Notes under the pieces: model-generated
What the model was told of the DNA's origin: nothing
The model's database searches: none
Seen by the model: the letters and a program-made list of their open reading frames with translations, nothing else
NCBI RefSeq assembly: GCF_024723735.1
Contig: NZ_JANQDU010000001.1
Coordinates: 62,001 to 126,000 of the forward strand
Reading direction: 5' to 3'
Source of the DNA: Frigidibacter sp. ROC022
GTDB lineage: Bacteria > Pseudomonadota > Alphaproteobacteria > Rhodobacterales > Rhodobacteraceae
Length of the DNA: 64,000 nt
Shown: piece after piece, positions 1 to 64,000 of the stretch
Numbering within the stretch: position 1 is the first letter of the stretch
Layout: each line of letters opens with the position of its first letter
Made by a program: the position numbers and the translations under genes

Positions 1-639
1 AGCCGCCTGGTCTACGGCGCCCGCCTTGCGCTGCTGATCGGCGTCGGCGTCGTCACCTTCGCGCTGGCCTCGGGGGTGCCCATCGGCATCCTGTCGGCGC
101 TCTACCCGGCGCTGGGCCGGGTGCTGATGCGGATGGTCGATGTGCTGATGTCCTTCCCGTCGCTGCTGCTGGCGCTGGGCCTGATCGTCATCCTGGGGCA
201 GGGGGTGTTCAACGCCATCCTGGCCATCGGCCTGATCTACCTGACCACCACGGCCCGCATCGTCTATGGCGTGGCGCTGCGGCTGCGGGCCGAACCCTAT
301 GTCGAGGCCGCGCGCAGCGCCGGGGCCGGGACCTGGTGGATCATCACCCGGCATATCCTGCCCAACATGGTCTCGCCGCTGCTGGTGCAGGCCAGCTTCG
401 TCTTCGCCTTCGCCCAGCTGGGCGCCGCCTCGCTGGACTTCCTCGGGCTGGGGGCGCCGCCCGAGATTCCGTCCTGGGGCAACATGCTGGCGGAATCGCG
501 CATCTACATCACCCGCGCCTCGTGGCTGCTGCTGTGGCCGGGGCTGATGATCGTGCTGACGGCCTTTTCGCTGAATCTCGTCGGCGATGCGATCCGCGAC
601 CGGATGGACCCGCGATTCCGCGAGATGGTGAGGAAGTGA
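1..639 (+). CDS. dppC: ABC transporter permease, dipeptide/oligopeptide type (5' truncated)
   Basis: This is the C-terminal part of a DppC/OppC-type inner-membrane permease for peptides or related solutes. The frame is open from base 1, so the start lies outside the window. Hydrophobic stretches are interrupted by the loop RSAGAGTWWIITRHILPN, which matches the EAA-loop region that contacts the ATPase in binding-protein-dependent permeases. A later segment, LDFLGLGAPPEIPSWGNML, is typical of the DppC C-terminal half. Two ATPase genes of the DppD/DppF pair follow within a few bases, so this is the 3' end of a dpp/opp-like operon. The substrate cannot be read from the sequence; peptides, nickel or glutathione are all known for the family. 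Confidence 0.9.
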   Translation, partial: SRLVYGARLALLIGVGVVTFALASGVPIGILSALYPALGRVLMRMVDVLMSFPSLLLALGLIVILGQGVFNAILAIGLIYLTTTARIVYGVALRLRAEPYVEAARSAGAGTWWIITRHILPNMVSPLLVQASFVFAFAQLGAASLDFLGLGAPPEIPSWGNMLAESRIYITRASWLLLWPGLMIVLTAFSLNLVGDAIRDRMDPRFREMVRK

Positions 640-646
640 GGCCGCG

Positions 647-1606
647 ATGCTGAATGTCGATGACATCGTCGTATCGGTGCAGGGCGGGCCCGACATCGTG
701 CGCGGGGTCTCGTTCCGGATCGAGCCGGGCGAGATTCTGGGGCTGGTCGGCGAATCGGGCTCGGGCAAGAGCATGACCTCGCTGGCGCTGATGGGGCTGC
801 TGCCGCCGGGCCTCGCCCTGACCGGCGGCAGGGTCACGCTGGACGGGGCCGATATCACCCATCTGGCGCCGCATCAGCGCGTGCGCCGGGAAGGGTGCGG
901 CAAGATGGCGATGGTGTTCCAGGAGCCGATGACCTCGCTGAACCCGGTGCTGCGGATCGCCGAGCAGATCGAAGAGGCGGTACGGGTCCACGATCCCGAC
1001 ATCGACCCCGGCCCCCGCGCGCGGGAGCTTCTGGACATGGTGCGGATTCCCGATGCGGCGCATCAGCTGCGCGCCTTCCCGCACGAATTGTCCGGCGGCA
1101 TGCGGCAGCGGGTGATGATCGCCATCGCGCTGGCCTGCCGGCCGCAGGTGCTGATCGCGGACGAGCCGACGACGGCGCTGGATGTCACCGTGCAGCTGCA
1201 GGTGCTGGGCCTGATCCGCGACCTCTGCGACCGGCTCGACATGGGGGTGCTGTTCATCACCCATGACCTGGGGGTGGTGGCGCAGCTGGTCGATCGGGTG
1301 GCGGTGATGTATGCCGGCAAGCTGGTCGAGACCGCCGATGTCGGGCCCCTGTTCCGGGCGCCGCTGCATCCCTATACCGGCGCGCTGATGGCCTGCCTGC
1401 CGGACCCGGAATCCGATGATCCGCTGCTGGCCACGATCCCCGGATCGGCGCCGCGCCCGATCGCGATTCCGCCCGGCTGCCCGTTCTCGCCGCGCTGCGC
1501 GCGGGCGACGGACCTGTGCCGGTCCGGCCCGGTTCCGCTGGTCCATGGCGCAGCCGGCCAGACGGCGCTGTGCCACTTTCCGCTGACCGAAAGAGCCACC
1601 GCATGA
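647..1606 (+). CDS. dppD: Peptide-type ABC transporter ATP-binding protein (DppD-like)
   Basis: Cytoplasmic ATPase of about 319 residues that powers the permease encoded just upstream. Visible motifs are Walker A GESGSGKS near residue 40, the signature LSGGMRQR near 148, Walker [12 protein letters not shown] near 170, and the switch His in FITHDLG. The C-terminal extension with HPYTGALM and the cysteine-containing CPFSPRC is the oligopeptide/dipeptide C-terminal domain, so this belongs to the DppD/OppD class rather than general sugar ATPases. It starts 7 bases after the permease stop and its stop overlaps the next start as ATGA, which indicates translational coupling within one operon. Confidence 0.92.
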
Positions 1607-2571
1607 GCGCCGGGACCGACATCATTCTGGACATCCGCGAGCTGCGGAAGGTGTTCAAGGTGCAGCGCAAGGGCAAGACCCACGCGGTGCACGCGGTCAA
1701 CGGCATCTCGCTGGCGGTGCGGCGCGGAGAGACCCTCGGCATCGTCGGAGAATCGGGCTGCGGCAAGTCCACCCTGGCCCGCGTGCTGCTGGGGCTGACC
1801 GGGGCCGACGGCGGCAGCGTCACGCTGGACGGCGCCGACCTGCTGGGCCGCAATCGCCGCAACATGGCCGAGACCCGGCTCAACGTCCGCATGGTGTTCC
1901 AGGACCCCTATGCCTCGCTCAATCCACGCCGCTCGGTGGGCGATTCGGTGGCGGAAACCGGCGACATCCACCGCATCTTCAAGAGCCGGCAGGAGCGCGC
2001 CGAAAGGGTCGGCAAGGCGCTGGACATGGTCGGCCTCGGCGCCGGATTCGCGGGCAGCTATCCGCATGAGCTGTCCGGCGGTCAGCGCCAGCGCGTCGGC
2101 ATCGCCCGCGCCATCCTGCCGGAACCGGAACTGGTGATCGCGGATGAACCGGTGTCGGCGCTGGACGTGTCGATCCAGGCCCAGGTCCTGAACCTGCTGG
2201 CCGATCTGAAGACGCGGCTGGGCCTGACGCTGATGTTCATCAGCCACGATCTGGGGGTGGTGGCCAAGATCTCGGACCGGGTCGCGGTGCTCTACATGGG
2301 CGAACTGGTGGAACTGGCCCCGGCGCGGGCGCTGTTCACCGACCCGCGCCATCCCTATACCGAACTGCTGCTGACCGCGATCCCGCGCCCCGACCCGTCG
2401 AAACGGATCACCGGCGCCGTCGATGTCAGCGAACCGCCCAGCCGCCTGCGGGAACTGGTCGGCTGCCCGTTCCGCGAACGCTGCCCCCGTGCCACCGGGA
2501 TCTGCGCCAGCGAGGCGCCGAAGCTGCGCCCGGTCGCACCCGAACGATTCGTCTCCTGCCACCATGCCTGA
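1603..2571 (+). CDS. dppF: Peptide-type ABC transporter ATP-binding protein (DppF-like)
   Basis: Second ATPase of the same importer, 322 residues from the ATG that overlaps the upstream stop (ATGA); a longer open frame upstream would bury the previous gene and is not needed. Walker A is GESGCGKS, the signature LSGGQRQR, Walker B LVIADEPVSALD, followed by SHDLG. The C-terminus carries HPYTELLLTAIPRPDP and CPFRERCPRATGIC, the conserved cysteine-bearing tail of the OppF/DppF family. It is the last gene of the operon; a short GC-rich hairpin follows before the convergent DUF1345 gene. Confidence 0.92.
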   Translation: MSAGTDIILDIRELRKVFKVQRKGKTHAVHAVNGISLAVRRGETLGIVGESGCGKSTLARVLLGLTGADGGSVTLDGADLLGRNRRNMAETRLNVRMVFQDPYASLNPRRSVGDSVAETGDIHRIFKSRQERAERVGKALDMVGLGAGFAGSYPHELSGGQRQRVGIARAILPEPELVIADEPVSALDVSIQAQVLNLLADLKTRLGLTLMFISHDLGVVAKISDRVAVLYMGELVELAPARALFTDPRHPYTELLLTAIPRPDPSKRITGAVDVSEPPSRLRELVGCPFRERCPRATGICASEAPKLRPVAPERFVSCHHA

Positions 2572-2582
2572 GACCCGGCCCC

Positions 2583-2599
2583 GACCCCGCCGCGGGGTC
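2583..2599. terminator. GC-rich hairpin between convergent genes
   Basis: GACCCCGC and GCGGGGTC form a perfect inverted repeat around one base, immediately after the dppF-like stop and at the 3' end of the convergent gene. There is no clear T-run, so it is at best a weak bidirectional terminator. Confidence 0.35.
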
Positions 2600-3245
2600 A
2601 GCCCGCCGCGACCACATTCACGCTCAGCGCCACGACCCCGACATTGAAGATGAAGGCGATCAGCCCGTGCAGCAGCGCCGTGGTGCGGATTTCGCGGCTC
2701 TCGATCAGGATGTCCGACACCTGGAAGGTCATCCCGATGGTGAAGGCGAAATAGCAGAAATCCAGATAGGTCGGCGCCGAATTGTCCGGCAGTCTCAACC
2801 CCTTGGCATCGGTGTTGCCGCTCTGCCGGTAATAGAGATGGGCATAGTGCAGGGCGAAGACCAGATTGCCGAAGGCCCAGGCGATGGCCAGGCTCAGCAG
2901 CGGCAGCAGCTTGGTGGACAGCGCCCCGCTGGTCGAGTTGACCTCGACCCAGACCGCGACCAGCACCACCGCCAGCAGGAATCCGGTGACGGCGATCAGC
3001 CAGCCGCGTCCGGCGTCGTTGCGCGCCGCCCGCTGTCGCATCTCGGCGTGATCGGCGCTGCGGAAGGACAGATAGGTCAGGGTCAGGAAGACCAGCGCCG
3101 CCAGGTCGAAGCCGACCAGCAGCGCATCGGCCGGCCGCAGCAGGCTCCAGCAGGCCGGCACGACAAGCAGCAGCGACAGGCCGAAGGCCCAGAACAGACC
3201 GTGCGGAAGTTGGATCAGCCGTGCAATCATGGGACCGCCTGACAT
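2598..3245 (-). CDS. DUF1345 family integral membrane protein
   Basis: Protein of 215 residues (or 210 from the ATG at 3230). I count about six hydrophobic segments by eye, including WLIAVTGFLLAVVLVAVWV and ALLHGLIAFIFNVGVVALSV. The stretch LDFCYFAFTIGMTFQVSDI is characteristic of the DUF1345 family, whose function is not established. It stands alone, convergent to the peptide ABC operon and divergent from the small zinc-finger gene. Either start is possible because neither has a strong ribosome-binding site. Confidence 0.82.
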   Translation of the reverse strand: MSGGPMIARLIQLPHGLFWAFGLSLLLVVPACWSLLRPADALLVGFDLAALVFLTLTYLSFRSADHAEMRQRAARNDAGRGWLIAVTGFLLAVVLVAVWVEVNSTSGALSTKLLPLLSLAIAWAFGNLVFALHYAHLYYRQSGNTDAKGLRLPDNSAPTYLDFCYFAFTIGMTFQVSDILIESREIRTTALLHGLIAFIFNVGVVALSVNVVAAG

Positions 3246-3383
3246 GGGCTCGGGACCCTGTCACTATCGCCGCCACCGCCGCGAAGTCCATAAGCCGGCG
3301 GCGCCGGCCCGCTGCCGTGACGCCAGCGCTTGAAGCAGCCGCCGAAGCCGCTAGTATGCGCCCGCAACGCAAGGACCACACGC

Positions 3384-3587
3384 ATGCCCATTCCCCCGCC
3401 CGAAACCCAGATCGTCACCGAATGGCGCGTCGCCTGCGACGGCGGCGAGGGCGCATTGGGCCATCCCCGTGTCTGGCTCTCGATCCCGCATGACACCGGG
3501 GTGGTGGAATGCGGCTATTGCGACAAGCGCTATGTCCACAGCTCGGTGGCCGACACCGAGGCCGACGAGGTTCAGGCCCCGGGCTGA
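3384..3587 (+). CDS. Small zinc-finger protein (zf-CHCC type)
   Basis: A 67-residue protein beginning MPIPPPETQ; the ATG at 3384 is chosen because AAGGA lies eight bases upstream, whereas the in-frame ATG at 3330 has no such site. The sequence contains [11 protein letters not shown] followed by [12 protein letters not shown], so the ligands are one Cys, one His and a C-x-x-C pair. This matches the bacterial CHCC zinc-finger family related to the NDUFS6 domain of complex I. In Rhodobacterales it is often a single gene of unproven function, and nothing around it adds information. Confidence 0.8.
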
Positions 3588-3776
3588 CCCGCGCCTGCCC
3601 ATCTCCGGGTCCCAAATACTCCCGCCGGAGGCTCCCGCCCCCGCCGCCGCGCCGGCGCTGGCCGGTGTCGCGCAGCCGGGCCGCGGCTCCGGCATGGCGG
3701 CCGGGGCGCAGGGCGGTGGCGCAAGACCCGCGAACATGTCAGAAAACATCCGACACCAGGACGCGAGGGCAGCGGC

Positions 3777-6587
3777 ATGACATTCGGCAAGGGCCATAAC
3801 CTGACGCTGATCGACGGATCGGCCTTCATCTTCCGCGCCTATCACGCGCTGCCGCCGCTGACCCGCAAGTCCGACGGGCTCCCGGTCGGCGCCGTCGCGG
3901 GCTTCGTCAACATGCTGTTCAAGCTGGTCGAGGACGCCTCGGGCGACGATGCGCCGACCCATTGCGCGGTGATCTTCGACTATTCCGGCAAGAGCTTCCG
4001 CAACGACATCTACCCGCTCTACAAGGCTCAGCGGCCCCCGGCGCCCGAGGATCTGGTGCCGCAGTTCCCGCTGACCCGCGACGCCACCCGCGCCTTCAAC
4101 GTCGCCTGCATCGAGATCGAGGGCTACGAGGCCGACGACATCATCGCCTGCCTCTCCTGCCGGGCCCGCGCCGCCGGCGGCCGCGCCACCATCGTCTCGT
4201 CCGACAAGGACCTGATGCAGCTGGTCGGCGACGGGGTGGTGATGTTCGACCCGATGAAGAACAAGGTGATCGACCGCGAGGGCGTGCACGAGAAATTCGG
4301 CGTCTATCCCGAACGGGTGGTCGATGTGCAGGCGCTGGCCGGCGATTCGGTCGACAACGTGCCCGGCGCCCCCGGCATCGGGATCAAGACCGCGGCGCTG
4401 CTGATCAACGAATACGGCGATCTCGACACGCTTCTGGAACGCGCCGGGGAAATCAAGCAACCCAAGCGCCGCCAGACCCTGATCGACAATGCCGAGCAGA
4501 TCCGCACCTCCAGACGCCTGGTGCAGCTCGATTGCGACATGCCGCTCGACGTCACCATGGAAGAGCTCGAGGTGAAGGACCCCGATCCGGAGGTGCTGCT
4601 GCCCTTCCTCGCCTCGATGGAGTTCCGCACCCTCTCGAAACGTGTCGCCGACAAGCTGGGCGTCGAAAGCCCGGCGATCCCCGACACCACCCCCGGCGGC
4701 GCCGATCCCGAATCCCCCGGCCAGATCGCCGAGCAGCCGCCGTTCCGGCCCGAGGACTATGTCTGGGTCCGGGATGCCGAAGGGCTGCAACCCTGGATCG
4801 ACCGCGCCCGCGCCACCGGCGTCGTGGCGGTCGATACCGAAACCACGGCGCTGGACGAGATGCGGGCCGAGCTGGTCGGAATCTCGCTGGCCACCGCTCC
4901 CGGCGAGGCCTGCTACATTCCGCTGCTGCACAAGAAGGGCGTGGCCGACGATCTCTTCGGCTCGGACGCCCTGGCCGAGGGCCAGATGAAACCCGCCGAG
5001 GCGATCGGCCTTCTGAAGCCGCTGCTGGAGGACCCGGCGGTGCTGAAGGTCGGCCAGAACATCAAGTACGACGCCAAGATCTTCGCCCGCAACGGCATCG
5101 ACATCGGCCCCTTCGACGACACCATGCTGATGAGCTACGCGATGAACGCGGGGCTGCACAACCACGGCATGGACCTCTTGAGCGAGCAGTATCTGCTGCA
5201 TGTCCCGATCCCGATCAAGTCGCTGCTGGGCACCGGGAAATCGCAGATCACCTTCGACCGGGTGCCGATCGCGGATGCGGTGAAATACGCCGCCGAGGAT
5301 GCCGACATCACCCTGCGGCTCTGGCGGTTGTTCAAGCCGCAGCTGCACGAAAAGAAGGTCACCACCGTCTACGAGACCCTGGAACGGCCGCTGGTGGACG
5401 TGCTGAAGACGATGGAGATGACCGGCATCATGGTCGACCGCGAGGTGCTGTCGCGGATGTCCAACGCCTTCGCGCAGAAGATGGCCCGGCTGGAAGAAGA
5501 GATCCACGAACTGGCGGGCGAGAAATTCAACGTCGGCTCGCCGAAGCAGCTGGGCGAAATCCTGTTCGACAAGATGGGCCTCGCCGGCGGCAAGACCGGC
5601 AAGACCGGCGCCTACGCGACCGGGGCCGACGTGCTGGAAGACCTCGCCGCCGAGGGCCACGACCTGCCGGCCAGGGTGCTCGACTGGCGCCAGGTCTCGA
5701 AGCTGAAATCGACCTATACCGACGCCCTGCAGGAACATATCCACCCCGATACCGGCCGGGTCCATACCTCCTATTCGATCGCCGGGGCCAATACCGGGCG
5801 GCTCGCCTCGACCGACCCGAACCTGCAGAACATCCCGGTCCGCACCGAGGAGGGCCGCCGCATCCGCGAGGCTTTCGTCGCGCCGCCGGGAACCCGGCTG
5901 ATCTCGCTCGACTATTCCCAGATCGAACTGCGGCTGCTGGCCGAGGTCGCCGGGCTGGCCGAACTGAAACAGGCCTTCCGCGACGGCCAGGACATCCATG
6001 CGATCACCGCCTCGGAGATGTTCAACGTGCCGCTGGACCAGATGACTCCGGATATCCGGCGCCAGGCCAAGGCGATCAACTTCGGCGTGATCTACGGCAT
6101 TTCCGGCTTTGGTCTGGCCCGCAACCTGCGCATCCCCCGGGCCGAGGCGCAGGGCTTCATCGACCGCTATTTCGAGCGTTTCCCGGGGATTCGCGCCTAT
6201 ATGGATCAGACCGTCGAATTCGCGAAGCGCGAAGGCTATGTGCAGACCCTGTTCGGCCGCAGGATCCATACGCCCGAGATCAATTCCAAGGGCCCGACCG
6301 CCGGCTTCGCCCGCCGCGCCGCGATCAACGCGCCGATCCAGGGTGCGGCGGCCGACGTGATCCGCCGCGCGATGATCCGGATGCCGGCGGCGATTGCGGA
6401 CCTTCCGGCGAAGATGCTGTTGCAGGTGCATGACGAACTGCTGTTCGAGGTCGAGGAGGGCGCCGAGGACCAGGTGATCGCCGTGGTCCGCGAGGTCATG
6501 GAACACGCCGCCGAACCGGCCCTGAAACTCGACGTGCCCTTGACTGTCGATGCCGGAACCGGCGCGAACTGGGCCGAGGCGCATTAG
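3777..6587 (+). CDS. polA: DNA polymerase I
   Basis: Full-length 936-residue DNA polymerase I, close to the E. coli length. The N-terminal 5'-nuclease domain (about 1-290) shows LIDGSAFIFRAYHALPP, EGYEADDIIA and DSVDNVPGAPGIG. The 3'-5' exonuclease domain keeps DTET (Exo I), GQNIKYDAK (Exo II) and YAAEDADITLRLW (Exo III), so proofreading looks intact. The polymerase domain keeps motif A LDYSQIELR, motif B RRQAKAINFGVIYG and motif C QVHDELLFE. The gene acts in Okazaki fragment processing and excision repair. It is monocistronic here. A very long antisense open frame over it is a GC-skew artefact. Confidence 0.98.
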   Translation: MTFGKGHNLTLIDGSAFIFRAYHALPPLTRKSDGLPVGAVAGFVNMLFKLVEDASGDDAPTHCAVIFDYSGKSFRNDIYPLYKAQRPPAPEDLVPQFPLTRDATRAFNVACIEIEGYEADDIIACLSCRARAAGGRATIVSSDKDLMQLVGDGVVMFDPMKNKVIDREGVHEKFGVYPERVVDVQALAGDSVDNVPGAPGIGIKTAALLINEYGDLDTLLERAGEIKQPKRRQTLIDNAEQIRTSRRLVQLDCDMPLDVTMEELEVKDPDPEVLLPFLASMEFRTLSKRVADKLGVESPAIPDTTPGGADPESPGQIAEQPPFRPEDYVWVRDAEGLQPWIDRARATGVVAVDTETTALDEMRAELVGISLATAPGEACYIPLLHKKGVADDLFGSDALAEGQMKPAEAIGLLKPLLEDPAVLKVGQNIKYDAKIFARNGIDIGPFDDTMLMSYAMNAGLHNHGMDLLSEQYLLHVPIPIKSLLGTGKSQITFDRVPIADAVKYAAEDADITLRLWRLFKPQLHEKKVTTVYETLERPLVDVLKTMEMTGIMVDREVLSRMSNAFAQKMARLEEEIHELAGEKFNVGSPKQLGEILFDKMGLAGGKTGKTGAYATGADVLEDLAAEGHDLPARVLDWRQVSKLKSTYTDALQEHIHPDTGRVHTSYSIAGANTGRLASTDPNLQNIPVRTEEGRRIREAFVAPPGTRLISLDYSQIELRLLAEVAGLAELKQAFRDGQDIHAITASEMFNVPLDQMTPDIRRQAKAINFGVIYGISGFGLARNLRIPRAEAQGFIDRYFERFPGIRAYMDQTVEFAKREGYVQTLFGRRIHTPEINSKGPTAGFARRAAINAPIQGAAADVIRRAMIRMPAAIADLPAKMLLQVHDELLFEVEEGAEDQVIAVVREVMEHAAEPALKLDVPLTVDAGTGANWAEAH

Positions 6588-6615
6588 AAAGATGCTATTT
6601 TAGGTGACTTATCCG

Positions 6616-6996
6616 TCACTTGCAGACGCGAATAAGTCGATTTGCTACAGTGACCCGCAAGCCGTGTTTCTTATCCCCTAAGAGCCCCCACTCAAACTCA
6701 ATGGTGGGCAGAGCAACCTTCATTCTGTCTACAGATTCGACTTGATGGCATTCCATCTCGATCCTGCACAACTTGTCCGGTTGACCTGTCTTGTATTCTT
6801 CCTTTTGAGAAATCGCCTTGAAGTGCTTAACATTGTGGGTAACCAACACCCATCCAGCCTCACGACACGCTGCGGCCACGACCGGGTCAGGTGAATCCGT
6901 GAGCATCTCGTCTCGCAACCTCACCAAGCCGTGACCCGAATCTCTGAGGAAGTCACCGAGCGCGTCATCGACGTCGTTGTCGGTGAAAAAAAGGAA
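6616..6996 (-). CDS. PIN-like (DUF5615-type) toxin, start codon lost or frameshifted
   Basis: The frame reads FTDNDVDDALGDFLRDSG, then LRDEML, SPDPVVAAACREAG and VLVTHNVKHFKAI, the layout of DUF5615/PIN-like RNase toxins: N-terminal acidic residues, then the V-L-x-T-H-N core. The conserved N-terminal part lies upstream of the first usable codons (a TTG at 6927), so a start there would remove the acidic active-site region. Between the in-frame stop TAA (6999-6997) and FTDND there is no ATG, GTG or TTG. An A7 run on the + strand (6986-6992) sits exactly there; one base fewer would join an ATT codon (6997-6995), preceded by GAAAGG, to this frame. It follows a MerR-DUF433 antitoxin gene by about 18 bases. 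It is either a pseudogene, a gene with a rare start plus slippage, or a sequencing indel. Confidence 0.6.
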   Translation of the reverse strand, partial: FLFFTDNDVDDALGDFLRDSGHGLVRLRDEMLTDSPDPVVAAACREAGWVLVTHNVKHFKAISQKEEYKTGQPDKLCRIEMECHQVESVDRMKVALPTIEFEWGLLGDKKHGLRVTVANRLIRVCK

Positions 6997-7014
6997 TTAT
7001 TGCCTTTCGGCTGG

Positions 7015-7647
7015 TCAAGCCGCTCCCTTGTGGTCGTGGCGAGCGCGAGCCGCATCAATATCTTCTGACAACAAGGTTGGGAACCTTCTCAAGATTTCCG
7101 AGTCATCAAATCCCGCTTCGATGTAGCCTTCAATAGCAGTTACGGGAATTCTGGTGCCGGAAAAGACCTCTTCTGAACTATGAAGCTGCCTTTTCTTGAC
7201 AATCTCGCCGGCGACATCATCCCGCTGATTCATCTTGCTGATATCTGATCTCGCGTCGCTGGTCACGACACTCAGAGGTATTTCTGCGATGTACTGTTTG
7301 CTGGCTATCTCGCGCTTTCTGCTGGATTCTGGTTCTTCAAAGACAACCCTTCTATTGAGAACCCACAGCCTCTGTGAAGTCCACTTCTCGTCTCCAAGGT
7401 GCTCCAACTCTTTGGAAACCCGACGAAGCTCATGCATGGGGACACGGTAAACGTTCCTCAGTTGATTGAGGATTCGTAGGCGCAATAGATCCCTGAACGA
7501 ATAAATGCGCGAGAACGTGCGTGCGCCTTTGTTGAGGTATTCGGGTTGGATGAAACCGGTTCTGTTCCAGCTTCTCAATTGACCAACGGTCAGTCCGGTC
7601 AGCCTGGAAACCTGATCTTCGCTAAATGCCGAAACAGTATTAGACAT
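7015..7647 (-). CDS. MerR-type DNA-binding protein with DUF433 domain, probable antitoxin
   Basis: A 210-residue protein with an N-terminal MerR-like winged helix (SRLTGLTVGQLRSWNRTGF then YSFRDLLRLRILNQLR) and a C-terminal DUF433-like domain (FSGTRIPVTAIEGYIEAGF, then LRRFPTLLSEDIDAAR). Known toxin-antitoxin pairs combine a DUF433 antitoxin with a PIN/DUF5615 toxin encoded immediately downstream, as here. It would neutralise the toxin and repress the operon. Its start overlaps the stop of a tiny upstream frame. The A+T content of this locus is visibly higher than in the polA and sigma-factor flanks, consistent with horizontal acquisition. Confidence 0.72.
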   Translation of the reverse strand: MSNTVSAFSEDQVSRLTGLTVGQLRSWNRTGFIQPEYLNKGARTFSRIYSFRDLLRLRILNQLRNVYRVPMHELRRVSKELEHLGDEKWTSQRLWVLNRRVVFEEPESSRKREIASKQYIAEIPLSVVTSDARSDISKMNQRDDVAGEIVKKRQLHSSEEVFSGTRIPVTAIEGYIEAGFDDSEILRRFPTLLSEDIDAARARHDHKGAA

Positions 7648-7738
7648 CTTTGTTGCCTTGAGTCTTAGAAATACGTTTGACTGCCTTCTTAAACGCTTTC
7701 TCCGCCTTTGTGACGGTTAGTTTGCCAGCGTTGATCAT
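7640..7738 (-). CDS. Very small basic ORF overlapping the antitoxin start
   Basis: From ATG 7738 this encodes about 32 residues, MINAGKLTVTKAEKAFKK then AVKRISKTQ, ending at a TAA that overlaps the antitoxin start (ATGTCTAA). The frame stays open upstream as KKRPARIERAVRDMINAG but without an ATG; a GTG at 7747 is an alternative start. The lysine-rich, protein-like composition and the overlap with the antitoxin gene suggest either a small leader protein of the toxin-antitoxin operon or the 3' remnant of a larger gene. I recognise no family. Confidence 0.3.
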   Translation of the reverse strand: MINAGKLTVTKAEKAFKKAVKRISKTQGNKDV

Positions 7739-8150
7739 GTCTCGCACGGCCCTTTCGATTCTGGCCGGCCGCTTTTTCTGGCTTGCATTTTTCCTGCTTC
7801 GTCATTGGGCACCAGCTGTGTGGTTGGTCAGGCGCTTTTCCGACGATGCCGATCAGCGCATTGTCTGCGCGCTCGGTGTCGCCAGTCCCCAAAGCCTGAC
7901 GGTTGTGGAAACGGAAGTCAAATTCGGCAAGATGTCTGTCCCCGGCTCAGGCGTGGCAGGTGGCGCGGCCGGGCGGGGCGGGACCGGGGCTGATTCCCGA
8001 AAGGTTTGATTAACCATACTGGCGTCCCCACGGGATGCCTGTTTGATATCAATGGCTTGACCCCCCGTCCCCATGGGGACACCGGCTCCGGGCCGAAAAA
8101 TCCGCCGATCCGCCAAGGATTGACCCCCCGCCTGCGTCACAGTCATTGAT
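7739..8150. other. Intergenic region with palindrome and direct repeats upstream of the ECF sigma gene
   Basis: No convincing gene is seen in these roughly 400 bases. The 3' half holds GTCCCCATGGGGAC (8067-8080), a degenerate relative GGCGTCCCCACGGGATGCC (8021-8039), and two exact copies of TTGACCCCCCG (8057-8067 and 8120-8130). The second TTGACCCCCCG lies 20 bases before the sigma-factor start, where a promoter -35 element could be. Confidence 0.5.
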
Positions 8151-8696
8151 ATGCGCATGGACAGCGACGACGAAGCCCTTGCCCTGGCCGCCGCCGATGG
8201 CGACCGAGTTGCCTTCTCGGCGCTGCTCGGGCGCCATTACGACCGGCTGTTCGGTCTCGCCTTCCGCCTCACCGGCCGCCGGGCCGAGGCCGAGGACCTG
8301 ACCCATGACATCTGTCTCGCGCTGCCGGCCAAGCTGGCGGGCTTTCGCGGTCAGGCGCGGTTCACCACCTGGCTCTACCGGGTCGTCGTCAATGCCGCGC
8401 ATGACCGCCGCCGCCGCGCCGCGACCCGGGCCCGCGCCGCAACCGGATGGGGCGACTGGGAGTTGAACCGGCAGGCGGCGATGGCCGAACAGCGCGACGC
8501 CGTGGACTGGCTGACCGAAGCGATGCGGGCGCTGCCCGAAGAACTGCGCGACACCGCGGCGCTGGTGCTGGACGGCGAGATGACTCAGGCGCAGGCCGCC
8601 GAGGTGCTGGGCATCGCCGCGGGCACGCTGGCCTGGCGGATGAGCGAAGTGAAAAAGCGCCTGCGGGCGCTGCACGAAAAGGAGCAGGGCGCATGA
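8151..8696 (+). CDS. ECF-type RNA polymerase sigma factor
   Basis: A 181-residue group 4 sigma factor. Region 2 is recognisable as HYDRLFGLAFRLTGRRAEAEDLTHDICL followed in the usual place by FTTWLYRVVVNAAHDRRRR; region 4 is LPEELRDTAALVLDGEMTQ and AAEVLGIAAGTLAWRMSE. It would direct transcription of a small regulon. The start is uncertain: ATG 8151 and ATG 8157 both lack a good ribosome-binding site. Its stop overlaps the start of the VWA gene (ATGA), so the two are coupled, a position usually held by an anti-sigma factor. Confidence 0.92.
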   Translation: MRMDSDDEALALAAADGDRVAFSALLGRHYDRLFGLAFRLTGRRAEAEDLTHDICLALPAKLAGFRGQARFTTWLYRVVVNAAHDRRRRAATRARAATGWGDWELNRQAAMAEQRDAVDWLTEAMRALPEELRDTAALVLDGEMTQAQAAEVLGIAAGTLAWRMSEVKKRLRALHEKEQGA

Positions 8697-10735
8697 GCGA
8701 CGAGCTCGACGATCTTCGCGCGGCGATGAAAGCCGCAACGCCCCGGCCCGACCCGGAGCTGAAGGCCGCGCATCTGCGCGCGGCGCAGGAAATTTTCGAC
8801 CGACACCAAGAAAGCGCCGACCCCGGGCGTCTCACTTCCGATAGCCGCCCGGCAGTCGGGTGGTTCGCAAAGGGAATGGACGCCATGATCCACAAGCTGA
8901 GCACGATGAAGGCCACCCTTGCCGCGACCACCGCCCTGGTGGCGGTCGGCGTGGTGGTGATGGTCCCCGAAACCCGCGACCTGCTGACCTCGCCGCTGAG
9001 CGGACTGACCACGCCGGACGAGGAGACGCCGATCCCCGCGAGCGGATCCGGGGACGAGGGGGCGGGCAGCGATGCCGACGCCGAAAAACCGGTGCTGGCC
9101 GAAGCCGACGACGCCGGGCGCGAGCGGCTTGCCGAAGAGCTGGTGAAACCCGCGCCCGCCGCCAAGAAGGCCGCGCCCGAGCCGCAGCCCCGCACCGAGA
9201 TCGCCGCAGCCGAGCCGGCCCCTGCGCCGGCGCCCGCCGACGCGGTCCGGCGTGGCGTGACGCTGCCCGGCGAGCAGGAGTCGGGCTATGCCCCGGCCTC
9301 GGTCGCGCCACCCGATCCGATGATCGCCCCCGAGCCCGACACCGAAGCCTATGCCAACGAGGCGCCGAACCCGGTCAAGGTGGTGACCGAAGAGCCGGTC
9401 TCGACCTTCTCGATCGACGTCGATACGGCGGCCTGGGGCGTTGTGCGCTCTTCCCTGATGGGCGGCTATCTGCCGCCGCCGGACGCGGTCCGGGTCGAGG
9501 AGATGGTGAACTATTTCCCCTATGCCTATCCGGCGCCAGAGGGCGAGCACCCGTTCCAGCCCACGGTCAGCGTCATGCCGACGCCATGGAACCCCGGCAC
9601 CCAGCTGGTCCATATCGCCTTGCAGGGCGAGATGCCCGACATCGCCGACCGGCCGCCGCTGAACCTGGTGTTCCTGATCGACACCTCGGGTTCGATGCAG
9701 GACGCCAACAAGCTGCCGCTGCTGATCCAGTCCTTCCGGCTGATGCTGAACGAGCTGCGCCCCGAGGACGAGGTGGCGATCGTCACCTATGCCGGGTCCG
9801 CCGGGCAGGTGCTGGCCCCGACCAAGGCCGCCGACAAGGAGAAGATACTTGCGGCCCTGACGCATCTGACCGCCGGAGGCTCGACCGCCGGGCAGGCCGG
9901 GCTGGAACAGGCCTATGCGGTGGCCGAGAGCATGACCGCGGATGGCGAGGTGAGCCGCATCCTGCTGGCCACCGATGGCGATTTCAACGTCGGGATATCG
10001 GATGTCGAGGGGCTGGAAGACTATATCGCCCGGAAGCGCGAGAGCGGCACCTACCTGTCGGTTCTGGGCTTCGGCCGCGGCAATCTGGACGACGCGACGA
10101 TGCAGGCTCTGGCGCAGAACGGCAATGGCACCGCCGCCTATATCGACACGCTGAGCGAGGCGCGGAAGGTGCTGGTCGACGAGCTGACCGGTGCGCTGTT
10201 CCCGATCGCCGATGACGTGAAGATCCAGGTCGAATGGAATCCCGCCACGGTCGCCGAATACCGGCTGATCGGCTACGAGACCCGCGGCCTGCGCCGCGAG
10301 GATTTCAACAATGACAAGGTGGATGCCGGAGAGATCGGCGCCGGTGTGCAGGTCACCGCGATCTACGAGGTGACACCTGTCGGCAGCCCGGCGATCCTGA
10401 ACGATCCGCTGCGCTACCAGCCCGAGACTGTCGCGGCGGGCGATGCCGAAGAGCTGGGCTTCCTGCGGCTGCGCTACAAGAAACCCGGCGAGGACAGCTC
10501 GATCCTGATCGAGACGCCGATCCCGGTGACAGCGGCCGAGGCGGGCGACGAACAGCGCTTTGCGGTGGCTATTGCCGGCTTTGGCCAGCTGCTGCGCGGT
10601 TCGACCTATCTGGGCGACTGGACCTATGCCGATGCCATCGCCTTGGCCAATGGCGCCAAGGGGGCGGACGAATTCGGCTACCGGGCCGAGGCGGTGTCGC
10701 TGATGCGGCTGGCCGAGAGCCTTTCGGGGAACTGA
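8693..10735 (+). CDS. Membrane-anchored von Willebrand factor A protein (YfbK/DUF3520 type)
   Basis: From the ATG overlapping the sigma-factor stop the protein has 680 residues. Order: a short cytoplasmic N-terminus (about 1-60) with DELDDLRAAMKAATP; one membrane segment near 75-95 (LAATTALVAVGVVVMV); a long Ala/Pro/Glu-rich linker; a VWF-binding-like block with SIDVDTAAW; a VWA domain with an intact MIDAS, LIDTSGSMQ near 325-335; and a C-terminal DUF3520-like region. YfbK-family proteins beside ECF sigma factors are known, but their job is not firmly established. The N-terminal tail could contact the sigma factor, which would make this a fused anti-sigma/VWA protein; that is inference. Confidence 0.85.
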   Translation: MSDELDDLRAAMKAATPRPDPELKAAHLRAAQEIFDRHQESADPGRLTSDSRPAVGWFAKGMDAMIHKLSTMKATLAATTALVAVGVVVMVPETRDLLTSPLSGLTTPDEETPIPASGSGDEGAGSDADAEKPVLAEADDAGRERLAEELVKPAPAAKKAAPEPQPRTEIAAAEPAPAPAPADAVRRGVTLPGEQESGYAPASVAPPDPMIAPEPDTEAYANEAPNPVKVVTEEPVSTFSIDVDTAAWGVVRSSLMGGYLPPPDAVRVEEMVNYFPYAYPAPEGEHPFQPTVSVMPTPWNPGTQLVHIALQGEMPDIADRPPLNLVFLIDTSGSMQDANKLPLLIQSFRLMLNELRPEDEVAIVTYAGSAGQVLAPTKAADKEKILAALTHLTAGGSTAGQAGLEQAYAVAESMTADGEVSRILLATDGDFNVGISDVEGLEDYIARKRESGTYLSVLGFGRGNLDDATMQALAQNGNGTAAYIDTLSEARKVLVDELTGALFPIADDVKIQVEWNPATVAEYRLIGYETRGLRREDFNNDKVDAGEIGAGVQVTAIYEVTPVGSPAILNDPLRYQPETVAAGDAEELGFLRLRYKKPGEDSSILIETPIPVTAAEAGDEQRFAVAIAGFGQLLRGSTYLGDWTYADAIALANGAKGADEFGYRAEAVSLMRLAESLSGN

Positions 10736-10820
10736 GCAGGGCCGGGGGCGGGCCTTCCCATCCCGTTTCTCCCACGCCTCCCCGATGGGGCGTCTTCCTC
10801 CCGCAGGCGCCCCGATCCGG

Positions 10821-10850
10821 CGCGCGACCCGTCCCGGTCGCGCGTCGTTT
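10821..10850 (+). terminator. Rho-independent-like terminator after the VWA gene
   Basis: CGCGCGACC and GGTCGCGCG form a perfect 9-bp stem around CGTCCC, followed by TCGTTTCTTC. Confidence 0.6.
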
Positions 10851-10879
10851 CTTCACACAGGCTTCACAGAGCTGTGACA
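10851..10879 (+). promoter_or_regulatory. Pho-box-like heptamer repeat
   Basis: CTTCACA occurs at 10851-10857 and again at 10862-10868, exactly 11 bases apart with a 4-base spacer, followed four bases later by TGTGACA (10873-10879). Two 7-mers with a 4-base spacer is the architecture of PhoB boxes. The next gene is a secreted phytase-like protein, a plausible phosphate-starvation target. The heptamers differ from the CTGTCAT consensus. Confidence 0.4.
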
Positions 10880-10925
10880 AAGCCCGGCGAAAGCGGGCGG
10901 ACAGACAATTCTCTCGGGGGACCCC

Positions 10926-13091
10926 ATGTTCAGAACGTCACTTGCCACCGTCTCGGTGCTGGCACTTGCCTGCGGTGCCGGCCTTGCCGAGACCGCCTTC
11001 AACCGCATCTCCTCCTTCCCGGTCGCCAGCAATGCCGGCCCCGGTGACGATCCGGCCGCCGAAACCTCGTCCGAAATCATCTCGGCCAGCAAGGACGGGA
11101 TGACCCTTGTCTATACCGATAGCCCGGCGGGGGTGATCGGCATGGTCGACATCACCGATCCGGCGGCGCCGAAGCCGCTGGGCCGGGTCGCAATGGGCGG
11201 TGAGCCGACGTCGGTCAAGGTCTTCGGCGCGACCGCCATGGTCGCGGTGAACACTTCGGAAAACTATGTCGATGTCGGGGGTAAGCTGGTCGCGGTCGAG
11301 ATCGGCAGCGGCAAGGAACTGGCCTCCTGCGACCTGGGCGGCCAGCCGGATTCCATCGCCGGGGCCCGCGACGGCAGCTTTCTGGCCATCGCCATCGAGA
11401 ACGAGCGCGACGAGGATCTGAACGGTGGTGCGCTGCCGCAGATGCCGGCCGGGTCGCTGGTGATCCTGCCGGTGGCGGCCGGGCTGCCGGAATGTTCCGC
11501 GATGAAGGTGGTCGATCTGACCGGCCTGGCCGAGATTGCCCCCGAAGACCCCGAGCCGGAATTCGTCGATGTGAACGGGTCGGGCGAGATCGTCGTGACG
11601 TTGCAGGAAAACAACCACATCGTGGTCGTCGGCGCCGATGGCACGATCCTGTCGCATTTTCCTGCCGGAACCGTGGACCTGACCGGGATCGATGCCACCG
11701 ACGAGAAGGCCGCGCTGATCTTCGACGAGGATCAGCCGGGGCGCCGGCGCGAGCCGGATGCGGTGCGCTGGCTGGATGACACGCATCTGGTGACCGCCAA
11801 CGAGGGCGATTATCAGGGCGGTTCGCGCAGCTGGACGATCTTTGCCAAGGACGGCACCGTGGTGCATGAGGATGGCGGCGCCCTGGAACGCGCGGTGATC
11901 CGGATCGGCCATTACCCCGATCGGCGCTCGGACGCCAAGGGGATCGAGCCGGAAGGCATGGAGGTCGGATATTACGACGGTGTTCCGATGATCTTCGTCG
12001 GCGCCGAACGGGCCAGCGTGGTCGGTGTCTATGACGCGACCGACCCCGCCGCGCCGGTGCTGAAGCAAATCCTGCCTTCGGGCATCGGGCCGGAGGGGCT
12101 GCTGGCGATCCCCGAGCGCGGGCTCTTCGTCACCGCCAATGAAACCGATCTGGGCGAGGATGGCGCGGCGCGCAGCCATGTCATGATCTACGCCCTGCAG
12201 GACGGGGCGCCGGCCTATCCGATGCTGACCTCGGAAGGCATGGAGCCGCTGACCGGCTGGGGCGCGATCTCGGGCCTGGTGGCCGAGGGCGAAGACACGC
12301 TCTGGGCGGTGAACGACAGCTTCTACAGCTACCAGCCGCGGCTGTTCCGGATCGACACCAGCCGCAGCCCGGCCCATATCGTCGAGGCGATCGACGTGAC
12401 CCGCGCCGGTCGCCCGGCGCAGAAGCTGGACATGGAAGGCGTCACCCTGGACGGCAAGGGCGGCTTCTGGGTCGCTTCGGAAGGCCGTAGCGACCGCCTG
12501 GTGCCGCATGCGCTCTATCACCTGAACGCCGGCGGCGAGATCACGGAAGAGGTCGCCCTGCCGCCCGAGTTGCTGGCCCAGGAAAAGCGCTTCGGCTTCG
12601 AAGGCATCACCCTGGTCGGTTCGACCCTGTGGATGGCGGTGCAGCGTGAATGGGGCGACGATCCGAAGGGCCAGGTCAAGCTGGTCGCCTATGACACCGA
12701 AAGCAAGGAATGGGGCGCGGTGCGCTATCCGCTGGATGCGCCGACCGTGGGCTGGGTCGGGCTCAGCGAGATCGCGGTGCATGGCGACTGGGTCTATGTC
12801 GTCGAGAGGGACAACCAACTGGGTGATCTGGCGGTGACCAAGAGGATTTACCGGGTCGCGCTGGACGAGATGGTGCCCGCCGCACCGGGCGGCGAGTTGC
12901 CGCTGGTCGAAAAGGAACTGGTCCGCGACCTGATCCCCGATCTGAAGGCGACCGGCGGCTTCGTGCTCGACAAGGTCGAAGGTCTGGCGATCACCCCCGA
13001 GGGCACGATCTGGGTGGCGACCGACAATGACGGAGTCGATGACCACAGCGGCGAGACGATGCTGTTCACGGCCGGAACCGCCGACCAGTGA
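10926..13091 (+). CDS. Secreted esterase/phytase-like beta-propeller protein with choice-of-anchor I-like N-terminal half
   Basis: A 721-residue exported protein starting with a Sec signal peptide (MFRTSLATVSVLALACGAGLA, cleavage near AETA). The first half (about 25-430) has repeated blades with short Gly-Asp turns and TANEGDYQGGSRSWTIF, a signature of alkaline-phosphatase-associated 'choice-of-anchor I' proteins. The second half (about 440-715) matches the 'esterase-like activity of phytase' family, with KLDMEGVTLDGKGGFWVASE and EGLAITPEGTIWVATDND. It likely acts in the periplasm on phosphate esters, which fits the Pho-box-like repeat just upstream, but no catalytic residues can be assigned by eye. 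It is monocistronic, flanked by hairpins on both sides. Confidence 0.82.
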   Translation: MFRTSLATVSVLALACGAGLAETAFNRISSFPVASNAGPGDDPAAETSSEIISASKDGMTLVYTDSPAGVIGMVDITDPAAPKPLGRVAMGGEPTSVKVFGATAMVAVNTSENYVDVGGKLVAVEIGSGKELASCDLGGQPDSIAGARDGSFLAIAIENERDEDLNGGALPQMPAGSLVILPVAAGLPECSAMKVVDLTGLAEIAPEDPEPEFVDVNGSGEIVVTLQENNHIVVVGADGTILSHFPAGTVDLTGIDATDEKAALIFDEDQPGRRREPDAVRWLDDTHLVTANEGDYQGGSRSWTIFAKDGTVVHEDGGALERAVIRIGHYPDRRSDAKGIEPEGMEVGYYDGVPMIFVGAERASVVGVYDATDPAAPVLKQILPSGIGPEGLLAIPERGLFVTANETDLGEDGAARSHVMIYALQDGAPAYPMLTSEGMEPLTGWGAISGLVAEGEDTLWAVNDSFYSYQPRLFRIDTSRSPAHIVEAIDVTRAGRPAQKLDMEGVTLDGKGGFWVASEGRSDRLVPHALYHLNAGGEITEEVALPPELLAQEKRFGFEGITLVGSTLWMAVQREWGDDPKGQVKLVAYDTESKEWGAVRYPLDAPTVGWVGLSEIAVHGDWVYVVERDNQLGDLAVTKRIYRVALDEMVPAAPGGELPLVEKELVRDLIPDLKATGGFVLDKVEGLAITPEGTIWVATDNDGVDDHSGETMLFTAGTADQ

Positions 13092-13114
13092 TCCCCGGAC
13101 AACCGGAAACGGAA

Positions 13115-13138
13115 CAGGGCGCCCCGCGGGGTGCCCTG
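13115..13138. terminator. Hairpin between convergent genes
   Basis: AGGGCGCCCCG pairs with CGGGGTGCCCT over 11 bp including one G-T wobble. It lies between the phytase-like gene and the convergent hsp20 gene and may terminate transcription from both sides. Confidence 0.55.
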
Positions 13139-13170
13139 AACCTTTGTCACAGTCGGGGATCCGGAACGAA

Positions 13171-13671
13171 TCAGTTGACGCTGGCAGCCTCTTCGACCGC
13201 CTCGGCCTCCACCGTCTCGCCGGTGCTCTTCGGCCCGGCAATGGCGATGCGGCGCGGTTTCAGCGCCTCGGGAACCTGACGTACCAGATCGACATTCAGG
13301 AGCCCGTGCTCATGGCTGGCGCCGGTCACGTTTACATGGTCGGCGAGGGTGAAGCGGCGTTCGAAGGCGCGGTTGGCGATCCCGCGATGCAGCCAGACGC
13401 GTTCACCTTCGGCTTCCTTCCCGGATTTCTCCTCGGACTTGCGGGCCGAGATCACGAGCGCGTTCTCGCGCTGTTCGACGGTGAGTTCCTCGGGGCTGAA
13501 TCCGGCCACGGCAACCGAGATTCGCCAGGCATCTTCGCCGGTCTTTTCGATGTTGTAGGGGGGATAGCTCTGATTGCCGACGTCGTTCGAAAGGACGCGG
13601 TCCATCAGGTTGGCCACCTGGTCGAAGCCGACAGTGGCACGGTAAAGCGGGGCAAGGTCAAAAGTTCGCAT
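13171..13671 (-). CDS. Small heat-shock protein, Hsp20/IbpA family
   Basis: A 166-residue alpha-crystallin-type chaperone that binds unfolding proteins in the cytoplasm. The N-terminus MRTFDLAPLYRATVGFDQ is the usual IbpA-like start of alphaproteobacteria; the crystallin core shows PPYNIEKTGEDAWRISVAVAGF and FERRFTLADHV, and the C-terminus has the ALKPRRIAI segment with the I-x-I-like anchor. An ATG five codons earlier lies inside the ribosome-binding site (GGAGG eight bases upstream of 13671), so 13671 is preferred. No CIRCE or ROSE element was confidently seen upstream. Confidence 0.92.
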   Translation of the reverse strand: MRTFDLAPLYRATVGFDQVANLMDRVLSNDVGNQSYPPYNIEKTGEDAWRISVAVAGFSPEELTVEQRENALVISARKSEEKSGKEAEGERVWLHRGIANRAFERRFTLADHVNVTGASHEHGLLNVDLVRQVPEALKPRRIAIAGPKSTGETVEAEAVEEAASVN

Positions 13672-13849
13672 GTGGTCATCCTCCATTGAGCGATAACGTT
13701 GTTTGGCCGTCCCGGAATGGGACCGGCCCTGGTTTCGTCGGGCCCGTCAGTGGCACCCGACATCATCGAGATAGGAAGCGGTTTGCGGCGGTTCAAGACC
13801 CCTTGCGAGCTGCGTCGCAGGGCGGTGGCACATGCCGGGGCGGCGCGGC

Positions 13850-14659
13850 TCAGGGCCGGACGAACTTGGCCCCCGACACGGTGCGGTCGCTGTCCAGCAT
13901 CAGCCGCCGGACATTGGGCGCCTCGGTCGGAACCCGGTCGTCGGCATGGTCTATCATTGTGCGCAGATCGGCCAGCGGACCTTCCAGATCGGTGCCCAGG
14001 GCCACCTTCTGACCATCGGTCTCGGCCTTGGCCGAGATCACCGAGACGACATGCGGGGTGCCGTCCTCGAGCACGAAGACCGGTGAGCCGGAGGACCCGA
14101 AATCGATGTCGCAGCTCAGCACCAGAACCCCGGATTGCCGGGCCAGAACCCGGCACTGATCCTGCAACGAGGGGCTATCGGCCCGGTCGAAGGCATAGGA
14201 GACCACGCCGACGGCATCCCCTTCGTGCGGCCGCCCCTCGGTCAGGAAAGGCACGACCGATCCGTTCGACACCGGCTGGGTCAGTTTCAGCAGCGCCAGG
14301 TCATGGGCGATGCGGCGGTTGCCCTCGGGCTCGCCCTTGAAGTCGGGATGCGCGATGGCCTGCGCGACCGAGCGGGTGGCGGTGGCGCGGCCGTTGCGCC
14401 AGCCGGCCAGAAACCGGATGTCGCCGGTCGCAAAGGGCTTGCCGGTCTCGTCGAACAGGCAATGCGCCGCGGTCAGCACCAGATCGGCCGAGATCAGGCT
14501 GCCGGTGCAGAAGGCCCGGCCGCCGAATTCGATCCGCCCGACCGCCTCGAAACCGCGGCTGTCGGCGCCGGTCAGCAGCGTCTTGAGCGCTGCGTCCGAT
14601 TGCGCCTTGCCGCCGAACAGCAGGATCGCCAGCACGGTCAGTTTGAGAAGTAGCCGCAT
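13850..14659 (-). CDS. Secreted trypsin-like serine protease
   Basis: A 269-residue S1-family peptidase with an N-terminal signal peptide (LKLTVLAILLFGGKAQS). The catalytic triad is readable: His in LTAAHC near residue 66, Asp in HDLALLKL near 118, Ser in GSSGSPVF near 188. The cysteines at FCTGS and TAAHC suggest the usual disulfide, so it acts in the periplasm or outside the cell. The ending SGAKFVRP has no membrane anchor. It is convergent with nothing and sits 58 bases downstream of glcF on the same strand. Confidence 0.88.
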   Translation of the reverse strand: MRLLLKLTVLAILLFGGKAQSDAALKTLLTGADSRGFEAVGRIEFGGRAFCTGSLISADLVLTAAHCLFDETGKPFATGDIRFLAGWRNGRATATRSVAQAIAHPDFKGEPEGNRRIAHDLALLKLTQPVSNGSVVPFLTEGRPHEGDAVGVVSYAFDRADSPSLQDQCRVLARQSGVLVLSCDIDFGSSGSPVFVLEDGTPHVVSVISAKAETDGQKVALGTDLEGPLADLRTMIDHADDRVPTEAPNVRRLMLDSDRTVSGAKFVRP

Positions 14660-14717
14660 GTGGTCTTCTGCCCAGATGGATCGTTGCTTGCCCGGATAGT
14701 GGCCCAGTCGGGCCGGA

Positions 14718-16022
14718 TTATGTCGGCATTTTGATCAAAGCGGGCGGCTTGGGCCCGCCGCTCGCCCAGTCGAGCAGCTGCACGGTATGGACCACAGGCA
14801 CCCCGGTGCCCTGGCCGATCTGCATCATGCAGCCGATATTTCCCGCGGCGATGACCTGTGGTTGCCGCGCCTCCAGCGTCGCCACCTTGCGCCGCCGCAG
14901 CTCGCCCGACAGCTCTGGCTGCATCAGGTTGTAGGTTCCCGCTGAGCCGCAGCACAGATGGCTGTCGACGGGTTCGACCACCTCGAATCCGGCCGCCTTC
15001 AGCAGGGCCTTCGGCGCATCCTTGATCTTCTGGCCGTGCTGCAGCGAGCAGGCGGCGTGATAGGCGACCCGAATGCCCCGTGCCGGGGCCGGAGCGCGGT
15101 CGGCGGACAGCTGTTCCAGCACCTCGCTCACGTCCCGCGCCAGCCCCGCCACCGTCGCGGCGTCCCCGGCCAGCGCCGGATCGTTGCGGAACATGTGGCC
15201 GTAGTCCTTGACGGTCGTGCCGCAACCCGAGGTGTTGATCACCACCGCATCCAGCCCCTCGCCGCGCACCTCGGCCATGAAGGCGGCGATGTTGCGGGCG
15301 GCGGCGCGGTGGCTGTCGGCCTCGCGGCCCATGTGATGGGTCAGCGCGCCGCAGCAGCCCTGGCCCCGGGCAATCACCACCTCGGCGCCGAGCCGGGTCA
15401 GCAGCCGGATCGTCGAATCGTTGATCTCGGTATCCAGCGCCTTCTGCGCGCAGCCGGTCATCAGCGCCACCCGCATCCGGCGCGGGCCTTCCGCCGGAAA
15501 CACCTGCGGATCGTCGTTGCGGCTGACCGGGGGCACCTGTTTCGGCGCCATCTCCACCATGGCGCGCAGCCGCGCGTCGGGCAGCAGGCGCCGGAACGGC
15601 CGCGCCATCTTTGCACCCAGCAGCGCCAGCCGGAACCGCCCCGGATAGGGCAGCACCCTGGCCAGAATCCAGCGCAGCATCCGGTCCGACAAGGGGCGCT
15701 TGTAGGTCTTCTCGATATGGGCCCGGGCGTGATCGACCAGATGCATGTAATGCACCCCCGAGGGGCAGGTCGTCATGCAGGCCAGGCAGGACAGGCAGCG
15801 GTCCACATGCTTGACGGTCCGGGCATCCGCCGGACGGTCGTTCTCGAGCATCTCCTTGATCAGGTAGATCCGGCCGCGGGGGCTGTCCAGCTCGTCGCCC
15901 AGCACCTGATAGGTCGGGCAAGTGGCGGTGCAGAAACCGCAATGCACACAGGCGCGGAGGATCTCGTTGGCCCGGGCGATGCCGGGGTCACGCAGCTGTT
16001 CGTCGGTGAAATTGGTCTGCAT
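14718..16022 (-). CDS. glcF: Glycolate oxidase iron-sulfur subunit
   Basis: A 434-residue GlcF. Two ferredoxin-type clusters are visible near the N-terminus, CVHCGFCTATCPTYQ and CLSCLACMTTCPSGV, and two CCG-type cysteine domains follow (GCCGALTHHMG with CGTTVKDYG, then YHAACSLQHGQ with CCGSAGTYNL). It passes electrons from the flavin subunits GlcD/GlcE to the quinone pool as glycolate becomes glyoxylate. It lies in the expected glcD-glcE-glcF order on the minus strand, but a plus-strand gene of unknown function sits between glcE and glcF, so it may have its own promoter. Confidence 0.95.
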   Translation of the reverse strand: MQTNFTDEQLRDPGIARANEILRACVHCGFCTATCPTYQVLGDELDSPRGRIYLIKEMLENDRPADARTVKHVDRCLSCLACMTTCPSGVHYMHLVDHARAHIEKTYKRPLSDRMLRWILARVLPYPGRFRLALLGAKMARPFRRLLPDARLRAMVEMAPKQVPPVSRNDDPQVFPAEGPRRMRVALMTGCAQKALDTEINDSTIRLLTRLGAEVVIARGQGCCGALTHHMGREADSHRAAARNIAAFMAEVRGEGLDAVVINTSGCGTTVKDYGHMFRNDPALAGDAATVAGLARDVSEVLEQLSADRAPAPARGIRVAYHAACSLQHGQKIKDAPKALLKAAGFEVVEPVDSHLCCGSAGTYNLMQPELSGELRRRKVATLEARQPQVIAAGNIGCMMQIGQGTGVPVVHTVQLLDWASGGPKPPALIKMPT

Positions 16023-16147
16023 CGGATGTCCTAGGCTGCCAGGGTCTCTGCCGGCGCGGGCGCCGGGGTCCCCGTCATTTGCGGATTGACAGATGATGCC
16101 GCGTCACCTTCGCTGGCTGGTGCGACATTCATATTGTGAGATTTCAG

Positions 16148-17128
16148 ATGCCCGATCCCGCGAAAGACGCGCTGCTGGCCTTCATCAAATTTGCCAGGCA
16201 ACACAAGAAGGGGCATCTGGCCATTGCCCCGAAGACCGGAAGACCGCCGCTGACGGTCACCTTCGACAAGAAGAAGGTGATCGCCAGGGACGTGCAGCAC
16301 GCCGAGTTCCGCTTTGCGGACGACAGGTTTCTCGTCCTGGGCCGCGGGCTGACCCCGGTCCATGTCAAGGGCCTGATCAAGACGTTCAGGGACAACGGGC
16401 TGTCGAAATACGACGTGGTCCTGGACCAGCCCCGGGACGACAACGACGACACCGAGTCCGTCGCGACCGAATATGGCGAGCTTCTGGATGACGAGACCCT
16501 GGCGGCCCGCGCCGGCGACGACAACGACAATCCCTACGACACCGTCAGCTATGAATCGGAGGATCAGCGCAAGGCGCTCGAGGCCCGTACCGCAGCCGAG
16601 GAGGCCGAGGCCCTGAAACGGGACCGCGCCCTGGCCGCCAGGCAGAAGCAGCTCAAGGCCAACATGCTGCTTCGCTGGGAGCCCTTCTACAACAAGATCC
16701 AGCGCATCGGCGGCCAGACCCCGAAGATGAGCCAGGACATCTTCACCGTCGAAAGCCTCCTTCGTTCCGACAAGCCCATCAACATCGATTACGTCAAGGG
16801 GCTGATCGCGGGTCTGGTGAAATGGGCCAATCACTACGACAGCGAGGACCCGCAGTCGAAATCCGTCGCCGGATCCTCGCAGGACGCCGGGAACGGCCAG
16901 CCCTCGCGCAAGGAAGCGCAGCTTGCCGCGCTTGGCAAACGCTGGGACGAGCATGTGAAGCCCTATCTGTCGCAGATCATCGACAGCCAGCCGGCCGAGG
17001 CCCGGGCCGGCCTGCGCAGCCTGCAGGCCGCCTTTGCCAAGGCCAGCGATCCGGCCGGCGGCAATGTCCTGCAGGGCACGAAGATTCTGCAGAAATTCCT
17101 CGAGATCCGGACCAGGCAGTCGATCTAG
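16148..17128 (+). CDS. Hypothetical protein inserted in the glc operon
   Basis: A 326-residue soluble protein beginning MPDPAKDALLAFIKFARQHK; an in-frame GTG four codons earlier is the alternative start. The N-terminal 100 residues look like a compact fold (HLAIAPKTGRPPLTVTFD, FVLGRGLT-like turns). The middle is strongly acidic (DQPRDDNDDTESVATEYGE, then DDNDNPYDTVS), followed by a helical, probably coiled-coil stretch with AAEEAEALKRDRALAARQKQ and a helical C-terminus. No signal peptide or membrane segment. I recognise no family. It runs against glcE and glcF and ends six bases from the glcE stop. Confidence 0.7.
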   Translation: MPDPAKDALLAFIKFARQHKKGHLAIAPKTGRPPLTVTFDKKKVIARDVQHAEFRFADDRFLVLGRGLTPVHVKGLIKTFRDNGLSKYDVVLDQPRDDNDDTESVATEYGELLDDETLAARAGDDNDNPYDTVSYESEDQRKALEARTAAEEAEALKRDRALAARQKQLKANMLLRWEPFYNKIQRIGGQTPKMSQDIFTVESLLRSDKPINIDYVKGLIAGLVKWANHYDSEDPQSKSVAGSSQDAGNGQPSRKEAQLAALGKRWDEHVKPYLSQIIDSQPAEARAGLRSLQAAFAKASDPAGGNVLQGTKILQKFLEIRTRQSI

Positions 17129-17133
17129 GCCGC

Positions 17134-18240
17134 TCACGCCGCGGCTCCGGCAAAGAGACCGCGCGGGTCGAACCGCGCCCGCAGCCCCGTCACCAGCGCC
17201 TCGACGGCGGGCTGCTGCGGCTGCAGCGTCGCGATCCGGGCCCGGGTCTCGGGCGCCGCGCGCATCAGGGTCGCATGGCCGGCGAACGGGCCCAGCCGGG
17301 CCCGGGCATCGGTACCCTCGGGCAGCAGCGCCCAGATCAGCCCGCCGCCCCAGTCGAACAGCAGCGACTCGGCCTCGAGCCGTGCCGCCAGCCCGGGCGC
17401 GTCCGAGGGTTTCACCGACAGCCGCCAGACGTCCCCTGCCTTGCCCTGGAAAGGCGCCACGTCGCGGATGTCGCGCCAGAGCGCCGCCACCGCATCGGCA
17501 TCGCTTTCGACCGAGACCGCGCCGGCCGGGGCCAGCAACCGCTCCAGCTCCCGGGCCCGATAGGCGACCGAACCGGCAAAGCCCTCGATCCGGACCAGCG
17601 CCCCGCGGCCCGGCCAATAGGCGGCGCCGGTCACGTCATAGGGAGAGCCGAGCGCCGCCGACAGCGCCGAGACCGCGGCCGCCGCATCCGGCACCTCGAT
17701 CGTGATGGTCGCCGCCGCCTCCGGCCTGGGCAGGACCTTCAGCGCCACTTCCGTGATCACCCCCAGGGCGCCGCGGCTGCCCGCCACCAGCCGGGCCAGA
17801 TCGTAGCCGGTGACGTTCTTCATCACCCGGCCGCCGTTCTTGATCACCGTTCCGGCGCCATCTACGAAGCGCAGCCCGAGCAGGAAGTCCCGCGCCGCCC
17901 CGACCTGAACCCGGCGCGGCCCCGAGACATTGGCCGCCACCACGCCGCCGATCGTCGGCTCGCCGCCGGTGCCCAGCAAGCCGCGATGGTCCATCGGCTC
18001 GAAGGCCAGCCGCTGCCCTTCCGCCGCCAGTTCGGCCTCCAGCCCGGCCAGCGGCGTTCCCGCCGCCGCCACCACCGTCAGCGCCCCAGGTTCGTAGAGC
18101 CGGACCCCGCAGATCGCGGCGACCGACAGCGGCTCGCCCGCGCCGGCCATGCCGCGGGTATTGCCGCCGCGCACCGACAGCGGCGCCTGCGCCGTCCGCA
18201 GGGCCTCGGCCAGTTCGGTTTCGTCGGTCGGTGTCAGCAT
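17134..18240 (-). CDS. glcE: Glycolate oxidase FAD-binding subunit
   Basis: A 368-residue GlcE from MLTPTDETELAEAL; the longer open frame upstream encodes low-complexity residues and is not used. The FAD-binding (PCMH) fold is seen as LSVRGGNTRG, GTPLAGLEAELAAEGQRLAFEP and GGVVAANVSGPRRVQVG. It pairs with GlcD to form the flavin core of glycolate dehydrogenase. It begins 88 bases after the glcD stop on the same strand. Confidence 0.93.
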   Translation of the reverse strand: MLTPTDETELAEALRTAQAPLSVRGGNTRGMAGAGEPLSVAAICGVRLYEPGALTVVAAAGTPLAGLEAELAAEGQRLAFEPMDHRGLLGTGGEPTIGGVVAANVSGPRRVQVGAARDFLLGLRFVDGAGTVIKNGGRVMKNVTGYDLARLVAGSRGALGVITEVALKVLPRPEAAATITIEVPDAAAAVSALSAALGSPYDVTGAAYWPGRGALVRIEGFAGSVAYRARELERLLAPAGAVSVESDADAVAALWRDIRDVAPFQGKAGDVWRLSVKPSDAPGLAARLEAESLLFDWGGGLIWALLPEGTDARARLGPFAGHATLMRAAPETRARIATLQPQQPAVEALVTGLRARFDPRGLFAGAAA

Positions 18241-18328
18241 GGGCCGGCGGCTCCCTTCACCTTGCAAATATCCCGGGGGGTGAGGCCGCAGGCCGAGGGG
18301 GGCAGCGCCCCCCTGCGGCACCCGCGGC

Positions 18329-19759
18329 TCATGCCGCCCTCCGGGGCGCCGAGACGGTCAGCGGAAACACCTTGGCCGGGTTCAGCAGCCAGGACGGGTC
18401 GAAGACATCCTTGACCCGCATCTGCGCCTCGAGGTCCTCCGGCGCGAACTGGGTCTGCATCAGCTCGCGCTTCTCGACCCCGACACCGTGTTCGCCGGTC
18501 AGGCAGCCACCGACCTCGACGCAGAGCTTCAGCACCTCGGCGCCCATGGCCTCGCAGGTTTCCAGGTCGCCGGGCTTGTTGGCGTCGAACAGGATCAGGG
18601 GATGCATGTTGCCGTCACCGGCGTGAAACACATTGGCGACCTTCAGGCCGAACTGGTCGGAGAGCTCGCCGATCCGGCCCAGAACCCTGGGAAGGGCCGA
18701 GACCGGGATGGTTCCGTCCAGGCAGATGTAATCCGAGATCTGGCCCATTGCGCCGAAGGCCGATTTCCGGCCCAGCCAGATCTTGGCGCTTTCCTCGGCG
18801 CTGCGGCTTTCGCGGAACTCGACCGGATCGTGCTTGCCGGCGATCTGCCGGATCAGGCCGAGCTGCAGGTCGATCTCGTCCGGCGCCCCTTCGACCTCGA
18901 CGATCAGCAGGGCCTCGCAATCGGGATAGCCGGCATGGGCAAAGGCCTCGGTCGCCTCGATGCAGGGCCGGTCCATGAACTCGATCGCCACCGGCAGCAC
19001 GCCAGCCTTGATGATGTCCGAGACGCAGGCCCCCGCGACCTCGTTGGACCGGAAGCCGATCAGCACCGGCCGGGCACCCTCGGGCCTGGCCAGGATGCGC
19101 AGCGTCGCCTCGGTTACCACGCCCAGCTGCCCCTCGCTGCCGCAGATCACCCCCAGCAGGTCCAGGCCCGGCGCGTCCAGATGGGCGCCGCCGATCTCGA
19201 CCACGGTGCCGTCCATCTGGACCAGCGTGACCCCCATCAGGTTGTTGGTCGTCACCCCGTATTTCAGGCAATGCGCGCCGCCCGAGTTCATCGCGATATT
19301 GCCGGCGATGGCGCAGGCGAGCTGGCTCGACGGGTCGGGGGCGTAGAAGAAGCCGTCGGCCTCGACCGCGCCGGTCACGCTCAGGTTGGTGCGGCCGGTC
19401 TGCACCCGGATGACGCGGTTCGGATAGTCGGCCTCCAGCACCGCGTTCATCCTTGCGACTCCGAGGATCACGCAATCCGCCGTCGGCAGGGCCCCGCCGG
19501 CCAGCGAGGTGCCCGACCCGCGCGGCACCACCGGCACGCCCATCGCATGGCATTCGCGCAGCACCGTCGAGACTTCCGCGGTCGAACCGGGCAGCACCAC
19601 CGCCAGCGGCGGGCAGCGATAGGCGGTCAGCGCGTCGCATTCATAGGCCCGGGTCTCGGTCGGGTCGTCGATCACCCCGTCGGGCAGGACGCTGCGCAGG
19701 CGGGCGACGATCTCGGCCTTGCGGGCCAGAAGCGCGGAATTCGGCTCGGGCATCTGCAT
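18329..19759 (-). CDS. glcD: Glycolate oxidase subunit, FAD-linked
   Basis: A 476-residue GlcD, first gene of the glc operon. FAD-binding motifs include PRGSGTSLAGGALPT and AMNSGGAHCLKYGVTTNN; the C-terminal FAD-oxidase part has VFHAGDGNMHPLILFD and GEHGVGVEKRELM, diagnostic of the GlcD/LDH-D family. With GlcE and GlcF it oxidises glycolate to glyoxylate at the inner membrane. GGGAAG precedes the start by about eight bases. An inverted repeat of PdhR/GlcC-like half-sites lies 31-55 bases upstream. No glcC homologue is adjacent, although a GntR-FCD regulator lies 0.5 kb away. Confidence 0.95.
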   Translation of the reverse strand: MQMPEPNSALLARKAEIVARLRSVLPDGVIDDPTETRAYECDALTAYRCPPLAVVLPGSTAEVSTVLRECHAMGVPVVPRGSGTSLAGGALPTADCVILGVARMNAVLEADYPNRVIRVQTGRTNLSVTGAVEADGFFYAPDPSSQLACAIAGNIAMNSGGAHCLKYGVTTNNLMGVTLVQMDGTVVEIGGAHLDAPGLDLLGVICGSEGQLGVVTEATLRILARPEGARPVLIGFRSNEVAGACVSDIIKAGVLPVAIEFMDRPCIEATEAFAHAGYPDCEALLIVEVEGAPDEIDLQLGLIRQIAGKHDPVEFRESRSAEESAKIWLGRKSAFGAMGQISDYICLDGTIPVSALPRVLGRIGELSDQFGLKVANVFHAGDGNMHPLILFDANKPGDLETCEAMGAEVLKLCVEVGGCLTGEHGVGVEKRELMQTQFAPEDLEAQMRVKDVFDPSWLLNPAKVFPLTVSAPRRAA

Positions 19760-19789
19760 TTGCGGTCTTCCCCCCTGGTGTTTTCGGGT

Positions 19790-19814
19790 AATTGGTCAGG
19801 AATTATAACCAATT
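19790..19814. promoter_or_regulatory. Inverted repeat of FadR-family half-sites upstream of glcD
   Basis: AATTGGT (19790-19796) and ACCAATT (19808-19814) form a perfect 7-bp inverted repeat. The half-site equals that of PdhR/GlcC-type operators, but the arms are 11 bases apart rather than about 3. A role as the glc operator is inferred. Confidence 0.4.
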
Positions 19815-19902
19815 TCGGGCATAGGCAAGCGACGGCCTGCCACGGCCCCTCTGCACACTATCGTGACACGACCTTTGCGCCGGTCAATGGCAGGATGGGC
19901 CC

Positions 19903-20235
19903 ATGCGTATATTCCTTGCTCTTCTTCTGCTCTGCACTCCAGCCCTGGCCGACCCGCCGCGGATCGTTTCGGCCCGGCTCGACGGGTCCAGCCTGTCTGT
20001 GACCCTGCTGCATCCCGATTCGGGGTGGGATCATTATGCCGATGCCTGGCGCGCCGAATTGCCGGACGGGACGGTGCTGGCGACGCGGGTGCTGGCGCAT
20101 CCGCATGAGACCGAGCAGCCCTTCACCCGGTCGCAGAGAATCGACCTGCCGCCGGACACGGATTATCTGACGATCCGCGCCCGCTGCCTGGTCGATGGCT
20201 GGTCCGACGAGACCTTCCGGCTCGACCTGGACTGA
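19903..20235 (+). CDS. Small exported hypothetical protein
   Basis: A 110-residue protein with a clear signal peptide (MRIFLALLLLCTPALA, cleavage before DPPR). The mature part is a beta-rich domain with GWDHYADAWRAELPDGTVL and LTIRARCLVDGWSD; a single cysteine remains. Homologues of this type are common single genes in Rhodobacteraceae, but I know no function. It is divergent from glcD and shares the short promoter region with it. Confidence 0.72.
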   Translation: MRIFLALLLLCTPALADPPRIVSARLDGSSLSVTLLHPDSGWDHYADAWRAELPDGTVLATRVLAHPHETEQPFTRSQRIDLPPDTDYLTIRARCLVDGWSDETFRLDLD

Positions 20236-20271
20236 GCCCTTCGGGCCGGGGCCCCGCCGGTCCGCGGCCGG

Positions 20272-20943
20272 TCAGGCCACCAGCATCCGCAGGCCCTGCG
20301 TCACGTCGGCGCGCACCGCCAGCCGCAGGCCGGGCTCGTCGCCGGCCCTGAGCGCGGCGATGATCGTGCGGTGATGCTGCGGCACCTCGCTGCGGCTGCG
20401 GTGGGCATAGAGCTTGCGCATCGTCGGGCCGAGCTGCAGCCAGACCGTCTCGGTCATCGCCAGGATCGCCGGGGCCTGGGCGCGCAGGTAGAGCGTGCGG
20501 TGAAACTCGAGGTTGGTGCGGATGTAGCCGATCGCATCCTGCTTGGCGACGACCTCGGACAGGCTGTTGTTGATGGCCTGGAGCCGCTCGATCAGGGCGC
20601 CATGGGCGCGGGGCAGGGCGCGGCTGGCCAGTTCCGGTTCCAGCAGCGCCCGCAGCGCCGCAAGTTCCTCGATCCGCTCGTTGGTCGGGTCGGGGGTCGA
20701 GACCCGGCCCGAGGCGGTCATGGTCAGCGCCCCTTCCGCGACCAGCCGGCGCAGCGCCTCGCGGGCCGGGGTCATCGAGACCTCGAAGCTGGCGGCGATG
20801 CCGCGCAGGGTCAGCGGTTCGCCGGGCGGGATCTCGCCATGCAGGATCCGGGTGCGCAGGGCGCGATAGACCCGGTCATGCGCCACCGAGGCCGCCGGTT
20901 CCGGGCCGCGGGGCAGCGGCGACAGGGGGGCGGGCCGTTTCAT
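20272..20943 (-). CDS. GntR-family transcriptional regulator (FCD/FadR type)
   Basis: A 223-residue regulator with an N-terminal winged helix (RVYRALRTRILHGEIPPGEP, then LRGIAASFEVSMTPAREALR) and a helical C-terminal FCD ligand domain holding the usual His/Asp metal site (NLEFHRTLY and a later QHHRTIIAALRAGD). FCD regulators sense small carboxylic acids. Its start overlaps the stop of the YgjP-like gene (ATGA), so both are co-transcribed. The target is unknown; the nearby glc operon is a candidate by distance only. Confidence 0.88.
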   Translation of the reverse strand: MKRPAPLSPLPRGPEPAASVAHDRVYRALRTRILHGEIPPGEPLTLRGIAASFEVSMTPAREALRRLVAEGALTMTASGRVSTPDPTNERIEELAALRALLEPELASRALPRAHGALIERLQAINNSLSEVVAKQDAIGYIRTNLEFHRTLYLRAQAPAILAMTETVWLQLGPTMRKLYAHRSRSEVPQHHRTIIAALRAGDEPGLRLAVRADVTQGLRMLVA

Positions 20944-21635
20944 GGGGCGGTGAACTGCCAGCGGTGCAGATGCTGGCCGTTCTGCTTCAGCCAGGCGCGC
21001 TGGCGTTTGTGGTCGGGGAACAGCTGCGCCACCACCGACCAGAAGGCCGGCGAATGGTTCATCTCGGCCAGATGCGCCACCTCATGCGCGGCGACATAGT
21101 CGAGCACCTCCGGCGGCGCCATGACCAGCCGCCAGGAATACATCAGACGCCCGTCCGGCGCGCAGGAGCCCCAGCGGGACCTCGTGTCGCGCAGGGTCAG
21201 CCCGGTGTAGCGGCGGCCCAGGGCGGCGGCATGGCGGTCCGAGGCTGCGGCCAGCCGGTCGCGGGCCAGCAGCTTGAGCCAGGCGGCGATCCGGATCCCG
21301 ACCCGCTCGGGCTCATCCGGCAGCACCAGGCCCTCGGCGGTCAGGCTGACGCGGCGTCCCGGCCCGGCAAGGATCGGCAATGGCTGCCCCTCGACCGGGA
21401 TGGTGCCGCCGATGCGGGGCCGTTCCGGCGCAACCTGGCCGGCCAGCATCCGGCGCAGCCAGTCCTCCTTGGCGCGGGCGAAGGCCAGCGCTTCCGATGT
21501 CGGCGTGTGATCGGGCAGCGACAGCGTGACCCGGCCGTCCAGCCGTGACACCCGCAGCGAAATCCGCCGCGCCCGGCCGGTGCGTCTGAGGCTGATCTCG
21601 ATCGGCGGGTCGCCGGGAAGGATGGCCTGGCCCAT
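20940..21635 (-). CDS. YgjP/SprT-like zinc metallopeptidase (DUF45)
   Basis: From the ATG at 21635 (MGQAILPGDPPIEISLRRTG) the protein has 231 residues; the longer open frame upstream reads like noise. The zinc-binding motif is HEVAHLAEMNHSPAFW, the H-E-x-x-H of the M48-like YgjP family, preceded by the family hallmarks TRSRWGSCAPDGRLMYSWRL. These are cytoplasmic proteins of uncertain substrate. It is the first gene of a two-gene operon with the GntR regulator. Confidence 0.88.
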   Translation of the reverse strand: MGQAILPGDPPIEISLRRTGRARRISLRVSRLDGRVTLSLPDHTPTSEALAFARAKEDWLRRMLAGQVAPERPRIGGTIPVEGQPLPILAGPGRRVSLTAEGLVLPDEPERVGIRIAAWLKLLARDRLAAASDRHAAALGRRYTGLTLRDTRSRWGSCAPDGRLMYSWRLVMAPPEVLDYVAAHEVAHLAEMNHSPAFWSVVAQLFPDHKRQRAWLKQNGQHLHRWQFTAP

Positions 21636-21854
21636 GGGGATTCGCCCGGTTTGCTCTGCGCCCCGGGGGATCGAAAGGATGCCGGGGCCGGTGGCCGGCA
21701 GACTAGCCCAGACCGGCCGGGGGGCGCCAGTCCTGTCCGGGCTTTGGCCCGGCATCATTCCGGGCTTTCGGGAAAAGGGCTTTGACACGCCCCGGTGACT
21801 GTGGCAACTGGCGGCGATTCAAAGACACAGTGATGATTCACGAGAGGTTCTGGC

Positions 21855-22181
21855 ATGCCCAAGACAGAGTGGGGCACCAAGCGGGTCTGCCCGGTGACCG
21901 GCAAGAGGTTCTACGACATGAACCGCGACCCGGTCGTGAGCCCCTATACCGGAGAGGTCGTCAACATCGATACGGCCGGCCGGAACCGGGTGCTGGTGGC
22001 CGACAAGGCCGACAAGAAGGCCGTGGTTGCCGAGGAAGAGGAAGAAGTCGTCCTGGAAGACGACGCCGATGACGTCGCGGATGCCGAGATCGACGACGAT
22101 CTGCTGGAAGACGATGACGACGACGACAGCGTCTCGCTGGACGAAATCGCCGATGTCCCGGGCGACGACGACGACAGCTGA
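21855..22181 (+). CDS. TIGR02300 family 'FYDLN acid' protein
   Basis: A 108-residue protein with a conserved basic N-terminus (TEWGTKRVCPVTGKRFYDMN, here FYDMN in place of FYDLN) containing one Cys, followed by a highly acidic tail of Asp/Glu runs. This is the alphaproteobacterial TIGR02300 family of unknown function. It stands alone with a strong terminator behind it and the tRNA-Ala gene next, the expected backbone arrangement. Confidence 0.9.
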   Translation: MPKTEWGTKRVCPVTGKRFYDMNRDPVVSPYTGEVVNIDTAGRNRVLVADKADKKAVVAEEEEEVVLEDDADDVADAEIDDDLLEDDDDDDSVSLDEIADVPGDDDDS

Positions 22182-22209
22182 TCGATCCTGCGGCGCAGGG
22201 TGAACCACG

Positions 22210-22238
22210 CGGGCCGGTTTTCCGGCCCGTTTTCTTTT
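22210..22238 (+). terminator. Rho-independent terminator
   Basis: CGGGCCGG-TTTT-CCGGCCCG forms a perfect 8-bp stem followed by TTTTCTTTT, directly after the TIGR02300 gene. Confidence 0.9.
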
Positions 22239-22367
22239 GTCCGGCCCCGGGCGGTTCCGCGCCTGCCGATCCGCCGCCCGGAGGCGCGCCCCGGCCCTTG
22301 CCGCGCCTGTCCCGGAAGCCCGGAAACCGTCGCGCCGCAAAGCCCGGCCCCGGGCAGAATTTTCTGC

Positions 22368-22396
22368 TTGCATGGCGCCCGGGCCTTCCCTAGATA
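22368..22396 (+). promoter_or_regulatory. Sigma-70-like promoter of tRNA-Ala
   Basis: TTGCAT (22368-22373) and TAGATA (22391-22396) are separated by 17 bases and lie about 38 bases before the tRNA. Confidence 0.55.
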
Positions 22397-22433
22397 GGCG
22401 CGGATCGACGGGGCAGCCCGTTCGGTTACCGGT

Positions 22434-22509
<76 letters not shown>

Positions 22510-22682
22510 ATCTCCCGAATTATCGCGCGCAATTTCAATTGGTTACGAAAGCACCTGCTGGCAGCTACCAACTGTGCTAACTAGATTGATCTTGCGTCGG
22601 GTGCCCTGCCCGCTGAAAATCGGTCCGTTCGAATCTGGAGTTTTCCGTTAGGTTTTCCTGGCGGGGAGAGGAGCGGAAACGC

Positions 22683-23103
22683 ATGAAGGCGTCGAGGGTT
22701 ACGGAAGCGCAGTAGGCGTCCATCCTGAAGCAGGGCGAGCAAGGCACGCCGGTTGCGGAGATTTGCCGCACGGCCGGGATCAGCCAGTCGACCGACTTCA
22801 ACTGGAAGAAGAAGTCTGGCGGTCTGCTGCCGGACGATATGCGCCGGCCGAAGAAGATCGTCGCGGGCCGACGCTTGACCGCGAGATGTTGCAGGACGTG
22901 ATCCGGCGAAAGCTCGGAAGCCTGGCCGGTTGCGCGTACGGGTTCGCGGGCTGTGCATCGATTGCGGCGTGTCGATCCGCGGGGCTTGTGGGATCCTTCG
23001 CTTCGACACCTCGACGTTCCGCGACAAATCCCGGCGCACAGACCGGGCGGCCGTCGAGCGACGGATCAAGGAGATTTGCGAGACAGACGTGCGCTATGGA
23101 TAA
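22683..23103 (+). pseudogene. Broken IS3-family transposase (orfA and start of orfB)
   Basis: OrfA starts MKASRVTEAQ, is interrupted by TAG (22713-22715), and resumes as ILKQGEQGTPVAEICRTAG then ISQSTDFNWKKK and LLPDDMRRPKK. It then shifts frame to REMLQDVIRRKL. An orfB piece follows in another frame as RGACGILRFDTSTF, then RRTDRAAVERRIKEICETDV, ending at RYG. These are typical IS3-family orfA/orfB segments, so the element has at least one nonsense mutation, frameshifts and a missing 3' part. It is inactive. Confidence 0.8.
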
Positions 23104-23105
23104 TC

Positions 23106-23217
23106 TTAGACGACCTGCTCGCCGCGGCTCTGCTGTGTTCCGGGTTTCTGCCTCATCTCCACTCCTTGCTGGTTACGATGTGCCAGAAACCCTCTCTTAT
23201 CAAATCACCCTAAACTG
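23106..23217 (-). pseudogene. 5' fragment of a second IS3-family element
   Basis: On the minus strand from ATG 23156 the frame reads MRQKPGTQQSRGEQVV and stops at TAA (23108-23106). This is the start of a common alphaproteobacterial IS3-family OrfA, which normally continues with K-D-I-R. The preceding bases to about 23217 (with a start-proximal GGAGTGGAG) look like the element's left end. It abuts the truncated orfB of the first element, so one inserted into or recombined with the other before both decayed. Confidence 0.65.
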
Positions 23218-23234
23218 TCTCATTGGCGCTGACG

Positions 23235-24209
23235 TCAGACAGAACCAGTCCCTTGTAACAGCGCACTTGCGGTTTCGGCGTCGGTTACAAGTATTTCGGT
23301 CGTTACGGCTTTGAGTGCTGCGTGTATGGCGTCGACCTTGTGCAATCCTCCCGCTGCAAGGACGACCCGTGGAATCGCCGCGACTTCGTGGGGGGTAAGC
23401 GCCATGACACGTGAGTTGATTTCATGATCGACCAGATTGCCTTCCGCATCGATGAAATAGCACAAAATGTTGGCGACCGCCTGCTTTGCGCGAAGTTCGT
23501 CGGCGGTATCCGCGGGAACAATTCCGTGGTTGAACACGGTGGCGCTCGGGGCAATCTCGCCGACCGTCAGAAGGGCGAGATCAGCTTTCTTGGCGCGTGC
23601 GCGCACGTCGCTCAGAAGGGGTTGGTCCCAAAGTCGTTGGCATAGTTTTGCGCTGTCGACCAGAACCGGTGCCGTGATCTGATAGCTATCGACGCCAAGC
23701 CGCGCCGCCATGCTAGACGCGACAATCGACGGGTTGATCCATTGCGAATGGGGCAGGGACCCGACGAGCCCGACGACAGTTGCATCCCGCAACTCGCGCC
23801 GATGCATGAACCCGAGGCTTGAGTGAAGTGTGGCACCGCCGCCAACAGCCAGGGTCATGCCGTCGGTCATGGCCGTGTTAAGGAAATTCGCCACGGCATG
23901 ACCGATATAGCGTTCGATGTGGCGTGTATCATGGGGCGTGGGTACGACGATGGCACTTTCCAGGTTCCAGCGGTCTTCCAGCTGGCGTTCAAGAGCAATC
24001 TGTTCTGATGAGGCGGCGTTGATTGTCGTCACCACCACGTTCCGCTCGATGCTTGCGGCGAGTGAGCGGACAACTTTGATTCGGCTGACTTGCAATTCGC
24101 CAGCGATCGCTTCTTGTGTCATCCCTTCGACATGATACAGCCACGCGATTTTTACATCGATGTCGGAAGACGCCAGCGGGCCGCCTGTGGCCTTGATTCG
24201 TGATGTCAT
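23235..24209 (-). CDS. SorC/DeoR-family sugar-binding transcriptional regulator
   Basis: A 324-residue regulator. The N-terminal helix-turn-helix reads KIAWLYHVEGMTQEAIAGEL and VSRIKVVRSL; the large C-terminal effector domain (about 75-320) shows GGGATLHSSL, VVGLVGSL and YFIDAEGNLVDHEINSRVM, the sugar-phosphate-binding SorC fold. It is divergent from the ABC-MBL-SurE operon and probably controls it. It is paralogous to the second SorC regulator (32547..33539), sharing the AWLY-x-x-EGMTQ start and FIDAEG. Confidence 0.9.
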   Translation of the reverse strand: MTSRIKATGGPLASSDIDVKIAWLYHVEGMTQEAIAGELQVSRIKVVRSLAASIERNVVVTTINAASSEQIALERQLEDRWNLESAIVVPTPHDTRHIERYIGHAVANFLNTAMTDGMTLAVGGGATLHSSLGFMHRRELRDATVVGLVGSLPHSQWINPSIVASSMAARLGVDSYQITAPVLVDSAKLCQRLWDQPLLSDVRARAKKADLALLTVGEIAPSATVFNHGIVPADTADELRAKQAVANILCYFIDAEGNLVDHEINSRVMALTPHEVAAIPRVVLAAGGLHKVDAIHAALKAVTTEILVTDAETASALLQGTGSV

Positions 24210-24304
24210 TGCTCCCGCCCTTTGTCCCTTCGCAACCGTCTTAGAGCGTATGGCGCCGATTCTACAGGGTTCATCGGAAGTTCCCCGATCTTCGAATGAT
24301 TGAT

Positions 24305-24330
24305 CATTTGTATTTGACTTGCATCAAATG
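24305..24330. promoter_or_regulatory. Candidate operator between SorC regulator and ABC operon
   Basis: CATTTG (24305-24310) and CAAATG (24325-24330) form an inverted repeat with 14 bases between, in the divergent promoter region. The interval is visibly A+T-rich. SorC binding is an inference. Confidence 0.35.
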
Positions 24331-24418
24331 TTCGTATTTCCTCTTGTCTGTCCCGATCTCACCAGCGGGACAAAACTGGTGGCACTGTGCCGCCGTCGAC
24401 AGTGGGAGGATCTACCGA

Positions 24419-25411
24419 ATGATCGACAAATTCAAACTGAAGCGCGCACTTCTGGCGAGCACCATGGTGGCCGCGATCACGTTTGCGAGCGCGGCTTCAG
24501 CCGAGAAACTGGTTCTCTACACCTCGCAGCCCGATGCCGATGCCGCAGCGACCGTGGCGGCCTTCGAGGCGCAGAACCCCGACATTGACGTCGAGGTGTT
24601 CCGCTCGGGGACCAGCGATCTGCTCAGCAAGCTGGCGGCCGAGTTTGCCGCTGACAGCCCGCAACCGGACGTGCTGCTGATTGCCGATGCCGTCAGCATG
24701 GAAGTTCTGAAAGCCGACAACCGGCTGATGGCATACCCGGAGGCCAACACCGAGGGCTTTGACCCGAACGCGATCGACCCCGACAAGTACTATTTTGGCA
24801 GCAAACTGATCACCACCGGGATCGCCTACAACACCGGCGCAAGTGAGCAGCCCGAGCATTGGTCGGATCTGACCGGCGAAGCCTACAAGAACCTCGTTGT
24901 CATGCCGAGCCCGCTCTATTCTGGCGCGGCGGCCTTCCTGCTGTCGACATTTGTCGAGCGCGATGATCTCGGCTGGAAGTATTTCGAGGATATGCAGGCA
25001 AACGGTCTGTCGGCCGTTCGCGGCAATGGATCTGTCCTGAAATCCGTGGCGACTGGCGAAAACGCCTATGGGATCCTGGTCGATTTCCTTGCGATGAACG
25101 CGATCAAGGACGGCTCTCCGATCAAGTTCGTCTTTCCGGAAGAGGGCGTCCCCGCTGTGACCGAGCCGGTGGCCATCATGGCGACCGCATCCAATGTGGA
25201 CGGTGCCAAGAAGTTCGTCGATTTCATTCTTTCCGACGAGGGACAGAAGCTGGCGCTGAGCCAGGGCTATCTGCCTGCCAAGGCTAGTGTCGGAACCCCC
25301 GACTGGTTGCCTGAAGGCGTCGAGGTGAAGGTGATGGATGCCAATGTCGGCGAGATCGTCACCAAGATCGACGACAACAAGAAACGCTTTTCTACGCTGT
25401 TTGGCGGATAA
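24419..25411 (+). CDS. ABC transporter substrate-binding protein (Fbp/PhnS/AfuA-like)
   Basis: 330 residues from ATG 24419, chosen because GGGAGGA lies eight bases upstream. A signal peptide (LLASTMVAAITFASAASA) precedes the mature start EKLVLYTSQPDADA. The fold type is that of class II iron/2-aminoethylphosphonate/hexose-phosphate binders: LVLYTS-Q, DVLLIADAVSMEVLK, and a C-terminal KKFVDFILSDEGQKLALSQGYLPA. Clustering with a nucleotidase and an MBL hydrolase favours a phosphorylated organic ligand over iron; this is inference. It is first in a five-gene operon. Confidence 0.85.
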   Translation: MIDKFKLKRALLASTMVAAITFASAASAEKLVLYTSQPDADAAATVAAFEAQNPDIDVEVFRSGTSDLLSKLAAEFAADSPQPDVLLIADAVSMEVLKADNRLMAYPEANTEGFDPNAIDPDKYYFGSKLITTGIAYNTGASEQPEHWSDLTGEAYKNLVVMPSPLYSGAAAFLLSTFVERDDLGWKYFEDMQANGLSAVRGNGSVLKSVATGENAYGILVDFLAMNAIKDGSPIKFVFPEEGVPAVTEPVAIMATASNVDGAKKFVDFILSDEGQKLALSQGYLPAKASVGTPDWLPEGVEVKVMDANVGEIVTKIDDNKKRFSTLFGG

Positions 25412-25420
25412 GGCAAAACA

Positions 25421-27124
25421 ATGCAGCTGATTGCAAGGGACGGTCGGGGCCAGTCAATGGCCCTGACAACGATGATATTTGGCATCATCGCCCTATTTTC
25501 CCTCCTTCCCATGATCCGTCTTTTGCAGGAAGTCATCCTGCCCGGCGGAAAGTTCTCGACGGAGGCAATCCGTTCGGGACTGGGCGATCCGGTTGTCTGG
25601 CGTGCGACGTGGAATAGCATCGTCGTCGGGATCGGTGGCACCGTCTTCGCAGTCGTGTTGGGAGTGGTTGTTTCGGTCATCGTCACGCTCACCAACATTC
25701 GGATGACGCAGACGCTGATCCTGTTCTTCGTCACGCCGCTGATGATCGCGCCGCAGGTGACCGCGCTTGCCTGGTTGCAACTCTTCGGTCCGTCCAGCGC
25801 CTTTCTCAACGCATTCGGTCTGGCCCCGCCGCTGGGGACGCCGAACCCGCTATATTCTGCCGGAGGCATCATAGCGCTCCTTGGAATTCAATATGCGCCG
25901 TTGGTCTTTCTCATTCTTCGTGCCGGCCTGCGAAAGCTTCCGCGGGAACTGGTGGAGGCCGCACAAGCCGGCGGAGCAGGGCCGTTCCGCGTCATCGGCA
26001 CGGTTGTTCTGCCGCTGATGACACCGTCAATCGTCGGTGCCGCGGCACTGACCTTCGTTTCCTGTGTCGGCAACTTCGGAATTCCCGCTTTTCTTGGTAT
26101 TCCGGCCAACTACCTAGTCCTGCCGACGCTGATCTTTCAGCGCCTCGCTGGTGGCGGTCCTGCCGTCTTGTCAGATGTGGCTTATCTTTCGGCGCTTATC
26201 GGCGTGCTGGCCATGGCAGGCATCGTGCTTCAGGACTATATCAGCCGTCGCCGCGACTTCCGCATCACGACGACATCGCTTCCGATTGATCGCTACGATC
26301 TCGGCATCTGGCGCCTCCCGATGGAAGTGGCGATGTGGATGCTGATCGCCGTGATCCTTGTCTTGCCGATGTGTGGGCTGATTCTAACGTCTCTGGTGCG
26401 CGGCTATGGTGTCGTTCTGAGCGCGGATACCGTGACACTCGAGAACTACCGTTTCATCCTGTTCGAACACGCTGCTGCCCGAAGAGCGTTCGTCAACAGT
26501 CTCATGTTGTCGGTTACTGCTGCGGTCTTTGCCGTCTTCGTGGCCGTGCCTGTTGGCTATCTGATCGCCTGGGGCAAGAAGAAATGGATAAGGTGGCTGA
26601 ACTTCGCGATCGAGCTGCCCTATGCCTTGCCGGGCGTGGTGTTGGCAATCGCGTCGCTCTTGCTCTTCCTGAAGCCTATCCCGGTCCTGGGTGTCCAGAT
26701 CTACAACACGGTTTGGATCATCCTGTTCGCCTACCTGGCGCGGTTCCTGGTGCTGGCGATCCGTCCTACGGTGAATGGATTCGCGCAACTTGATCGCACA
26801 TTGGAAGAAGCGGCCGAGATCGCCGGCGCCAGCCTGTTCATGCGATTGCGGACCATCGTCTTTCCATTGGTGGCTCCGGCCGCGATGGCCGGCGGGTTGT
26901 TGATTTTCATGACAGCGCTGAGCGAGCTTACCGTGTCCGCGTTGCTGTGGTCCTCGGGCTCTGAAACTATCGGTGTCGTGATCTTTTCGTTCGAGCAGGG
27001 AGGCGATTCAAAATATGCCTCGGCGCTCTCTGCGGTGATCGTTTTTGTCACCTTCCTCATAATGCTGGGTGCAAACACCTTCGCAGACAAACTACCAGAC
27101 GGAGTGCTGCCATGGCGGGACTAA
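25421..27124 (+). CDS. ABC transporter permease, fused two-domain type (FbpB-like)
   Basis: A 567-residue inner-membrane protein with two BPD permease halves in one chain. EAA loops are visible in each: EAAQAGGAGPFRVIGTVVLPL near 185 and EEAAEIAGASLFMRLRTIVFP near 460. About twelve membrane segments can be counted. Such fused permeases serve Fbp/AfuB/PhnU-type importers and pair with a single ATPase, here encoded by the next gene, which overlaps by 13 bases. Confidence 0.9.
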   Translation: MQLIARDGRGQSMALTTMIFGIIALFSLLPMIRLLQEVILPGGKFSTEAIRSGLGDPVVWRATWNSIVVGIGGTVFAVVLGVVVSVIVTLTNIRMTQTLILFFVTPLMIAPQVTALAWLQLFGPSSAFLNAFGLAPPLGTPNPLYSAGGIIALLGIQYAPLVFLILRAGLRKLPRELVEAAQAGGAGPFRVIGTVVLPLMTPSIVGAAALTFVSCVGNFGIPAFLGIPANYLVLPTLIFQRLAGGGPAVLSDVAYLSALIGVLAMAGIVLQDYISRRRDFRITTTSLPIDRYDLGIWRLPMEVAMWMLIAVILVLPMCGLILTSLVRGYGVVLSADTVTLENYRFILFEHAAARRAFVNSLMLSVTAAVFAVFVAVPVGYLIAWGKKKWIRWLNFAIELPYALPGVVLAIASLLLFLKPIPVLGVQIYNTVWIILFAYLARFLVLAIRPTVNGFAQLDRTLEEAAEIAGASLFMRLRTIVFPLVAPAAMAGGLLIFMTALSELTVSALLWSSGSETIGVVIFSFEQGGDSKYASALSAVIVFVTFLIMLGANTFADKLPDGVLPWRD

Positions 27125-28191
27125 CCATCCGAAATCTGTCCAAGACTTTTGGCCAGTTCGAGGCACTGAAAGACGTGTCGATTACAGTCAAGCCCGGAGA
27201 ATTCCTAGCCGTACTCGGGCCGTCGGGCTGCGGCAAGACCACGCTCTTGCGCATGATTGCGGGCTTTGAACATGTGAGTGGCGGCGAAATCGAAATTGAC
27301 GGTCAGATTGTTTCTCGACCAGGCAAGGAAGTGCCGCCGAACGAGCGCCGTATCGGGATCGTGTTCCAGAACTACGCGCTCTGGCCTCATATGACCGTGG
27401 CAGAGAACGTCGGATATTCGCTTCGGGTGGCAAAGGTCGAAGCTGCAGAAGCCAAACGCAGGGTCGATGACGCGCTGGCCTTGGTCAATCTGGATGGCAT
27501 GGGGGACCGTGCACCGGCCAATCTGTCTGGTGGACAACGCCAACGGGTCGCGCTGGCGCGCTGTCTGGTAGCCGAGCCCAAGCTTGTTCTGTTTGATGAG
27601 CCGCTGGCCAACCTAGATGTGCATCTGCGCGCCTCCATGGAAGACGAGTTTGCCGCATTCCATGAACGCACAGGTACCACGGTTGTATACATCACACACG
27701 ATCAGGCCGAAGCGATGGCGCTGGCTGATCGAATTGCCGTCATGGATCACGGCAAGCTGATGCAGCTTGATACGCCACAAACGATCTATCACCGCCCGGC
27801 AAACGAGATGGTCGCCTCGTTTATTTCGCAAGGCATGGTAATGCCGGTCACCGTGACCAGTGCCGAGGTTGACGGTTTCTGTAATGCGACGCTGCTTGGC
27901 CAACCGATCCGGTTGAGTTGTGCGCCCGGTGATGGTCCGCGTGATGGAGCGTCGGTTTGCTGTCGGGCAGAGCACGTGCGCATTGCGGAACCTGGCAGTG
28001 ACGGTATCGACGGTCGCATCAAGCGGGTTGTCTATCAGGGCGGGGCCGCCCGGATCGAGTTCGTGCCGGATGCCGATGCCGAAATGTCGATTCAATTCGA
28101 TCAACCCGATCCACAGCCCTTCGCAACCGGGGACCGGGCCCGCATTCAGCTGACCGGCGGCTGGTTGATCCCTGCGAAAAGTGCTGACTGA
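27112..28191 (+). CDS. ABC transporter ATP-binding protein (FbpC/PotA-like with TOBE domain)
   Basis: A 359-residue ATPase. Walker A GPSGCGKTT, Q-loop QNYALWPHMTV, signature LSGGQRQR, Walker B LVLFDEPLANLD and switch ITHDQAEAMAL are intact. The C-terminal 110 residues form a TOBE-like domain that may have a regulatory or contact role. It starts inside the end of the permease gene and its stop shares a TGATG with the MBL hydrolase gene, indicating one tightly coupled operon. Confidence 0.92.
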   Translation: MAGLTIRNLSKTFGQFEALKDVSITVKPGEFLAVLGPSGCGKTTLLRMIAGFEHVSGGEIEIDGQIVSRPGKEVPPNERRIGIVFQNYALWPHMTVAENVGYSLRVAKVEAAEAKRRVDDALALVNLDGMGDRAPANLSGGQRQRVALARCLVAEPKLVLFDEPLANLDVHLRASMEDEFAAFHERTGTTVVYITHDQAEAMALADRIAVMDHGKLMQLDTPQTIYHRPANEMVASFISQGMVMPVTVTSAEVDGFCNATLLGQPIRLSCAPGDGPRDGASVCCRAEHVRIAEPGSDGIDGRIKRVVYQGGAARIEFVPDADAEMSIQFDQPDPQPFATGDRARIQLTGGWLIPAKSAD

Positions 28192-29342
28192 TGCAAAGAC
28201 TGCACTTGCAAGGAGGTTTTGGAGAGAAGGGCCGCACGAGTGTCCTTGTTGATGACGGCGAAAGTCGCGTCATGCTCGATGCCGGAATCAAGGTTGGCGC
28301 TCCACCAGAGGACTATCACCCTCAGCTCGCTTTCCCTGCTAACGAGATCGACGCGCTTTTTATCACCCATGCCCATGAAGACCACATCGGCGCACTTTGC
28401 TGGCTGATCGGGAAGGGTTTCGATGGCCCGGTTTTCATGACGCCGACGACGCGTTCAGAGATGGACGCGACGCTTGAGAAATATGCCAATACCCTTGATC
28501 TTGCCGCACATCCGGCCTCCAAGGCGGCAATAGAGCTGTTCCAGCCCGGCGACGAGCTTTCGGTTTCTGGTCAGAAGATCACGACCGGCCATACCGGTCA
28601 CGTGGCTGGCGGCGTTTGGTTTGCGGTTCAAAGCGGTGGAAAGCGGACGGTTTATTGCGGGGACGTGGTGCCGGAAAGCGCGGTCTTTCCGATGAGCCAG
28701 ATGCCTGAATGCGACATGATGCTTCTCGATTGCTCCTATGGAGATGATCGCACCACCTCGTCCGAGCGGGCAGAGCGGATTATCGAGTGGGTCGCGGCGC
28801 GGCCAGATGGAAGCGTTCTGCCCACGCCGCTGTCGGGACGCTCGCTGGAACTATTGACAATATTGCCGGGTCGGTTGGCGATTGCCGATCTGATGTATGA
28901 GCCGCTCAAGGCCCAGATTTCCGACCCAGAACTGCTCCGGCCGGGTGCTGCGGAACGTATAGCGGTGCGGATTGATTCCGTGCTTCGCTGGAGCCCCGGC
29001 AGCGCGTTGCCCGATTGTCCGCTGCTTGTGCATGACGGGATGGGGTCCGCCGGACCGGCGGCCTTGGCGATGGAAATGGCAGAGAAGATCGGGCATCCCG
29101 TACTTCTTTCCGGTCACCTGCCCGAAGGCTCTCCGGGTCATCGGATGTACCGGGAAGGCAGCGCCGATTGGCTGCGCCTGCCGACCCATCCGACCCTGCC
29201 GCAAAACAAGCTGCTTTGGGAAAGCGCCGGCCGCCCGCGCCTGATCGGGCATTCCTGTGATGCAAGAGCGCTGGACGCCATGCACAGCACCTTACCGGCC
29301 TTGAACACAACTGCCGCCACTGGCGGCAGCACAGAAATCTGA
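28191..29342 (+). CDS. MBL-fold hydrolase of the beta-CASP-like group
   Basis: A 383-residue metallo-beta-lactamase-fold protein. The two-metal site is readable: THAHEDH (H-x-H-x-D-H) near residue 60, GHTGHVAGG with a further His near 130, and YCGD near 157. The later LLSGHLPEGSPGHRMY and the closing IGHS resemble motifs of beta-CASP nucleases/phosphodiesterases. No signal peptide, so it acts in the cytoplasm. Coupling to an importer and a SurE phosphatase suggests it opens or trims a phosphodiester in the imported compound rather than cellular RNA; the substrate is unknown. Confidence 0.8.
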   Translation: MQRLHLQGGFGEKGRTSVLVDDGESRVMLDAGIKVGAPPEDYHPQLAFPANEIDALFITHAHEDHIGALCWLIGKGFDGPVFMTPTTRSEMDATLEKYANTLDLAAHPASKAAIELFQPGDELSVSGQKITTGHTGHVAGGVWFAVQSGGKRTVYCGDVVPESAVFPMSQMPECDMMLLDCSYGDDRTTSSERAERIIEWVAARPDGSVLPTPLSGRSLELLTILPGRLAIADLMYEPLKAQISDPELLRPGAAERIAVRIDSVLRWSPGSALPDCPLLVHDGMGSAGPAALAMEMAEKIGHPVLLSGHLPEGSPGHRMYREGSADWLRLPTHPTLPQNKLLWESAGRPRLIGHSCDARALDAMHSTLPALNTTAATGGSTEI

Positions 29343-29353
29343 CTGGAAACATC

Positions 29354-30112
29354 ATGAAAATCTTGATTGCGAATGACGACGGGATAGATGCGCCTGGCCT
29401 GGCTCTGCTTGAGAAGGCCGCGCGCAGGTTAAGCGATGATATCTGGGTCGTCGCACCCTCCGCCAAACGTACGGCGGCTGGAAACTCGCTGACCATCGCT
29501 CGCCCGCTCACGATGACTCGTTTGGCAGAGCAGCGGTATTCCTGTTCCGGGACGCCTGCCGATTGCGTGCTTACGGCAATGACCTGGCTGTTCAAGGATG
29601 ACAAACGCCCGGATCTGGTTCTTTCAGGTGTCAATGATGGGCGCAACGTGGGTGAGGATCTTGCCTATTCGGGCACGCTCGGCGTGGCGCGCGAGGCGAC
29701 GTTCTGGGGCATTCCCGCGATTGCCTTTTCCCGGGTGAAGAACGCCGAGACCGCTGAGAGTGATGCGGACCATTTGGCCGAGATGATTGAGGTGCTCTGG
29801 AGGCGGCGGGCTGATTGGGTGGCCGAGGGGGAATGGCTTTCGATCAACCTGCCATGCCGTTTGCCAGCGCCCCTGCGCACCGCCCGTATCGGACGCGACA
29901 AGGTCGGGGTCTCCAGCGTCGTCTTGAACGAAGACGGTGATGTGACAGAGATCATGGTGCCGCGCGGTCGGCAGGACAGTTCGACACCGGGCGACGAGAA
30001 CTCCGTGATGGCGGATGGATGCGCAGCCATCAATCGCCTAAAATGGGCTGGAGAGTCGGTATTGCCAAAAGAGTTTCTTGACGGGTTGGCGTCCCTTTCG
30101 CGAAAGGGGTAG
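29354..30112 (+). CDS. surE: SurE-family 5'/3'-nucleotidase
   Basis: A 252-residue SurE phosphatase. The N-terminal motif MKILIANDDGIDAPGL with the metal-binding DD pair, and the SG-x-N-x-G block LSGVNDGRNVGEDLAYSGT, are diagnostic. The enzyme dephosphorylates nucleoside monophosphates and related small phosphates. In most proteobacteria surE sits beside pcm or serS; here it ends a transport operon, so this is probably an accessory paralogue adapted to the imported substrate. Confidence 0.9.
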   Translation: MKILIANDDGIDAPGLALLEKAARRLSDDIWVVAPSAKRTAAGNSLTIARPLTMTRLAEQRYSCSGTPADCVLTAMTWLFKDDKRPDLVLSGVNDGRNVGEDLAYSGTLGVAREATFWGIPAIAFSRVKNAETAESDADHLAEMIEVLWRRRADWVAEGEWLSINLPCRLPAPLRTARIGRDKVGVSSVVLNEDGDVTEIMVPRGRQDSSTPGDENSVMADGCAAINRLKWAGESVLPKEFLDGLASLSRKG

Positions 30113-30167
30113 GCGGACTGACAAAATACACGAGGGTTGGTGATGCCCTGAGGGGGGGGCAAGTCAT

Positions 30168-30184
30168 GGCGGCGTCGAGCCGCC
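30168..30184. terminator. Hairpin between convergent operons
   Basis: GGCGGC and GCCGCC flank the loop GTCGA between the surE stop and the 3' end of the leftward operon. There is no strong T-run. The same bases also form the start of a short frame, MAASSRRQFLAGSGIYATQF, which resembles a truncated Tat signal peptide. Confidence 0.35.
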
Positions 30185-30272
30185 GTCAATTCCTCGCGGG
30201 GAGCGGGATATACGCGACCCAGTTCATGCCTGGCGCGCCCTGCGGCAGTGCTCAGATACGTCCCGGGGCCGA

Positions 30273-31490
30273 TCAGCGGGACGGGAACGGGAAGTCCGAC
30301 AATGACGCGATGGTTTCGCCGGGGTATTCGGGCATGCGCCTCGCAGGCACCTTGATGCCCAGGGCGTGGAACCCGCAGCGTTCAGCCGATTGCAGTCGGG
30401 TACTATCCGTGCTTACCCAGAGCGATGTCTTGTCCTTCTTGTCCACCTGTTCCGGCTCCACCGTGCCGCACAGTTCGGCCAAACCATCGATATCGAGCAG
30501 TTTCGCCAGGTCGGGCCCGGATGCCTTGTCGTCGTTGACAGCAATCAGGACCTTGACCCCCTGGGTGGTGAGCCTTGCAAGAGTTGCACGTGCCGAGGGT
30601 GCAAGCTGTAGCTGATCCGCGAAAATTTTCGCGATGGCGTTGCGGAAATGGTCGATGAAGCCGCGGGGGCATAGCTGTCCACTCCGCATGGCCACATATG
30701 TCATTGAAGCGGCGAGCGGTTGGTCGATCAGGTCATCCGTAAGAGCGTACCCGTACAGACCAAGGACATGCGTCAGTGCCTCGGCCACCAGTTCACGGCT
30801 GTTGGAAATCGCATCCAGATCGAACACTGCCATGGCGAAATCAGCCGGTAATGATTGCCGTGGTGCTGGCCCGGTGTGGCGTTCCGACGGGTGCACCAGT
30901 GTCAGCTGTGGCTGGGGCGTGCGGGGCGAGGTCCGAAACAGGTCAGGGAACTGCCAGTCTGGTTCAAGCCCCGCAAAGTGCTGCAGGTAGCTTATGGCGA
31001 TTTCAGGTCGTTCGGCTACGCTATCGCGAAAGCTCATCCAGTCGCGGAGGTTGTTCATCTGAGGCGCGTCTTCGACCGTTTCACCGAAATCCTGGGCAAG
31101 AACCGCGGCGCGCACGTTCAGGCAGAAGACCACGCAAGCATAGCCTTCCGGCCAGAACTGGGCAGCGCTATCGGGGTTCTCGACGTTTTCGTGGTGCCGT
31201 GCAGAGAGCGGCGCCTTGCGCAACAAACGATCCAGCATCAGCCCTGAGACATGATCGACATAGCGGCGCTTGTCGTGCTGCGCGGTTGGCTTTCTGCTTT
31301 CGAACGCAGCGCTCCATTCGACGAAGGCTTCTGCCAGGCGAATGGTGTCGACATCGAAGGCAATGCCGCTGTCCTCGGAGACAACAGCAATCTGTTCAAG
31401 GAAGGCCCGGCGGAACCACCGCAAACGCCGAACCGCACGTCTGACTTGTGTGTCTGGTGCAGTGAGAAGTTGGGGGGCGGGGAGTGTCAT
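30273..31490 (-). CDS. Unknown-family protein (module protein B) fused to a degenerate HAD-like domain
   Basis: 405 residues from ATG 31490, chosen because GAGAGG lies seven bases upstream. Residues about 15-185 are homologous to the protein at 44654..45271: shared blocks are RLRWF.RAF, GLML..L, FWPEGY, CLNVR and W.SFR..V, ending at FAG-EP-W..P-LFR. Residues about 215-405 resemble a HAD hydrolase: motif I is FDLDAI (both Asp kept, the usual G-T missing), motif II region VLIAVNDD, a Lys-rich VDKKDK, and a weak motif IV WVSTDSTRL. It may be a pseudo-phosphatase or have altered specificity. It lies 11 bases after its partner gene and ends the long leftward operon. No known family was recognised for the N-terminal half. 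Confidence 0.75.
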   Translation of the reverse strand: MTLPAPQLLTAPDTQVRRAVRRLRWFRRAFLEQIAVVSEDSGIAFDVDTIRLAEAFVEWSAAFESRKPTAQHDKRRYVDHVSGLMLDRLLRKAPLSARHHENVENPDSAAQFWPEGYACVVFCLNVRAAVLAQDFGETVEDAPQMNNLRDWMSFRDSVAERPEIAISYLQHFAGLEPDWQFPDLFRTSPRTPQPQLTLVHPSERHTGPAPRQSLPADFAMAVFDLDAISNSRELVAEALTHVLGLYGYALTDDLIDQPLAASMTYVAMRSGQLCPRGFIDHFRNAIAKIFADQLQLAPSARATLARLTTQGVKVLIAVNDDKASGPDLAKLLDIDGLAELCGTVEPEQVDKKDKTSLWVSTDSTRLQSAERCGFHALGIKVPARRMPEYPGETIASLSDFPFPSR

Positions 31491-31501
31491 GGGCAAACCT
31501 C

Positions 31502-32176
31502 TCAAATCAACCGCGCGCAATCCGCGATGGCGGTGCGTATGGCGGACCGTTCGTCGGGATGGAAACCGAATTTCCGCACGATCAGCGGAGCGGTGTCACA
31601 ACATAGGTCCAGAAGATCAGTGTGTTCGCTCTCGGCGTCGCGGTCTATGCACAACAGGATCACAAATGCGGTGTAGGCCAGGATGGCAGAACGGTCTTTC
31701 GGAGCGGAGGGCAGGGCAAAGGGAGCGTAACGAATGACCCTTGCGCTCTTGAGTTGGAGGAGCATCTCGGCGGGCAGTTCCGTTCTGTCCTGGTATGTCG
31801 CCGCCATTGCCGTTTGAAAGGTCTGCGCGGCAAGGGTTTCGCTGACCAATACGGGTCGGTCCGAAAATCTCTTGTAAGCGGCGCCGAGGACGCCATAGGC
31901 CAACTGGGCAAAGACCGTCGGCCCGCTCGGATGCGTTGCCAGAGCCTGAAGGGTCCAGAAATGGCCCTTCTGCAAGGTTTCACCTTCATCGAAAATGCTG
32001 TGCGCCAAACGGGATGTCGTTGCCTCGAGCCGCGATGCTATGATATCGAGACCATCTACCACGCCGCGCAAGGGACCGTGCAACTCCCGGCTCAGGGGAT
32101 CAATGGCTACCCGCCCGGCCGTCATGCCAGAGCGCAGGCCGCGCAGGAGGTCTTTGAGAGGCAAGGCACCCGACAT
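31502..32176 (-). CDS. Unknown-family protein (module protein A, copy 1)
   Basis: A 224-residue, mostly helical cytoplasmic protein. It opens with LPLKDLLRGLRSGMTAG and has VSETLAAQTFQTAMAA and YTAFVILLCIDRDAE. These align with MPLRDMFRG, LLSETLLTAQLAQLPKG and LLAITVWLLSERCDS of the protein at 43952..44644, so the two are distant homologues. Each copy is directly followed by a module-B gene. No conserved catalytic motif can be read. The segment around FALPSAPKDRSAILAYTAFV could be an amphipathic or buried helix. Function unknown. Confidence 0.72.
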   Translation of the reverse strand: MSGALPLKDLLRGLRSGMTAGRVAIDPLSRELHGPLRGVVDGLDIIASRLEATTSRLAHSIFDEGETLQKGHFWTLQALATHPSGPTVFAQLAYGVLGAAYKRFSDRPVLVSETLAAQTFQTAMAATYQDRTELPAEMLLQLKSARVIRYAPFALPSAPKDRSAILAYTAFVILLCIDRDAESEHTDLLDLCCDTAPLIVRKFGFHPDERSAIRTAIADCARLI

Positions 32177-32235
32177 TATCGAACTCTCTGTGCTTGTCGT
32201 TCTGCAAGTCGACGAACAATCGTTTCCCTAGCATA

Positions 32236-32547
32236 CTAATGTTCGAGATTTGGGGTTCGGTCAAGCTTTGCGCCATATTCGCCGGGATCGGGCCCGGCTT
32301 CAATGGCGTACGCCCGGCGTTGCAGAAATTGCCTCAGCTCGATGCCGACCGTGCGCTGGCCAGCAGACTTCATTGCAGGCGCGAGGCGCTGGAATGGGCC
32401 CGGAACAACAATCGGGCCGGACCAGTTGACGATCTGCTTGGTCGTGGCGCTTTCATCGCTGGTTTCGGCGGGCTGAGCGAGCGCGCCCGCGACGCGATGG
32501 CCGATGTCTTCGAAGTGCCACGCGACGCAGCCTTTGCAGGCCGTCAT
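32236..32547 (-). CDS. Possible 103-residue protein coupled to the SorC regulator
   Basis: The ATG at 32547 overlaps the SorC stop in a TGATG, and the frame runs to TAG with mostly G/C third positions. Residues include KQIVNWSGPIVVPGPFQRL and RQFLQRRAYAIEAGPDPGEY. No family is recognised. The opposite strand is open over the same interval, so this could also be a chance frame or the remnant of a gene. Without it, 32177-32546 would be an empty gap inside an otherwise compact operon. Confidence 0.35.
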   Translation of the reverse strand: MTACKGCVAWHFEDIGHRVAGALAQPAETSDESATTKQIVNWSGPIVVPGPFQRLAPAMKSAGQRTVGIELRQFLQRRAYAIEAGPDPGEYGAKLDRTPNLEH

Positions 32548-33539
32548 CACGGATTGTCGACGGCCTCCAACAGGCTGGCGCCGGTCATCTCGTCCGTGAT
32601 CAAGACCGATGGCCTCAGCGATTTCAATGTTGCCAGCATGGTGCCGACCTTTTCCGAACCGCCCGAAATCAGCACCTTTTCGCGCACCCGCTTGAGGCGT
32701 GCCATCGACATCGAAATGGCGCGGTCGTTTACCGGGTTTTTGACCGGCTCGCCTTCTGCGTCGATGAAATTGTACAGTACATCGCCGATCGCCCCGGCTT
32801 CGATCATCGACTGTCGTTCGGCTTCGGTCACGTGGCCAAGCCGATATGACGTTGTCAGCGACGATATACCGCCGCAGGAGATAAGCGCCACGTCGCAGTT
32901 TTCGGCCATCTCGAGGATTTGATCCAACCCGCAATGTTCCAGCAGAGCGTGTCGCGTCTGGGGGGAATCGACAATAGCCGGTGCAGAGATCAGGTAGCCT
33001 TCGGCATCGAAAAGTTCGGCAAACTGCCAGGCGAATTCCGCCGGGTTGAAACGCCGCGCCTGTGCGATCCCACCAAGGAGAGACACCACCCGCACGCCTT
33101 CGAGCGATCGGCCCTCGATAAAGGGCAGCATGGCGTGCAGCGTACGTCCCCAGCCCACGCCCACCGTGATGTTCGATCGCATGATGCCAGACACATAGGT
33201 GCCGGCGGCATAGGCAATGACCCGGGTCGGATCGCCTGCGGGGTCGGAAAAGGGGGCGACGATGGCCTGTTTCAGTCCAAACTGATCTTCAAGCTGCTTT
33301 TGCATGGCGGCAATCGGGGCGAGATCCGATTGAATGCGGATCACTACCTCGCCGCGGCGCTTGGCCTCGGACAGCAGGCGGGTAATCATGATGCGGTTGA
33401 CACCAAGAGACTTGGCCACATCCGATTGGGTCATCCCCTCGATATAATAAAGCCAGGCCGCCCGGACCCGGATCTGGCTGTTCGGATCGGACGCCTTGTC
33501 ACGGTTGCCGGGATCGCTCGGTCTGGATGTGTCGGGCAT
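32547..33539 (-). CDS. SorC/DeoR-family regulator (second copy)
   Basis: A 330-residue SorC-family regulator. The helix-turn-helix is AAWLYYIEGMTQSDVAKSLG followed by VNRIMITRLLSEAKRRG; the effector domain shows GVGWGRTLHAML, VVSLLGGIAQ and LYNFIDAEGEPVKNPVNDR. EryD, the erythritol regulator of Brucella, belongs to this family, which fits a polyol operon. It lies 35 bases after the E2 gene on the same strand, so it is probably made with the enzymes it controls. Confidence 0.9.
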   Translation of the reverse strand: MPDTSRPSDPGNRDKASDPNSQIRVRAAWLYYIEGMTQSDVAKSLGVNRIMITRLLSEAKRRGEVVIRIQSDLAPIAAMQKQLEDQFGLKQAIVAPFSDPAGDPTRVIAYAAGTYVSGIMRSNITVGVGWGRTLHAMLPFIEGRSLEGVRVVSLLGGIAQARRFNPAEFAWQFAELFDAEGYLISAPAIVDSPQTRHALLEHCGLDQILEMAENCDVALISCGGISSLTTSYRLGHVTEAERQSMIEAGAIGDVLYNFIDAEGEPVKNPVNDRAISMSMARLKRVREKVLISGGSEKVGTMLATLKSLRPSVLITDEMTGASLLEAVDNP

Positions 33540-33574
33540 CGTGCCGCCTTTCGCCGTGGCTCATGGGCTCTGCC

Positions 33575-34885
33575 TCATACATGAGACCGGAGGATATTTC
33601 CAACCTCCTCTGCCGCTTCGAATTGCGGCATGTGGCCGACCCCGTCAAACAGGTGAAGCGCCATACGCCCCGGCGCCCTCAGGGCGTGCTTCCAGGGAAT
33701 GATGGCGTCGGCCTTGCCCCACAGGATGCGGGTCGGTGTCCGGATCCGCTCCAGCGCAGCGCGCAGATCAAACGCCTGCACCCCGTCCGGGAACAGCACG
33801 TCCGCCATGGCCGCCTGCGCGGCGCGCAGGTTGGCGTCACTGCGGGACTGCATCGCCAAGCGCGCGTATGCGTCTGTGATGAGGTCTTCATTGGCTACGA
33901 GGCTGCGCAACCAGGGCTTCAGGCTTTCGGTCCGTGTCGCCTTGCAGATACCACTCAACGCCTCGCCGTTGATCTGTGGACCAAGTCCCGCGGGCGCGAT
34001 GAGGTTGAGCGAAGCTAGCTGCCGTTCGCGAGTGTCGGCTAGAGCGATACAAAGCGCACCGCCAAGACTGTGGCCCAACAGGTGTGCCCTGTCGAGCTGA
34101 AGCGCATCGAAGGCCTGGCGAACCTCTCTTGCCAACATGGCGAAATCTCGGATACGCAGTTTCGGTGACCTGCCATGGCCCGGCAGATGTATGCGGATGA
34201 GCGGCCGGTGCCGCAGGGACGGTTCCAGCGGGGCCCAGGAGGTCGTGTCGTTGGCGAATCCGTGGATCATCAGGATCGGCGTGCCCTTGCCGCCCTTGCT
34301 GCGGGTGACAACCAGCGGGCCGGTTTCCGGGCGGAAGGTCGCGGGGGCCGATGGTGTGGTGAGGCCCTTAAGATATTCGCGCACGTCGAAAGCTTGCACC
34401 CGGCCGCGCGGGCCGGTGCCGTGCAGGCTGGCGAGGGGCACGCCCTCATCTCGGGCAAGCCTGCGAGCGGCTGGTGTGGCACGGATGCCTTCGCCCGCGC
34501 CATCAGCAAAGGCCATCTCGCGTTCGGTTTCCGGCTCGGGGTCGGCATCGGTGGACAGCGCTTCCGGCGCTGCCTCTGGATCGGGCAGGGGGCCCGCCGT
34601 CGGTTCGCCGACCGAGGCGAAAGAACTGGGTTGCTCTCCCACGTCTTCGCCTTCCGCATACAGCCAGGCGACCGCCTTGCCGATGGGAATTTCGGCGCCC
34701 TCGGGAGCGGCGTGGTGCAGTATGCCGCTGGCGGGGGCTTCGACCTCCATCGCGGCCTTGTCGGTTTCAATATCAAAGAGCGGATCGCCCTTTTCCACTC
34801 GGTTCCCAACAGCGACATGCCAGCACATGATCTTGCCACTCGCCATGTCCATGTCGACCTTGGGCATAATGACTTCGACGGGCAT
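33575..34885 (-). CDS. acoC: E2-like subunit: lipoyl domain, E1/E3-binding domain, alpha/beta hydrolase (AcoC-like)
   Basis: 436 residues from the ATG that shares one base with the E1beta stop. Domain 1 (about 1-80) is a lipoyl domain with the attachment Lys in FDIETDKAAMEV. Domain 2 (about 135-170) is a peripheral-subunit-binding domain, ATPAARRLARDEGVPL then LHGTGPRGRV. Domain 3 (about 195-436) is an alpha/beta hydrolase with ILMIHGFANDT, the nucleophile elbow GHSLGG and a late GHM His. This order is that of AcoC in acetoin dehydrogenase complexes rather than the CoA-acyltransferase fold of PDH E2. It should take a two-carbon acyl unit from E1. No E3 gene lies nearby; a housekeeping E3 could serve. 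Confidence 0.88.
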   Translation of the reverse strand: MPVEVIMPKVDMDMASGKIMCWHVAVGNRVEKGDPLFDIETDKAAMEVEAPASGILHHAAPEGAEIPIGKAVAWLYAEGEDVGEQPSSFASVGEPTAGPLPDPEAAPEALSTDADPEPETEREMAFADGAGEGIRATPAARRLARDEGVPLASLHGTGPRGRVQAFDVREYLKGLTTPSAPATFRPETGPLVVTRSKGGKGTPILMIHGFANDTTSWAPLEPSLRHRPLIRIHLPGHGRSPKLRIRDFAMLAREVRQAFDALQLDRAHLLGHSLGGALCIALADTRERQLASLNLIAPAGLGPQINGEALSGICKATRTESLKPWLRSLVANEDLITDAYARLAMQSRSDANLRAAQAAMADVLFPDGVQAFDLRAALERIRTPTRILWGKADAIIPWKHALRAPGRMALHLFDGVGHMPQFEAAEEVGNILRSHV

Positions 34886-35895
34886 CAAACACGCCCCTTC
34901 ACAATATCACGTGCCGCCGCAAGGATATCCGGCATCTGCGGTACAACCGCCTTTTCCAACTCGGGATTGTAGGGGATCGGGCACTCCGCGCCGCCCAACC
35001 GCACGATCGGCGCGTCGAGGAAGTCGAACGCATCGCTTTCCGCGACCATTGCCGAAATCTCGGCCCCCACACCAAGGGTCTTCACCCCTTCATAGACACA
35101 AATCAGCCGCCCGGTTTTGCGAACCGAGGAAAGCACGGTGTCGCGGTCCATCGGGCGCACGGTGCGCAGATCGATGACTTCGGCATCAATGTCGTCTGCC
35201 CTTAGCTGTTCGGCCGCCTCCATTGCTTTGTGTACCATGATCGAGGTGGCGACGATGGTCACATCCTTGCCGACCCTCCGGATCGCGGCCTTGCCGATGG
35301 GGGTGGTGTAATGACCTCCGGGCACCTGGCCCTTCATCTTGTAGAGGAGCTTGTGTTCGAAAATCATCACCGGATCGGGATCCGCGACCGCTGCAAGCAG
35401 CAAGCCTTTGGCATCCTCTGGCGTGCTTGGCTGCACGACCTTCAGGCCGGGCACGTGGCCGAGCCAAGCCTCGATGCTTTGCGAATGCTGCGCGGCTGCG
35501 CCTGTGCCGGACCCGGCCGGAAAACGCATGACCAGCGGTACCGACACCGACCCACCCAGCATGAAGCGGACCTTTGCGGCCTGATTGACGATCTGTTCCA
35601 TTGCCAGCGCGGCAAAATCCGAGAACTGGAATTCGAAGATCGGCTTGAGACCGGTCAACGCGGCCCCCACCGCCACACCGGCGCCGCCGAGCTCGGAAAT
35701 GGGCGTGTCCATCACCCGGTCGGTGCCGTATTTCTCGACGAGATCACCGGTCACCTGAAAGGCGCCGCCGTAGACACCGATGTCTTCGCCCATAAGCAGC
35801 ACCGACGGGTCGGCCTCAAGAGCGATGTCCATCGCTTCGCGGATAGCCTCGGCATAGGACAATTCGCGAATCTCGGGCTCGTTCTGGGCGTTCAT
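34885..35895 (-). CDS. acoB: Thiamine-dependent dehydrogenase E1 beta subunit (AcoB/PdhB-like)
   Basis: 336 residues from [20 protein letters not shown]; the ATG overlaps the E1alpha stop (ATGA) and is preferred to the long upstream frame. Landmarks: [37 protein letters not shown] and [18 protein letters not shown]-like [12 protein letters not shown]. The C-terminal transketolase part follows ([15 protein letters not shown]). With E1alpha it forms the ThDP active site. The family includes pyruvate, branched-chain and acetoin dehydrogenases; the AcoC-like E2 next door points to an acetoin-type substrate. Confidence 0.92.
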
Positions 35896-36908
35896 GCGGT
35901 GGCCTCCGTGGTGTAGACGTCGCGGGTCACTGCTTCGACCTTCGGGTCGGGGCCGTTGGTGGCAAACTCTATGGCGTCTTTGATGATTTTCTCTGCCTCG
36001 GCCTCGATGGCAGCCACGCCGTCTTCGGTAATGATATGATGCTCCATCAGCAGCTTGGCCATTGCGGGGATGGGATCGCGGCCCATCCATTCGTTGATCT
36101 CTTCCTTGGTCCGGTAGCGGTTGCGGTCAGACTTGGAATGCCCGCGCCAGCGGTAGGTGAGGTTCTCGACCAAGCTGGGCCCGTCTCCCGCACGGGCGCG
36201 TTCCACGGCAGCGTCCACGGCTTCGGTGACTGCCGAGAAGTCGTTGCCATCGACAGTGACGCCGGGCATCGAATAGGCCGCTGCCCGCTCGGCGATGTTC
36301 TTTACTGCAGTGGAGCGTTCGGTAGAAGTTGACATGCCGTATTTGTTGTTCTCGCACACGAAAACCACGGGCAGCTTCCAGATTGACGCCATGTTCAGAG
36401 CTTCGTGAAAGGCGCCTTCGTTGTTCGCGCCGTCTCCGAAGAAGCAGATCGTAACCGCGCCGGTGCCCAGTCGTTTGGCCGACAGCGCAGCACCCACGGC
36501 GATCGGCAGCCCGCCGCCAACGATACCGTTGGCACCAAGGTTGCCCTTGGAGGGATCGGCGATGTGCATCGAGCCACCGCGGCCCTTGCAATAGCCGGTT
36601 TCCTTGCCAAAGAACTCGGCAAACATCTTGCCAAGGTCTGCACCCTTGCCGACGCAATGGCCGTGGCCACGGTGGGTCGAGGTAATCTTGTCCTCGTCGG
36701 TCAGTGCCATGGTCGAGCCGATGGCCGAAGCCTCTTGCCCGATGCTAAGATGCATGGTTCCGTGGATAAGCCCCCGCATATAGCTGTCTTCGGCGCCTTC
36801 TTCGAATTTGCGTACAAGGTACATCTTCTTGAGGGCCTCGCGCAGCCGTTCGGGGCTGTACGCGCGGATGGCATACGGAAGGTTGGTATTCTGAGGCGTC
36901 TCAGGCAT
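35892..36908 (-). CDS. acoA: Thiamine-dependent dehydrogenase E1 alpha subunit (AcoA/PdhA-like)
   Basis: A 338-residue E1alpha. The ThDP motif runs from [20 protein letters not shown] to CENN (G-D-G through N-N), and [15 protein letters not shown] and [11 protein letters not shown] are the usual substrate-side loops. There is no phosphorylation-loop expansion. It overlaps the upstream reductase gene by eight bases and E1beta by four. In acetoin dehydrogenase this subunit attacks the carbonyl of CH3-CO-CHOH-R; 1-deoxy-D-xylulose 5-phosphate has the same CH3-CO-CHOH core. Confidence 0.92.
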
Positions 36909-38232
36909 CGAGCAGGTCCTTGCCGTAGATCATTTTGTCCTGACGCTTGCGCATTTCGAGCAACCGGGAATTTGGCAGACGCGCGTTGTGCGCAGTGATG
37001 AGCTGGCCCTTGCGGATCGGTGAGGTGACGACCGCACCAGTCAGCATGCCTGCAGGCAGCGCCTGTGCTTCCTGCGCGCGCCCGACTTCCATCGCCCAGG
37101 CGCGGTAGGTGTATTCCCCGATCTGGTCCAGCGTGTCTCCGGGGGCGAGGTCCTTCTTTGCCAGTGCGCAGGCCTCGACCACGGGCTTGTCCAGCGGCAC
37201 CATGTCTGCCTTGCCGTAGAGCACCGCGCGGGCGCAGGTCAGTGGTACTTCCAGCGATGTCAGGTGATAGGGGCGTATGAACTCGTAGTAGGGGCCGTCG
37301 CCCATCTTGAGATCCTTCATCCGCTCGTGGACGCGGGGGTGTTCCGCCTCGACGATGCAGAAGACTCCCGGGCTCACACCTTTGCCGATCGAAAAATCAA
37401 CCCGGCCGATGCCCGAAAGCAGCCCGCCGTCCTTTTCGGGGATCAGCACCTTGGCAAGTTCCTTGGGGCCTGCGGCAGGGCCGTGCATGCCATCTACGTC
37501 GGGGATGAGGCCGGTGGCGTTGCCGATGGCGGTCATTTCCACAGCTGTCTTGGAGCCGTCGACGAATTCCACCAGCAGGCGCGCGTTCATGTTCCGGCGC
37601 GTGGCTTCGTCCAAGTAGAGGTCTGGGGTGGCGTCGATGTTGAGCGGGTTGTTCTTGCCCTTGCCCGCGCATACGACCTTGTGGCCCATGGCAGACACAA
37701 ACTCGATGAGTTCCATGCAGGAAGACGGTTCGTCGCCCGCGCCGAGGCTGTAGACCACGCCAAGACGTTCCGCTTCGCGTCGAAGGTAGGCGCCGATAGT
37801 GATGTCCGCCTCGACGTTCATCATGACCAGGTGCTTGCCGTGCTCCATGGCGCGCAAGCCTATTTCCGCGCCAACGGCTGGGATGCCGGTGGCGTCAATC
37901 ACTACGTCAATCAGCCCCGAGTTGAGGATTGCGTCGGCATTGTCGGTGATTGCCACCTTGCCGTCTTCAATGGTCGCGTTGATTTCGTCGGAGGTAAGGG
38001 CATCACGGCTGTGCCCGTCGCCGCGATAGGCGATTTCGACCGCCTTGTGGGCATTGGGGGTCCGCAACTCCGAGATGGCGGCGACGTCCACGCCATCCAT
38101 CATGGCGGCGCGGGTCACGATGTCGGTGCCCATTTCTCCGGATCCGATAAGCCCGATGCGAACCGGTTTTCCGGCGGCACTGCGGGCAGCTAGATCCTTG
38201 GCCAGCCCCGTCAATGCGATATTCGAAGCCAT
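36901..38232 (-). CDS. COG4091/DRL-type NAD(P)-dependent reductase with C-terminal SAF domain
   Basis: A 443-residue protein. The N-terminus is a Rossmann domain (RIGLIGSGEMGTDIVTRAAM); the middle has DVVIDATGIPAVGAEIGLRAMEHGK and MNVEADITIGAYL; the C-terminus (about 370-430) is a SAF domain (LPAGMLTGAVVTSPIRKGQL). It is 'predicted homoserine dehydrogenase' COG4091, the family that includes DRL, the alternative DXP reductoisomerase of Brucella. It is first in the leftward operon (GGAGGAGGG ahead of the ATG), followed by an acetoin-dehydrogenase-like complex. I infer it converts a branched polyol phosphate such as MEP to DXP, the reverse of the biosynthetic step. Other dehydrogenase roles remain possible. 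Confidence 0.82.
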   Translation of the reverse strand: MASNIALTGLAKDLAARSAAGKPVRIGLIGSGEMGTDIVTRAAMMDGVDVAAISELRTPNAHKAVEIAYRGDGHSRDALTSDEINATIEDGKVAITDNADAILNSGLIDVVIDATGIPAVGAEIGLRAMEHGKHLVMMNVEADITIGAYLRREAERLGVVYSLGAGDEPSSCMELIEFVSAMGHKVVCAGKGKNNPLNIDATPDLYLDEATRRNMNARLLVEFVDGSKTAVEMTAIGNATGLIPDVDGMHGPAAGPKELAKVLIPEKDGGLLSGIGRVDFSIGKGVSPGVFCIVEAEHPRVHERMKDLKMGDGPYYEFIRPYHLTSLEVPLTCARAVLYGKADMVPLDKPVVEACALAKKDLAPGDTLDQIGEYTYRAWAMEVGRAQEAQALPAGMLTGAVVTSPIRKGQLITAHNARLPNSRLLEMRKRQDKMIYGKDLLDA

Positions 38233-38291
38233 ATTGGTACCCTCCTCCGGCGTCTTAGCTTGCGCCTAATGTGAGTGAACTTTTGCTATTA

Positions 38292-38380
38292 TGTCAATCA
38301 TAATGTTCTGGCGCGATGCCGGTCGGACAAAGACATATACATGTTTTTTGTTGACCTGCGTCGCGAAGCAGAACAATTAT
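38292..38380. promoter_or_regulatory. Divergent promoter region of the two block-2 operons
   Basis: Rightward: TTGACC (38351-38356) and AATTAT (38375-38380), 18 bases apart. Leftward: TTGACA on the minus strand (38297-38292), with only a poor -10. An imperfect inverted repeat between ACAAAGACAT (38328-38337) and ATGTTTTTTGT (38341-38351) overlaps the rightward -35 and is a candidate SorC operator. The whole 38233-38476 interval is A+T-rich against its surroundings. Confidence 0.45.
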
Positions 38381-38476
38381 GGTCTTGTGTATGATTTTGT
38401 TCACGCGGCCTCAGGGCCCTGCCCGGGAGGGGCACGGGGGAGAGGCCAGTACACGACCATCAAGGGAGGATACTCG

Positions 38477-40030
38477 ATGGATATCAGCGGAAATCTCTCA
38501 CGGCGCTCGTTCATGAAGAGCTCATCGGCCTGCGGCATCATTGCGGCAAGCGCGGGCTGGACAGGGCGCGGCCTGGCCCAAGGGTCTTTGCCGGACCCGC
38601 AGAGCATCCTGAACGAAATCTCGATCGCAAAATACGTACGCCAGGACTATCAGGACCTTTACGGCATGTCCGACGACAGGCCGATCTGGGACAATTCCAA
38701 GGACTGGATTCGCACCGTCGATTGGGAAGAGGTTCGCGCGCAGCTTGCGGGCACAACGGTGCGCTTTGCGGTCGGTGCCGCAGATGCGGAATCAGCTGCC
38801 GACGGGCTGGTCCCGTTCGAGCAACTCTCGGGCATCAAGGTCGAGTTGGTGCCGATTCCTGATGACAGTTTCTATGACAAGGCGCTGGCTGAATTCATCT
38901 CGGGAAATGCCGCCTTTGACGCGCTTCAGTTCTTTTCGCCGTGGATTGGCGATTTCGCTGCGCCGGGCTTCCTCCATCCGCTTCAGGACTTTGCCGACAA
39001 ATGGAACCTGCCGCTGGATGATTTCTACGACACCTACCGGCTCAACTACGGCTACTTCAACGGCGAAATGTACGGCATCCCCTTCGACTGCGACGTGCAG
39101 ATGGTCCACCTGCGCAAGAGCTATGTCGAGCAAGTTCTTGGTGGCCCTATCGACCTTGCACAATCGGTGCCGACTTATGACGAACTGATCCGCCTATCCG
39201 GCGAGTTGAACAATATCGAACCTGGCGTATCGGGCGTGGGCCTGATGTGCGCGCCCGGCATGTGGTCGACCTATACTTGGGAACATATCTCGGCGCAGGC
39301 AGGTATGATGCTCTTCGACGAAAACTGGGAGCCGATCTTCAATGGCGACGCCGGCCAAAAGGGCATGGATATCATCATGGCCTTGTCCAAGAACGCCAAC
39401 GAAGGTTTTGCGGGATCCGGCTGGTCGGAAAACCGCGCGGGCTGGCTAGGCGGGCAGGTCGCAACCAACATCAGCTGGCAGGACAGCGGCACCCAGGCCA
39501 TGCGCCCAGACCAGAGCCAGATCGTAGGCGATTTCGTCACCATCTACGAGCCGCGGATATCAAATGGCCGGTTCGCACCGCCTAACGTCGCGGGGTCGAC
39601 CTCCTGCGTGGCGGCGTCGGCGCAAAACCCGGAAGGGGCGTTCCTGATGCTGGCATTTCTGACCACCGCGTCGATCATGGCGATGAACGAGGCCAACGCC
39701 AACGGCGTGGCTCCGGGGTATAAGTCCGTGCTTCGGAATCCCAACCTGCAAGCAGTGTCGCAACCTGCGAAGGTCTGGGGCGAAAGCCTCGAGCACGCCT
39801 GGTGCGCCCCGCGCATTCCCGGCGCTTTCCCCATTGAGCAGGCGATTGGCAACGAGATCAACCGCGCCGTGGTCGGCCAGATCTCTGGCAAGGAAGCGCT
39901 CGACAACGCTGCAGCAGCGGTGCGCGACATCATGGCTTCGAACGGGTTCTATCAAGGCGCTGACCCGGTCGAATATGCCTCTGTACTGCCCGGCCTCTAC
40001 GTCGGCGAAGGACGCGACCTGCCCTTCTGA
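38477..40030 (+). CDS. Sugar ABC transporter substrate-binding protein, Tat-exported
   Basis: 517 residues from ATG 38477 (GGGAGGA six bases upstream). The N-terminus NLSRRSFMKSSSACGIIAAS is a twin-arginine signal, so the protein folds before export. The mature part is a family 1 solute-binding protein, long for its class, with LAEFISGNAAFDALQFFSPW, EMYGIPFDCDVQMVHLRKS and EGAFLMLAFLTTASIMAMNE. CUT1-type binders of polyols and sugars of this length are common in Rhodobacteraceae. It begins the rightward operon, ahead of two permeases and an ATPase. Confidence 0.88.
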   Translation: MDISGNLSRRSFMKSSSACGIIAASAGWTGRGLAQGSLPDPQSILNEISIAKYVRQDYQDLYGMSDDRPIWDNSKDWIRTVDWEEVRAQLAGTTVRFAVGAADAESAADGLVPFEQLSGIKVELVPIPDDSFYDKALAEFISGNAAFDALQFFSPWIGDFAAPGFLHPLQDFADKWNLPLDDFYDTYRLNYGYFNGEMYGIPFDCDVQMVHLRKSYVEQVLGGPIDLAQSVPTYDELIRLSGELNNIEPGVSGVGLMCAPGMWSTYTWEHISAQAGMMLFDENWEPIFNGDAGQKGMDIIMALSKNANEGFAGSGWSENRAGWLGGQVATNISWQDSGTQAMRPDQSQIVGDFVTIYEPRISNGRFAPPNVAGSTSCVAASAQNPEGAFLMLAFLTTASIMAMNEANANGVAPGYKSVLRNPNLQAVSQPAKVWGESLEHAWCAPRIPGAFPIEQAIGNEINRAVVGQISGKEALDNAAAAVRDIMASNGFYQGADPVEYASVLPGLYVGEGRDLPF

Positions 40031-40071
40031 GGGCATACTTTTGGGCCAAGGACAGTGCAAAGGAGCTCATC

Positions 40072-41016
40072 ATGAGCAACTCCTCCCTGCCGGCGTCCGG
40101 GGCGGCGACAGCCGCCCCGGGCAATTCGGCGCGACCCGCTTTCAAGCGCCGCAGCAAGCGTCTGAAGGCCGCCTTGCCATACTTGCTGGTGGCGCCTGCG
40201 GTTCTCTACCTGCTGCTGATAACGCTCTATCCGGGGGTCTACGCGATCATCCAGAGCTTCCACCAGGTGAAGTTTGGTCCGTGGCGGCCGATCGGCTTGG
40301 GAAATTACGAGAAGCTGCTCACCGACTACCAGTTCTGGGGGGCTCTCTGGAACACGCTTGTTATCGGCTCGATCAGCTTGGTGTTGCAATGCGTGCTGGC
40401 GCTGGCGCTGGCGTTCTACGCGTACCGGGATCCCTGGGTGAAGGGCTGGAGGATCATCTTCCTTATTCCTATGCTGTTCATGCCCTCGGCGGTGGCCTTC
40501 ATCTACAAGCTGTTCTTCCTTGATGGCCGAGTGTTCGCAGACATTCTGATGAAACTGGGGCTGGTGGATGGAAACATCGCCTTCCAGTCATCTATCTGGA
40601 TGAGCAGGGTGATCTTGATTCTTGCCGACGTGTGGCAATGGACACCTTTTCTGTTCATCATCTTCGTTGCTGGCCTTCAGGGGCAGGATGAAGAAGTCGA
40701 AGAGGCCGCCAGGTTGGACGGCGCATCGTGGTACGCGATCTTCTGGAATATCTCGCTGCCAATGATGAAACCGATCATCGCCGTAGCGCTGATTTTGCGG
40801 GCGATCGACATCACCACGATGTTCACCAACGTCTTCATCATCACCAAGGGTGGTCCTGCCTTTGGCACTGAGACGATCAGCTATTTCATCTATCGCACCG
40901 GCTTCAAATTCTTCAATTTCGGCTATGCCTCGGCTGCGTCGGTGATCATGCTGATCATTACCATTCTCGTCGCGCAGCTTGTCGTGAAGCGCGCATTCGT
41001 GTCGTCGAGGAGCTGA
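40072..41016 (+). CDS. Sugar ABC transporter permease 1 (CUT1, UgpA/MalF-like)
   Basis: A 314-residue permease preceded by AAGGAG eight bases before the ATG. Six membrane segments are expected; the EAA loop is EEVEEAARLDGASWYAIFWN with downstream ISLPMMKP. The N-terminal cytoplasmic tail is rich in Ala/Pro and basic residues (FKRRSKRLKAALPYLL). It forms the channel with the next gene product, three bases away. Confidence 0.92.
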   Translation: MSNSSLPASGAATAAPGNSARPAFKRRSKRLKAALPYLLVAPAVLYLLLITLYPGVYAIIQSFHQVKFGPWRPIGLGNYEKLLTDYQFWGALWNTLVIGSISLVLQCVLALALAFYAYRDPWVKGWRIIFLIPMLFMPSAVAFIYKLFFLDGRVFADILMKLGLVDGNIAFQSSIWMSRVILILADVWQWTPFLFIIFVAGLQGQDEEVEEAARLDGASWYAIFWNISLPMMKPIIAVALILRAIDITTMFTNVFIITKGGPAFGTETISYFIYRTGFKFFNFGYASAASVIMLIITILVAQLVVKRAFVSSRS

Positions 41017-41019
41017 CCC

Positions 41020-41865
41020 ATGGCATCCCAACGGAAAAGATCCAAGGGCGAGAGCCTGACGCTTCGTTACCTGATCCTTGGTGGATGGGCATTGTTCTGC
41101 CTCGCACCCGTGCTGTGGTTTCTATCCATCGGGTTGCGCCCGCGGATCGAAATCATTACGCCGCAGCCGATCTACATCCCCAGCTTCTCTCTTGATGCCT
41201 GGCATATGATCTGGGACGACTGGCCGATGGCGGCCTATCTGCGCAACTCGGTCGCGGCAATCATCGGGTCTGTGATCATTGACTTGGTGTTGGCAATCCC
41301 GGCGGCCTATTCGTTGGCACGCTTCCGCTACAGGGGCCGCGATGACATCGGCTTTTATATCCTGTCCACCCGGATGATGGCCCCGGCCATCGTTGCCGTG
41401 CCGATCTTCTTTCTGTTCCGCAATCTCGGGCTGCTCGACACGATCTGGGCACTGATGCTGATCTACGCCGCGATCAACCTGAGCTTCGTCACCTGGATTA
41501 TCCGCAGTTACATGCTGGACATCCCCAAGGAACTCGAGGACGCCGCCAAGACTGACGGAGCGGGCGAGATCCGCATTCTGTGGGAAATCATCATCCCCGC
41601 CGTCCTTCCGGGGATCATCACGGCGTCGGTGATTGCCATGATCTTCGCGATCAACGAGTTCCTGTTCACACTTCTCATTGCCTCGACCCCGGACGCCTAC
41701 ACCATGTCTGTCGCCCTATCGAATTTCACCGGCGGGTCTGACGGGGTCATCTACAACGCAATTGCACTTGTCGCCTTCCTAGCCTTCGTGCCGGTCTTTC
41801 TGGTGGTTGTCGCCATCCAGAAGCACCTGTCGCGCGGGCTGACAATGGGCGCGGTGAAAGGGTAA
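41020..41865 (+). CDS. Sugar ABC transporter permease 2 (CUT1, UgpE/MalG-like)
   Basis: A 281-residue permease, partner of the preceding gene. EAA loop: LEDAAKTDGAGEIRILWEIIIP, with the P-Y/R-like sequence around LYAAINLSF-type helices (LMLIYAAINLSFVTWIIRSY). Six hydrophobic segments can be counted. The gene ends five bases before the ATPase start. Confidence 0.92.
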   Translation: MASQRKRSKGESLTLRYLILGGWALFCLAPVLWFLSIGLRPRIEIITPQPIYIPSFSLDAWHMIWDDWPMAAYLRNSVAAIIGSVIIDLVLAIPAAYSLARFRYRGRDDIGFYILSTRMMAPAIVAVPIFFLFRNLGLLDTIWALMLIYAAINLSFVTWIIRSYMLDIPKELEDAAKTDGAGEIRILWEIIIPAVLPGIITASVIAMIFAINEFLFTLLIASTPDAYTMSVALSNFTGGSDGVIYNAIALVAFLAFVPVFLVVVAIQKHLSRGLTMGAVKG

Positions 41866-41870
41866 CGACA

Positions 41871-42920
41871 ATGGCACGTATCGAACTGACCGAAATCCAG
41901 AAAAGCTGGGGCCCCATAATAGGGGTGCGCGATGTCAATATCGAGATCGCCGACGAGGAGTTCGTCGTTTTCCTTGGCCCGTCGGGCTGCGGCAAGACCA
42001 CTACCATGCGGATGATCGCCGGCCTAGAGGATCCTTCCGAGGGGCGCATCGTGATGGATGGCGAGGTGATGAACGACATAGACGCGCGTGACCGCGACGT
42101 GGCCATGGTCTTTCAGGGTTACGCGCTGTACCCCAACATGACCATCTACGAGAATATCCGCTTCCCGCTGCGTATGCGTGGTGTGCCGCGCGACCAGCAC
42201 GAGGGCAAGGTGAGACGCGCGGCCGAACTCGTGGAGCTGACCGACTACCTCGATCGCAAGCCGGGGGCGCTCTCGGGAGGTCAGCGGCAGCGGGCGGCGC
42301 TGGCCCGCGCGATCGTGCGCCAGCCGCAGGTCTTCCTGATGGACGAACCTCTGTCGAACCTTGACGCGAAATTGCGGCAGGCCATGCGGGTGCAGATCAA
42401 ACACATACAGCGCGAACTGAAGATCACCACCGTCTATGTGACACATGACCAGATTGAGGCGATGACCCTCGCCGACCGCATCGTGATCATGGACAAGGGG
42501 GCGATTCAGCAGATCGGCACGCCGGACCAGATCTACAACGATCCGGCCAACACCTTCGTGGCCGGCTTCATCGGGTCTCCGCCCATGAATCTGGTCGAAG
42601 GCGCGCTTGAGGGCGGCACCTTTCGTGCGCCGGGAATCGAAGTTGGAAACCTGCCCACCCGCCATTCCGGCGCTGTTACGCTGGGTGTACGCCCCGAGGA
42701 TTGTACCGTCGCAGGCATGTCGTCCCACCTGTCGGGCACGGTCTATGGTGTTGAGCCCACTGGCGACATAACCTACCTGACACTCAAAGCTGGTGAGAAA
42801 CTCGTAGAAGTCAAAGCCGACCGAGACTACCGCGCCCCGCTCAACAAACCCGAGACAGTCGCTTTCGATCCGTCGCGGATTCATCTCTTCGACACAGCCA
42901 CCGGGCAGAGGCTAAGCTGA
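41871..42920 (+). CDS. Sugar ABC transporter ATP-binding protein (UgpC/MalK-like)
   Basis: A 349-residue MalK-type ATPase with Walker A GPSGCGKTT, Q-loop QGYALYPNMTI, signature LSGGQRQR, Walker B VFLMDEPLSNLD and switch VTHDQIEAMTLADR. The C-terminal TOBE/OB region (GSPPMNLVEG, LGVRPEDCTV, YGVEPTGDITYLTLKAGE) is typical of CUT1 systems. It completes the importer of the rightward operon. Confidence 0.94.
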   Translation: MARIELTEIQKSWGPIIGVRDVNIEIADEEFVVFLGPSGCGKTTTMRMIAGLEDPSEGRIVMDGEVMNDIDARDRDVAMVFQGYALYPNMTIYENIRFPLRMRGVPRDQHEGKVRRAAELVELTDYLDRKPGALSGGQRQRAALARAIVRQPQVFLMDEPLSNLDAKLRQAMRVQIKHIQRELKITTVYVTHDQIEAMTLADRIVIMDKGAIQQIGTPDQIYNDPANTFVAGFIGSPPMNLVEGALEGGTFRAPGIEVGNLPTRHSGAVTLGVRPEDCTVAGMSSHLSGTVYGVEPTGDITYLTLKAGEKLVEVKADRDYRAPLNKPETVAFDPSRIHLFDTATGQRLS

Positions 42921-42978
42921 CCCAGGTGGTCCCCGTACAGAGGTGGAACTGCAGGAGAAAGACGCAGGAGGAGACATC

Positions 42979-44019
42979 ATGACGTTCGACTACACGGCCC
43001 TTGGGTTCCACACCTTTGATGCGCTCTGCCGCCCGGTCAGTGCCCTCTCGCCAGACGGCAGCACGACTTTCGTCGAGGATTTCGCCATTGCGATTTCGGG
43101 GGCCGCCGGGTCTGCGGCCGTTGTCGCCGCCAAGCATGGGCTTTCGGTGCAAGCGGTCGGCGGGGTCGGCAACGACCTCATGGGGGATTGGGTGCTACGC
43201 CGTTTTGCCGATTTCGGCGTCGACACTGAAATGATGCAGCGTTGCGACGGCGTCGCCACCTCGTCAAGTATTGTCACAACCCGTCCGGACGGCCAGCGCC
43301 CTGCGCTGCACAAGCTGGGCGCCACAGGGGCCTTCTATGTCGATGATGCGCAGGTGGACCGCGTGCTCGATACCCGTATTCTGCACGTTGGCGGCGTTGG
43401 CCTGATGGATGCCATGGATCGCGGCCGCAATGCCGAAATCATGGCCGAAGCCAGCAAACGCGGCATAACCACAACACTTGACGTCTTCGCCTCCAAGCCC
43501 GAGGACTTCGCGCGCGTGCAGCCGCTTTTGCCTCACACGGACTACTTCATGCCGTCCGAAGAAGAAGCCGCAGCCCTCTCTGGCCTGACCGATCTCGAAG
43601 ACATTGCCAGTTTTCTGCTGGACCAGGGCACCGGGGCGGTTATCCTGACACTTGGGCCGAACGGTGCCATGTATCGTGGCCAGGATGGCACCCGCATAGA
43701 TCTGCCCGCCTATGCTATAGACATGGTCTGTTCATGTGGCTGCGGTGACTGCTTCAACGCGGGATTCGCGACCGGATTGCATTTGGGGCGGAGCCTGACC
43801 GATTGCATTCGCATTGCTCAGGCCACGTCGGCGCTGAACGCCACGGGTCTGGGATCGCAGGCCGGGGTAACCTCGCTTGAAGAGACACTGAAATTCATGG
43901 AGACCGCCCCTCTTCGAGGCTATGATGACGACATCACCACAGGACGCCATGATGAAACCGACGCCATTCCTTCCCGACCCGAAGATGCCTCTGCGCGACA
44001 TGTTCCGCGGGGCAGCTAG
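42979..44019 (+). CDS. PfkB-family carbohydrate kinase
   Basis: 346 residues from ATG 42979 (AGGAGGAG just upstream). The ribokinase fold is shown by GSAAVVAAKHGLSVQAVGGVG, DYFMPSEEEAAALSG, and the C-terminal anion-hole/catalytic motif CGCGDCFNAGFATGL, with Asp as catalytic base (normally G-A-G-D). It should phosphorylate the imported sugar or polyol at a primary hydroxyl. With the neighbouring DRL-type reductase, 2-C-methyl-D-erythritol is the substrate I infer; MEP would be the product. Its 3' end overlaps the next gene by about 68 bases. Confidence 0.9.
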   Translation: MTFDYTALGFHTFDALCRPVSALSPDGSTTFVEDFAIAISGAAGSAAVVAAKHGLSVQAVGGVGNDLMGDWVLRRFADFGVDTEMMQRCDGVATSSSIVTTRPDGQRPALHKLGATGAFYVDDAQVDRVLDTRILHVGGVGLMDAMDRGRNAEIMAEASKRGITTTLDVFASKPEDFARVQPLLPHTDYFMPSEEEAAALSGLTDLEDIASFLLDQGTGAVILTLGPNGAMYRGQDGTRIDLPAYAIDMVCSCGCGDCFNAGFATGLHLGRSLTDCIRIAQATSALNATGLGSQAGVTSLEETLKFMETAPLRGYDDDITTGRHDETDAIPSRPEDASARHVPRGS

Positions 44020-44644
44020 TCTCGCGGACGGCACACATCAGGCACTCGAACCGGCCGCACGGATGTTGCCCAAGCTACTGCGCGACGAGCTATCGACTGC
44101 CTTCCAGTCGATCCGTTCGACAGGGAAGCGCCTGGTGATGACGCCGGTCAGCCTAGAGCAGATTGCGCTGGCTGGACGTGTTGTTCAGGGTCTCGCGCAA
44201 GACCCGGCTGCCGCCGCGACCTGTGCCACTGTGATCGGCCGCGCTTGGCACCACCTGAGCCATGCTCCCGATGGTAAGACGCACCACCATCTGCTGAGCG
44301 AAACCCTCTTGACGGCGCAGCTTGCCCAATTGCCCAAGGGCGTGGCGACGCCTGCGGATCACGCGGCGCAGCTGGTTCGGCGGGTGCTCGACGGCGGCGC
44401 CATCGGGGCCGCGCCGGGGCTCTTCATCCCTCTCGGCGCCGAGGAAAAGGCCGAGATATCTCTGTCGCTACTGGCCATCACGGTCTGGCTGCTGTCAGAG
44501 CGCTGCGACAGTCTTGATGAGGAAGACCGCCTTGTAGATCTTGCGGCGGCGCTGGTGTTGGCCACCCGCGACGATGCGCTTGAGGCCATGCGCGGCGAGA
44601 CAACGCTCTCGGCCTATCTCGCCCGGGCCTCGGATCATCTATAG
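43952..44644 (+). CDS. Unknown-family protein (module protein A, copy 2)
   Basis: About 230 residues from ATG 43952, which has AGGA seven bases upstream; ATG 43922 and 43949 are alternatives. Early MPLRDMFRGAASLADG, then HLLSETLLTAQLAQLPKG, AAPGLFIPLGAEEKAEI and SLLAITVWLLSERCDS. These correspond in order to blocks of the protein at 31502..32176, whose neighbour is likewise a module-B gene. Mostly helical, no signal peptide, no recognisable active site. It overlaps the PfkB gene and lies nine bases before module B, so it is translated with both. Confidence 0.72.
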   Translation: MKPTPFLPDPKMPLRDMFRGAASLADGTHQALEPAARMLPKLLRDELSTAFQSIRSTGKRLVMTPVSLEQIALAGRVVQGLAQDPAAAATCATVIGRAWHHLSHAPDGKTHHHLLSETLLTAQLAQLPKGVATPADHAAQLVRRVLDGGAIGAAPGLFIPLGAEEKAEISLSLLAITVWLLSERCDSLDEEDRLVDLAAALVLATRDDALEAMRGETTLSAYLARASDHL

Positions 44645-44653
44645 TAGCATGCC

Positions 44654-45271
44654 ATGAGCCTTCCTCTGACGAGATCCGCCGACCAAGAGCTGGTGCATAA
44701 GTCTGCCCAGCGTCTGCGCTGGTTCGTGCGCGCATTCGAGACGCAACTTGAAGAGACCGAGGCCGAGACCAACAACCGCTTTACTCTGGACCGCGCTGCG
44801 CTTGCGGCCGTCTTCGCCGAGTGGCTGCGCGCGTTCGAGGCCCAGAAACCGGTCTCTGCCGATGACAAGCAGGCCTATGTCGGATTTGCCGCGGGGCTGA
44901 TGCTGCGCACCCTGATCACGCGCAAGCCTGTTACCCTGCAATCGTGCGCCGAAGGCGCGGACCGGTCGAACCCTGCCTATTTCTGGCCCGAAGGCTACCT
45001 TTACGTAACCTATTGCCTGAATGTGCGCGGGACCGTGCTTAAGAACGATTTTCATCACGAGCAGCACAACAGCCCCACCATGGACGAAATCCGCACATGG
45101 TGGAGCTTCCGCGAGAACGTGGAACAGGATCCGTCACTGGCCATCGCTTTCCTCGATCTCTTCGCGGGAGACGAGCCCGAATGGACCATGCCCGAGCTCT
45201 TTCGTTCAGGAAAGCTGTCCGAGATCGCCTCACGCTTCTATCCCACACCAACCATCGACGGCGCCCACTGA
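44654..45271 (+). CDS. Unknown-family protein (module protein B, copy 2, without HAD domain)
   Basis: A 205-residue helical protein homologous to the first half of the gene at 30273..31490. Shared features in order: QRLRWFVRAF, AFEAQKP..ADDK-AYV, AAGLMLRTL, YFWPEGY, YCLNVRGTVL, W-WSFRENV, AIAFLDLFAG-EPEW-MPELFR. By eye roughly 35-40% of aligned residues are identical. It ends where the other copy continues into its HAD-like domain. It is the last gene of the rightward operon. Function unknown; linkage to sugar-kinase and transport genes suggests a role tied to this catabolism. Confidence 0.75.
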   Translation: MSLPLTRSADQELVHKSAQRLRWFVRAFETQLEETEAETNNRFTLDRAALAAVFAEWLRAFEAQKPVSADDKQAYVGFAAGLMLRTLITRKPVTLQSCAEGADRSNPAYFWPEGYLYVTYCLNVRGTVLKNDFHHEQHNSPTMDEIRTWWSFRENVEQDPSLAIAFLDLFAGDEPEWTMPELFRSGKLSEIASRFYPTPTIDGAH

Positions 45272-45445
45272 GCAGCGGTTACCCGGGCGTTGTCGACAAA
45301 ACTGGCCTGAGACGGGCTGAATGGTTTCGTCGCTTCTGCCAAGGGTCGCCTTTGCTGCCAACGTGATGCCGTGGCTTTGACGCTCCATGCGTTTGGGCAC
45401 TAGTATGATGACATGACAAGAATTCGTCCCGGAGGCGACTTTGCA

Positions 45446-46171
45446 ATGAACCAATCCGAGCCCATCAAGCGCCGCAAGCTCTCCCATGAAGTCCTCCAGC
45501 GCCTCGAGGACATGATCATGTCGGGCGAGTTGCAGCCGGGTGATGTCATGCCCTCGGAACGCGCTCTCATGGACCGGTTCCAGGTTGGTCGGCCGGCCAT
45601 TCGCGAAGCCATGCAGGCGATGGAAGGCAAGGGTCTTGTCTCGATTTCACATGGGGAGCGCGCCAAGGTTCTTGAACTGAACGCTCAGTCCATCATCAGG
45701 CAGGTCGATACCACGGCGAAGCTGATGCTCGCCTTGTCCGGGGACTCGCTGGAACATCTCAAGAGCGCGCGTGTCTTTTTCGAACGGGGCATCGTGCGTG
45801 AAGCGGCCATCCGTGCGACGCCCGCGGACGTGGAACGTCTTCGTTCGGCGCTGAGAGCCCAGCAGGCCGCCCTTGGTGACTCCAAGGCCTTCATCCATGC
45901 CGACATGCGCTTTCACATGAATATCGCGCAGATTTCCAGCAATCCGATCTTTGTCGCCGTGAGCGAGGCCATGCTGAGCTGGCTGGAAGAATACCATACA
46001 GAGCTGCTGATCTGGTCCGGGAAGGAGAACATCACGCTGGTCGAGCATGAAGAGATCATCGACCGTATCGCCCGGCAGGATGCGCCGGGCGCCGAAGAGG
46101 TGATGGTCCGACATCTCGAGCGATCCCGGAATCTCTATCAGAACCCTGCCGGGCAGGCCGAGCCTAGGTGA
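45446..46171 (+). CDS. GntR-family regulator (FCD type, NanR-like)
   Basis: 241 residues from ATG 45446; GGAGG lies ten bases upstream and the earlier ATG is not favoured. Winged helix: LSHEVLQRLEDMIMSGELQP with SERALMDRFQVGRPAIREAM. FCD domain: DMRFHMNIAQISSNPIF and LVEHEEIIDRIARQDA with conserved metal-site His residues. It converges on the apnO-like gene (eight-base overlap of 3' ends) and is the only regulator in block 3, so it probably controls the apionate cluster. Confidence 0.9.
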   Translation: MNQSEPIKRRKLSHEVLQRLEDMIMSGELQPGDVMPSERALMDRFQVGRPAIREAMQAMEGKGLVSISHGERAKVLELNAQSIIRQVDTTAKLMLALSGDSLEHLKSARVFFERGIVREAAIRATPADVERLRSALRAQQAALGDSKAFIHADMRFHMNIAQISSNPIFVAVSEAMLSWLEEYHTELLIWSGKENITLVEHEEIIDRIARQDAPGAEEVMVRHLERSRNLYQNPAGQAEPR

Positions 46172-46991
46172 TCCGCCGAATACTGTCGGCGATTTCCTGA
46201 GGCTCGAAGACGCGTTTCCAGTCATCCCGCATCAGGGCCGGTTTGCCGAACTCGATCGCCTTGTTGCACGCGTCCGAAAACACGCCCGGGGTTTCTTCGA
46301 AAATGACGGACGCAAGTACATTCATGTGCCCGAGCAGGAAATCCCGCGCCGTGACCTCGTTCACGCCGCGTCGGACGACCTCGTCCATGGCCTCGCGCAT
46401 AGCGACAAGCAGGGAGGCGCAGACCGTCTCGGACAGGCCAGGCTCCAGCAGCGCCATCTGCTCGACCGTCACCCGATGGGACCGCATCACCGGCGCCCAG
46501 ATCACCTTGGCGATTTCCTCGCCCTTGGCGTAGTCCTCCTCCGGGCCCTGCATCAGCGCGCTGACGATATGCTGCCGCGCCTTGAGTCCACCGAAAAAGT
46601 CCCGCTTCGCCTCCAGTTCGGTCTCGTCGTTGAATATCGGCGGGTGACATGGATGGGTCACGAAATAGGTCAGATCCGGGCGATCCGGCAAATGGCCCGC
46701 AAAGGGTGCGGCGGCGTCCAGTGCCACGACCATCGTGCCCGCGGGCAGCGATTCATGGATCTGGCCCATCACCTGCCCGATATGCGTGTCGGGGACAGCC
46801 AGGATCACCACTTCCGCGCGCGAAAGGGCTTCCGACGACGGAACAGTCTCGATGCCCAGGTTCGTCTTCAGGCGGTCGATTCCGGCCGGATTGATCTCTA
46901 CATGGTCGACCTCAAATCGCGTGCCCTGCAAATTGAGGGCGAGGCGGTATCCCATTTTGCCGCCTGCACCAAAAAGGGCGATGTTTGTCAT
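46164..46991 (-). CDS. apnO: D-apionate oxidoisomerase-like dehydrogenase
   Basis: A 275-residue NAD-binding protein with IALFGAGGKMGYRLALNL at the N-terminus, VVILAVPDTHIGQVMGQIHE, and a 6-phosphogluconate-dehydrogenase-like C-terminal helix bundle (GLSETVCASLLVAMREAMDE). This is the architecture of ApnO, which converts D-apionate to 3-oxo-isoapionate. The assignment rests mainly on context: an ApnL-like lactonase, a RuBisCO-like protein and a DUF1537 kinase in the same cluster are the rest of the published apionate pathways. It is last in the leftward transport operon. Confidence 0.8.
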   Translation of the reverse strand: MTNIALFGAGGKMGYRLALNLQGTRFEVDHVEINPAGIDRLKTNLGIETVPSSEALSRAEVVILAVPDTHIGQVMGQIHESLPAGTMVVALDAAAPFAGHLPDRPDLTYFVTHPCHPPIFNDETELEAKRDFFGGLKARQHIVSALMQGPEEDYAKGEEIAKVIWAPVMRSHRVTVEQMALLEPGLSETVCASLLVAMREAMDEVVRRGVNEVTARDFLLGHMNVLASVIFEETPGVFSDACNKAIEFGKPALMRDDWKRVFEPQEIADSIRRIT

Positions 46992-47051
46992 GTCCAGTTT
47001 CCTTGCTTGCCAGTATGTTGGTGCGGGCAGGGCGCGTGCCCCGATCTCCCG

Positions 47052-48062
47052 CTATTCATGAGGTGCTTCGTCCGGTTCCGTTTCCGGCGAGAGGGGTTGC
47101 TTGCGCGTGGCTGATGCGGCGCTCGGCGCGATCAATGGGGCACCATTGGCCAGGAACAGAACCGTGAGCACCAGAAAGCCCTTCAGGATATTCTGGCCGG
47201 CATAGCTCCATCCGATCAGGTTCAGGAGCCCGTCCAGCAGGATAAAGAACAACGCGCCGCCCCAGACCCCGAGAGGCACGGCGCGTCCGCCCGACATCAA
47301 CGTGCCGCCAATCACCACCACCGCTATGGAATCGAGCAGATAATCATTTCCCAATTCGACATTCGGCGCCGAGAAAGATGCGCGCAGGGCCCCGGCCAGC
47401 GCAGCCAGGATGCCCGAGACGAGGTAGACGACCACCAGTATTCGGGTGGCGCGGATTCCCGCAAATTGCGCGGCGCGCCGGGCTTGACCGAAGGCCAGCA
47501 GCTGCGCCCCCCACACGGTGCGGGCGAGTATCCACGACACCGCGAGGGTGAAGGCCGCCACGACGACCGCAAAGGCGGGCACGCCAAGCGGGCTCCAGTT
47601 CAGGAAGGCGCGCAAGTCGGGATGGGCCGAGCCCTGGAACCCTTGCGCCAGTGTCAACGAAATGGCCGAGGCAATCAGGCTGGTTGCCAGTGTTGCCACG
47701 ATTGGCGGTATGCGGACCAGGAGGATCGCGATCACCGATATGCTCGCCATGCACAGCCCCACACCGCAGGCTGCCCCAAGGCCCAGGAGCCAGGAGCCGG
47801 TCGATTCAGCTACGGCGATCGACAGCAGGCCCCCCAGGGAGAACACCTTTGCAACCGACACGTCGATGTTGCCCGGGCCTGCGGTCATCACCAGCATCTG
47901 GCCCAGTCCGACCAGCACCAGATATGGCGCAACGGTCAAGGCAAGCGTGATGGTCTGTCCGTCTCCCTGACCGGAAATCCCGTATGTCAGGATCAGCACA
48001 AGCACGGCGGCCAGGAAGGACCACGCCCAGGGCGGCATGCCGTTTAGCGCGCGCAGGTTCAT
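47052..48062 (-). CDS. Ribose-type ABC transporter permease (RbsC-like) 1
   Basis: 336 residues from ATG 48062, which overlaps the upstream permease stop (ATGA). About ten hydrophobic segments; ILTYGISGQG, LVGLGQMLVMTAGPGNIDVSV and AVVVIGGTLMSGGR are the RbsC/AraH-type landmarks (normally GxDLSVG and GG). It forms the channel with the second permease, an arrangement of two distinct permeases with one double ATPase. Confidence 0.9.
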   Translation of the reverse strand: MNLRALNGMPPWAWSFLAAVLVLILTYGISGQGDGQTITLALTVAPYLVLVGLGQMLVMTAGPGNIDVSVAKVFSLGGLLSIAVAESTGSWLLGLGAACGVGLCMASISVIAILLVRIPPIVATLATSLIASAISLTLAQGFQGSAHPDLRAFLNWSPLGVPAFAVVVAAFTLAVSWILARTVWGAQLLAFGQARRAAQFAGIRATRILVVVYLVSGILAALAGALRASFSAPNVELGNDYLLDSIAVVVIGGTLMSGGRAVPLGVWGGALFFILLDGLLNLIGWSYAGQNILKGFLVLTVLFLANGAPLIAPSAASATRKQPLSPETEPDEAPHE

Positions 48063-49036
48063 CGGGCCACCCGTTCGACAAGGAGCCGCCCGGCCAGGAC
48101 CGCGATCACGATACCGCCCTGGACAGCTGGTTGCAGATTGGACGACAGGTTGAGCAGGGTGAGCAGCACGGTCAGCAGTCCCAGAGTGACCGCGCCAGCC
48201 AGGGTCCCCCAGGCGACGGCGCGCCCTCCGGTGAACATGCCGCCGCCCAGGATCACCGCTGCAACCGTCGTCAGCGTGTAGCCTGGCACCGCATTCACAT
48301 CCCCGCCGCCGATTTCGCCCGTCAGCGCCAGCCCGGCCGCGACGCCCAGGCATCCCACGACGCCGTAGGCAAGCATACGCGTGACCACAAGGGACCCGCC
48401 CGCGCGTGCCAGCGCAGCCGGGTTGCTGCCGAGCGTCCGGAACCGTACCCCCAGGCCACTGCGTTGCATCATCCACCACGTGATCGCGGTCGCGACCGCC
48501 ATGGTGACCAGCGGAACCGGAATGCCGAAGGGCGGGGTCCAGAAGACGTAGGCAGACAGCCAGCCCGGCGCCGTGCCGCCGGGCACCGGCAGGATGACCA
48601 TGCCGATCCCCAGCCAGATGAAGGATGCTCCCAGCGTGGCAATGAGCGAGGGCACGCCGCGCAATTGCACGATCGCACCGAGCGCCGCATAGGCCAGAAC
48701 CGACCCGATGAGGGCGAGCGCGCCGAAGACGGGCGTGTCACGGAGCAGCGTGGCGGCAATCGTTGTCACCATGCCGACAAAGAATCCGACCCCCAGATCG
48801 ATGTCGCCGATGCTCATCATCACCATCTGCGCCATGGAGGCGATGGCCAGTGCGACGATCGGCGAGAAGATCAGCGTAAAGCCGATCTGCGACCAGATCC
48901 GAGGCTGCAGCGTGCCGCAGATCAGCAGGATCAGCACAAGGGCGACAAGTGTCAGCAGGGCCGGAAGCAACCGGCGGACCCTTCCCTTGGGAAAGGTGAT
49001 GCCGAACAGGTTTGTCCGCGTGGTTTGCGATGTCAT
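48059..49036 (-). CDS. Ribose-type ABC transporter permease (RbsC-like) 2
   Basis: 325 residues from ATG 49036, overlapping the ATPase stop. Landmarks: AQMVMMSIGDIDLGVGFFVGM (the G-D-I-D-L-S/G-V-G motif) and AAVILGGGMFTGGRAVAWGT. Paralogous to the downstream permease. The N-terminal positively charged segment FPKGRVRRLLPALL leads into the first helix. Confidence 0.9.
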   Translation of the reverse strand: MTSQTTRTNLFGITFPKGRVRRLLPALLTLVALVLILLICGTLQPRIWSQIGFTLIFSPIVALAIASMAQMVMMSIGDIDLGVGFFVGMVTTIAATLLRDTPVFGALALIGSVLAYAALGAIVQLRGVPSLIATLGASFIWLGIGMVILPVPGGTAPGWLSAYVFWTPPFGIPVPLVTMAVATAITWWMMQRSGLGVRFRTLGSNPAALARAGGSLVVTRMLAYGVVGCLGVAAGLALTGEIGGGDVNAVPGYTLTTVAAVILGGGMFTGGRAVAWGTLAGAVTLGLLTVLLTLLNLSSNLQPAVQGGIVIAVLAGRLLVERVAR

Positions 49037-50496
49037 GTCGTGGATTCCCGCGCTTCGGCAAAGGAAAGCCCGATAATGTGCTCGTCGGAGATCTCGGCCC
49101 CCGCGAGTTCGCCCGCGACCAGGCCCCGGCGCAGCACATAGGCTCGATCGCAATGCTGCATTTCGGCGTTCTCGCTCGAGTACCAGATGATGGACCGACC
49201 CGCTTCCGCCTCTGCCTTTATCATCTGATAGAGTTCTGCCTTCGTGTGGATATCGACGCCGCGGAAAGGATCATCGAGCAGGATCGTCTCTGCATCCGAG
49301 CAGAAGGCGCGCGCGACGATGACCTTTTGCTGGTTGCCGCCCGAGAGCGAGGTGATCGGTGCCTCGGCGCCACCGCGCACCGATAGCCGTGCGACCCAAT
49401 CGGTCACCAGCGCGGTCTCGGCCGCCATTTGCCGCACCCCGAACCGGCTCAGCCCCGCCATGGCGCTGATCGACAGGTTCCGCGCAACGCTCCAGATCGG
49501 CAGAATCCCTGACTTCTGGCGATCGCCGGGGACATAGGCCAGCCCGCCTTCGATCCGCACATCGCGGTTTCGGCGCCAGAGCCGGTCGAGAACCTGCTCC
49601 TGCCCTTGCCCTGCAATCCCGGCCAGCCCGACAATCTCGCCCTTCCGCGCGGTGATCCGGGTGGGTGCGCCCTCGACGGTCTGCATCGGCACCTCGAGCA
49701 CGATGGGCCGCATCTCCTTTGTCGCCGCCGCGTTGCCGGCGCGCTTGGTCTCTTGCAATACTTCGCCGCCCATCGCGCGCAGCAGGCTGGTCTCGCTCTC
49801 GTTCCGCGCCTTGTGCATCGAGACGATCCTGCCTTCTTTCATCACCCCGATCCGGTCGCTGACAGCGAGGACCTCGGTCAGGCGGTGCGAGACCAGGATG
49901 ATGGCCTTGCCGGAGCGGCACAGGGCGCGGACATAATCGTAGAAAGTCTCGACATCCTTGCCGCCGAGCGACTCCGTAGGCTCGTCGAGGATCAGAAGCG
50001 CCAGGTCCTCGGACAGGCTGGCGCGCGCAATCTCGACCATCTGCCGTTCCGACAGGGTCAGGTCGTCCACGTAATCCGACGGATCGATTCCGTGATCGGG
50101 GAAGATTTCCGTCAGCCGCGTTTCGACCATTCGCGATGCCATGGTACGCCAGCGCTTCGCGTCGATATCCTGTCTGCTGGACAGAAACACGTTTTCGAAG
50201 ACACAGAGTTCCGCAGCGAGAGAGCCTTCCTGAAAGGACATCCGCACGCCCGGATACCCGTGCCGGTCCGGATCGGATCTGCCGCATATGCTGAGCGTGC
50301 CGTCGTCGATACGCTCCATGCCGCTGAGCACGCGCATCAGCGTGCTCTTGCCTGCGCCGTTGTGACCGACGATCCCGAGCACCTCTCCGGGAAAGACATC
50401 AAGGCTCACTGCGGCCAGGGCCTGCGTGGCGCCATACCGCTTGGAGACATTGCGCGCCGAAGCAACTGGCGCGCCGTGCGTGAGGTCGGTCTGCAT
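49033..50496 (-). CDS. Ribose-type ABC transporter ATP-binding protein, double domain (RbsA-like)
   Basis: 487 residues from ATG 50496. First half: Walker A GHNGAGKST, signature LSERQMVEIAR, Walker B LLILDEPTESLGGKD. The second half has lost a standard Walker A (GLAGIAGQGQEQVLD) but keeps the signature SLSGGNQQKVIVAR and ILLDDPFRGVDIHTK, as usual in RbsA/MglA proteins. It energises the two permeases that follow. Confidence 0.93.
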   Translation of the reverse strand: MQTDLTHGAPVASARNVSKRYGATQALAAVSLDVFPGEVLGIVGHNGAGKSTLMRVLSGMERIDDGTLSICGRSDPDRHGYPGVRMSFQEGSLAAELCVFENVFLSSRQDIDAKRWRTMASRMVETRLTEIFPDHGIDPSDYVDDLTLSERQMVEIARASLSEDLALLILDEPTESLGGKDVETFYDYVRALCRSGKAIILVSHRLTEVLAVSDRIGVMKEGRIVSMHKARNESETSLLRAMGGEVLQETKRAGNAAATKEMRPIVLEVPMQTVEGAPTRITARKGEIVGLAGIAGQGQEQVLDRLWRRNRDVRIEGGLAYVPGDRQKSGILPIWSVARNLSISAMAGLSRFGVRQMAAETALVTDWVARLSVRGGAEAPITSLSGGNQQKVIVARAFCSDAETILLDDPFRGVDIHTKAELYQMIKAEAEAGRSIIWYSSENAEMQHCDRAYVLRRGLVAGELAGAEISDEHIIGLSFAEARESTT

Positions 50497-50568
50497 GGGA
50501 TGCAAGCTCAGATCATCGAGAGATTGGGGGTGCTCCGCGCCGCGGCTGCGGCGCGGAGCCTTGGCCGT

Positions 50569-51627
50569 TTACCTGACCGGAACGGGCGGCAAGGGCGCGC
50601 CGGCAACGTCGCCGGCGATATTCGCCGCGAGTTGCACATCGACGAGTTCCTGGGTCCACTGCCAGGACGCGATTTCGTCATCGTCGACAGCCGCGATCCA
50701 GGCATCTCGCGCGTCATCGCTCACGACCACCGGCGGAAAATAGGTGGTCCGCGGGATTTCCGCGCCATTGTAGATCTTGATCGCGGTGAACATCGCGGCA
50801 ACCCCTTGACCGGGGTCAGACATCACTGCGACCGACCCGGGTGCGCCGTTGCCTTCGCCCCAGAAGGTCAGCGCCCGGCCACTCGGAGCAAATGCGACGA
50901 CAGGGACATCGCGACCAGCGGTCTGGAATGCCTGGACGACCCCAAGCCCCTCGCCGCAACCGATCACACCGTCCACCTCCGGAAGGCTCGCAAGGATGCC
51001 AAGGATGGCCTCTTGTGCGCGGGCGCTGTCACAGAAGGTGAAGATCTCGCTCACGACGTTGACGTCCGGGTACTCCGCCAGGATTTCCGTTTGCACGTCA
51101 TACATTTCGATCTCGGGCGGCGAGCCCTGCACGCCGCGCGCCAGAATGACGTTTCCTTCACCGCCAATCGCGTCGATCACAGCCTGGGTCGAGAGCCGCG
51201 CCCAGTCGCCGAAGCTGTTGGTGACGATGTGCACGCATTCGACGTCGGTCGAACTGTCGAACACGACCACGATGATGCCAAGGTCGCAAGCCTGCTGAAG
51301 TGTCGGGTTGAGCGCCGTGGGCGAAGCCGGGTTGACCAGCAGAATATCGGGCTGATCGAGAAGAAGTGCCCGAAGCTGTGCGATCTGCTCGGTGGCCGAG
51401 TTCTCGCCCGGGGCATTCAGGATTTGGAACGAGGATATCTGCCCTTGTTCCTGCGCCAGCTTGGCTGCCTCTTCAAAGGCCGTGATCATGGATCGGCGCC
51501 AGGCATTCCCCAGGAAGGCGTTGCTCAGCGCGACGGATGGCGCCTCCTGTGCATGAACCGGCGGCGCCAGCAATGCAGCGGTCACAAGTGCCGCACTGAG
51601 GGCGGTCGACGAGACGAATTTGTTCAT
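50569..51627 (-). CDS. Ribose-type ABC transporter substrate-binding protein
   Basis: 352 residues from ATG 51627 (GGGAGG six bases upstream). Signal peptide MNKFVSSTALSAALVTAALL with cleavage near VHAQ. The type I periplasmic-binding fold shows VALSNAFLGNAWRRSMITAF, DILLVNPASPTALNPTL and VIGCGEGLGVVQAFQTAGRD. First gene of the leftward operon ending in apnO, so D-apionate, apionolactone or apiose is the likely ligand; this is inferred from neighbours. Confidence 0.9.
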   Translation of the reverse strand: MNKFVSSTALSAALVTAALLAPPVHAQEAPSVALSNAFLGNAWRRSMITAFEEAAKLAQEQGQISSFQILNAPGENSATEQIAQLRALLLDQPDILLVNPASPTALNPTLQQACDLGIIVVVFDSSTDVECVHIVTNSFGDWARLSTQAVIDAIGGEGNVILARGVQGSPPEIEMYDVQTEILAEYPDVNVVSEIFTFCDSARAQEAILGILASLPEVDGVIGCGEGLGVVQAFQTAGRDVPVVAFAPSGRALTFWGEGNGAPGSVAVMSDPGQGVAAMFTAIKIYNGAEIPRTTYFPPVVVSDDARDAWIAAVDDDEIASWQWTQELVDVQLAANIAGDVAGAPLPPVPVR

Positions 51628-51643
51628 TTCTTTCCTCCCTAAC

Positions 51644-51679
51644 GACCAATTTGAAGATGCCGTCATCGGCAAGTTGGTC
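51644..51679. promoter_or_regulatory. Inverted repeat in the apionate divergent promoter
   Basis: GACCAATTTG (51644-51653) and CAAGTTGGTC (51670-51679) are a 10-bp inverted repeat with one mismatch and a 16-base spacer. The half-site resembles AATTGGTC upstream of glcD. Binding by the block-3 GntR regulator is inferred. A+T-rich bases that follow (51703-51730) could hold the promoters. Confidence 0.45.
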
Positions 51680-51767
51680 ATCACCTTGTTATACCAGTTG
51701 CATTCTCAAGCAAGAAAAAATATTCTTGGCAAGACAACAGGTCCGATGAGCAGGAAGGCTTGGAGCA

Positions 51768-52691
51768 ATGAATCTTTCAGCAAGCGAAGCCTGCTTTGAA
51801 ACGCTAAGCCCCAGATTCCAGGCACTTTTTGCGCCGCATATCCATGTAGAGAGGCTCTGGACCGGCGCGCGTTGGTGCGAGGGCCCGGCGTGGTTTGCCG
51901 CCGGCCGTTATCTCGTGTGGAGCGACATTCCCAACAACCGAATGATGCGTTGGGACGAGACCGACGGTTCGGTTTCCGTGTTCAGATCGCCGTCCAACAA
52001 TGCCAATGGCAACACGGTGGATCGGCAGGGGCGCCTGATCACCTGCGAGCAGGGGACCCGCCGCGTGACCCGCACGGAACATGACGGTTCGATCTCGGTC
52101 CTGGCGGAAAGGTTCGAGGGGCGGCGACTGAACTCGCCCAACGATGTCGTCGTGCACTCCGATGGCTCGATCTGGTTTACCGACCCCACCTATGGAATCC
52201 TGACCGACTATGAGGGCGACAAGGCCGAGCCGGAGCTGGCCGGGTGTCACGTCTATCGCCTCAGCAATAGCGGCGACCTGACCCAGGTGACGGACGACTT
52301 CGTCAAACCCAACGGGCTGGCCTTTTCGCCCAGTGAGGACGCACTCTACATTTCCGACTCGGGCGCGACCCATGATCCCGAAGGACCGGCCCATATCCGG
52401 CGTTTCGAAGTGCAGGCCGACGGAACCTTGCGGGGCGGAGAGATCATTGCGGAGTGCCAGACCGGCATTTTCGACGGTTTCCGGCTCGATCAGGAAGGAC
52501 GTATCTGGACCAGCGCCTTCGACGGAGTCCACTGCTATGAACCCAATGGTGACTTGATCGGCAAGATTCGGATTCCGGAGATTGTCGGCAATCTCACCTT
52601 CGGCGGGCCCAAGCGAAACCGGCTGTTCATCTGCGGCACGACCTCGCTCTATTCCGTATATGTCTTCACAAGGGGCGTGGCGATCGGATGA
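51768..52691 (+). CDS. SMP-30/gluconolactonase-family lactonase
   Basis: A 307-residue beta-propeller lactonase. WCEGPAWFAAGRYLVWSDIP contains the metal-binding Glu; RLNSPNDVVVHSDGSIWFTDP contains the Asn-Asp site; GLAFSPSEDALYISDSG holds the third metal Asp. No signal peptide. It opens sugar lactones to acids. It begins the rightward apionate operon and its stop overlaps the next start, so two lactonases of different families are translated together. Confidence 0.9.
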   Translation: MNLSASEACFETLSPRFQALFAPHIHVERLWTGARWCEGPAWFAAGRYLVWSDIPNNRMMRWDETDGSVSVFRSPSNNANGNTVDRQGRLITCEQGTRRVTRTEHDGSISVLAERFEGRRLNSPNDVVVHSDGSIWFTDPTYGILTDYEGDKAEPELAGCHVYRLSNSGDLTQVTDDFVKPNGLAFSPSEDALYISDSGATHDPEGPAHIRRFEVQADGTLRGGEIIAECQTGIFDGFRLDQEGRIWTSAFDGVHCYEPNGDLIGKIRIPEIVGNLTFGGPKRNRLFICGTTSLYSVYVFTRGVAIG

Positions 52692-54634
52692 CGAACGACG
52701 GCCCAGCGACAGACATCCGCCTGATTGAATCGGGTACGGCCGAGGTCCAGCCCGAGCCGCTGACGGTCAGGCGCGGACAGATGACCGCCAGCATATCCTC
52801 CGGAGCCCTACGTTCCCTGAGGTTCGGCGGAGTCGAGGTGCTGCGCCAGATCGACTTCCCTGTCCGCGACGTCAACTGGGCCACGCTTCCGCCGGAGAAC
52901 GTGACGGAGTCGATTTCCGAAAGGGCAGAAGAGACGCTCTACTCGCGATCCTTCGACGTGTCCGATGGCGCGCTGAGTTGCACCGTGACCTACGCCCTGC
53001 GCGACGACGACACGCTTGTGGCACGTGGCGTTGCCAGGGCGAACCGCGACTTCGAGACCAATCGGACCGGTTTCACGCTGTTGCATCCCTTGGCGGGTGT
53101 GGCGGGTCGGCCGGTGTGGGTCAGCCATTCCGACGGCGCCGAGCGGCAACACACCATGCCCGCGCTGATCTCGCCCGGGCAACCCATGCTGGACATCGCG
53201 GGCATGCGGTTCCGGATCGACGGGGTCGATCTCGATATCCGCTTGTCCGGGGACGTGTTCGAGATGGAGGACCAGCGCAACTGGACCGACGCTTCCTTCA
53301 AGACCTATTCGCGCCCGCTTGCCATGCCGTTTCCGTACCGCCTGCGCGCCGGGGAGACCGAGGCTCAGGAGATTGTGCTGACCATGTCGGGTGAGCCAGC
53401 GGCCGCTGCTGTCGCCGGGCATCGCCCGCTCTCCATCGGGCCGGCAAAGGCCGAAAGGCTGCCGACATTGCTGCTTGCGGCGCAGCATGACTGGTTGCCA
53501 GAGGTCGAAAGGGCCATTCCAGCGCTGGCATCCATCGCCGGGGGCGGCATCCTCTATCGGCTGCATGCCGCGCAGGCCCCGTCGGAATTGCCGGTTCTGG
53601 GGCCTTGGCTCGCCCCGCTGCAGGCGCCTTTGAATCTGGAGATCGTTCTGGAGGATTCACAGCCGGCGCTGCCGCAACTGGAGACGGTGGCGGAGCAGTG
53701 CCGGAACGCGGGCCTTGATCCGACGCATGTCATTGCCTTGCCCGCCGCCTATCTGGACAGCTACCAGCCGACCGGAGAATGGCCGTCCGGTCTGTCATCC
53801 GAAGAATCCGTCGCGGCCGCCGCCACCGCGTTTCCCCGTGCGAAGATCGGCGCAGGCATGTTGACCAATTTCACCGAGTTCAATCGCTGCCGACCTGAAA
53901 AGAGCGGGTCCGACTACATCACTCACGGCAATAGCGCGACCGTCCATGCAGCAGACGACGACAGCGTTTCCCAGACCCTGGAGTCGCTGCCTGACATCTT
54001 CAGAACCGCGGCGGAAATCGGCGCGGGCCGTGCCTATCGCCTTGGGCTGACCTCTATCGGAATGCGGACAAACCCCTATGGCGGCGCCCTGTCGCCAAAT
54101 CCAGAGCAAGTGCGGCGCACCATGACCGATTGGGACCCCCGTGCCCGCGCGCTCTTCGGAGCGGCGTGGTCCGTCGGAGTTCTGGCCCAGACGGACACGT
54201 TCGGGATCGAGGCCATGGCGCTGGCGGCTCCGTGCGGCCCGTTTGGCGTCCTGTCCGTTCCCTCTGCCGTCGAAAGGCCGTGGTATGCCGATATGCCCCA
54301 GGCCGTGGTCTATCCGCTCTACCACGTTCTGAGGTTCGCGGCGCCCGGCGGTGCGCGATGCGAGATTGAAGGCGTCCCGGCAGGACTGCATGCGGTGGCG
54401 TTCGAGGTCAACGGTGAGACCCGTCTGATGGTTGCCAACAATGGAGCCGCACCGGTGGCGCTTTCGTTGCCCGGGGGCGGACAGATCGCCAGCCTGGATT
54501 GCGCGACCTTCTCCACGGCAGTCTGCGATCCCGCCTGGCTTGATCGCGCCTTTTCGGAGATTGCGGAAACACAGGTCCCCATGGCTCCGAGGAGCGTGAT
54601 CTTTGGGCGCTATAGAAAAGGGGCAACCGGATGA
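52688..54634 (+). CDS. apnL: D-apionate lactonase-like protein
   Basis: A 648-residue cytoplasmic protein. An N-terminal beta-rich domain (about 1-240) with ISSGALRSLRFGGVEVLRQI and GFTLLHPLAG precedes a central TIM-barrel-like part (about 250-540; AVEQ-type IVLEDSQPALPQLETVAEQC, GAGMLTNFTEFNRCRP) and a short C-terminal beta domain. Length and three-part layout match the ApnL family (apionolactone hydrolysis). Start overlaps the SMP-30 stop (ATGA) and its end overlaps the RuBisCO-like gene. I know no catalytic residues for the family well enough to check them. Confidence 0.75.
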   Translation: MTNDGPATDIRLIESGTAEVQPEPLTVRRGQMTASISSGALRSLRFGGVEVLRQIDFPVRDVNWATLPPENVTESISERAEETLYSRSFDVSDGALSCTVTYALRDDDTLVARGVARANRDFETNRTGFTLLHPLAGVAGRPVWVSHSDGAERQHTMPALISPGQPMLDIAGMRFRIDGVDLDIRLSGDVFEMEDQRNWTDASFKTYSRPLAMPFPYRLRAGETEAQEIVLTMSGEPAAAAVAGHRPLSIGPAKAERLPTLLLAAQHDWLPEVERAIPALASIAGGGILYRLHAAQAPSELPVLGPWLAPLQAPLNLEIVLEDSQPALPQLETVAEQCRNAGLDPTHVIALPAAYLDSYQPTGEWPSGLSSEESVAAAATAFPRAKIGAGMLTNFTEFNRCRPEKSGSDYITHGNSATVHAADDDSVSQTLESLPDIFRTAAEIGAGRAYRLGLTSIGMRTNPYGGALSPNPEQVRRTMTDWDPRARALFGAAWSVGVLAQTDTFGIEAMALAAPCGPFGVLSVPSAVERPWYADMPQAVVYPLYHVLRFAAPGGARCEIEGVPAGLHAVAFEVNGETRLMVANNGAAPVALSLPGGGQIASLDCATFSTAVCDPAWLDRAFSEIAETQVPMAPRSVIFGRYRKGATG

Positions 54635-55908
54635 CCACGCAGCACGACCCTGATCGGATCGAAGCGGACTACCTGTTCGAGACTGCGCAGGATCCGGAGC
54701 GCGCCGCCGAGATCATGGCGGGTGAACAATCGTCGGGCACCTTCCTGTCCGTGCCCGGCGAGACTGCGGAACTCAAGGAACGATCCGCCGCGCGCGTGGA
54801 GCGGCTGGAGGTTCTTGAGGAGGTGCAGGAGGCAACTCTTTCCGGTGCCACACCGCCACGGGACGGGGGCAGGATCGTCAGGGCGCGCGCCACATTGTCC
54901 TGGCCATTGAACAATATCGGCGTTTCGCTGCCCGCGCTGGTCACGACGATCTCTGGCAATCTCTTCGAGCTGAAGCCCTTTTCAGGGCTGCGGCTCTTGG
55001 ATCTGCGTCTGCCCTCCGAATTCGCTGCCCGGTATCCGGGGCCGAAATTCGGGGTGGAAGGAACCCGCAGGCTGGCCGGGGTCGAGGGCCGGCCGCTGAT
55101 CGGAACGATCATCAAACCGAGTATCGGTCTGTCGGCCCAGGACACGGGCACTCTGGTGGGCGAATTGGCCGCGGGTGGAATCGACTTCGTAAAGGACGAC
55201 GAATTGCAGATGGACGGCCCGTCCTGTCCGTTCGAGGCGCGCGTGAAGGCCGTCATGGCTGCCGTCAATCGTGAGGCAGATCGAACAGGCAAGAAGACCA
55301 TGGTTGCCTTCAATCTGACCGGTGAAGTCGACGAGATGCGACGCCGGCACGATTTCGTCGTCAGTCAGGGCGGCACCTGCGTGATGGTCAATCTTCTTGC
55401 CGTCGGACATGCAGGCGTGATCGAGCTTGCACGCCATTCCGAAGTGCCGATCCACGCCCACCGCTCTGGTTGGGGTGCGCTGACACGCGCGCCACTTCTG
55501 GGTTGGTCCTATCCAGCCTGGTCCAAGCTGTGGCGGCTTGCCGGCTGCGACCACATGCATGTCAACGGATTGCAGAACAAGTTCTCCGAAAGTGACGACA
55601 GCGTCGTCGCCTCTGCACGTTCGCTGGCGGAGCCGCTGTTCGAGTCGACGCCCATGCGCGCGGTGCCGGTCTTTTCCTCGGGGCAGACGATCCATCAGGC
55701 CGAGGGCACCTGGAAGGCCCTGCGGACACCGGACCTGATCTTTACCGCAGGTGGCGGCGTGATGGCGCATCCCGGTGGCCCGGGCGCGGGTGCCGCTGCC
55801 CTGCGCGATGCCTGGGACGCGGCCATGAAGGATGTTCCGCTGGAAACATATGCCGCCGACCGGCCCGCCTTGCGGGCGGCCCTGCAGGCCTATCCGGTGT
55901 CCCGATGA
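54631..55908 (+). CDS. oiaT: RuBisCO-like protein of the 3-oxo-isoapionate 4-phosphate pathway (OiaT/OiaX type)
   Basis: A 425-residue form IV RuBisCO homologue. The active-site lysine region is IIKPSIGLSAQDTG (first Lys kept, second K of K-P-K replaced by Ser). The carbamylated-lysine metal site GGIDFVKDDE is intact, and HVNGLQNKF keeps the loop-6 lysine. It therefore binds Mg but would not fix CO2. Next to a DUF1537 kinase and ApnO/ApnL-like enzymes it fits OiaT (transcarboxylase/hydrolase giving 3-phosphoglycerate and glycolate) or OiaX (decarboxylase giving L-erythrulose 1-phosphate). Absence of erythrulose-phosphate isomerases nearby favours OiaT. Overlaps both neighbours by four bases. 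Confidence 0.82.
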   Translation: MTTQHDPDRIEADYLFETAQDPERAAEIMAGEQSSGTFLSVPGETAELKERSAARVERLEVLEEVQEATLSGATPPRDGGRIVRARATLSWPLNNIGVSLPALVTTISGNLFELKPFSGLRLLDLRLPSEFAARYPGPKFGVEGTRRLAGVEGRPLIGTIIKPSIGLSAQDTGTLVGELAAGGIDFVKDDELQMDGPSCPFEARVKAVMAAVNREADRTGKKTMVAFNLTGEVDEMRRRHDFVVSQGGTCVMVNLLAVGHAGVIELARHSEVPIHAHRSGWGALTRAPLLGWSYPAWSKLWRLAGCDHMHVNGLQNKFSESDDSVVASARSLAEPLFESTPMRAVPVFSSGQTIHQAEGTWKALRTPDLIFTAGGGVMAHPGGPGAGAAALRDAWDAAMKDVPLETYAADRPALRAALQAYPVSR

Positions 55909-57293
55909 AGGACGGTCGGCCACTGGTCGCCTTCTATGGCGACGATTTCACGGGGTCCTCCGCCGTGATGGAGGTGCTGGAGTTCGCGGGCGTCCCGACA
56001 ACCCTGTTCCTTGCGCCCCCGAGCGCGGCGGAGCTTGCAGCCCTTCGCGAACGTGGCCAGAGCGGAGCGGCGATCGGAATCGCCGGTCTCGCCCGGTCCC
56101 GTGATCCCGCCTGGATGGACGCGAACCTGCCCGAAGTCTTTCGCGCGCTGGATGGTCTCGGGGCCCATGTCACCCACTACAAGGTGTGCTCCACCTTCGA
56201 TTCCTCACCGGAGGTCGGCTCCATCGGCCGAGCCATAGATATCGCGGCGCCAATTCTCGGCGGCAGGTGGCATCCCCTTGTCGTGGGTTGTCCGGAACTC
56301 CGGCGATACCAGGTCTTCGGGACGCTTTTTGCCGGAACCGACGACGGCGTGTATCGCCTCGATCGTTACCCGGTGATGCGGCGTCACCCCGTGACACCCA
56401 TGGACGAAGCGGATCTGGGCCGACATCTTGCGCGACAAACCGATCGGGCGATCGGCTTGGTCGATCTTGCGCAGATGAAGGCCGGGCAGGCGAAAGGCGC
56501 ACTCGACCGCAACCTAGAGGAAGGTGCCGAAATCATTGCGCTCGATGCAATGGACGACGAGACCATGCGCGAAGCGGGCCGCCTGATCTGGGAGGCGCGG
56601 CGCGGCAAGGTCTTTGCCGTCGGCTCCCAGGGGGTCGAATACGCCCTGGTTGCCTATTGGCGGGAAACCGGACTTCTCGGGCCGGCGAGCCCCGCGCCAT
56701 TTCCAAAGCCTGCCAAGCAGATCTTTGCCGTGTCAGGCTCGTGTTCGGCGATCACCTCGGCACAGATCCGGCACGCCCAGTCCAATGGATTTGCGGTGCT
56801 GGATCTCGAGGCGTCTCTGGCCGTGGATCAGAAGGCCTGGAACGCTCATCTCGACATGGCCCATGCGCAGATCCTGTCCGAACTTTCCTCCGGACAGAGC
56901 GTCATCGCCGCCACGGCGCGCGGGCCGGACGATCCGGCCCTGGCGCGGGTGGCGGACGCGACAGAGGCCTCGGGACAGTCGAAGGCCGAGGTGAATGAGC
57001 GGATCAGCGTCGGCCTGGGACGATTGGCGCGCAACGTCGTGCAGGCCACCAAACTGACCAGGATCGTCGTGGCCGGCGGCGATACGTCTGGCCACGCGAT
57101 GGTCCAGATGGGCGTGCGTTCGATTTCCGCCATCGCGCAAGTCACCGCCGGTGCCCCGCTTTGCCGTGTCCAGGCACCGGACGGGCCGCTGGATGGCCTG
57201 GAAGTCGTCCTGAAGGGCGGTCAGATGGGAGGAAGAGATCTGTTCTCTCTTGTCCGAGACGGCCGTCAGGCGGCGCAGAGCCTACCAGCGTAG
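55905..57293 (+). CDS. oiaK: DUF1537 four-carbon acid-sugar kinase, 3-oxo-isoapionate kinase-like
   Basis: A 462-residue kinase of the DUF1537 family. N-terminal domain: FYGDDFTGSSAVMEVLEFAG (the D-D-x-T-G substrate motif) and HYKVCSTFDSSPEVGSIGRA. C-terminal nucleotide domain: VSGSCSAITSAQIRHA and IVVAGGDTSGHAM. It would make 3-oxo-isoapionate 4-phosphate for the RuBisCO-like protein encoded just upstream. Last gene of the operon. Confidence 0.85.
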   Translation: MKDGRPLVAFYGDDFTGSSAVMEVLEFAGVPTTLFLAPPSAAELAALRERGQSGAAIGIAGLARSRDPAWMDANLPEVFRALDGLGAHVTHYKVCSTFDSSPEVGSIGRAIDIAAPILGGRWHPLVVGCPELRRYQVFGTLFAGTDDGVYRLDRYPVMRRHPVTPMDEADLGRHLARQTDRAIGLVDLAQMKAGQAKGALDRNLEEGAEIIALDAMDDETMREAGRLIWEARRGKVFAVGSQGVEYALVAYWRETGLLGPASPAPFPKPAKQIFAVSGSCSAITSAQIRHAQSNGFAVLDLEASLAVDQKAWNAHLDMAHAQILSELSSGQSVIAATARGPDDPALARVADATEASGQSKAEVNERISVGLGRLARNVVQATKLTRIVVAGGDTSGHAMVQMGVRSISAIAQVTAGAPLCRVQAPDGPLDGLEVVLKGGQMGGRDLFSLVRDGRQAAQSLPA

Positions 57294-57388
57294 ACGGCAC
57301 ATTCCTCGGACTTCAGCGATGGGTCCGTGCCGGCTCTGCCAGTGGAACCTGGCTTGAGCCGGGCAGGGCGGGCACTTGGCGTCGCCGG

Positions 57389-57520
57389 ATGACCAGATTC
57401 GGCCCTTTCGGGAAGCTCAAGACCAGCCCCGAAATCAGCCGCTTGTCCGTGATGATGTACATTCGGCTCGGCAAGAATGCCCACCTCATCTATCGCCGCG
57501 AAGTGCTCGACGTCCTCTGA
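57389..57520 (+). pseudogene. Remnant resembling an IS6-family transposase N-terminus
   Basis: The short frame reads MTRFGPFGKLKTSPEISRLS then VMMYIRL. T-S-P-E-I-x-R-L-x-V-M-M-Y-I-R is the usual early sequence of some IS6-family transposases; after it the similarity ends and the frame stops at TGA. No terminal repeats were seen. It marks the right edge of the island. The rest of the 57294-57721 gap holds no gene I can support. Confidence 0.45.
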
Positions 57521-57721
57521 AACACCCGCACCGGCCCTCGGGACGGTGTTCTTCGTCTGATCCCGGGCAGGGTTTGCGGCAGAAATGGACAGACCACTGC
57601 GCGAACCGAAATCGAGCGCACTGATCTCATTGGGTTTTCGCAGCGGGAAATGGAACAACCGCGAGGTGACTTTCTCACCCTCGCCAGTGTCTTCGTGCGG
57701 GCGACCACGGCGCGGGCCCGC

Positions 57722-59170
57722 CTAGCTGCGCCAGAACCTCGGCAGCAGCAGCACGATCATCGGCATCATCCCCAGCCGGCCCATCAGCATGGCGGTGATC
57801 AGCACCCATTTGTCGGAGGTCGGCACGTCGATCATCGTGCCGGTCCGGCTGACGATGGCGCCGAAGCCGTAGCCGATGTTGCCCAGCGAGGTCCAGACCG
57901 CGAAGATCGCCGACATCGTGTCGATGCCCGAGAAGCAGAGCATCACGCTCATGATGCCGAAGCACAGGACGAAGGCGGTGAAGAAGGCGATGGTCGGGTT
58001 CAGCACCTCGTCCTCGACCACCCGGCCTTCATATTTCAGCGCCTCGACACGCGACGGCGAATGCAGCTTGCGGACCTGGAGCCTGATCGCGGCCAGCAGG
58101 ATCTGCCAGCGGAAGATCGAGATCGAGGCCGAGGTCGAGGACGTGCACCCGCCGATCATCCCGACCAGGAAGGCCACCGCCACCGCGAAGGCCCCCCATG
58201 AGGCGACATCCGCGGTGCCGAAGCCGGTGCCCGAGAAGATCGAGATCATGTTGAACAGCGATGTGCGCAGGATCGGCTCGAACCCGTCCTCGGTGGTGGC
58301 CAGGCGCCACAGCACGACGGCGCCCACGGCGGCGGCGGTCCAGGTCAGATAGGCCCGCACCTGGCGGTCGTGCAGCATCGGGCGGGGCACCCCCTGCAGC
58401 AGCTGCACGAACCGGATGAAGGGCAGGCTGGCCAGGAACATGAACAGCGCCCCGGCATATTCGATCAGCCCGTGATAGCGGCCGAAGGAATCGTCGGTGG
58501 TCGAGAACCCGCCGCAGGAGACGGTGGCGAATGTGTGCACCGCGGCGTCCAGCAGGCTCATCCCGAAGCTGAAATAGGTGACGAAGACCACCAGGCTCAG
58601 CAGCAGGTAGAACCGCAGCAGCGCCCCGGCGATGTCGCTGGCCCGCGGCAGGACCTTGCCCAGCGTGTCGAAGCCCTGGGTCTGGAAGAACATCATCCCG
58701 CCGACCCGCAGGAACGGCAGGAACACCATGGCGACGAAGGAGAACCCCAGCCCGCCCATCCAGTTCAGCAAGCCGCGCCAGAGGTTGGCGCCGGGGGTCA
58801 GGGTCTCGAGATGGTCGATCACCGTCGATCCGGTCGTGGTGATCCCCGAGACCGATTCGAAATAGGCGTCGGTGAAGGAGAGATAGGGATCGCCCTCGAT
58901 CAGCGGCAGGGCGCCGAACAGCGGCACCAGTATCCAGACGGCGGCGGTCATCAGGAACGCCTGCCGGATCGACAGCGTCGGGGTCATCCCGTTGCGGCAG
59001 GCCAGCGCCATCATCGCGCCGGCGAAGACGGTGAACAGCGCGCTTTCGGTGAAGGCGTCCCAGTTGTCGTTCCCTGCCGCCAGTTCGGTCAGCGCCGGGA
59101 TCAGCATCGCGGCCCCGGTGGCGATCAACAGAAGCCCGACGATGTAGAATGGCGGGCGGAGATCGAACAT
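57722..59170 (-). CDS. trkH: Potassium/sodium uptake membrane protein
   Basis: 482 residues from ATG 59170 (GGA six bases upstream; ATG 59176 is an alternative). TrkH/KtrB-type channel with about ten to twelve hydrophobic segments and four pore loops; VSGITTTGSTVI, SCGGFSTTDDSFG, FSGTGFGTADVASWG and SLGNIGYGFGAI contain the selectivity-filter glycines. It takes up K+ with a TrkA-type gating ring, whose gene is not in the window. It begins the backbone after the island. Confidence 0.93.
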   Translation of the reverse strand: MFDLRPPFYIVGLLLIATGAAMLIPALTELAAGNDNWDAFTESALFTVFAGAMMALACRNGMTPTLSIRQAFLMTAAVWILVPLFGALPLIEGDPYLSFTDAYFESVSGITTTGSTVIDHLETLTPGANLWRGLLNWMGGLGFSFVAMVFLPFLRVGGMMFFQTQGFDTLGKVLPRASDIAGALLRFYLLLSLVVFVTYFSFGMSLLDAAVHTFATVSCGGFSTTDDSFGRYHGLIEYAGALFMFLASLPFIRFVQLLQGVPRPMLHDRQVRAYLTWTAAAVGAVVLWRLATTEDGFEPILRTSLFNMISIFSGTGFGTADVASWGAFAVAVAFLVGMIGGCTSSTSASISIFRWQILLAAIRLQVRKLHSPSRVEALKYEGRVVEDEVLNPTIAFFTAFVLCFGIMSVMLCFSGIDTMSAIFAVWTSLGNIGYGFGAIVSRTGTMIDVPTSDKWVLITAMLMGRLGMMPMIVLLLPRFWRS

Positions 59171-59318
59171 CGGCATTCCAGCGCGGCGGGCGGGGGCCCA
59201 GACTACCGGGAAAGCCATGGCATGGCCATCCTGTCGCCGCAAGCGCTGCACGGTTTGCGGTCAGTCTGGGCCCCGGGGCCGGCCATTCCTGCCGGTCGCA
59301 AAGCCTGCTGGAGACGAT

Positions 59319-59555
59319 ATGCCGAGACTGCGCAGCGTGATTCTGACCGTGATGCCCCCCAGGTGGCGGGCCGAGGCGCAACGGGAATCGCGCCAATGGA
59401 TGGCCACCTGCCGGTCCTGCGGCCATGAACAGTCGATCTGGGACCATGGCGGGCTGCGCTGGAAGTCGGCCGGTCAGCCCGGCATGCTGCTGGTCTGCCC
59501 GGACTGCCGCGGCAAGCGAAACCACCGCATCTGGCGCGATCCGAGCGCCGCCTGA
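59319..59555 (+). CDS. Small zinc-ribbon protein
   Basis: 78 residues from ATG 59319 (MPRLRSVILTVMPPRWRAEA). Two Cys pairs, CRSCGHEQSIWDHGGLRWK and CPDCRGK, form a zinc ribbon of the C-x-x-C...C-x-x-C kind. It lies divergent from trkH and 17 bases before the end of the convergent hydrolase gene. No function known. Confidence 0.65.
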   Translation: MPRLRSVILTVMPPRWRAEAQRESRQWMATCRSCGHEQSIWDHGGLRWKSAGQPGMLLVCPDCRGKRNHRIWRDPSAA

Positions 59556-59572
59556 GACGGGCCGCAGCGAGA

Positions 59573-60370
59573 TCAGCCGCCGGTCAGGGCCGCGACCAGG
59601 CTGCTGCCGGACTCCTCATAGGCCTCGATCACGTCGAAATGGTGCCGCGCCTCGGCGACCTGCAGCCGCGCCTGCGGCCAGGCCGCGACCAGAGCCCTGG
59701 CCTGCTCCAGGAAGGCCGGCCGCTCGGCGCTGCCGACCCGGACCGTGGTCGGAACCGGCGCCACCTCTGCCGCCAGGGCCGGGCTTTCCGCGCCGGCGGT
59801 TTCGGCAACCAGCCGCAGATCGACGTTCATCGAGGTCTCGATCAGCGGGCGCAGGTCCGAGAGCGGCGAGACCGGGACGCAGGCGCTCAGCCGGTCGCGC
59901 ACCGGCAGCGGCACATCGGTGCAGAGCATCCGCGCCGCCAGATGGCCGCCCGCCGAATGGCCGGTGACCGATACCGGGCCGGCGACCAGCCCTGCGGCGG
60001 CGGTGACGGCCCGGGCGATCTCGGCGGTGATCTGCGGGATCGTCGCTTCGGGCGCCAGCGTGTAGGAGGGCAGCGCCACGGCCCGGCCCGCCCCGGTGCA
60101 GCCCCGCGCCAGATGCGAGAAATCCTCGCACCCGAAACCGACCCAGTAGCCGCCGTGAATCAGCACCACCAGCCCGGTGGGGTCCGCCTCGGGCAGGAAC
60201 AGGTCGAAGGCGTTGCGCGGCTTCGGCCCGTAGCGCAGCCCCAGCCGGGCGCGGTCGCGGGACAGGGCCTCGGACCGGAAGGCGGCGGCGGCCCGGGCCC
60301 AGTGGTCGGGATAGGCGGCACCGCCCGGGATGAAATCGCTGTTGGCATAGGCTTCGTCGTTCTGTGGCAC
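59573..60370 (-). CDS. Alpha/beta hydrolase (kynurenine formamidase/KynB-like esterase)
   Basis: 265 residues from a GTG at 60370 preceded by AGGGG; the longer frame upstream is not protein-like. Oxyanion motif LIHGGYWVGF, nucleophile GHSAGG near residue 134, and a late His in ARHHFDVIE complete the triad with an acid near SPLSDLRPL. The H-G-G-Y-W motif is typical of arylformamidase-like hydrolases. No tryptophan-pathway genes are adjacent, so the substrate is open. Confidence 0.82.
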   Translation of the reverse strand: MPQNDEAYANSDFIPGGAAYPDHWARAAAAFRSEALSRDRARLGLRYGPKPRNAFDLFLPEADPTGLVVLIHGGYWVGFGCEDFSHLARGCTGAGRAVALPSYTLAPEATIPQITAEIARAVTAAAGLVAGPVSVTGHSAGGHLAARMLCTDVPLPVRDRLSACVPVSPLSDLRPLIETSMNVDLRLVAETAGAESPALAAEVAPVPTTVRVGSAERPAFLEQARALVAAWPQARLQVAEARHHFDVIEAYEESGSSLVAALTGG

Positions 60371-60458
60371 TTGGCGCCCCTCGCATCTGGTGACGGGCAG
60401 GCTATATCTGTGAGCGACGCGCCGCCATTGGGGGCGGCAGGAAATGATGAGGCCCGCC

Positions 60459-61937
60459 ATGCCCGACCAGACCACCAATCTTGCAAGCCTGCTGAACGAC
60501 CCCGGGCTTCTTGCCACCCGCGCCTATCTGGGCGGCGAGTGGTGCGATGCGGCCGACGGTTCGACCTTCCCGGTCACCAACCCGGCCCGCGGCGATGTCA
60601 TCGCCGAGGTGGCGGACCTGAGCCGGGCCGAGGTCGCCCGGGCGATCGACCTGGCCCATGCGGCGCAGAAGGACTGGGCCGGCTGGACCGGCAAGGAACG
60701 CGCGGCGGTGCTGCGCAAATGGTTCGACCTGATGGTCGAACATGCCGATGACCTGGGCCGTATCCTGACCGCCGAACAGGGCAAACCCTTTGCCGAGGCG
60801 CGGGGCGAGATCCTCTATGGCGCTTCCTTCGTGGAGTGGTTTGCCGAAGAGGCCAAGCGGCTCTACGGCGAAACCGTGCCGGGCCACCAGCGCGACAAGC
60901 GGATCATGGTCATCAAGCAGCCGATCGGCGTCGCGGCCAGCATCACGCCCTGGAACTTCCCCAATGCGATGATCACCCGCAAGGCCGCACCGGCGCTGGC
61001 GGCGGGCTGCGCCTTCGTCTCGCGCCCGGCGGCCGAGACCCCGCTCTCGGCGCTGGCGCTCGGGGTGCTGGCGGACCGGGCCGGGATCCCGAAGGGCGTG
61101 CTGTCCTTCCTGCCGTCGAAACGCTCCAGCGAGATCGGCAAGGAGTTTTGCGAGAATCCCAAGGTGCGGAAGCTGACCTTCACCGGCTCGACCGAAGTGG
61201 GCCGCATCCTGCTGCGGCAGGCGGCCGATCAGGTGATGAAATGCTCGATGGAGCTGGGCGGCAATGCGCCGTTCATCGTCTTCGACGACGCCGATCTGGA
61301 TGCCGCCGTCGAAGGCGCGATCATCTGCAAGTTCCGCAACAACGGCCAGACCTGCGTCTGCGCCAACCGGATCTACGTGCAGGCCGGGGTCTATGACGCC
61401 TTTGCCGAGAAGCTGGCGGCGGCACTGAAGAAGCAGAAGATCGGCGACGGGCTGGAGCAGGGGACCACGCTGGGACCGCTGATCAATGCCGACGCGGTCG
61501 CCAAGGTCGAGGAGCATCTGGCCGACGCCACCGCCAAGGGCGGCAAGGTGCTGACCGGCGGCAAGCGCAGCAATCTGGGCGGCACCTTCTTCGAGCCGAC
61601 CATCGTCACCGGCGCCACCCGCGAGATGGCCTTTGCCGAGGAAGAGACCTTCGGTCCGCTGGCGCCGCTGTTCAGGTTCGAGACCGTCGACGAGGTGATC
61701 GAGCTGGCCAATGACACGATCTTCGGGCTGGCGTCCTATTTCTACGCCAAGGACCTGAGCCGGGTCTGGAAGGTCGCCGAGGCGCTGGAATACGGCATGG
61801 TCGGGGTCAACACCGGGCTGATCTCGACCGAGGTGGCGCCGTTCGGCGGGGTCAAGCAATCCGGGCTGGGGCGCGAGGGGTCGCGGCACGGAATCGACGA
61901 GTTCACCGAGATGAAATACGTCTGCCTGTCGGTGTGA
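60459..61937 (+). CDS. gabD: NAD(P)-dependent succinate-semialdehyde dehydrogenase
   Basis: 492 residues from ATG 60459, with GAGG six bases upstream; the frame is also open from 60444. Aldehyde dehydrogenase motifs: PWNFPNAMITRK, FTGSTEVGR, catalytic Glu in MELGGNAPFIVFDDADLD, and the catalytic Cys in NNGQTCVCANR, where the C-V-C pair is typical of GabD. The usual cofactor lysine in the K-P-A motif is Arg here (FVSRPAAETPLS). It oxidises succinate semialdehyde to succinate. The gene stands alone and is followed by a 20-base perfect palindrome. Confidence 0.9.
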   Translation: MPDQTTNLASLLNDPGLLATRAYLGGEWCDAADGSTFPVTNPARGDVIAEVADLSRAEVARAIDLAHAAQKDWAGWTGKERAAVLRKWFDLMVEHADDLGRILTAEQGKPFAEARGEILYGASFVEWFAEEAKRLYGETVPGHQRDKRIMVIKQPIGVAASITPWNFPNAMITRKAAPALAAGCAFVSRPAAETPLSALALGVLADRAGIPKGVLSFLPSKRSSEIGKEFCENPKVRKLTFTGSTEVGRILLRQAADQVMKCSMELGGNAPFIVFDDADLDAAVEGAIICKFRNNGQTCVCANRIYVQAGVYDAFAEKLAAALKKQKIGDGLEQGTTLGPLINADAVAKVEEHLADATAKGGKVLTGGKRSNLGGTFFEPTIVTGATREMAFAEEETFGPLAPLFRFETVDEVIELANDTIFGLASYFYAKDLSRVWKVAEALEYGMVGVNTGLISTEVAPFGGVKQSGLGREGSRHGIDEFTEMKYVCLSV

Positions 61938-61942
61938 ATCGG

Positions 61943-61962
61943 GGCGTCCCCATGGGGACGCC
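61943..61962. repeat. 20-base perfect palindrome after gabD
   Basis: GGCGTCCCCATGGGGACGCC is its own reverse complement. Its 14-base core GTCCCCATGGGGAC recurs at 8067-8080 near the sigma-factor gene. A second palindrome, ATACACGTGTAT, follows at 61979-61990. As RNA the first could form a terminator-like hairpin, but no T-run follows. Confidence 0.6.
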
Positions 61963-62004
61963 TTGCAAGTCATTGAAAATACACGTGTATTCCAAAGAAC
62001 CCCT

Positions 62005-63078
62005 CTAGGGCGCGCTGCGATAGGCCAGAAAGCCGTTGTCATGGGCCGGAGCAAAGTCCTCGGCGCAGCCTGCGGTGGCGGCGGTGAAGGTCAGGGTCCG
62101 GCCCGGCGCGGCGGCCCGGGTCTCGATGAAATGGCCGTAGCAGCTGGACGAGCACCAGAAGATCGCGCCGTCCACCGTGGCCGGGTGCGCGATCGAGCCA
62201 TCGGGCCTTGCAAGCTGTTCGTCGCGCAGCGTGCCGCTCATGATCTGGCAACTGCCCTGCTGGCTGTAGGCGGTGACGGCCATCGGCACCGGAATGCCGA
62301 CGATGTCGCGGCCATCGGCATCCTTGCGGGGGCTCCAGCCGTCGCGGCTGATACGCTGCTCGCGGCCCGAGAAGCAGTCGAGCACGGCCTGGTCGCCGTC
62401 ATGTTCGACGTTGTAGAAATACCGCCCGGCGGCATCGGTGGCCCCCCGGCAGGCGTCGAGCTTGTCCTCGATGTCATGGTCCGGATCGAACCAGCCGAGC
62501 GCCAGGATCGGGAAGCCGTCGGCGGCATAGCCGATCGGTTGCAGCTGCTGTTCGACCGCCTCGGCGCCAAGTTCCTCGATCAGGCAGTTCGGCGCCCGGT
62601 GGTAATGATAGTCGTCGCCGCGCCCGGCATGGCCGCCGCAGCTGTCCAGCTCGCCGGCCTCGGCGGCGCTGACCGGGCGGCCCGAGGCCTGGACCGGGCC
62701 CTGGGTATCGGGGCTGAAGATCGGCACGCCGTTGACCGCGACGCCGATCGCGCCGGGGCGGGTCTCGCTGGGGTGGCTGGCCAGTTCCGGGTCGCGGGGC
62801 AGGGTGAAGTGATAGCTGTGCGGCCGCGGGAACTGCTGGTTATGCGCGGTCATCCCGGTCATCAACGTATGGCTGGCATCGGGCAGGCCGATGCTTTCGA
62901 AGCTGAAGCGGGCGGTCGTGCAGCCCAGCCCCTGCACCTCGTCGGTGAAACAGGCCGCGTCGCAGGCGCAATCGGCGATCTCTTCATCCAGCGTATGGGC
63001 CAGGGCCGGGGCGGCGCCGGACAGCGTCAGGCCGAGGGTCAGGCCAAGGCCATGGCAGAGGGGGGCGATGCGGGTCAT
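62005..63078 (-). CDS. Secreted YHYH-domain protein
   Basis: 357 residues from ATG 63078 (upstream open frame is not used). Signal peptide LCHGLGLTLGLTLSGAAPALA. The motif DDYHYHRAPNCL gives the family its name; many paired cysteines (CACDAAC, CSSSCYG) suggest disulfides in the periplasm. GYAADGFPILALGWFDPD and DACRGATD are further family landmarks. YHYH proteins are uncharacterised; metal binding is likely from the His-rich motif. Monocistronic. Confidence 0.82.
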   Translation of the reverse strand: MTRIAPLCHGLGLTLGLTLSGAAPALAHTLDEEIADCACDAACFTDEVQGLGCTTARFSFESIGLPDASHTLMTGMTAHNQQFPRPHSYHFTLPRDPELASHPSETRPGAIGVAVNGVPIFSPDTQGPVQASGRPVSAAEAGELDSCGGHAGRGDDYHYHRAPNCLIEELGAEAVEQQLQPIGYAADGFPILALGWFDPDHDIEDKLDACRGATDAAGRYFYNVEHDGDQAVLDCFSGREQRISRDGWSPRKDADGRDIVGIPVPMAVTAYSQQGSCQIMSGTLRDEQLARPDGSIAHPATVDGAIFWCSSSCYGHFIETRAAAPGRTLTFTAATAGCAEDFAPAHDNGFLAYRSAP

Positions 63079-63182
63079 TCTGGTTCCTTCCGTGCAGGAC
63101 AATGCAGGCGCCGGGACGATATCGTGCCGTCGGCGACGGGAATTGAACGGCCGCGCGCCGGGGGTCCGTCGCTGCGGCCGCT

Positions 63183-63944
63183 TCAGCGCCGAAAGGGTTT
63201 CAGCCAGCCAAGCCCTTCCGAGGTGCGTTTCGCGGGCCGGTATTCGGCCGAGACCCAGCCCGTGTAGCCATCCGAATCGAGCCGGTCGAAGAAGGCCGGA
63301 TAGTCGATCTCTCCCTTCACCGGCTCGTGCCGGCCGGGCGTGCCCGCGATCTGGACATGACGTGCCAGCCGGCCCCATCGGTCCCAGGCGGCGGGCACGT
63401 CCCCGGTGATGATCCGGGCATGATAGGCGTCGAACTGCAACCCCAGGTTGGGCGCGTCGATCTCGTCCAGCAGGTCGGCGGCCTGCCCGAAATCGTTCAG
63501 GAAGTAGCCGGGCATGTCGATCGGGTTCAGCGGCTCGATGGTCAGCGACTGCCGGGGCGCCTCGGCAGCGGCCCAGGCGAGGTTGTCGGCGAAGGTCGCG
63601 CGCGCCGCGGGCCCTTCTGCGACACCGGCCATGATGTGGATATGCTGCGGCTTCATCGCCCGGGCAAAGCGCAGGGCGCGGCGGAAATCCGAGCGGAACC
63701 GCTCTTCGCGTCCCGGCACTGCCGCGAAACCGCGCTCGCCCCCGGCCCAGTTCGGCGGCGGCGCGTTGATCAACACCAGCGGCAGACCCAGCCGGGTCAG
63801 CCGTTCGGTGATCTCCTTGACCGGATCGTCATAGGGAAACAGGATCTCGACGGCCTCGAACCCGTCCGCCCTGGCCTCGTCGAACCGTTCGAGGAAGGGA
63901 AACTCCGGGTAGAGCATCGTCAGGTTGGCGGCGAAACGGGGCAT
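63183..63944 (-). CDS. hyi: Hydroxypyruvate isomerase
   Basis: A 253-residue TIM-barrel isomerase. MPRFAANLTMLYPEFPFLER is the classic Hyi start; LTIEPLNPIDMPGYF carries a metal-binding Glu, LGLQFDAYHARI an Asp/His, and HVQIAGTPGRHEP and GWVSAEYRP the remaining metal ligands. It interconverts hydroxypyruvate and tartronate semialdehyde in glyoxylate metabolism, downstream of glycolate oxidation. It follows, almost without gap, another minus-strand gene that enters from the window edge. Confidence 0.92.
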   Translation of the reverse strand: MPRFAANLTMLYPEFPFLERFDEARADGFEAVEILFPYDDPVKEITERLTRLGLPLVLINAPPPNWAGGERGFAAVPGREERFRSDFRRALRFARAMKPQHIHIMAGVAEGPAARATFADNLAWAAAEAPRQSLTIEPLNPIDMPGYFLNDFGQAADLLDEIDAPNLGLQFDAYHARIITGDVPAAWDRWGRLARHVQIAGTPGRHEPVKGEIDYPAFFDRLDSDGYTGWVSAEYRPAKRTSEGLGWLKPFRR

Positions 63945-64000
63945 TCAGAACCTTTCGACCCAGGGGCGCAGCGACAGTTCCTCGGACCAGGCCGAACGGT
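63945..64000 (-). CDS. C-terminal end of an unidentified upstream gene (partial)
   Basis: The minus-strand frame ends RSAWSEELSLRPWVERF and stops at TGA (63947-63945) directly before the hyi start. The 17 residues are too few for identification. Co-transcription with hyi suggests a glyoxylate-metabolism gene, without further support. Confidence 0.5.
   Translation of the reverse strand, partial: RSAWSEELSLRPWVERF

Follow-up and report, generated by a model that had tools for sequence, protein, structure and literature searches.

Methylerythritol is made by plants and also forms from isoprene in air. Erythritol-type polyol operons, which carry SorC (EryD) regulators, resemble the locus described here in having an importer, a kinase, a dehydrogenase and a SorC regulator, but this locus uses a reductoisomerase and a thiamine-dependent E1/E2 complex, not erythrulose-phosphate steps. 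The type II DXP reductoisomerase (DXR-II, or DRL) is treated as a biosynthetic enzyme in the excerpted text of PMC3847144, and an excerpt of PMC13001223 gives the DXR reaction as reversible. A mutant pyruvate dehydrogenase (PDH) E1 (aceE) forms DXP in E. coli, according to an excerpt of PMC3424233. The sorbitol/glucitol PTS was reported as the methylerythritol carrier in Salmonella, going by a reference title (Testa 2004, cited in PMC3994034). There, in a dxr mutant, the PTS supplies isoprenoid synthesis and not growth on methylerythritol as a carbon source, and phosphorylation is ascribed to an ATP-dependent kinase and not to the PTS (PMC3994034), which counts against the pathway proposed below.

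In this study, we analyzed a 64-kb stretch of Frigidibacter sp. ROC022 DNA (the window). The initial annotation had described divergent operons for an importer, a kinase, a COG4091 reductase, E1alpha/E1beta, E2 and a SorC regulator, and all ten genes were located, arranged as a minus-strand and a plus-strand unit. Judged by similarity, the module is longer than first drawn, as members of an uncharacterized pair, P205 and P240, flank it on both sides (30273-32176 and 43922-45271). The features are as follows.

30273..31520, minus strand: second P205-type domain fused to a HAD-like domain (blastp, 40% identity over 191 aa)
31502..32176, minus strand: second P240-type protein (26% to P240, E 5e-4)
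32547..33539, minus strand: SorC-type sugar-sensing transcription regulator (Pfam Sugar-bind PF04198, 170.7 bits)
33575..34888, minus strand: E2, acetoin dehydrogenase type, with lipoyl, E3-binding and alpha/beta-hydrolase domains (NF011457; Pfam Biotin_lipoyl, E3_binding, Abhydrolase)
34885..35895, minus strand: E1beta of a thiamine-diphosphate dehydrogenase, DXR-II-linked subfamily (Transket_pyr and Transketolase_C)
35892..36908, minus strand: E1alpha, partner of E1beta, proposed DXP cleavage (E1_dh, 313 bits)
36901..38232, minus strand: type II DXP reductoisomerase (DXR-II/DRL; COG4091), proposed to convert MEP to DXP with NAD+ (3UPL/3UPY, 611 bits; PF21135, 214.7 bits)
38370..38403, no strand: putative operator TGAACA-N22-TGTTCA, one mismatch, within the divergent promoter region
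38477..40030, plus strand: solute-binding protein of a sugar ABC importer (SBP_bac_1, 90.3 bits; twin-arginine-type signal by eye)
40072..41016, plus strand: ABC permease, UgpA-like (profile matches)
41020..41865, plus strand: ABC permease, MalG/UgpE-like (profile matches)
41871..42920, plus strand: ABC ATPase, UgpC/MalK-like (profile matches)
42979..44019, plus strand: PfkB sugar kinase, proposed methylerythritol 4-kinase (PfkB, 135.5 bits)
43922..44644, plus strand: P240, partner of P205, weakly conserved, no family (ORF overlaps the PfkB end; true start may be internal)
44654..45271, plus strand: P205, uncharacterized all-helical protein that often accompanies the cluster (no Pfam/NCBIfam family)

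For E1beta, the binding protein and PfkB, translation probably begins inside the longest ORF. The CUT1 sugar ABC importer is complete, with a binding protein, two permeases and a MalK-type ATPase; the solved relatives of the PfkB kinase are all distant, and the SorC N terminus scored 21.0 bits against HTH_23 (cut-off, 24.6). The window cluster contains no E3 gene, and lpdA is part of the Rhizobium, S. meliloti, Agrobacterium and Priestia versions. An apionate-type branched-sugar locus also lies within the window.

We propose that the cluster probably encodes inducible catabolism of 2-C-methyl-D-erythritol, or a very close relative, via MEP and DXP to acetyl-CoA and glyceraldehyde 3-phosphate. 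Methylerythritol would be taken up by the ABC importer and phosphorylated to MEP by the PfkB kinase, after which DXR-II, run backwards, would oxidize MEP with NAD+ and rearrange it to DXP. Attack on the CH3-CO end of DXP by the thiamine-diphosphate enzyme E1alpha/E1beta would free glyceraldehyde 3-phosphate, and the acetyl unit would be handed via the lipoyl E2 to coenzyme A, using an E3 that serves another complex. The SorC protein would sense a pathway sugar phosphate and let go of its operator. The initial annotation had offered this pathway, and the reading gains support from a separate DXR-I, a PTS that replaces importer and kinase in other loci, a shared operator and an acidic cofactor residue in all linked copies tallied; two refinements are that the E1 is not an acetoin dehydrogenase and that an additional protein family is often part of the module. 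Among the matches listed in the open-licence literature (titles and abstract openings), none described such a pathway. If the proposal is true, this would be the first methylerythritol degradation route, as far as we found, with an essential drug-target step run in reverse, a new family of DXP-cleaving enzymes and possibly an inducible methylerythritol sensor.

The COG4091 protein is, by homology, a type II DXP reductoisomerase. Its match to the solved Brucella abortus enzyme is near full length, and it keeps all ten of the DXR-II residues checked (G121, E174, F178, K191, K193, T229, H250, R320, Y322 and V351). These were taken from an excerpt of PMC3847144, whose list of critical sites is longer and in which K191, K193 and T229 (substrate) and R320, E174, F178 and Y322 are among the critical sites of DXR-II. 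On the Brucella match and the residue tallies, we rejected a misnamed homoserine dehydrogenase. The initial annotation's choice of the DRL type also agrees with the tree, in which the window protein lies inside DXR-II, in one clade with the Brucella enzyme and apart from DLO1 and DLO2; ten DLO-type rows, without K193 and T229, lie across a branch with support of 89. This FastTree phylogeny has long branches, and linked and unlinked labels are intermixed in it, with 14 changes. The window copy differs from Brucella DXR-II in sitting in a sugar-uptake and E1/E2 operon, in a genome that also has DXR-I, and in having Glu55 at the end of beta-strand 2 where the Brucella type has Ala-Arg-Arg. An acidic residue at this position is usual for NAD+. 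It is present in 72 of the 72 distinct E1-linked copies tallied, and Glu55 is found in 17 of 31 unlinked copies as well, so the cofactor signature alone cannot separate catabolic from biosynthetic copies, and we rejected it as a sole mark of the former. For these tallies, 163 sequences were reduced to 121 distinct ones, excluding copies with internal stops (L072 and its copy L126) and those with coverage below 85% (e.g., L091).

The E1/E2 complex resembles the acetoin dehydrogenase complex (AcoABC) in E2 architecture, and the E2 passes the NCBIfam acetoin dehydrogenase E2 model NF011457 (354 bits; cut-off, 307). The motif THRGHGHC is common to the window and acetoin-operon E1alpha and is absent from the PDH of the same genome, and the CH3-CO-CHOH-R cleavage that we propose for the window E1 would be of like type. 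Differences from AcoABC are the linkage of the window E1 to DXR-II, importer and kinase, the lack of acetoin reductase, butanediol dehydrogenase or AcoX/AcoR-type genes adjoining the window cluster, and the placement of the E1 in its own clade. E1alpha scored 389.2 bits against the NCBIfam PDH model, just below the cut-off of 393.85, and E1beta passes only the broad PDH-E1beta subfamily model (395 bits; cut-off, 321). E1beta is 45% identical to the E1beta of its own PDH, 78% to the linked E1beta of Terrarubrum and 60% to that of Priestia. In a tree built from the window and 43 chosen loci, a supported separate clade unites 37 linked E1s with the Priestia E1 and a C. difficile plasmid E1, while the two acetoin-operon references pair together away from them and the genome's own PDH is also apart. 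Both subunits of the linked clade have conserved residues that are absent from five comparison E1s. A plain PDH is rejected by the E1alpha score and the separate clade, and phylogenetically the E1 belongs neither with PDH nor with acetoin dehydrogenase but to a subfamily of its own. That the E1 does not group with acetoin dehydrogenase counts against the proposed pathway, in which the donor substrate is one that we infer.

E1 adjoins DXR-II in 74 of the 97 loci examined, which were chosen by similarity to the window DXR-II. The arrangement is not due to chance, and the genes for DXR-II, E1alpha and E1beta are conserved together as a block, with SorC homologues common among the linked loci. The named loci comprise the best 80 of 498 DXR-II matches, which biases the sample towards the window protein; the counts are descriptive, given the non-independence of related species, and the 18 unlinked loci represent 17 distinct ones (L175 duplicates L066). 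A sugar ABC importer with PfkB accompanies 24 of the 74 linked loci and a glucitol-type PTS another 20, with both in none; neither combination occurs in any of the 18 unlinked loci. Against the proposed pathway, the other 30 linked loci, some of them on short contigs, lack both import modules in complete form over the stretch examined (24 with none, 5 with PfkB alone and 1 with the importer alone). The PTS, of a type like that of Salmonella, adjoins DXR-II in both Alphaproteobacteria and Bacillota. The Bacillota sample consists of five plasmid-collection records, of which two, from Listeria, carry genes that we take to be chromosomal. The PTS is present in four of the five; the remaining one, from Priestia, encodes GutM, E1/E2/E3 and a PTS IIC truncated by the end of the locus. 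In Listeria and Ligilactobacillus, PTS and DXR-II occur with no E1/E2 within the stretch shown, which also counts against the proposal, since the second half of the pathway may differ there or the substrate may not match.

The site at 38370..38403 is the only match to TGAACA-N22-TGTTCA in the window at one-mismatch stringency, and the SorC protein may bind it. At the same stringency, and leaving out L001, L042 and L053 (short upstream sequence), the operator lies upstream of DXR-II in 54 of 73 E1-linked loci, 1 of 17 unlinked loci (L169) and 0 of 5 Bacillota loci, compared with 3 of 1460 shuffles. The 19 linked loci that lack it, which together with L169 count against the proposal, include all four PTS-type plasmid loci (L086, L167, L177 and L178).

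An ordinary DXR-I is encoded separately in the window's own genome, so its DXR-II copy is spare for biosynthesis. Among 46 genomes with E1-linked DXR-II (tallied by hand from searches that covered 49 of the best 80 loci, isolates preferred), 17 have DXR-I as well, 25 lack DXR-I but carry a further, unlinked DXR-II, and the last 4 have neither of these; ispG was found in those 4, which leaves the linked copy as the only DXR seen there. These four genomes, the biosynthetic role described for DXR-II and the thiC and thiO genes near one such cluster (L178) would suit a DXR-II that serves isoprenoid or thiamine/pyridoxal supply and whose neighbors form an unrelated operon for breaking down an acetoin-like compound. 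We regard this as very unlikely given the DXR-I in the same genome, the DXR-II and E1alpha genes that overlap by 8 bases here and lie less than 150 bases apart in the linked loci measured, the near confinement of the operator to linked copies and the acidic cofactor residue. It is somewhat less improbable, though still quite doubtful, that the E1/E2 is no more than a pyruvate or acetoin dehydrogenase of the ordinary kind, co-regulated by happenstance: its best NCBIfam models are indeed PDH E1 and acetoin E2, yet at 42-46% identity to the genome's own PDH and to two acetoin-operon E1s the window E1 sits in the separate clade, with its private residues in both subunits.

Degradation of another branched or deoxy polyol (a 2-methyltetrol isomer or the precursor of a longer 1-deoxyketose), with DXR-II and E1 performing a like rearrangement and C-C cleavage, is unlikely but deserves more weight than either of these. 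The substrate range of DXR-II is not fixed by sequence comparison, PfkB has no close solved relative, and the apionate-type locus shares the window. Against it stand the ten conserved residues, the use in other loci of a PTS type reported for methylerythritol itself and the near identity of linked and unlinked DXR-II. In seven Phyllobacterium/Aminobacter pairs, the two copies are identical at 434-438 of 438-439 residues, and DXR-I is absent from the six genomes searched among them, so the linked protein should have DXR activity. All 10 genomes named Brucella or Ochrobactrum in our set have one linked and one unlinked copy; taken with the account of O. anthropi in PMC3847144, this makes it probable that one functional enzyme of that species belongs to the linked type.

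Methylerythritol catabolism, our preferred reading, could explain the scattered occurrence across bacteria of this odd second type of an essential isoprenoid enzyme. We give even weight to, and against, a scenario in which DXR-II was at root catabolic for methylerythritol and spread in exchangeable uptake operons through Alphaproteobacteria and Bacillota. In it, Brucella and its relatives would have derived their biosynthetic DXR-II from the catabolic enzyme, with a change of cofactor, while DXR-I was being lost or afterwards, and the P205 family would be a new dedicated part of the pathway. P205 and P240 belong to no Pfam or NCBIfam family. The predicted P205 model has a pLDDT of 87.7, and a fold search with it against the PDB gave no match at E<=0.001; the HAD-like domain fused to the second copy scored 20.1 bits against HAD_2, below its cut-off. 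P205 homologues occur in 36 of 56 E1-linked loci of at least 15 kb and in 0 of 22 loci without E1, and the family thus often belongs to the module.

The initial annotation read the genes at 32547-44019 as a candidate catabolic route in which methylerythritol would be phosphorylated to MEP, converted to DXP, and cleaved to acetyl-CoA and glyceraldehyde 3-phosphate. Our results support this interpretation and strengthen it considerably: the identity of the type II DXP reductoisomerase (DXR-II), its conserved linkage, exchangeable import modules, and an operator agree, with catalysis in the catabolic direction predicted from sequence. All ten genes are present as two divergent units, with probable true starts at 35895 (E1beta), 38477 (solute-binding protein), and 42979 (PfkB). 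The genome (4.4 Mb, completeness rating 100%) has a single DXR-II, whose closest relatives among the matches listed are from Rhodobacterales, e.g., Salipiger (93%). Features discussed here are:

32547-33539 (-), SorC regulator
36901-38232 (-), COG4091 protein, DXR-II
38370-38403, the sole putative operator site in the window at one mismatch or fewer
44654-45271 (+), uncharacterised protein P205

Assignment of the COG4091 protein to DXR-II was borne out by a FastTree phylogeny, in which it lies inside DXR-II (support of 89 for the split from DLO-type COG4091 proteins). Its alignment to Brucella DRL (3UPL, 3UPY), at 611 bits, covers residues 1-435 and contains a single gap. Ten residues highlighted in the available text of PMC3847144, where critical sites are more numerous than these, were compared, and all ten are conserved. 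In tallies covering 121 distinct relatives, K191, K193, T229, H250, and R320 occur in all 72 copies with E1alpha/E1beta genes of a ThDP dehydrogenase beside them (linked copies), all 31 unlinked alphaproteobacterial copies, and all 5 Bacillota copies; K193 and T229 are absent from all 10 DLO-type proteins. The solved Brucella enzyme is a member of the unlinked group (L107, one such locus, versus 3UPL, 894 bits). The deepest alphaproteobacterial branch holds three linked members and one with the operator and without E1, and the Brucella-type biosynthetic group nests within the remaining alphaproteobacterial DXR-II. This topology would fit a catabolic origin of DXR-II with later recruitment to biosynthesis; linked and unlinked labels intermix in the tree, and its root lies among long branches. 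In Aminobacter anthyllidis (L072, L126), a stop codon interrupts the linked DXR-II frame. Polysaccharide clusters at L172 and L174 contain DLO-type genes next to glucose-1-phosphate cytidylyltransferase and rfbC, and the DLO-type products may carry out a DXR-like rearrangement of nucleotide sugars.

We compared 97 DXR-II loci: 80 named (the best 80 of 498 matches to the window DXR-II), 12 plasmid, and 5 Bacillota. E1 adjoins DXR-II in 74 alphaproteobacterial loci, of which 24 carry an importer (at least three genes) with PfkB, and 20 a glucitol PTS (at least two genes). Of the other 30, 1 has only the importer, 5 have only PfkB, and 24 have no importer, PfkB, or PTS. Several of the stretches compared are short, and the PTS genes of Aminobacter L083 fall outside the 11-kb limit. 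No linked locus has both modules, and neither module was found in the 18 unlinked loci. Since PTS import and phosphorylation are one act, the PTS is an exact replacement for importer plus kinase. Within the Bacillota, glucitol PTS and SorC-type genes also adjoin DXR-II in Listeria, Enterococcus, and Ligilactobacillus, and Priestia joins PTS parts, E1alpha, E1beta, E2, E3, SorC, and DXR-II. As described in the accessible portion of PMC3994034, a Salmonella dxr mutant takes in and phosphorylates methylerythritol, an ATP-dependent kinase being named; the title of a work cited there (Testa 2004) gives the sorbitol PTS as methylerythritol transporter. In Ligilactobacillus salivarius (L089, 10007-17578), the genes after DXR-II and the glucitol PTS are annotated as fructose-6-phosphate aldolase and transketolase instead of E1/E2, which may be an alternative means of DXP cleavage.

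With up to one mismatch allowed among its twelve defined bases, TGAACA-N22-TGTTCA was found within the 320 bases before DXR-II in 54 of 73 linked loci (21 exact, the window counted), 1 of 17 unlinked loci (L169), and none of 5 Bacillota loci. Shuffled sequences gave 3/1460, and half-site spacings of 16-28 other than 22 at most 3/73. Linked loci scanned in full gave 72 sites: 59 before DXR-II, 6 before the binding protein, 3 before PfkB, 1 before P205, and 3 unassigned. Unlinked loci gave three, of which two are in L169 (one ahead of DXR-II, one ahead of SorC) and the third, unassigned, is in L079. By eye, many sites contain a TTGAC -35-like box. We infer that this putative operator is bound by the SorC protein.

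E2 scores above the acetoin dehydrogenase E2 family cut-off. Identity to the host's PDH, and to two E1s whose operons resemble acetoin operons, is 43-46% for E1alpha and 42-45% for E1beta. In a joint tree, 37 linked alphaproteobacterial E1s form one clade (support 100) that joins the E1s of Priestia and of a C. difficile plasmid (with a SorC gene) at 92, apart from PDH and acetoin E1, the deep order being unsure owing to long branches. The plasmid E1 joins the DXR-II-linked subfamily; its locus (L214, 4001-9921) has SorC, E1alpha, E1beta, E2, and E3 near glycoside hydrolases, with no annotated DXR-II within the stretch shown. Linked and acetoin-operon E1alpha share THRGHGHC, whereas the host's PDH has SYRDHGHM. 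Linked E1alpha has His49 and Thr51, missing from five comparison E1s, and linked E1beta a GSGTG loop next to a conserved QHS; these residues and the loop may help to hold a sugar phosphate. DXP chemistry is within reach of the PDH-type E1 class, as mutated E. coli PDH E1 raises DXP about 20-fold (PMC3424233, in the text available). If DXP is formed, an acetyl-transferring E1/E2 implies a substrate with CH3-CO; with a hydroxymethyl analogue the product would be xylulose 5-phosphate, for which no such E1/E2 is required. This chemistry would favour methylerythritol over apiitol-like substrates.

The window DXR-II would not be needed for biosynthesis: canonical DXR-I and ispG are present in its genome. 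All 49 related genomes searched have a DRL-domain match and 17 have DXR-I; 46 have linked DXR-II, and the other 3 lack DXR-I and have DXR-II in unlinked form only. Tallied by hand, the 46 comprise 17 with DXR-I, 25 with unlinked DXR-II and no DXR-I (in one, G021, the linked copy is interrupted), and 4 with neither, another DXR enzyme thus being present in 42; one genome, G024, has all three. Because ispG was found in all 4 genomes whose sole DXR seen is linked DXR-II, the linked form may itself be able to make MEP, unless these drafts are incomplete. Seven linked/unlinked pairs in Phyllobacterium and Aminobacter are 1-4 residues apart (438/439 identical in Phyllobacterium sp. 628), and DXR-I was found in none of the 6 searched genomes bearing such pairs (the seventh, L050/L056, lay outside the search). 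The operator is absent from the 320 bases before these unlinked copies (at most one mismatch), as expected if they serve constant biosynthesis. In strain 628 (L175, 2375-9320), genes for a ribose-type ABC importer and an aldose epimerase precede the unlinked copy.

All 72 linked copies have Glu or Asp at position 55, where beta-strand 2 ends; in 12 Brucella-type copies the sequence is Ala-Arg-Arg. The common rule for Rossmann folds pairs an acidic residue there with NAD+, which points to NAD+ as the likely cofactor of the catabolic form. Glu55 also occurs in 17 of 31 unlinked copies and is therefore no clean marker.

P205 (family length about 205-216 residues) has no Pfam or NCBIfam match. It accompanies 37/74 linked loci (36/56 of those of at least 15 kb) and none of 22 loci without E1 (18 unlinked, 4 Bacillota); the Terrarubrum and Brucella/Ochrobactrum stretches, among others, lack it. 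Among the matches listed in a plasmid collection, 30 of 31 records with P205 have DXR-II, 29 within 12 kb, and P205 is lacking in 8 of 38 records with DXR-II at 52% or above. Among 289 genomes drawn evenly from the class, P205 was found in the window genome only and DRL-domain proteins of all kinds in 67. The predicted structure of P205 is confident and mostly helical (pLDDT 87.7), and comparison with the PDB gave no match at E<=0.001. Of the two copies in the window, one carries a fused HAD-like domain, and HAD phosphatases lie next to P205 in Aminobacter and Nitratireductor; relief of phosphosugar stress is our guess at its role.

Just upstream of the cluster (23235-28191), an ABC importer diverges from what looks by eye like a second SorC-type regulator. 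Adjoining the cluster at 45413-57293 is a divergent D-apionate-type locus, whose substrate may be a variant branched acid. It contains:

ApnL-like protein, 408 bits (cut-off 750)
OiaX-like RuBisCO-like protein, 434 (cut-off 700)
OiaK-like kinase, 515 (cut-off 700)
GntR regulator, dehydrogenase, and sugar ABC importer
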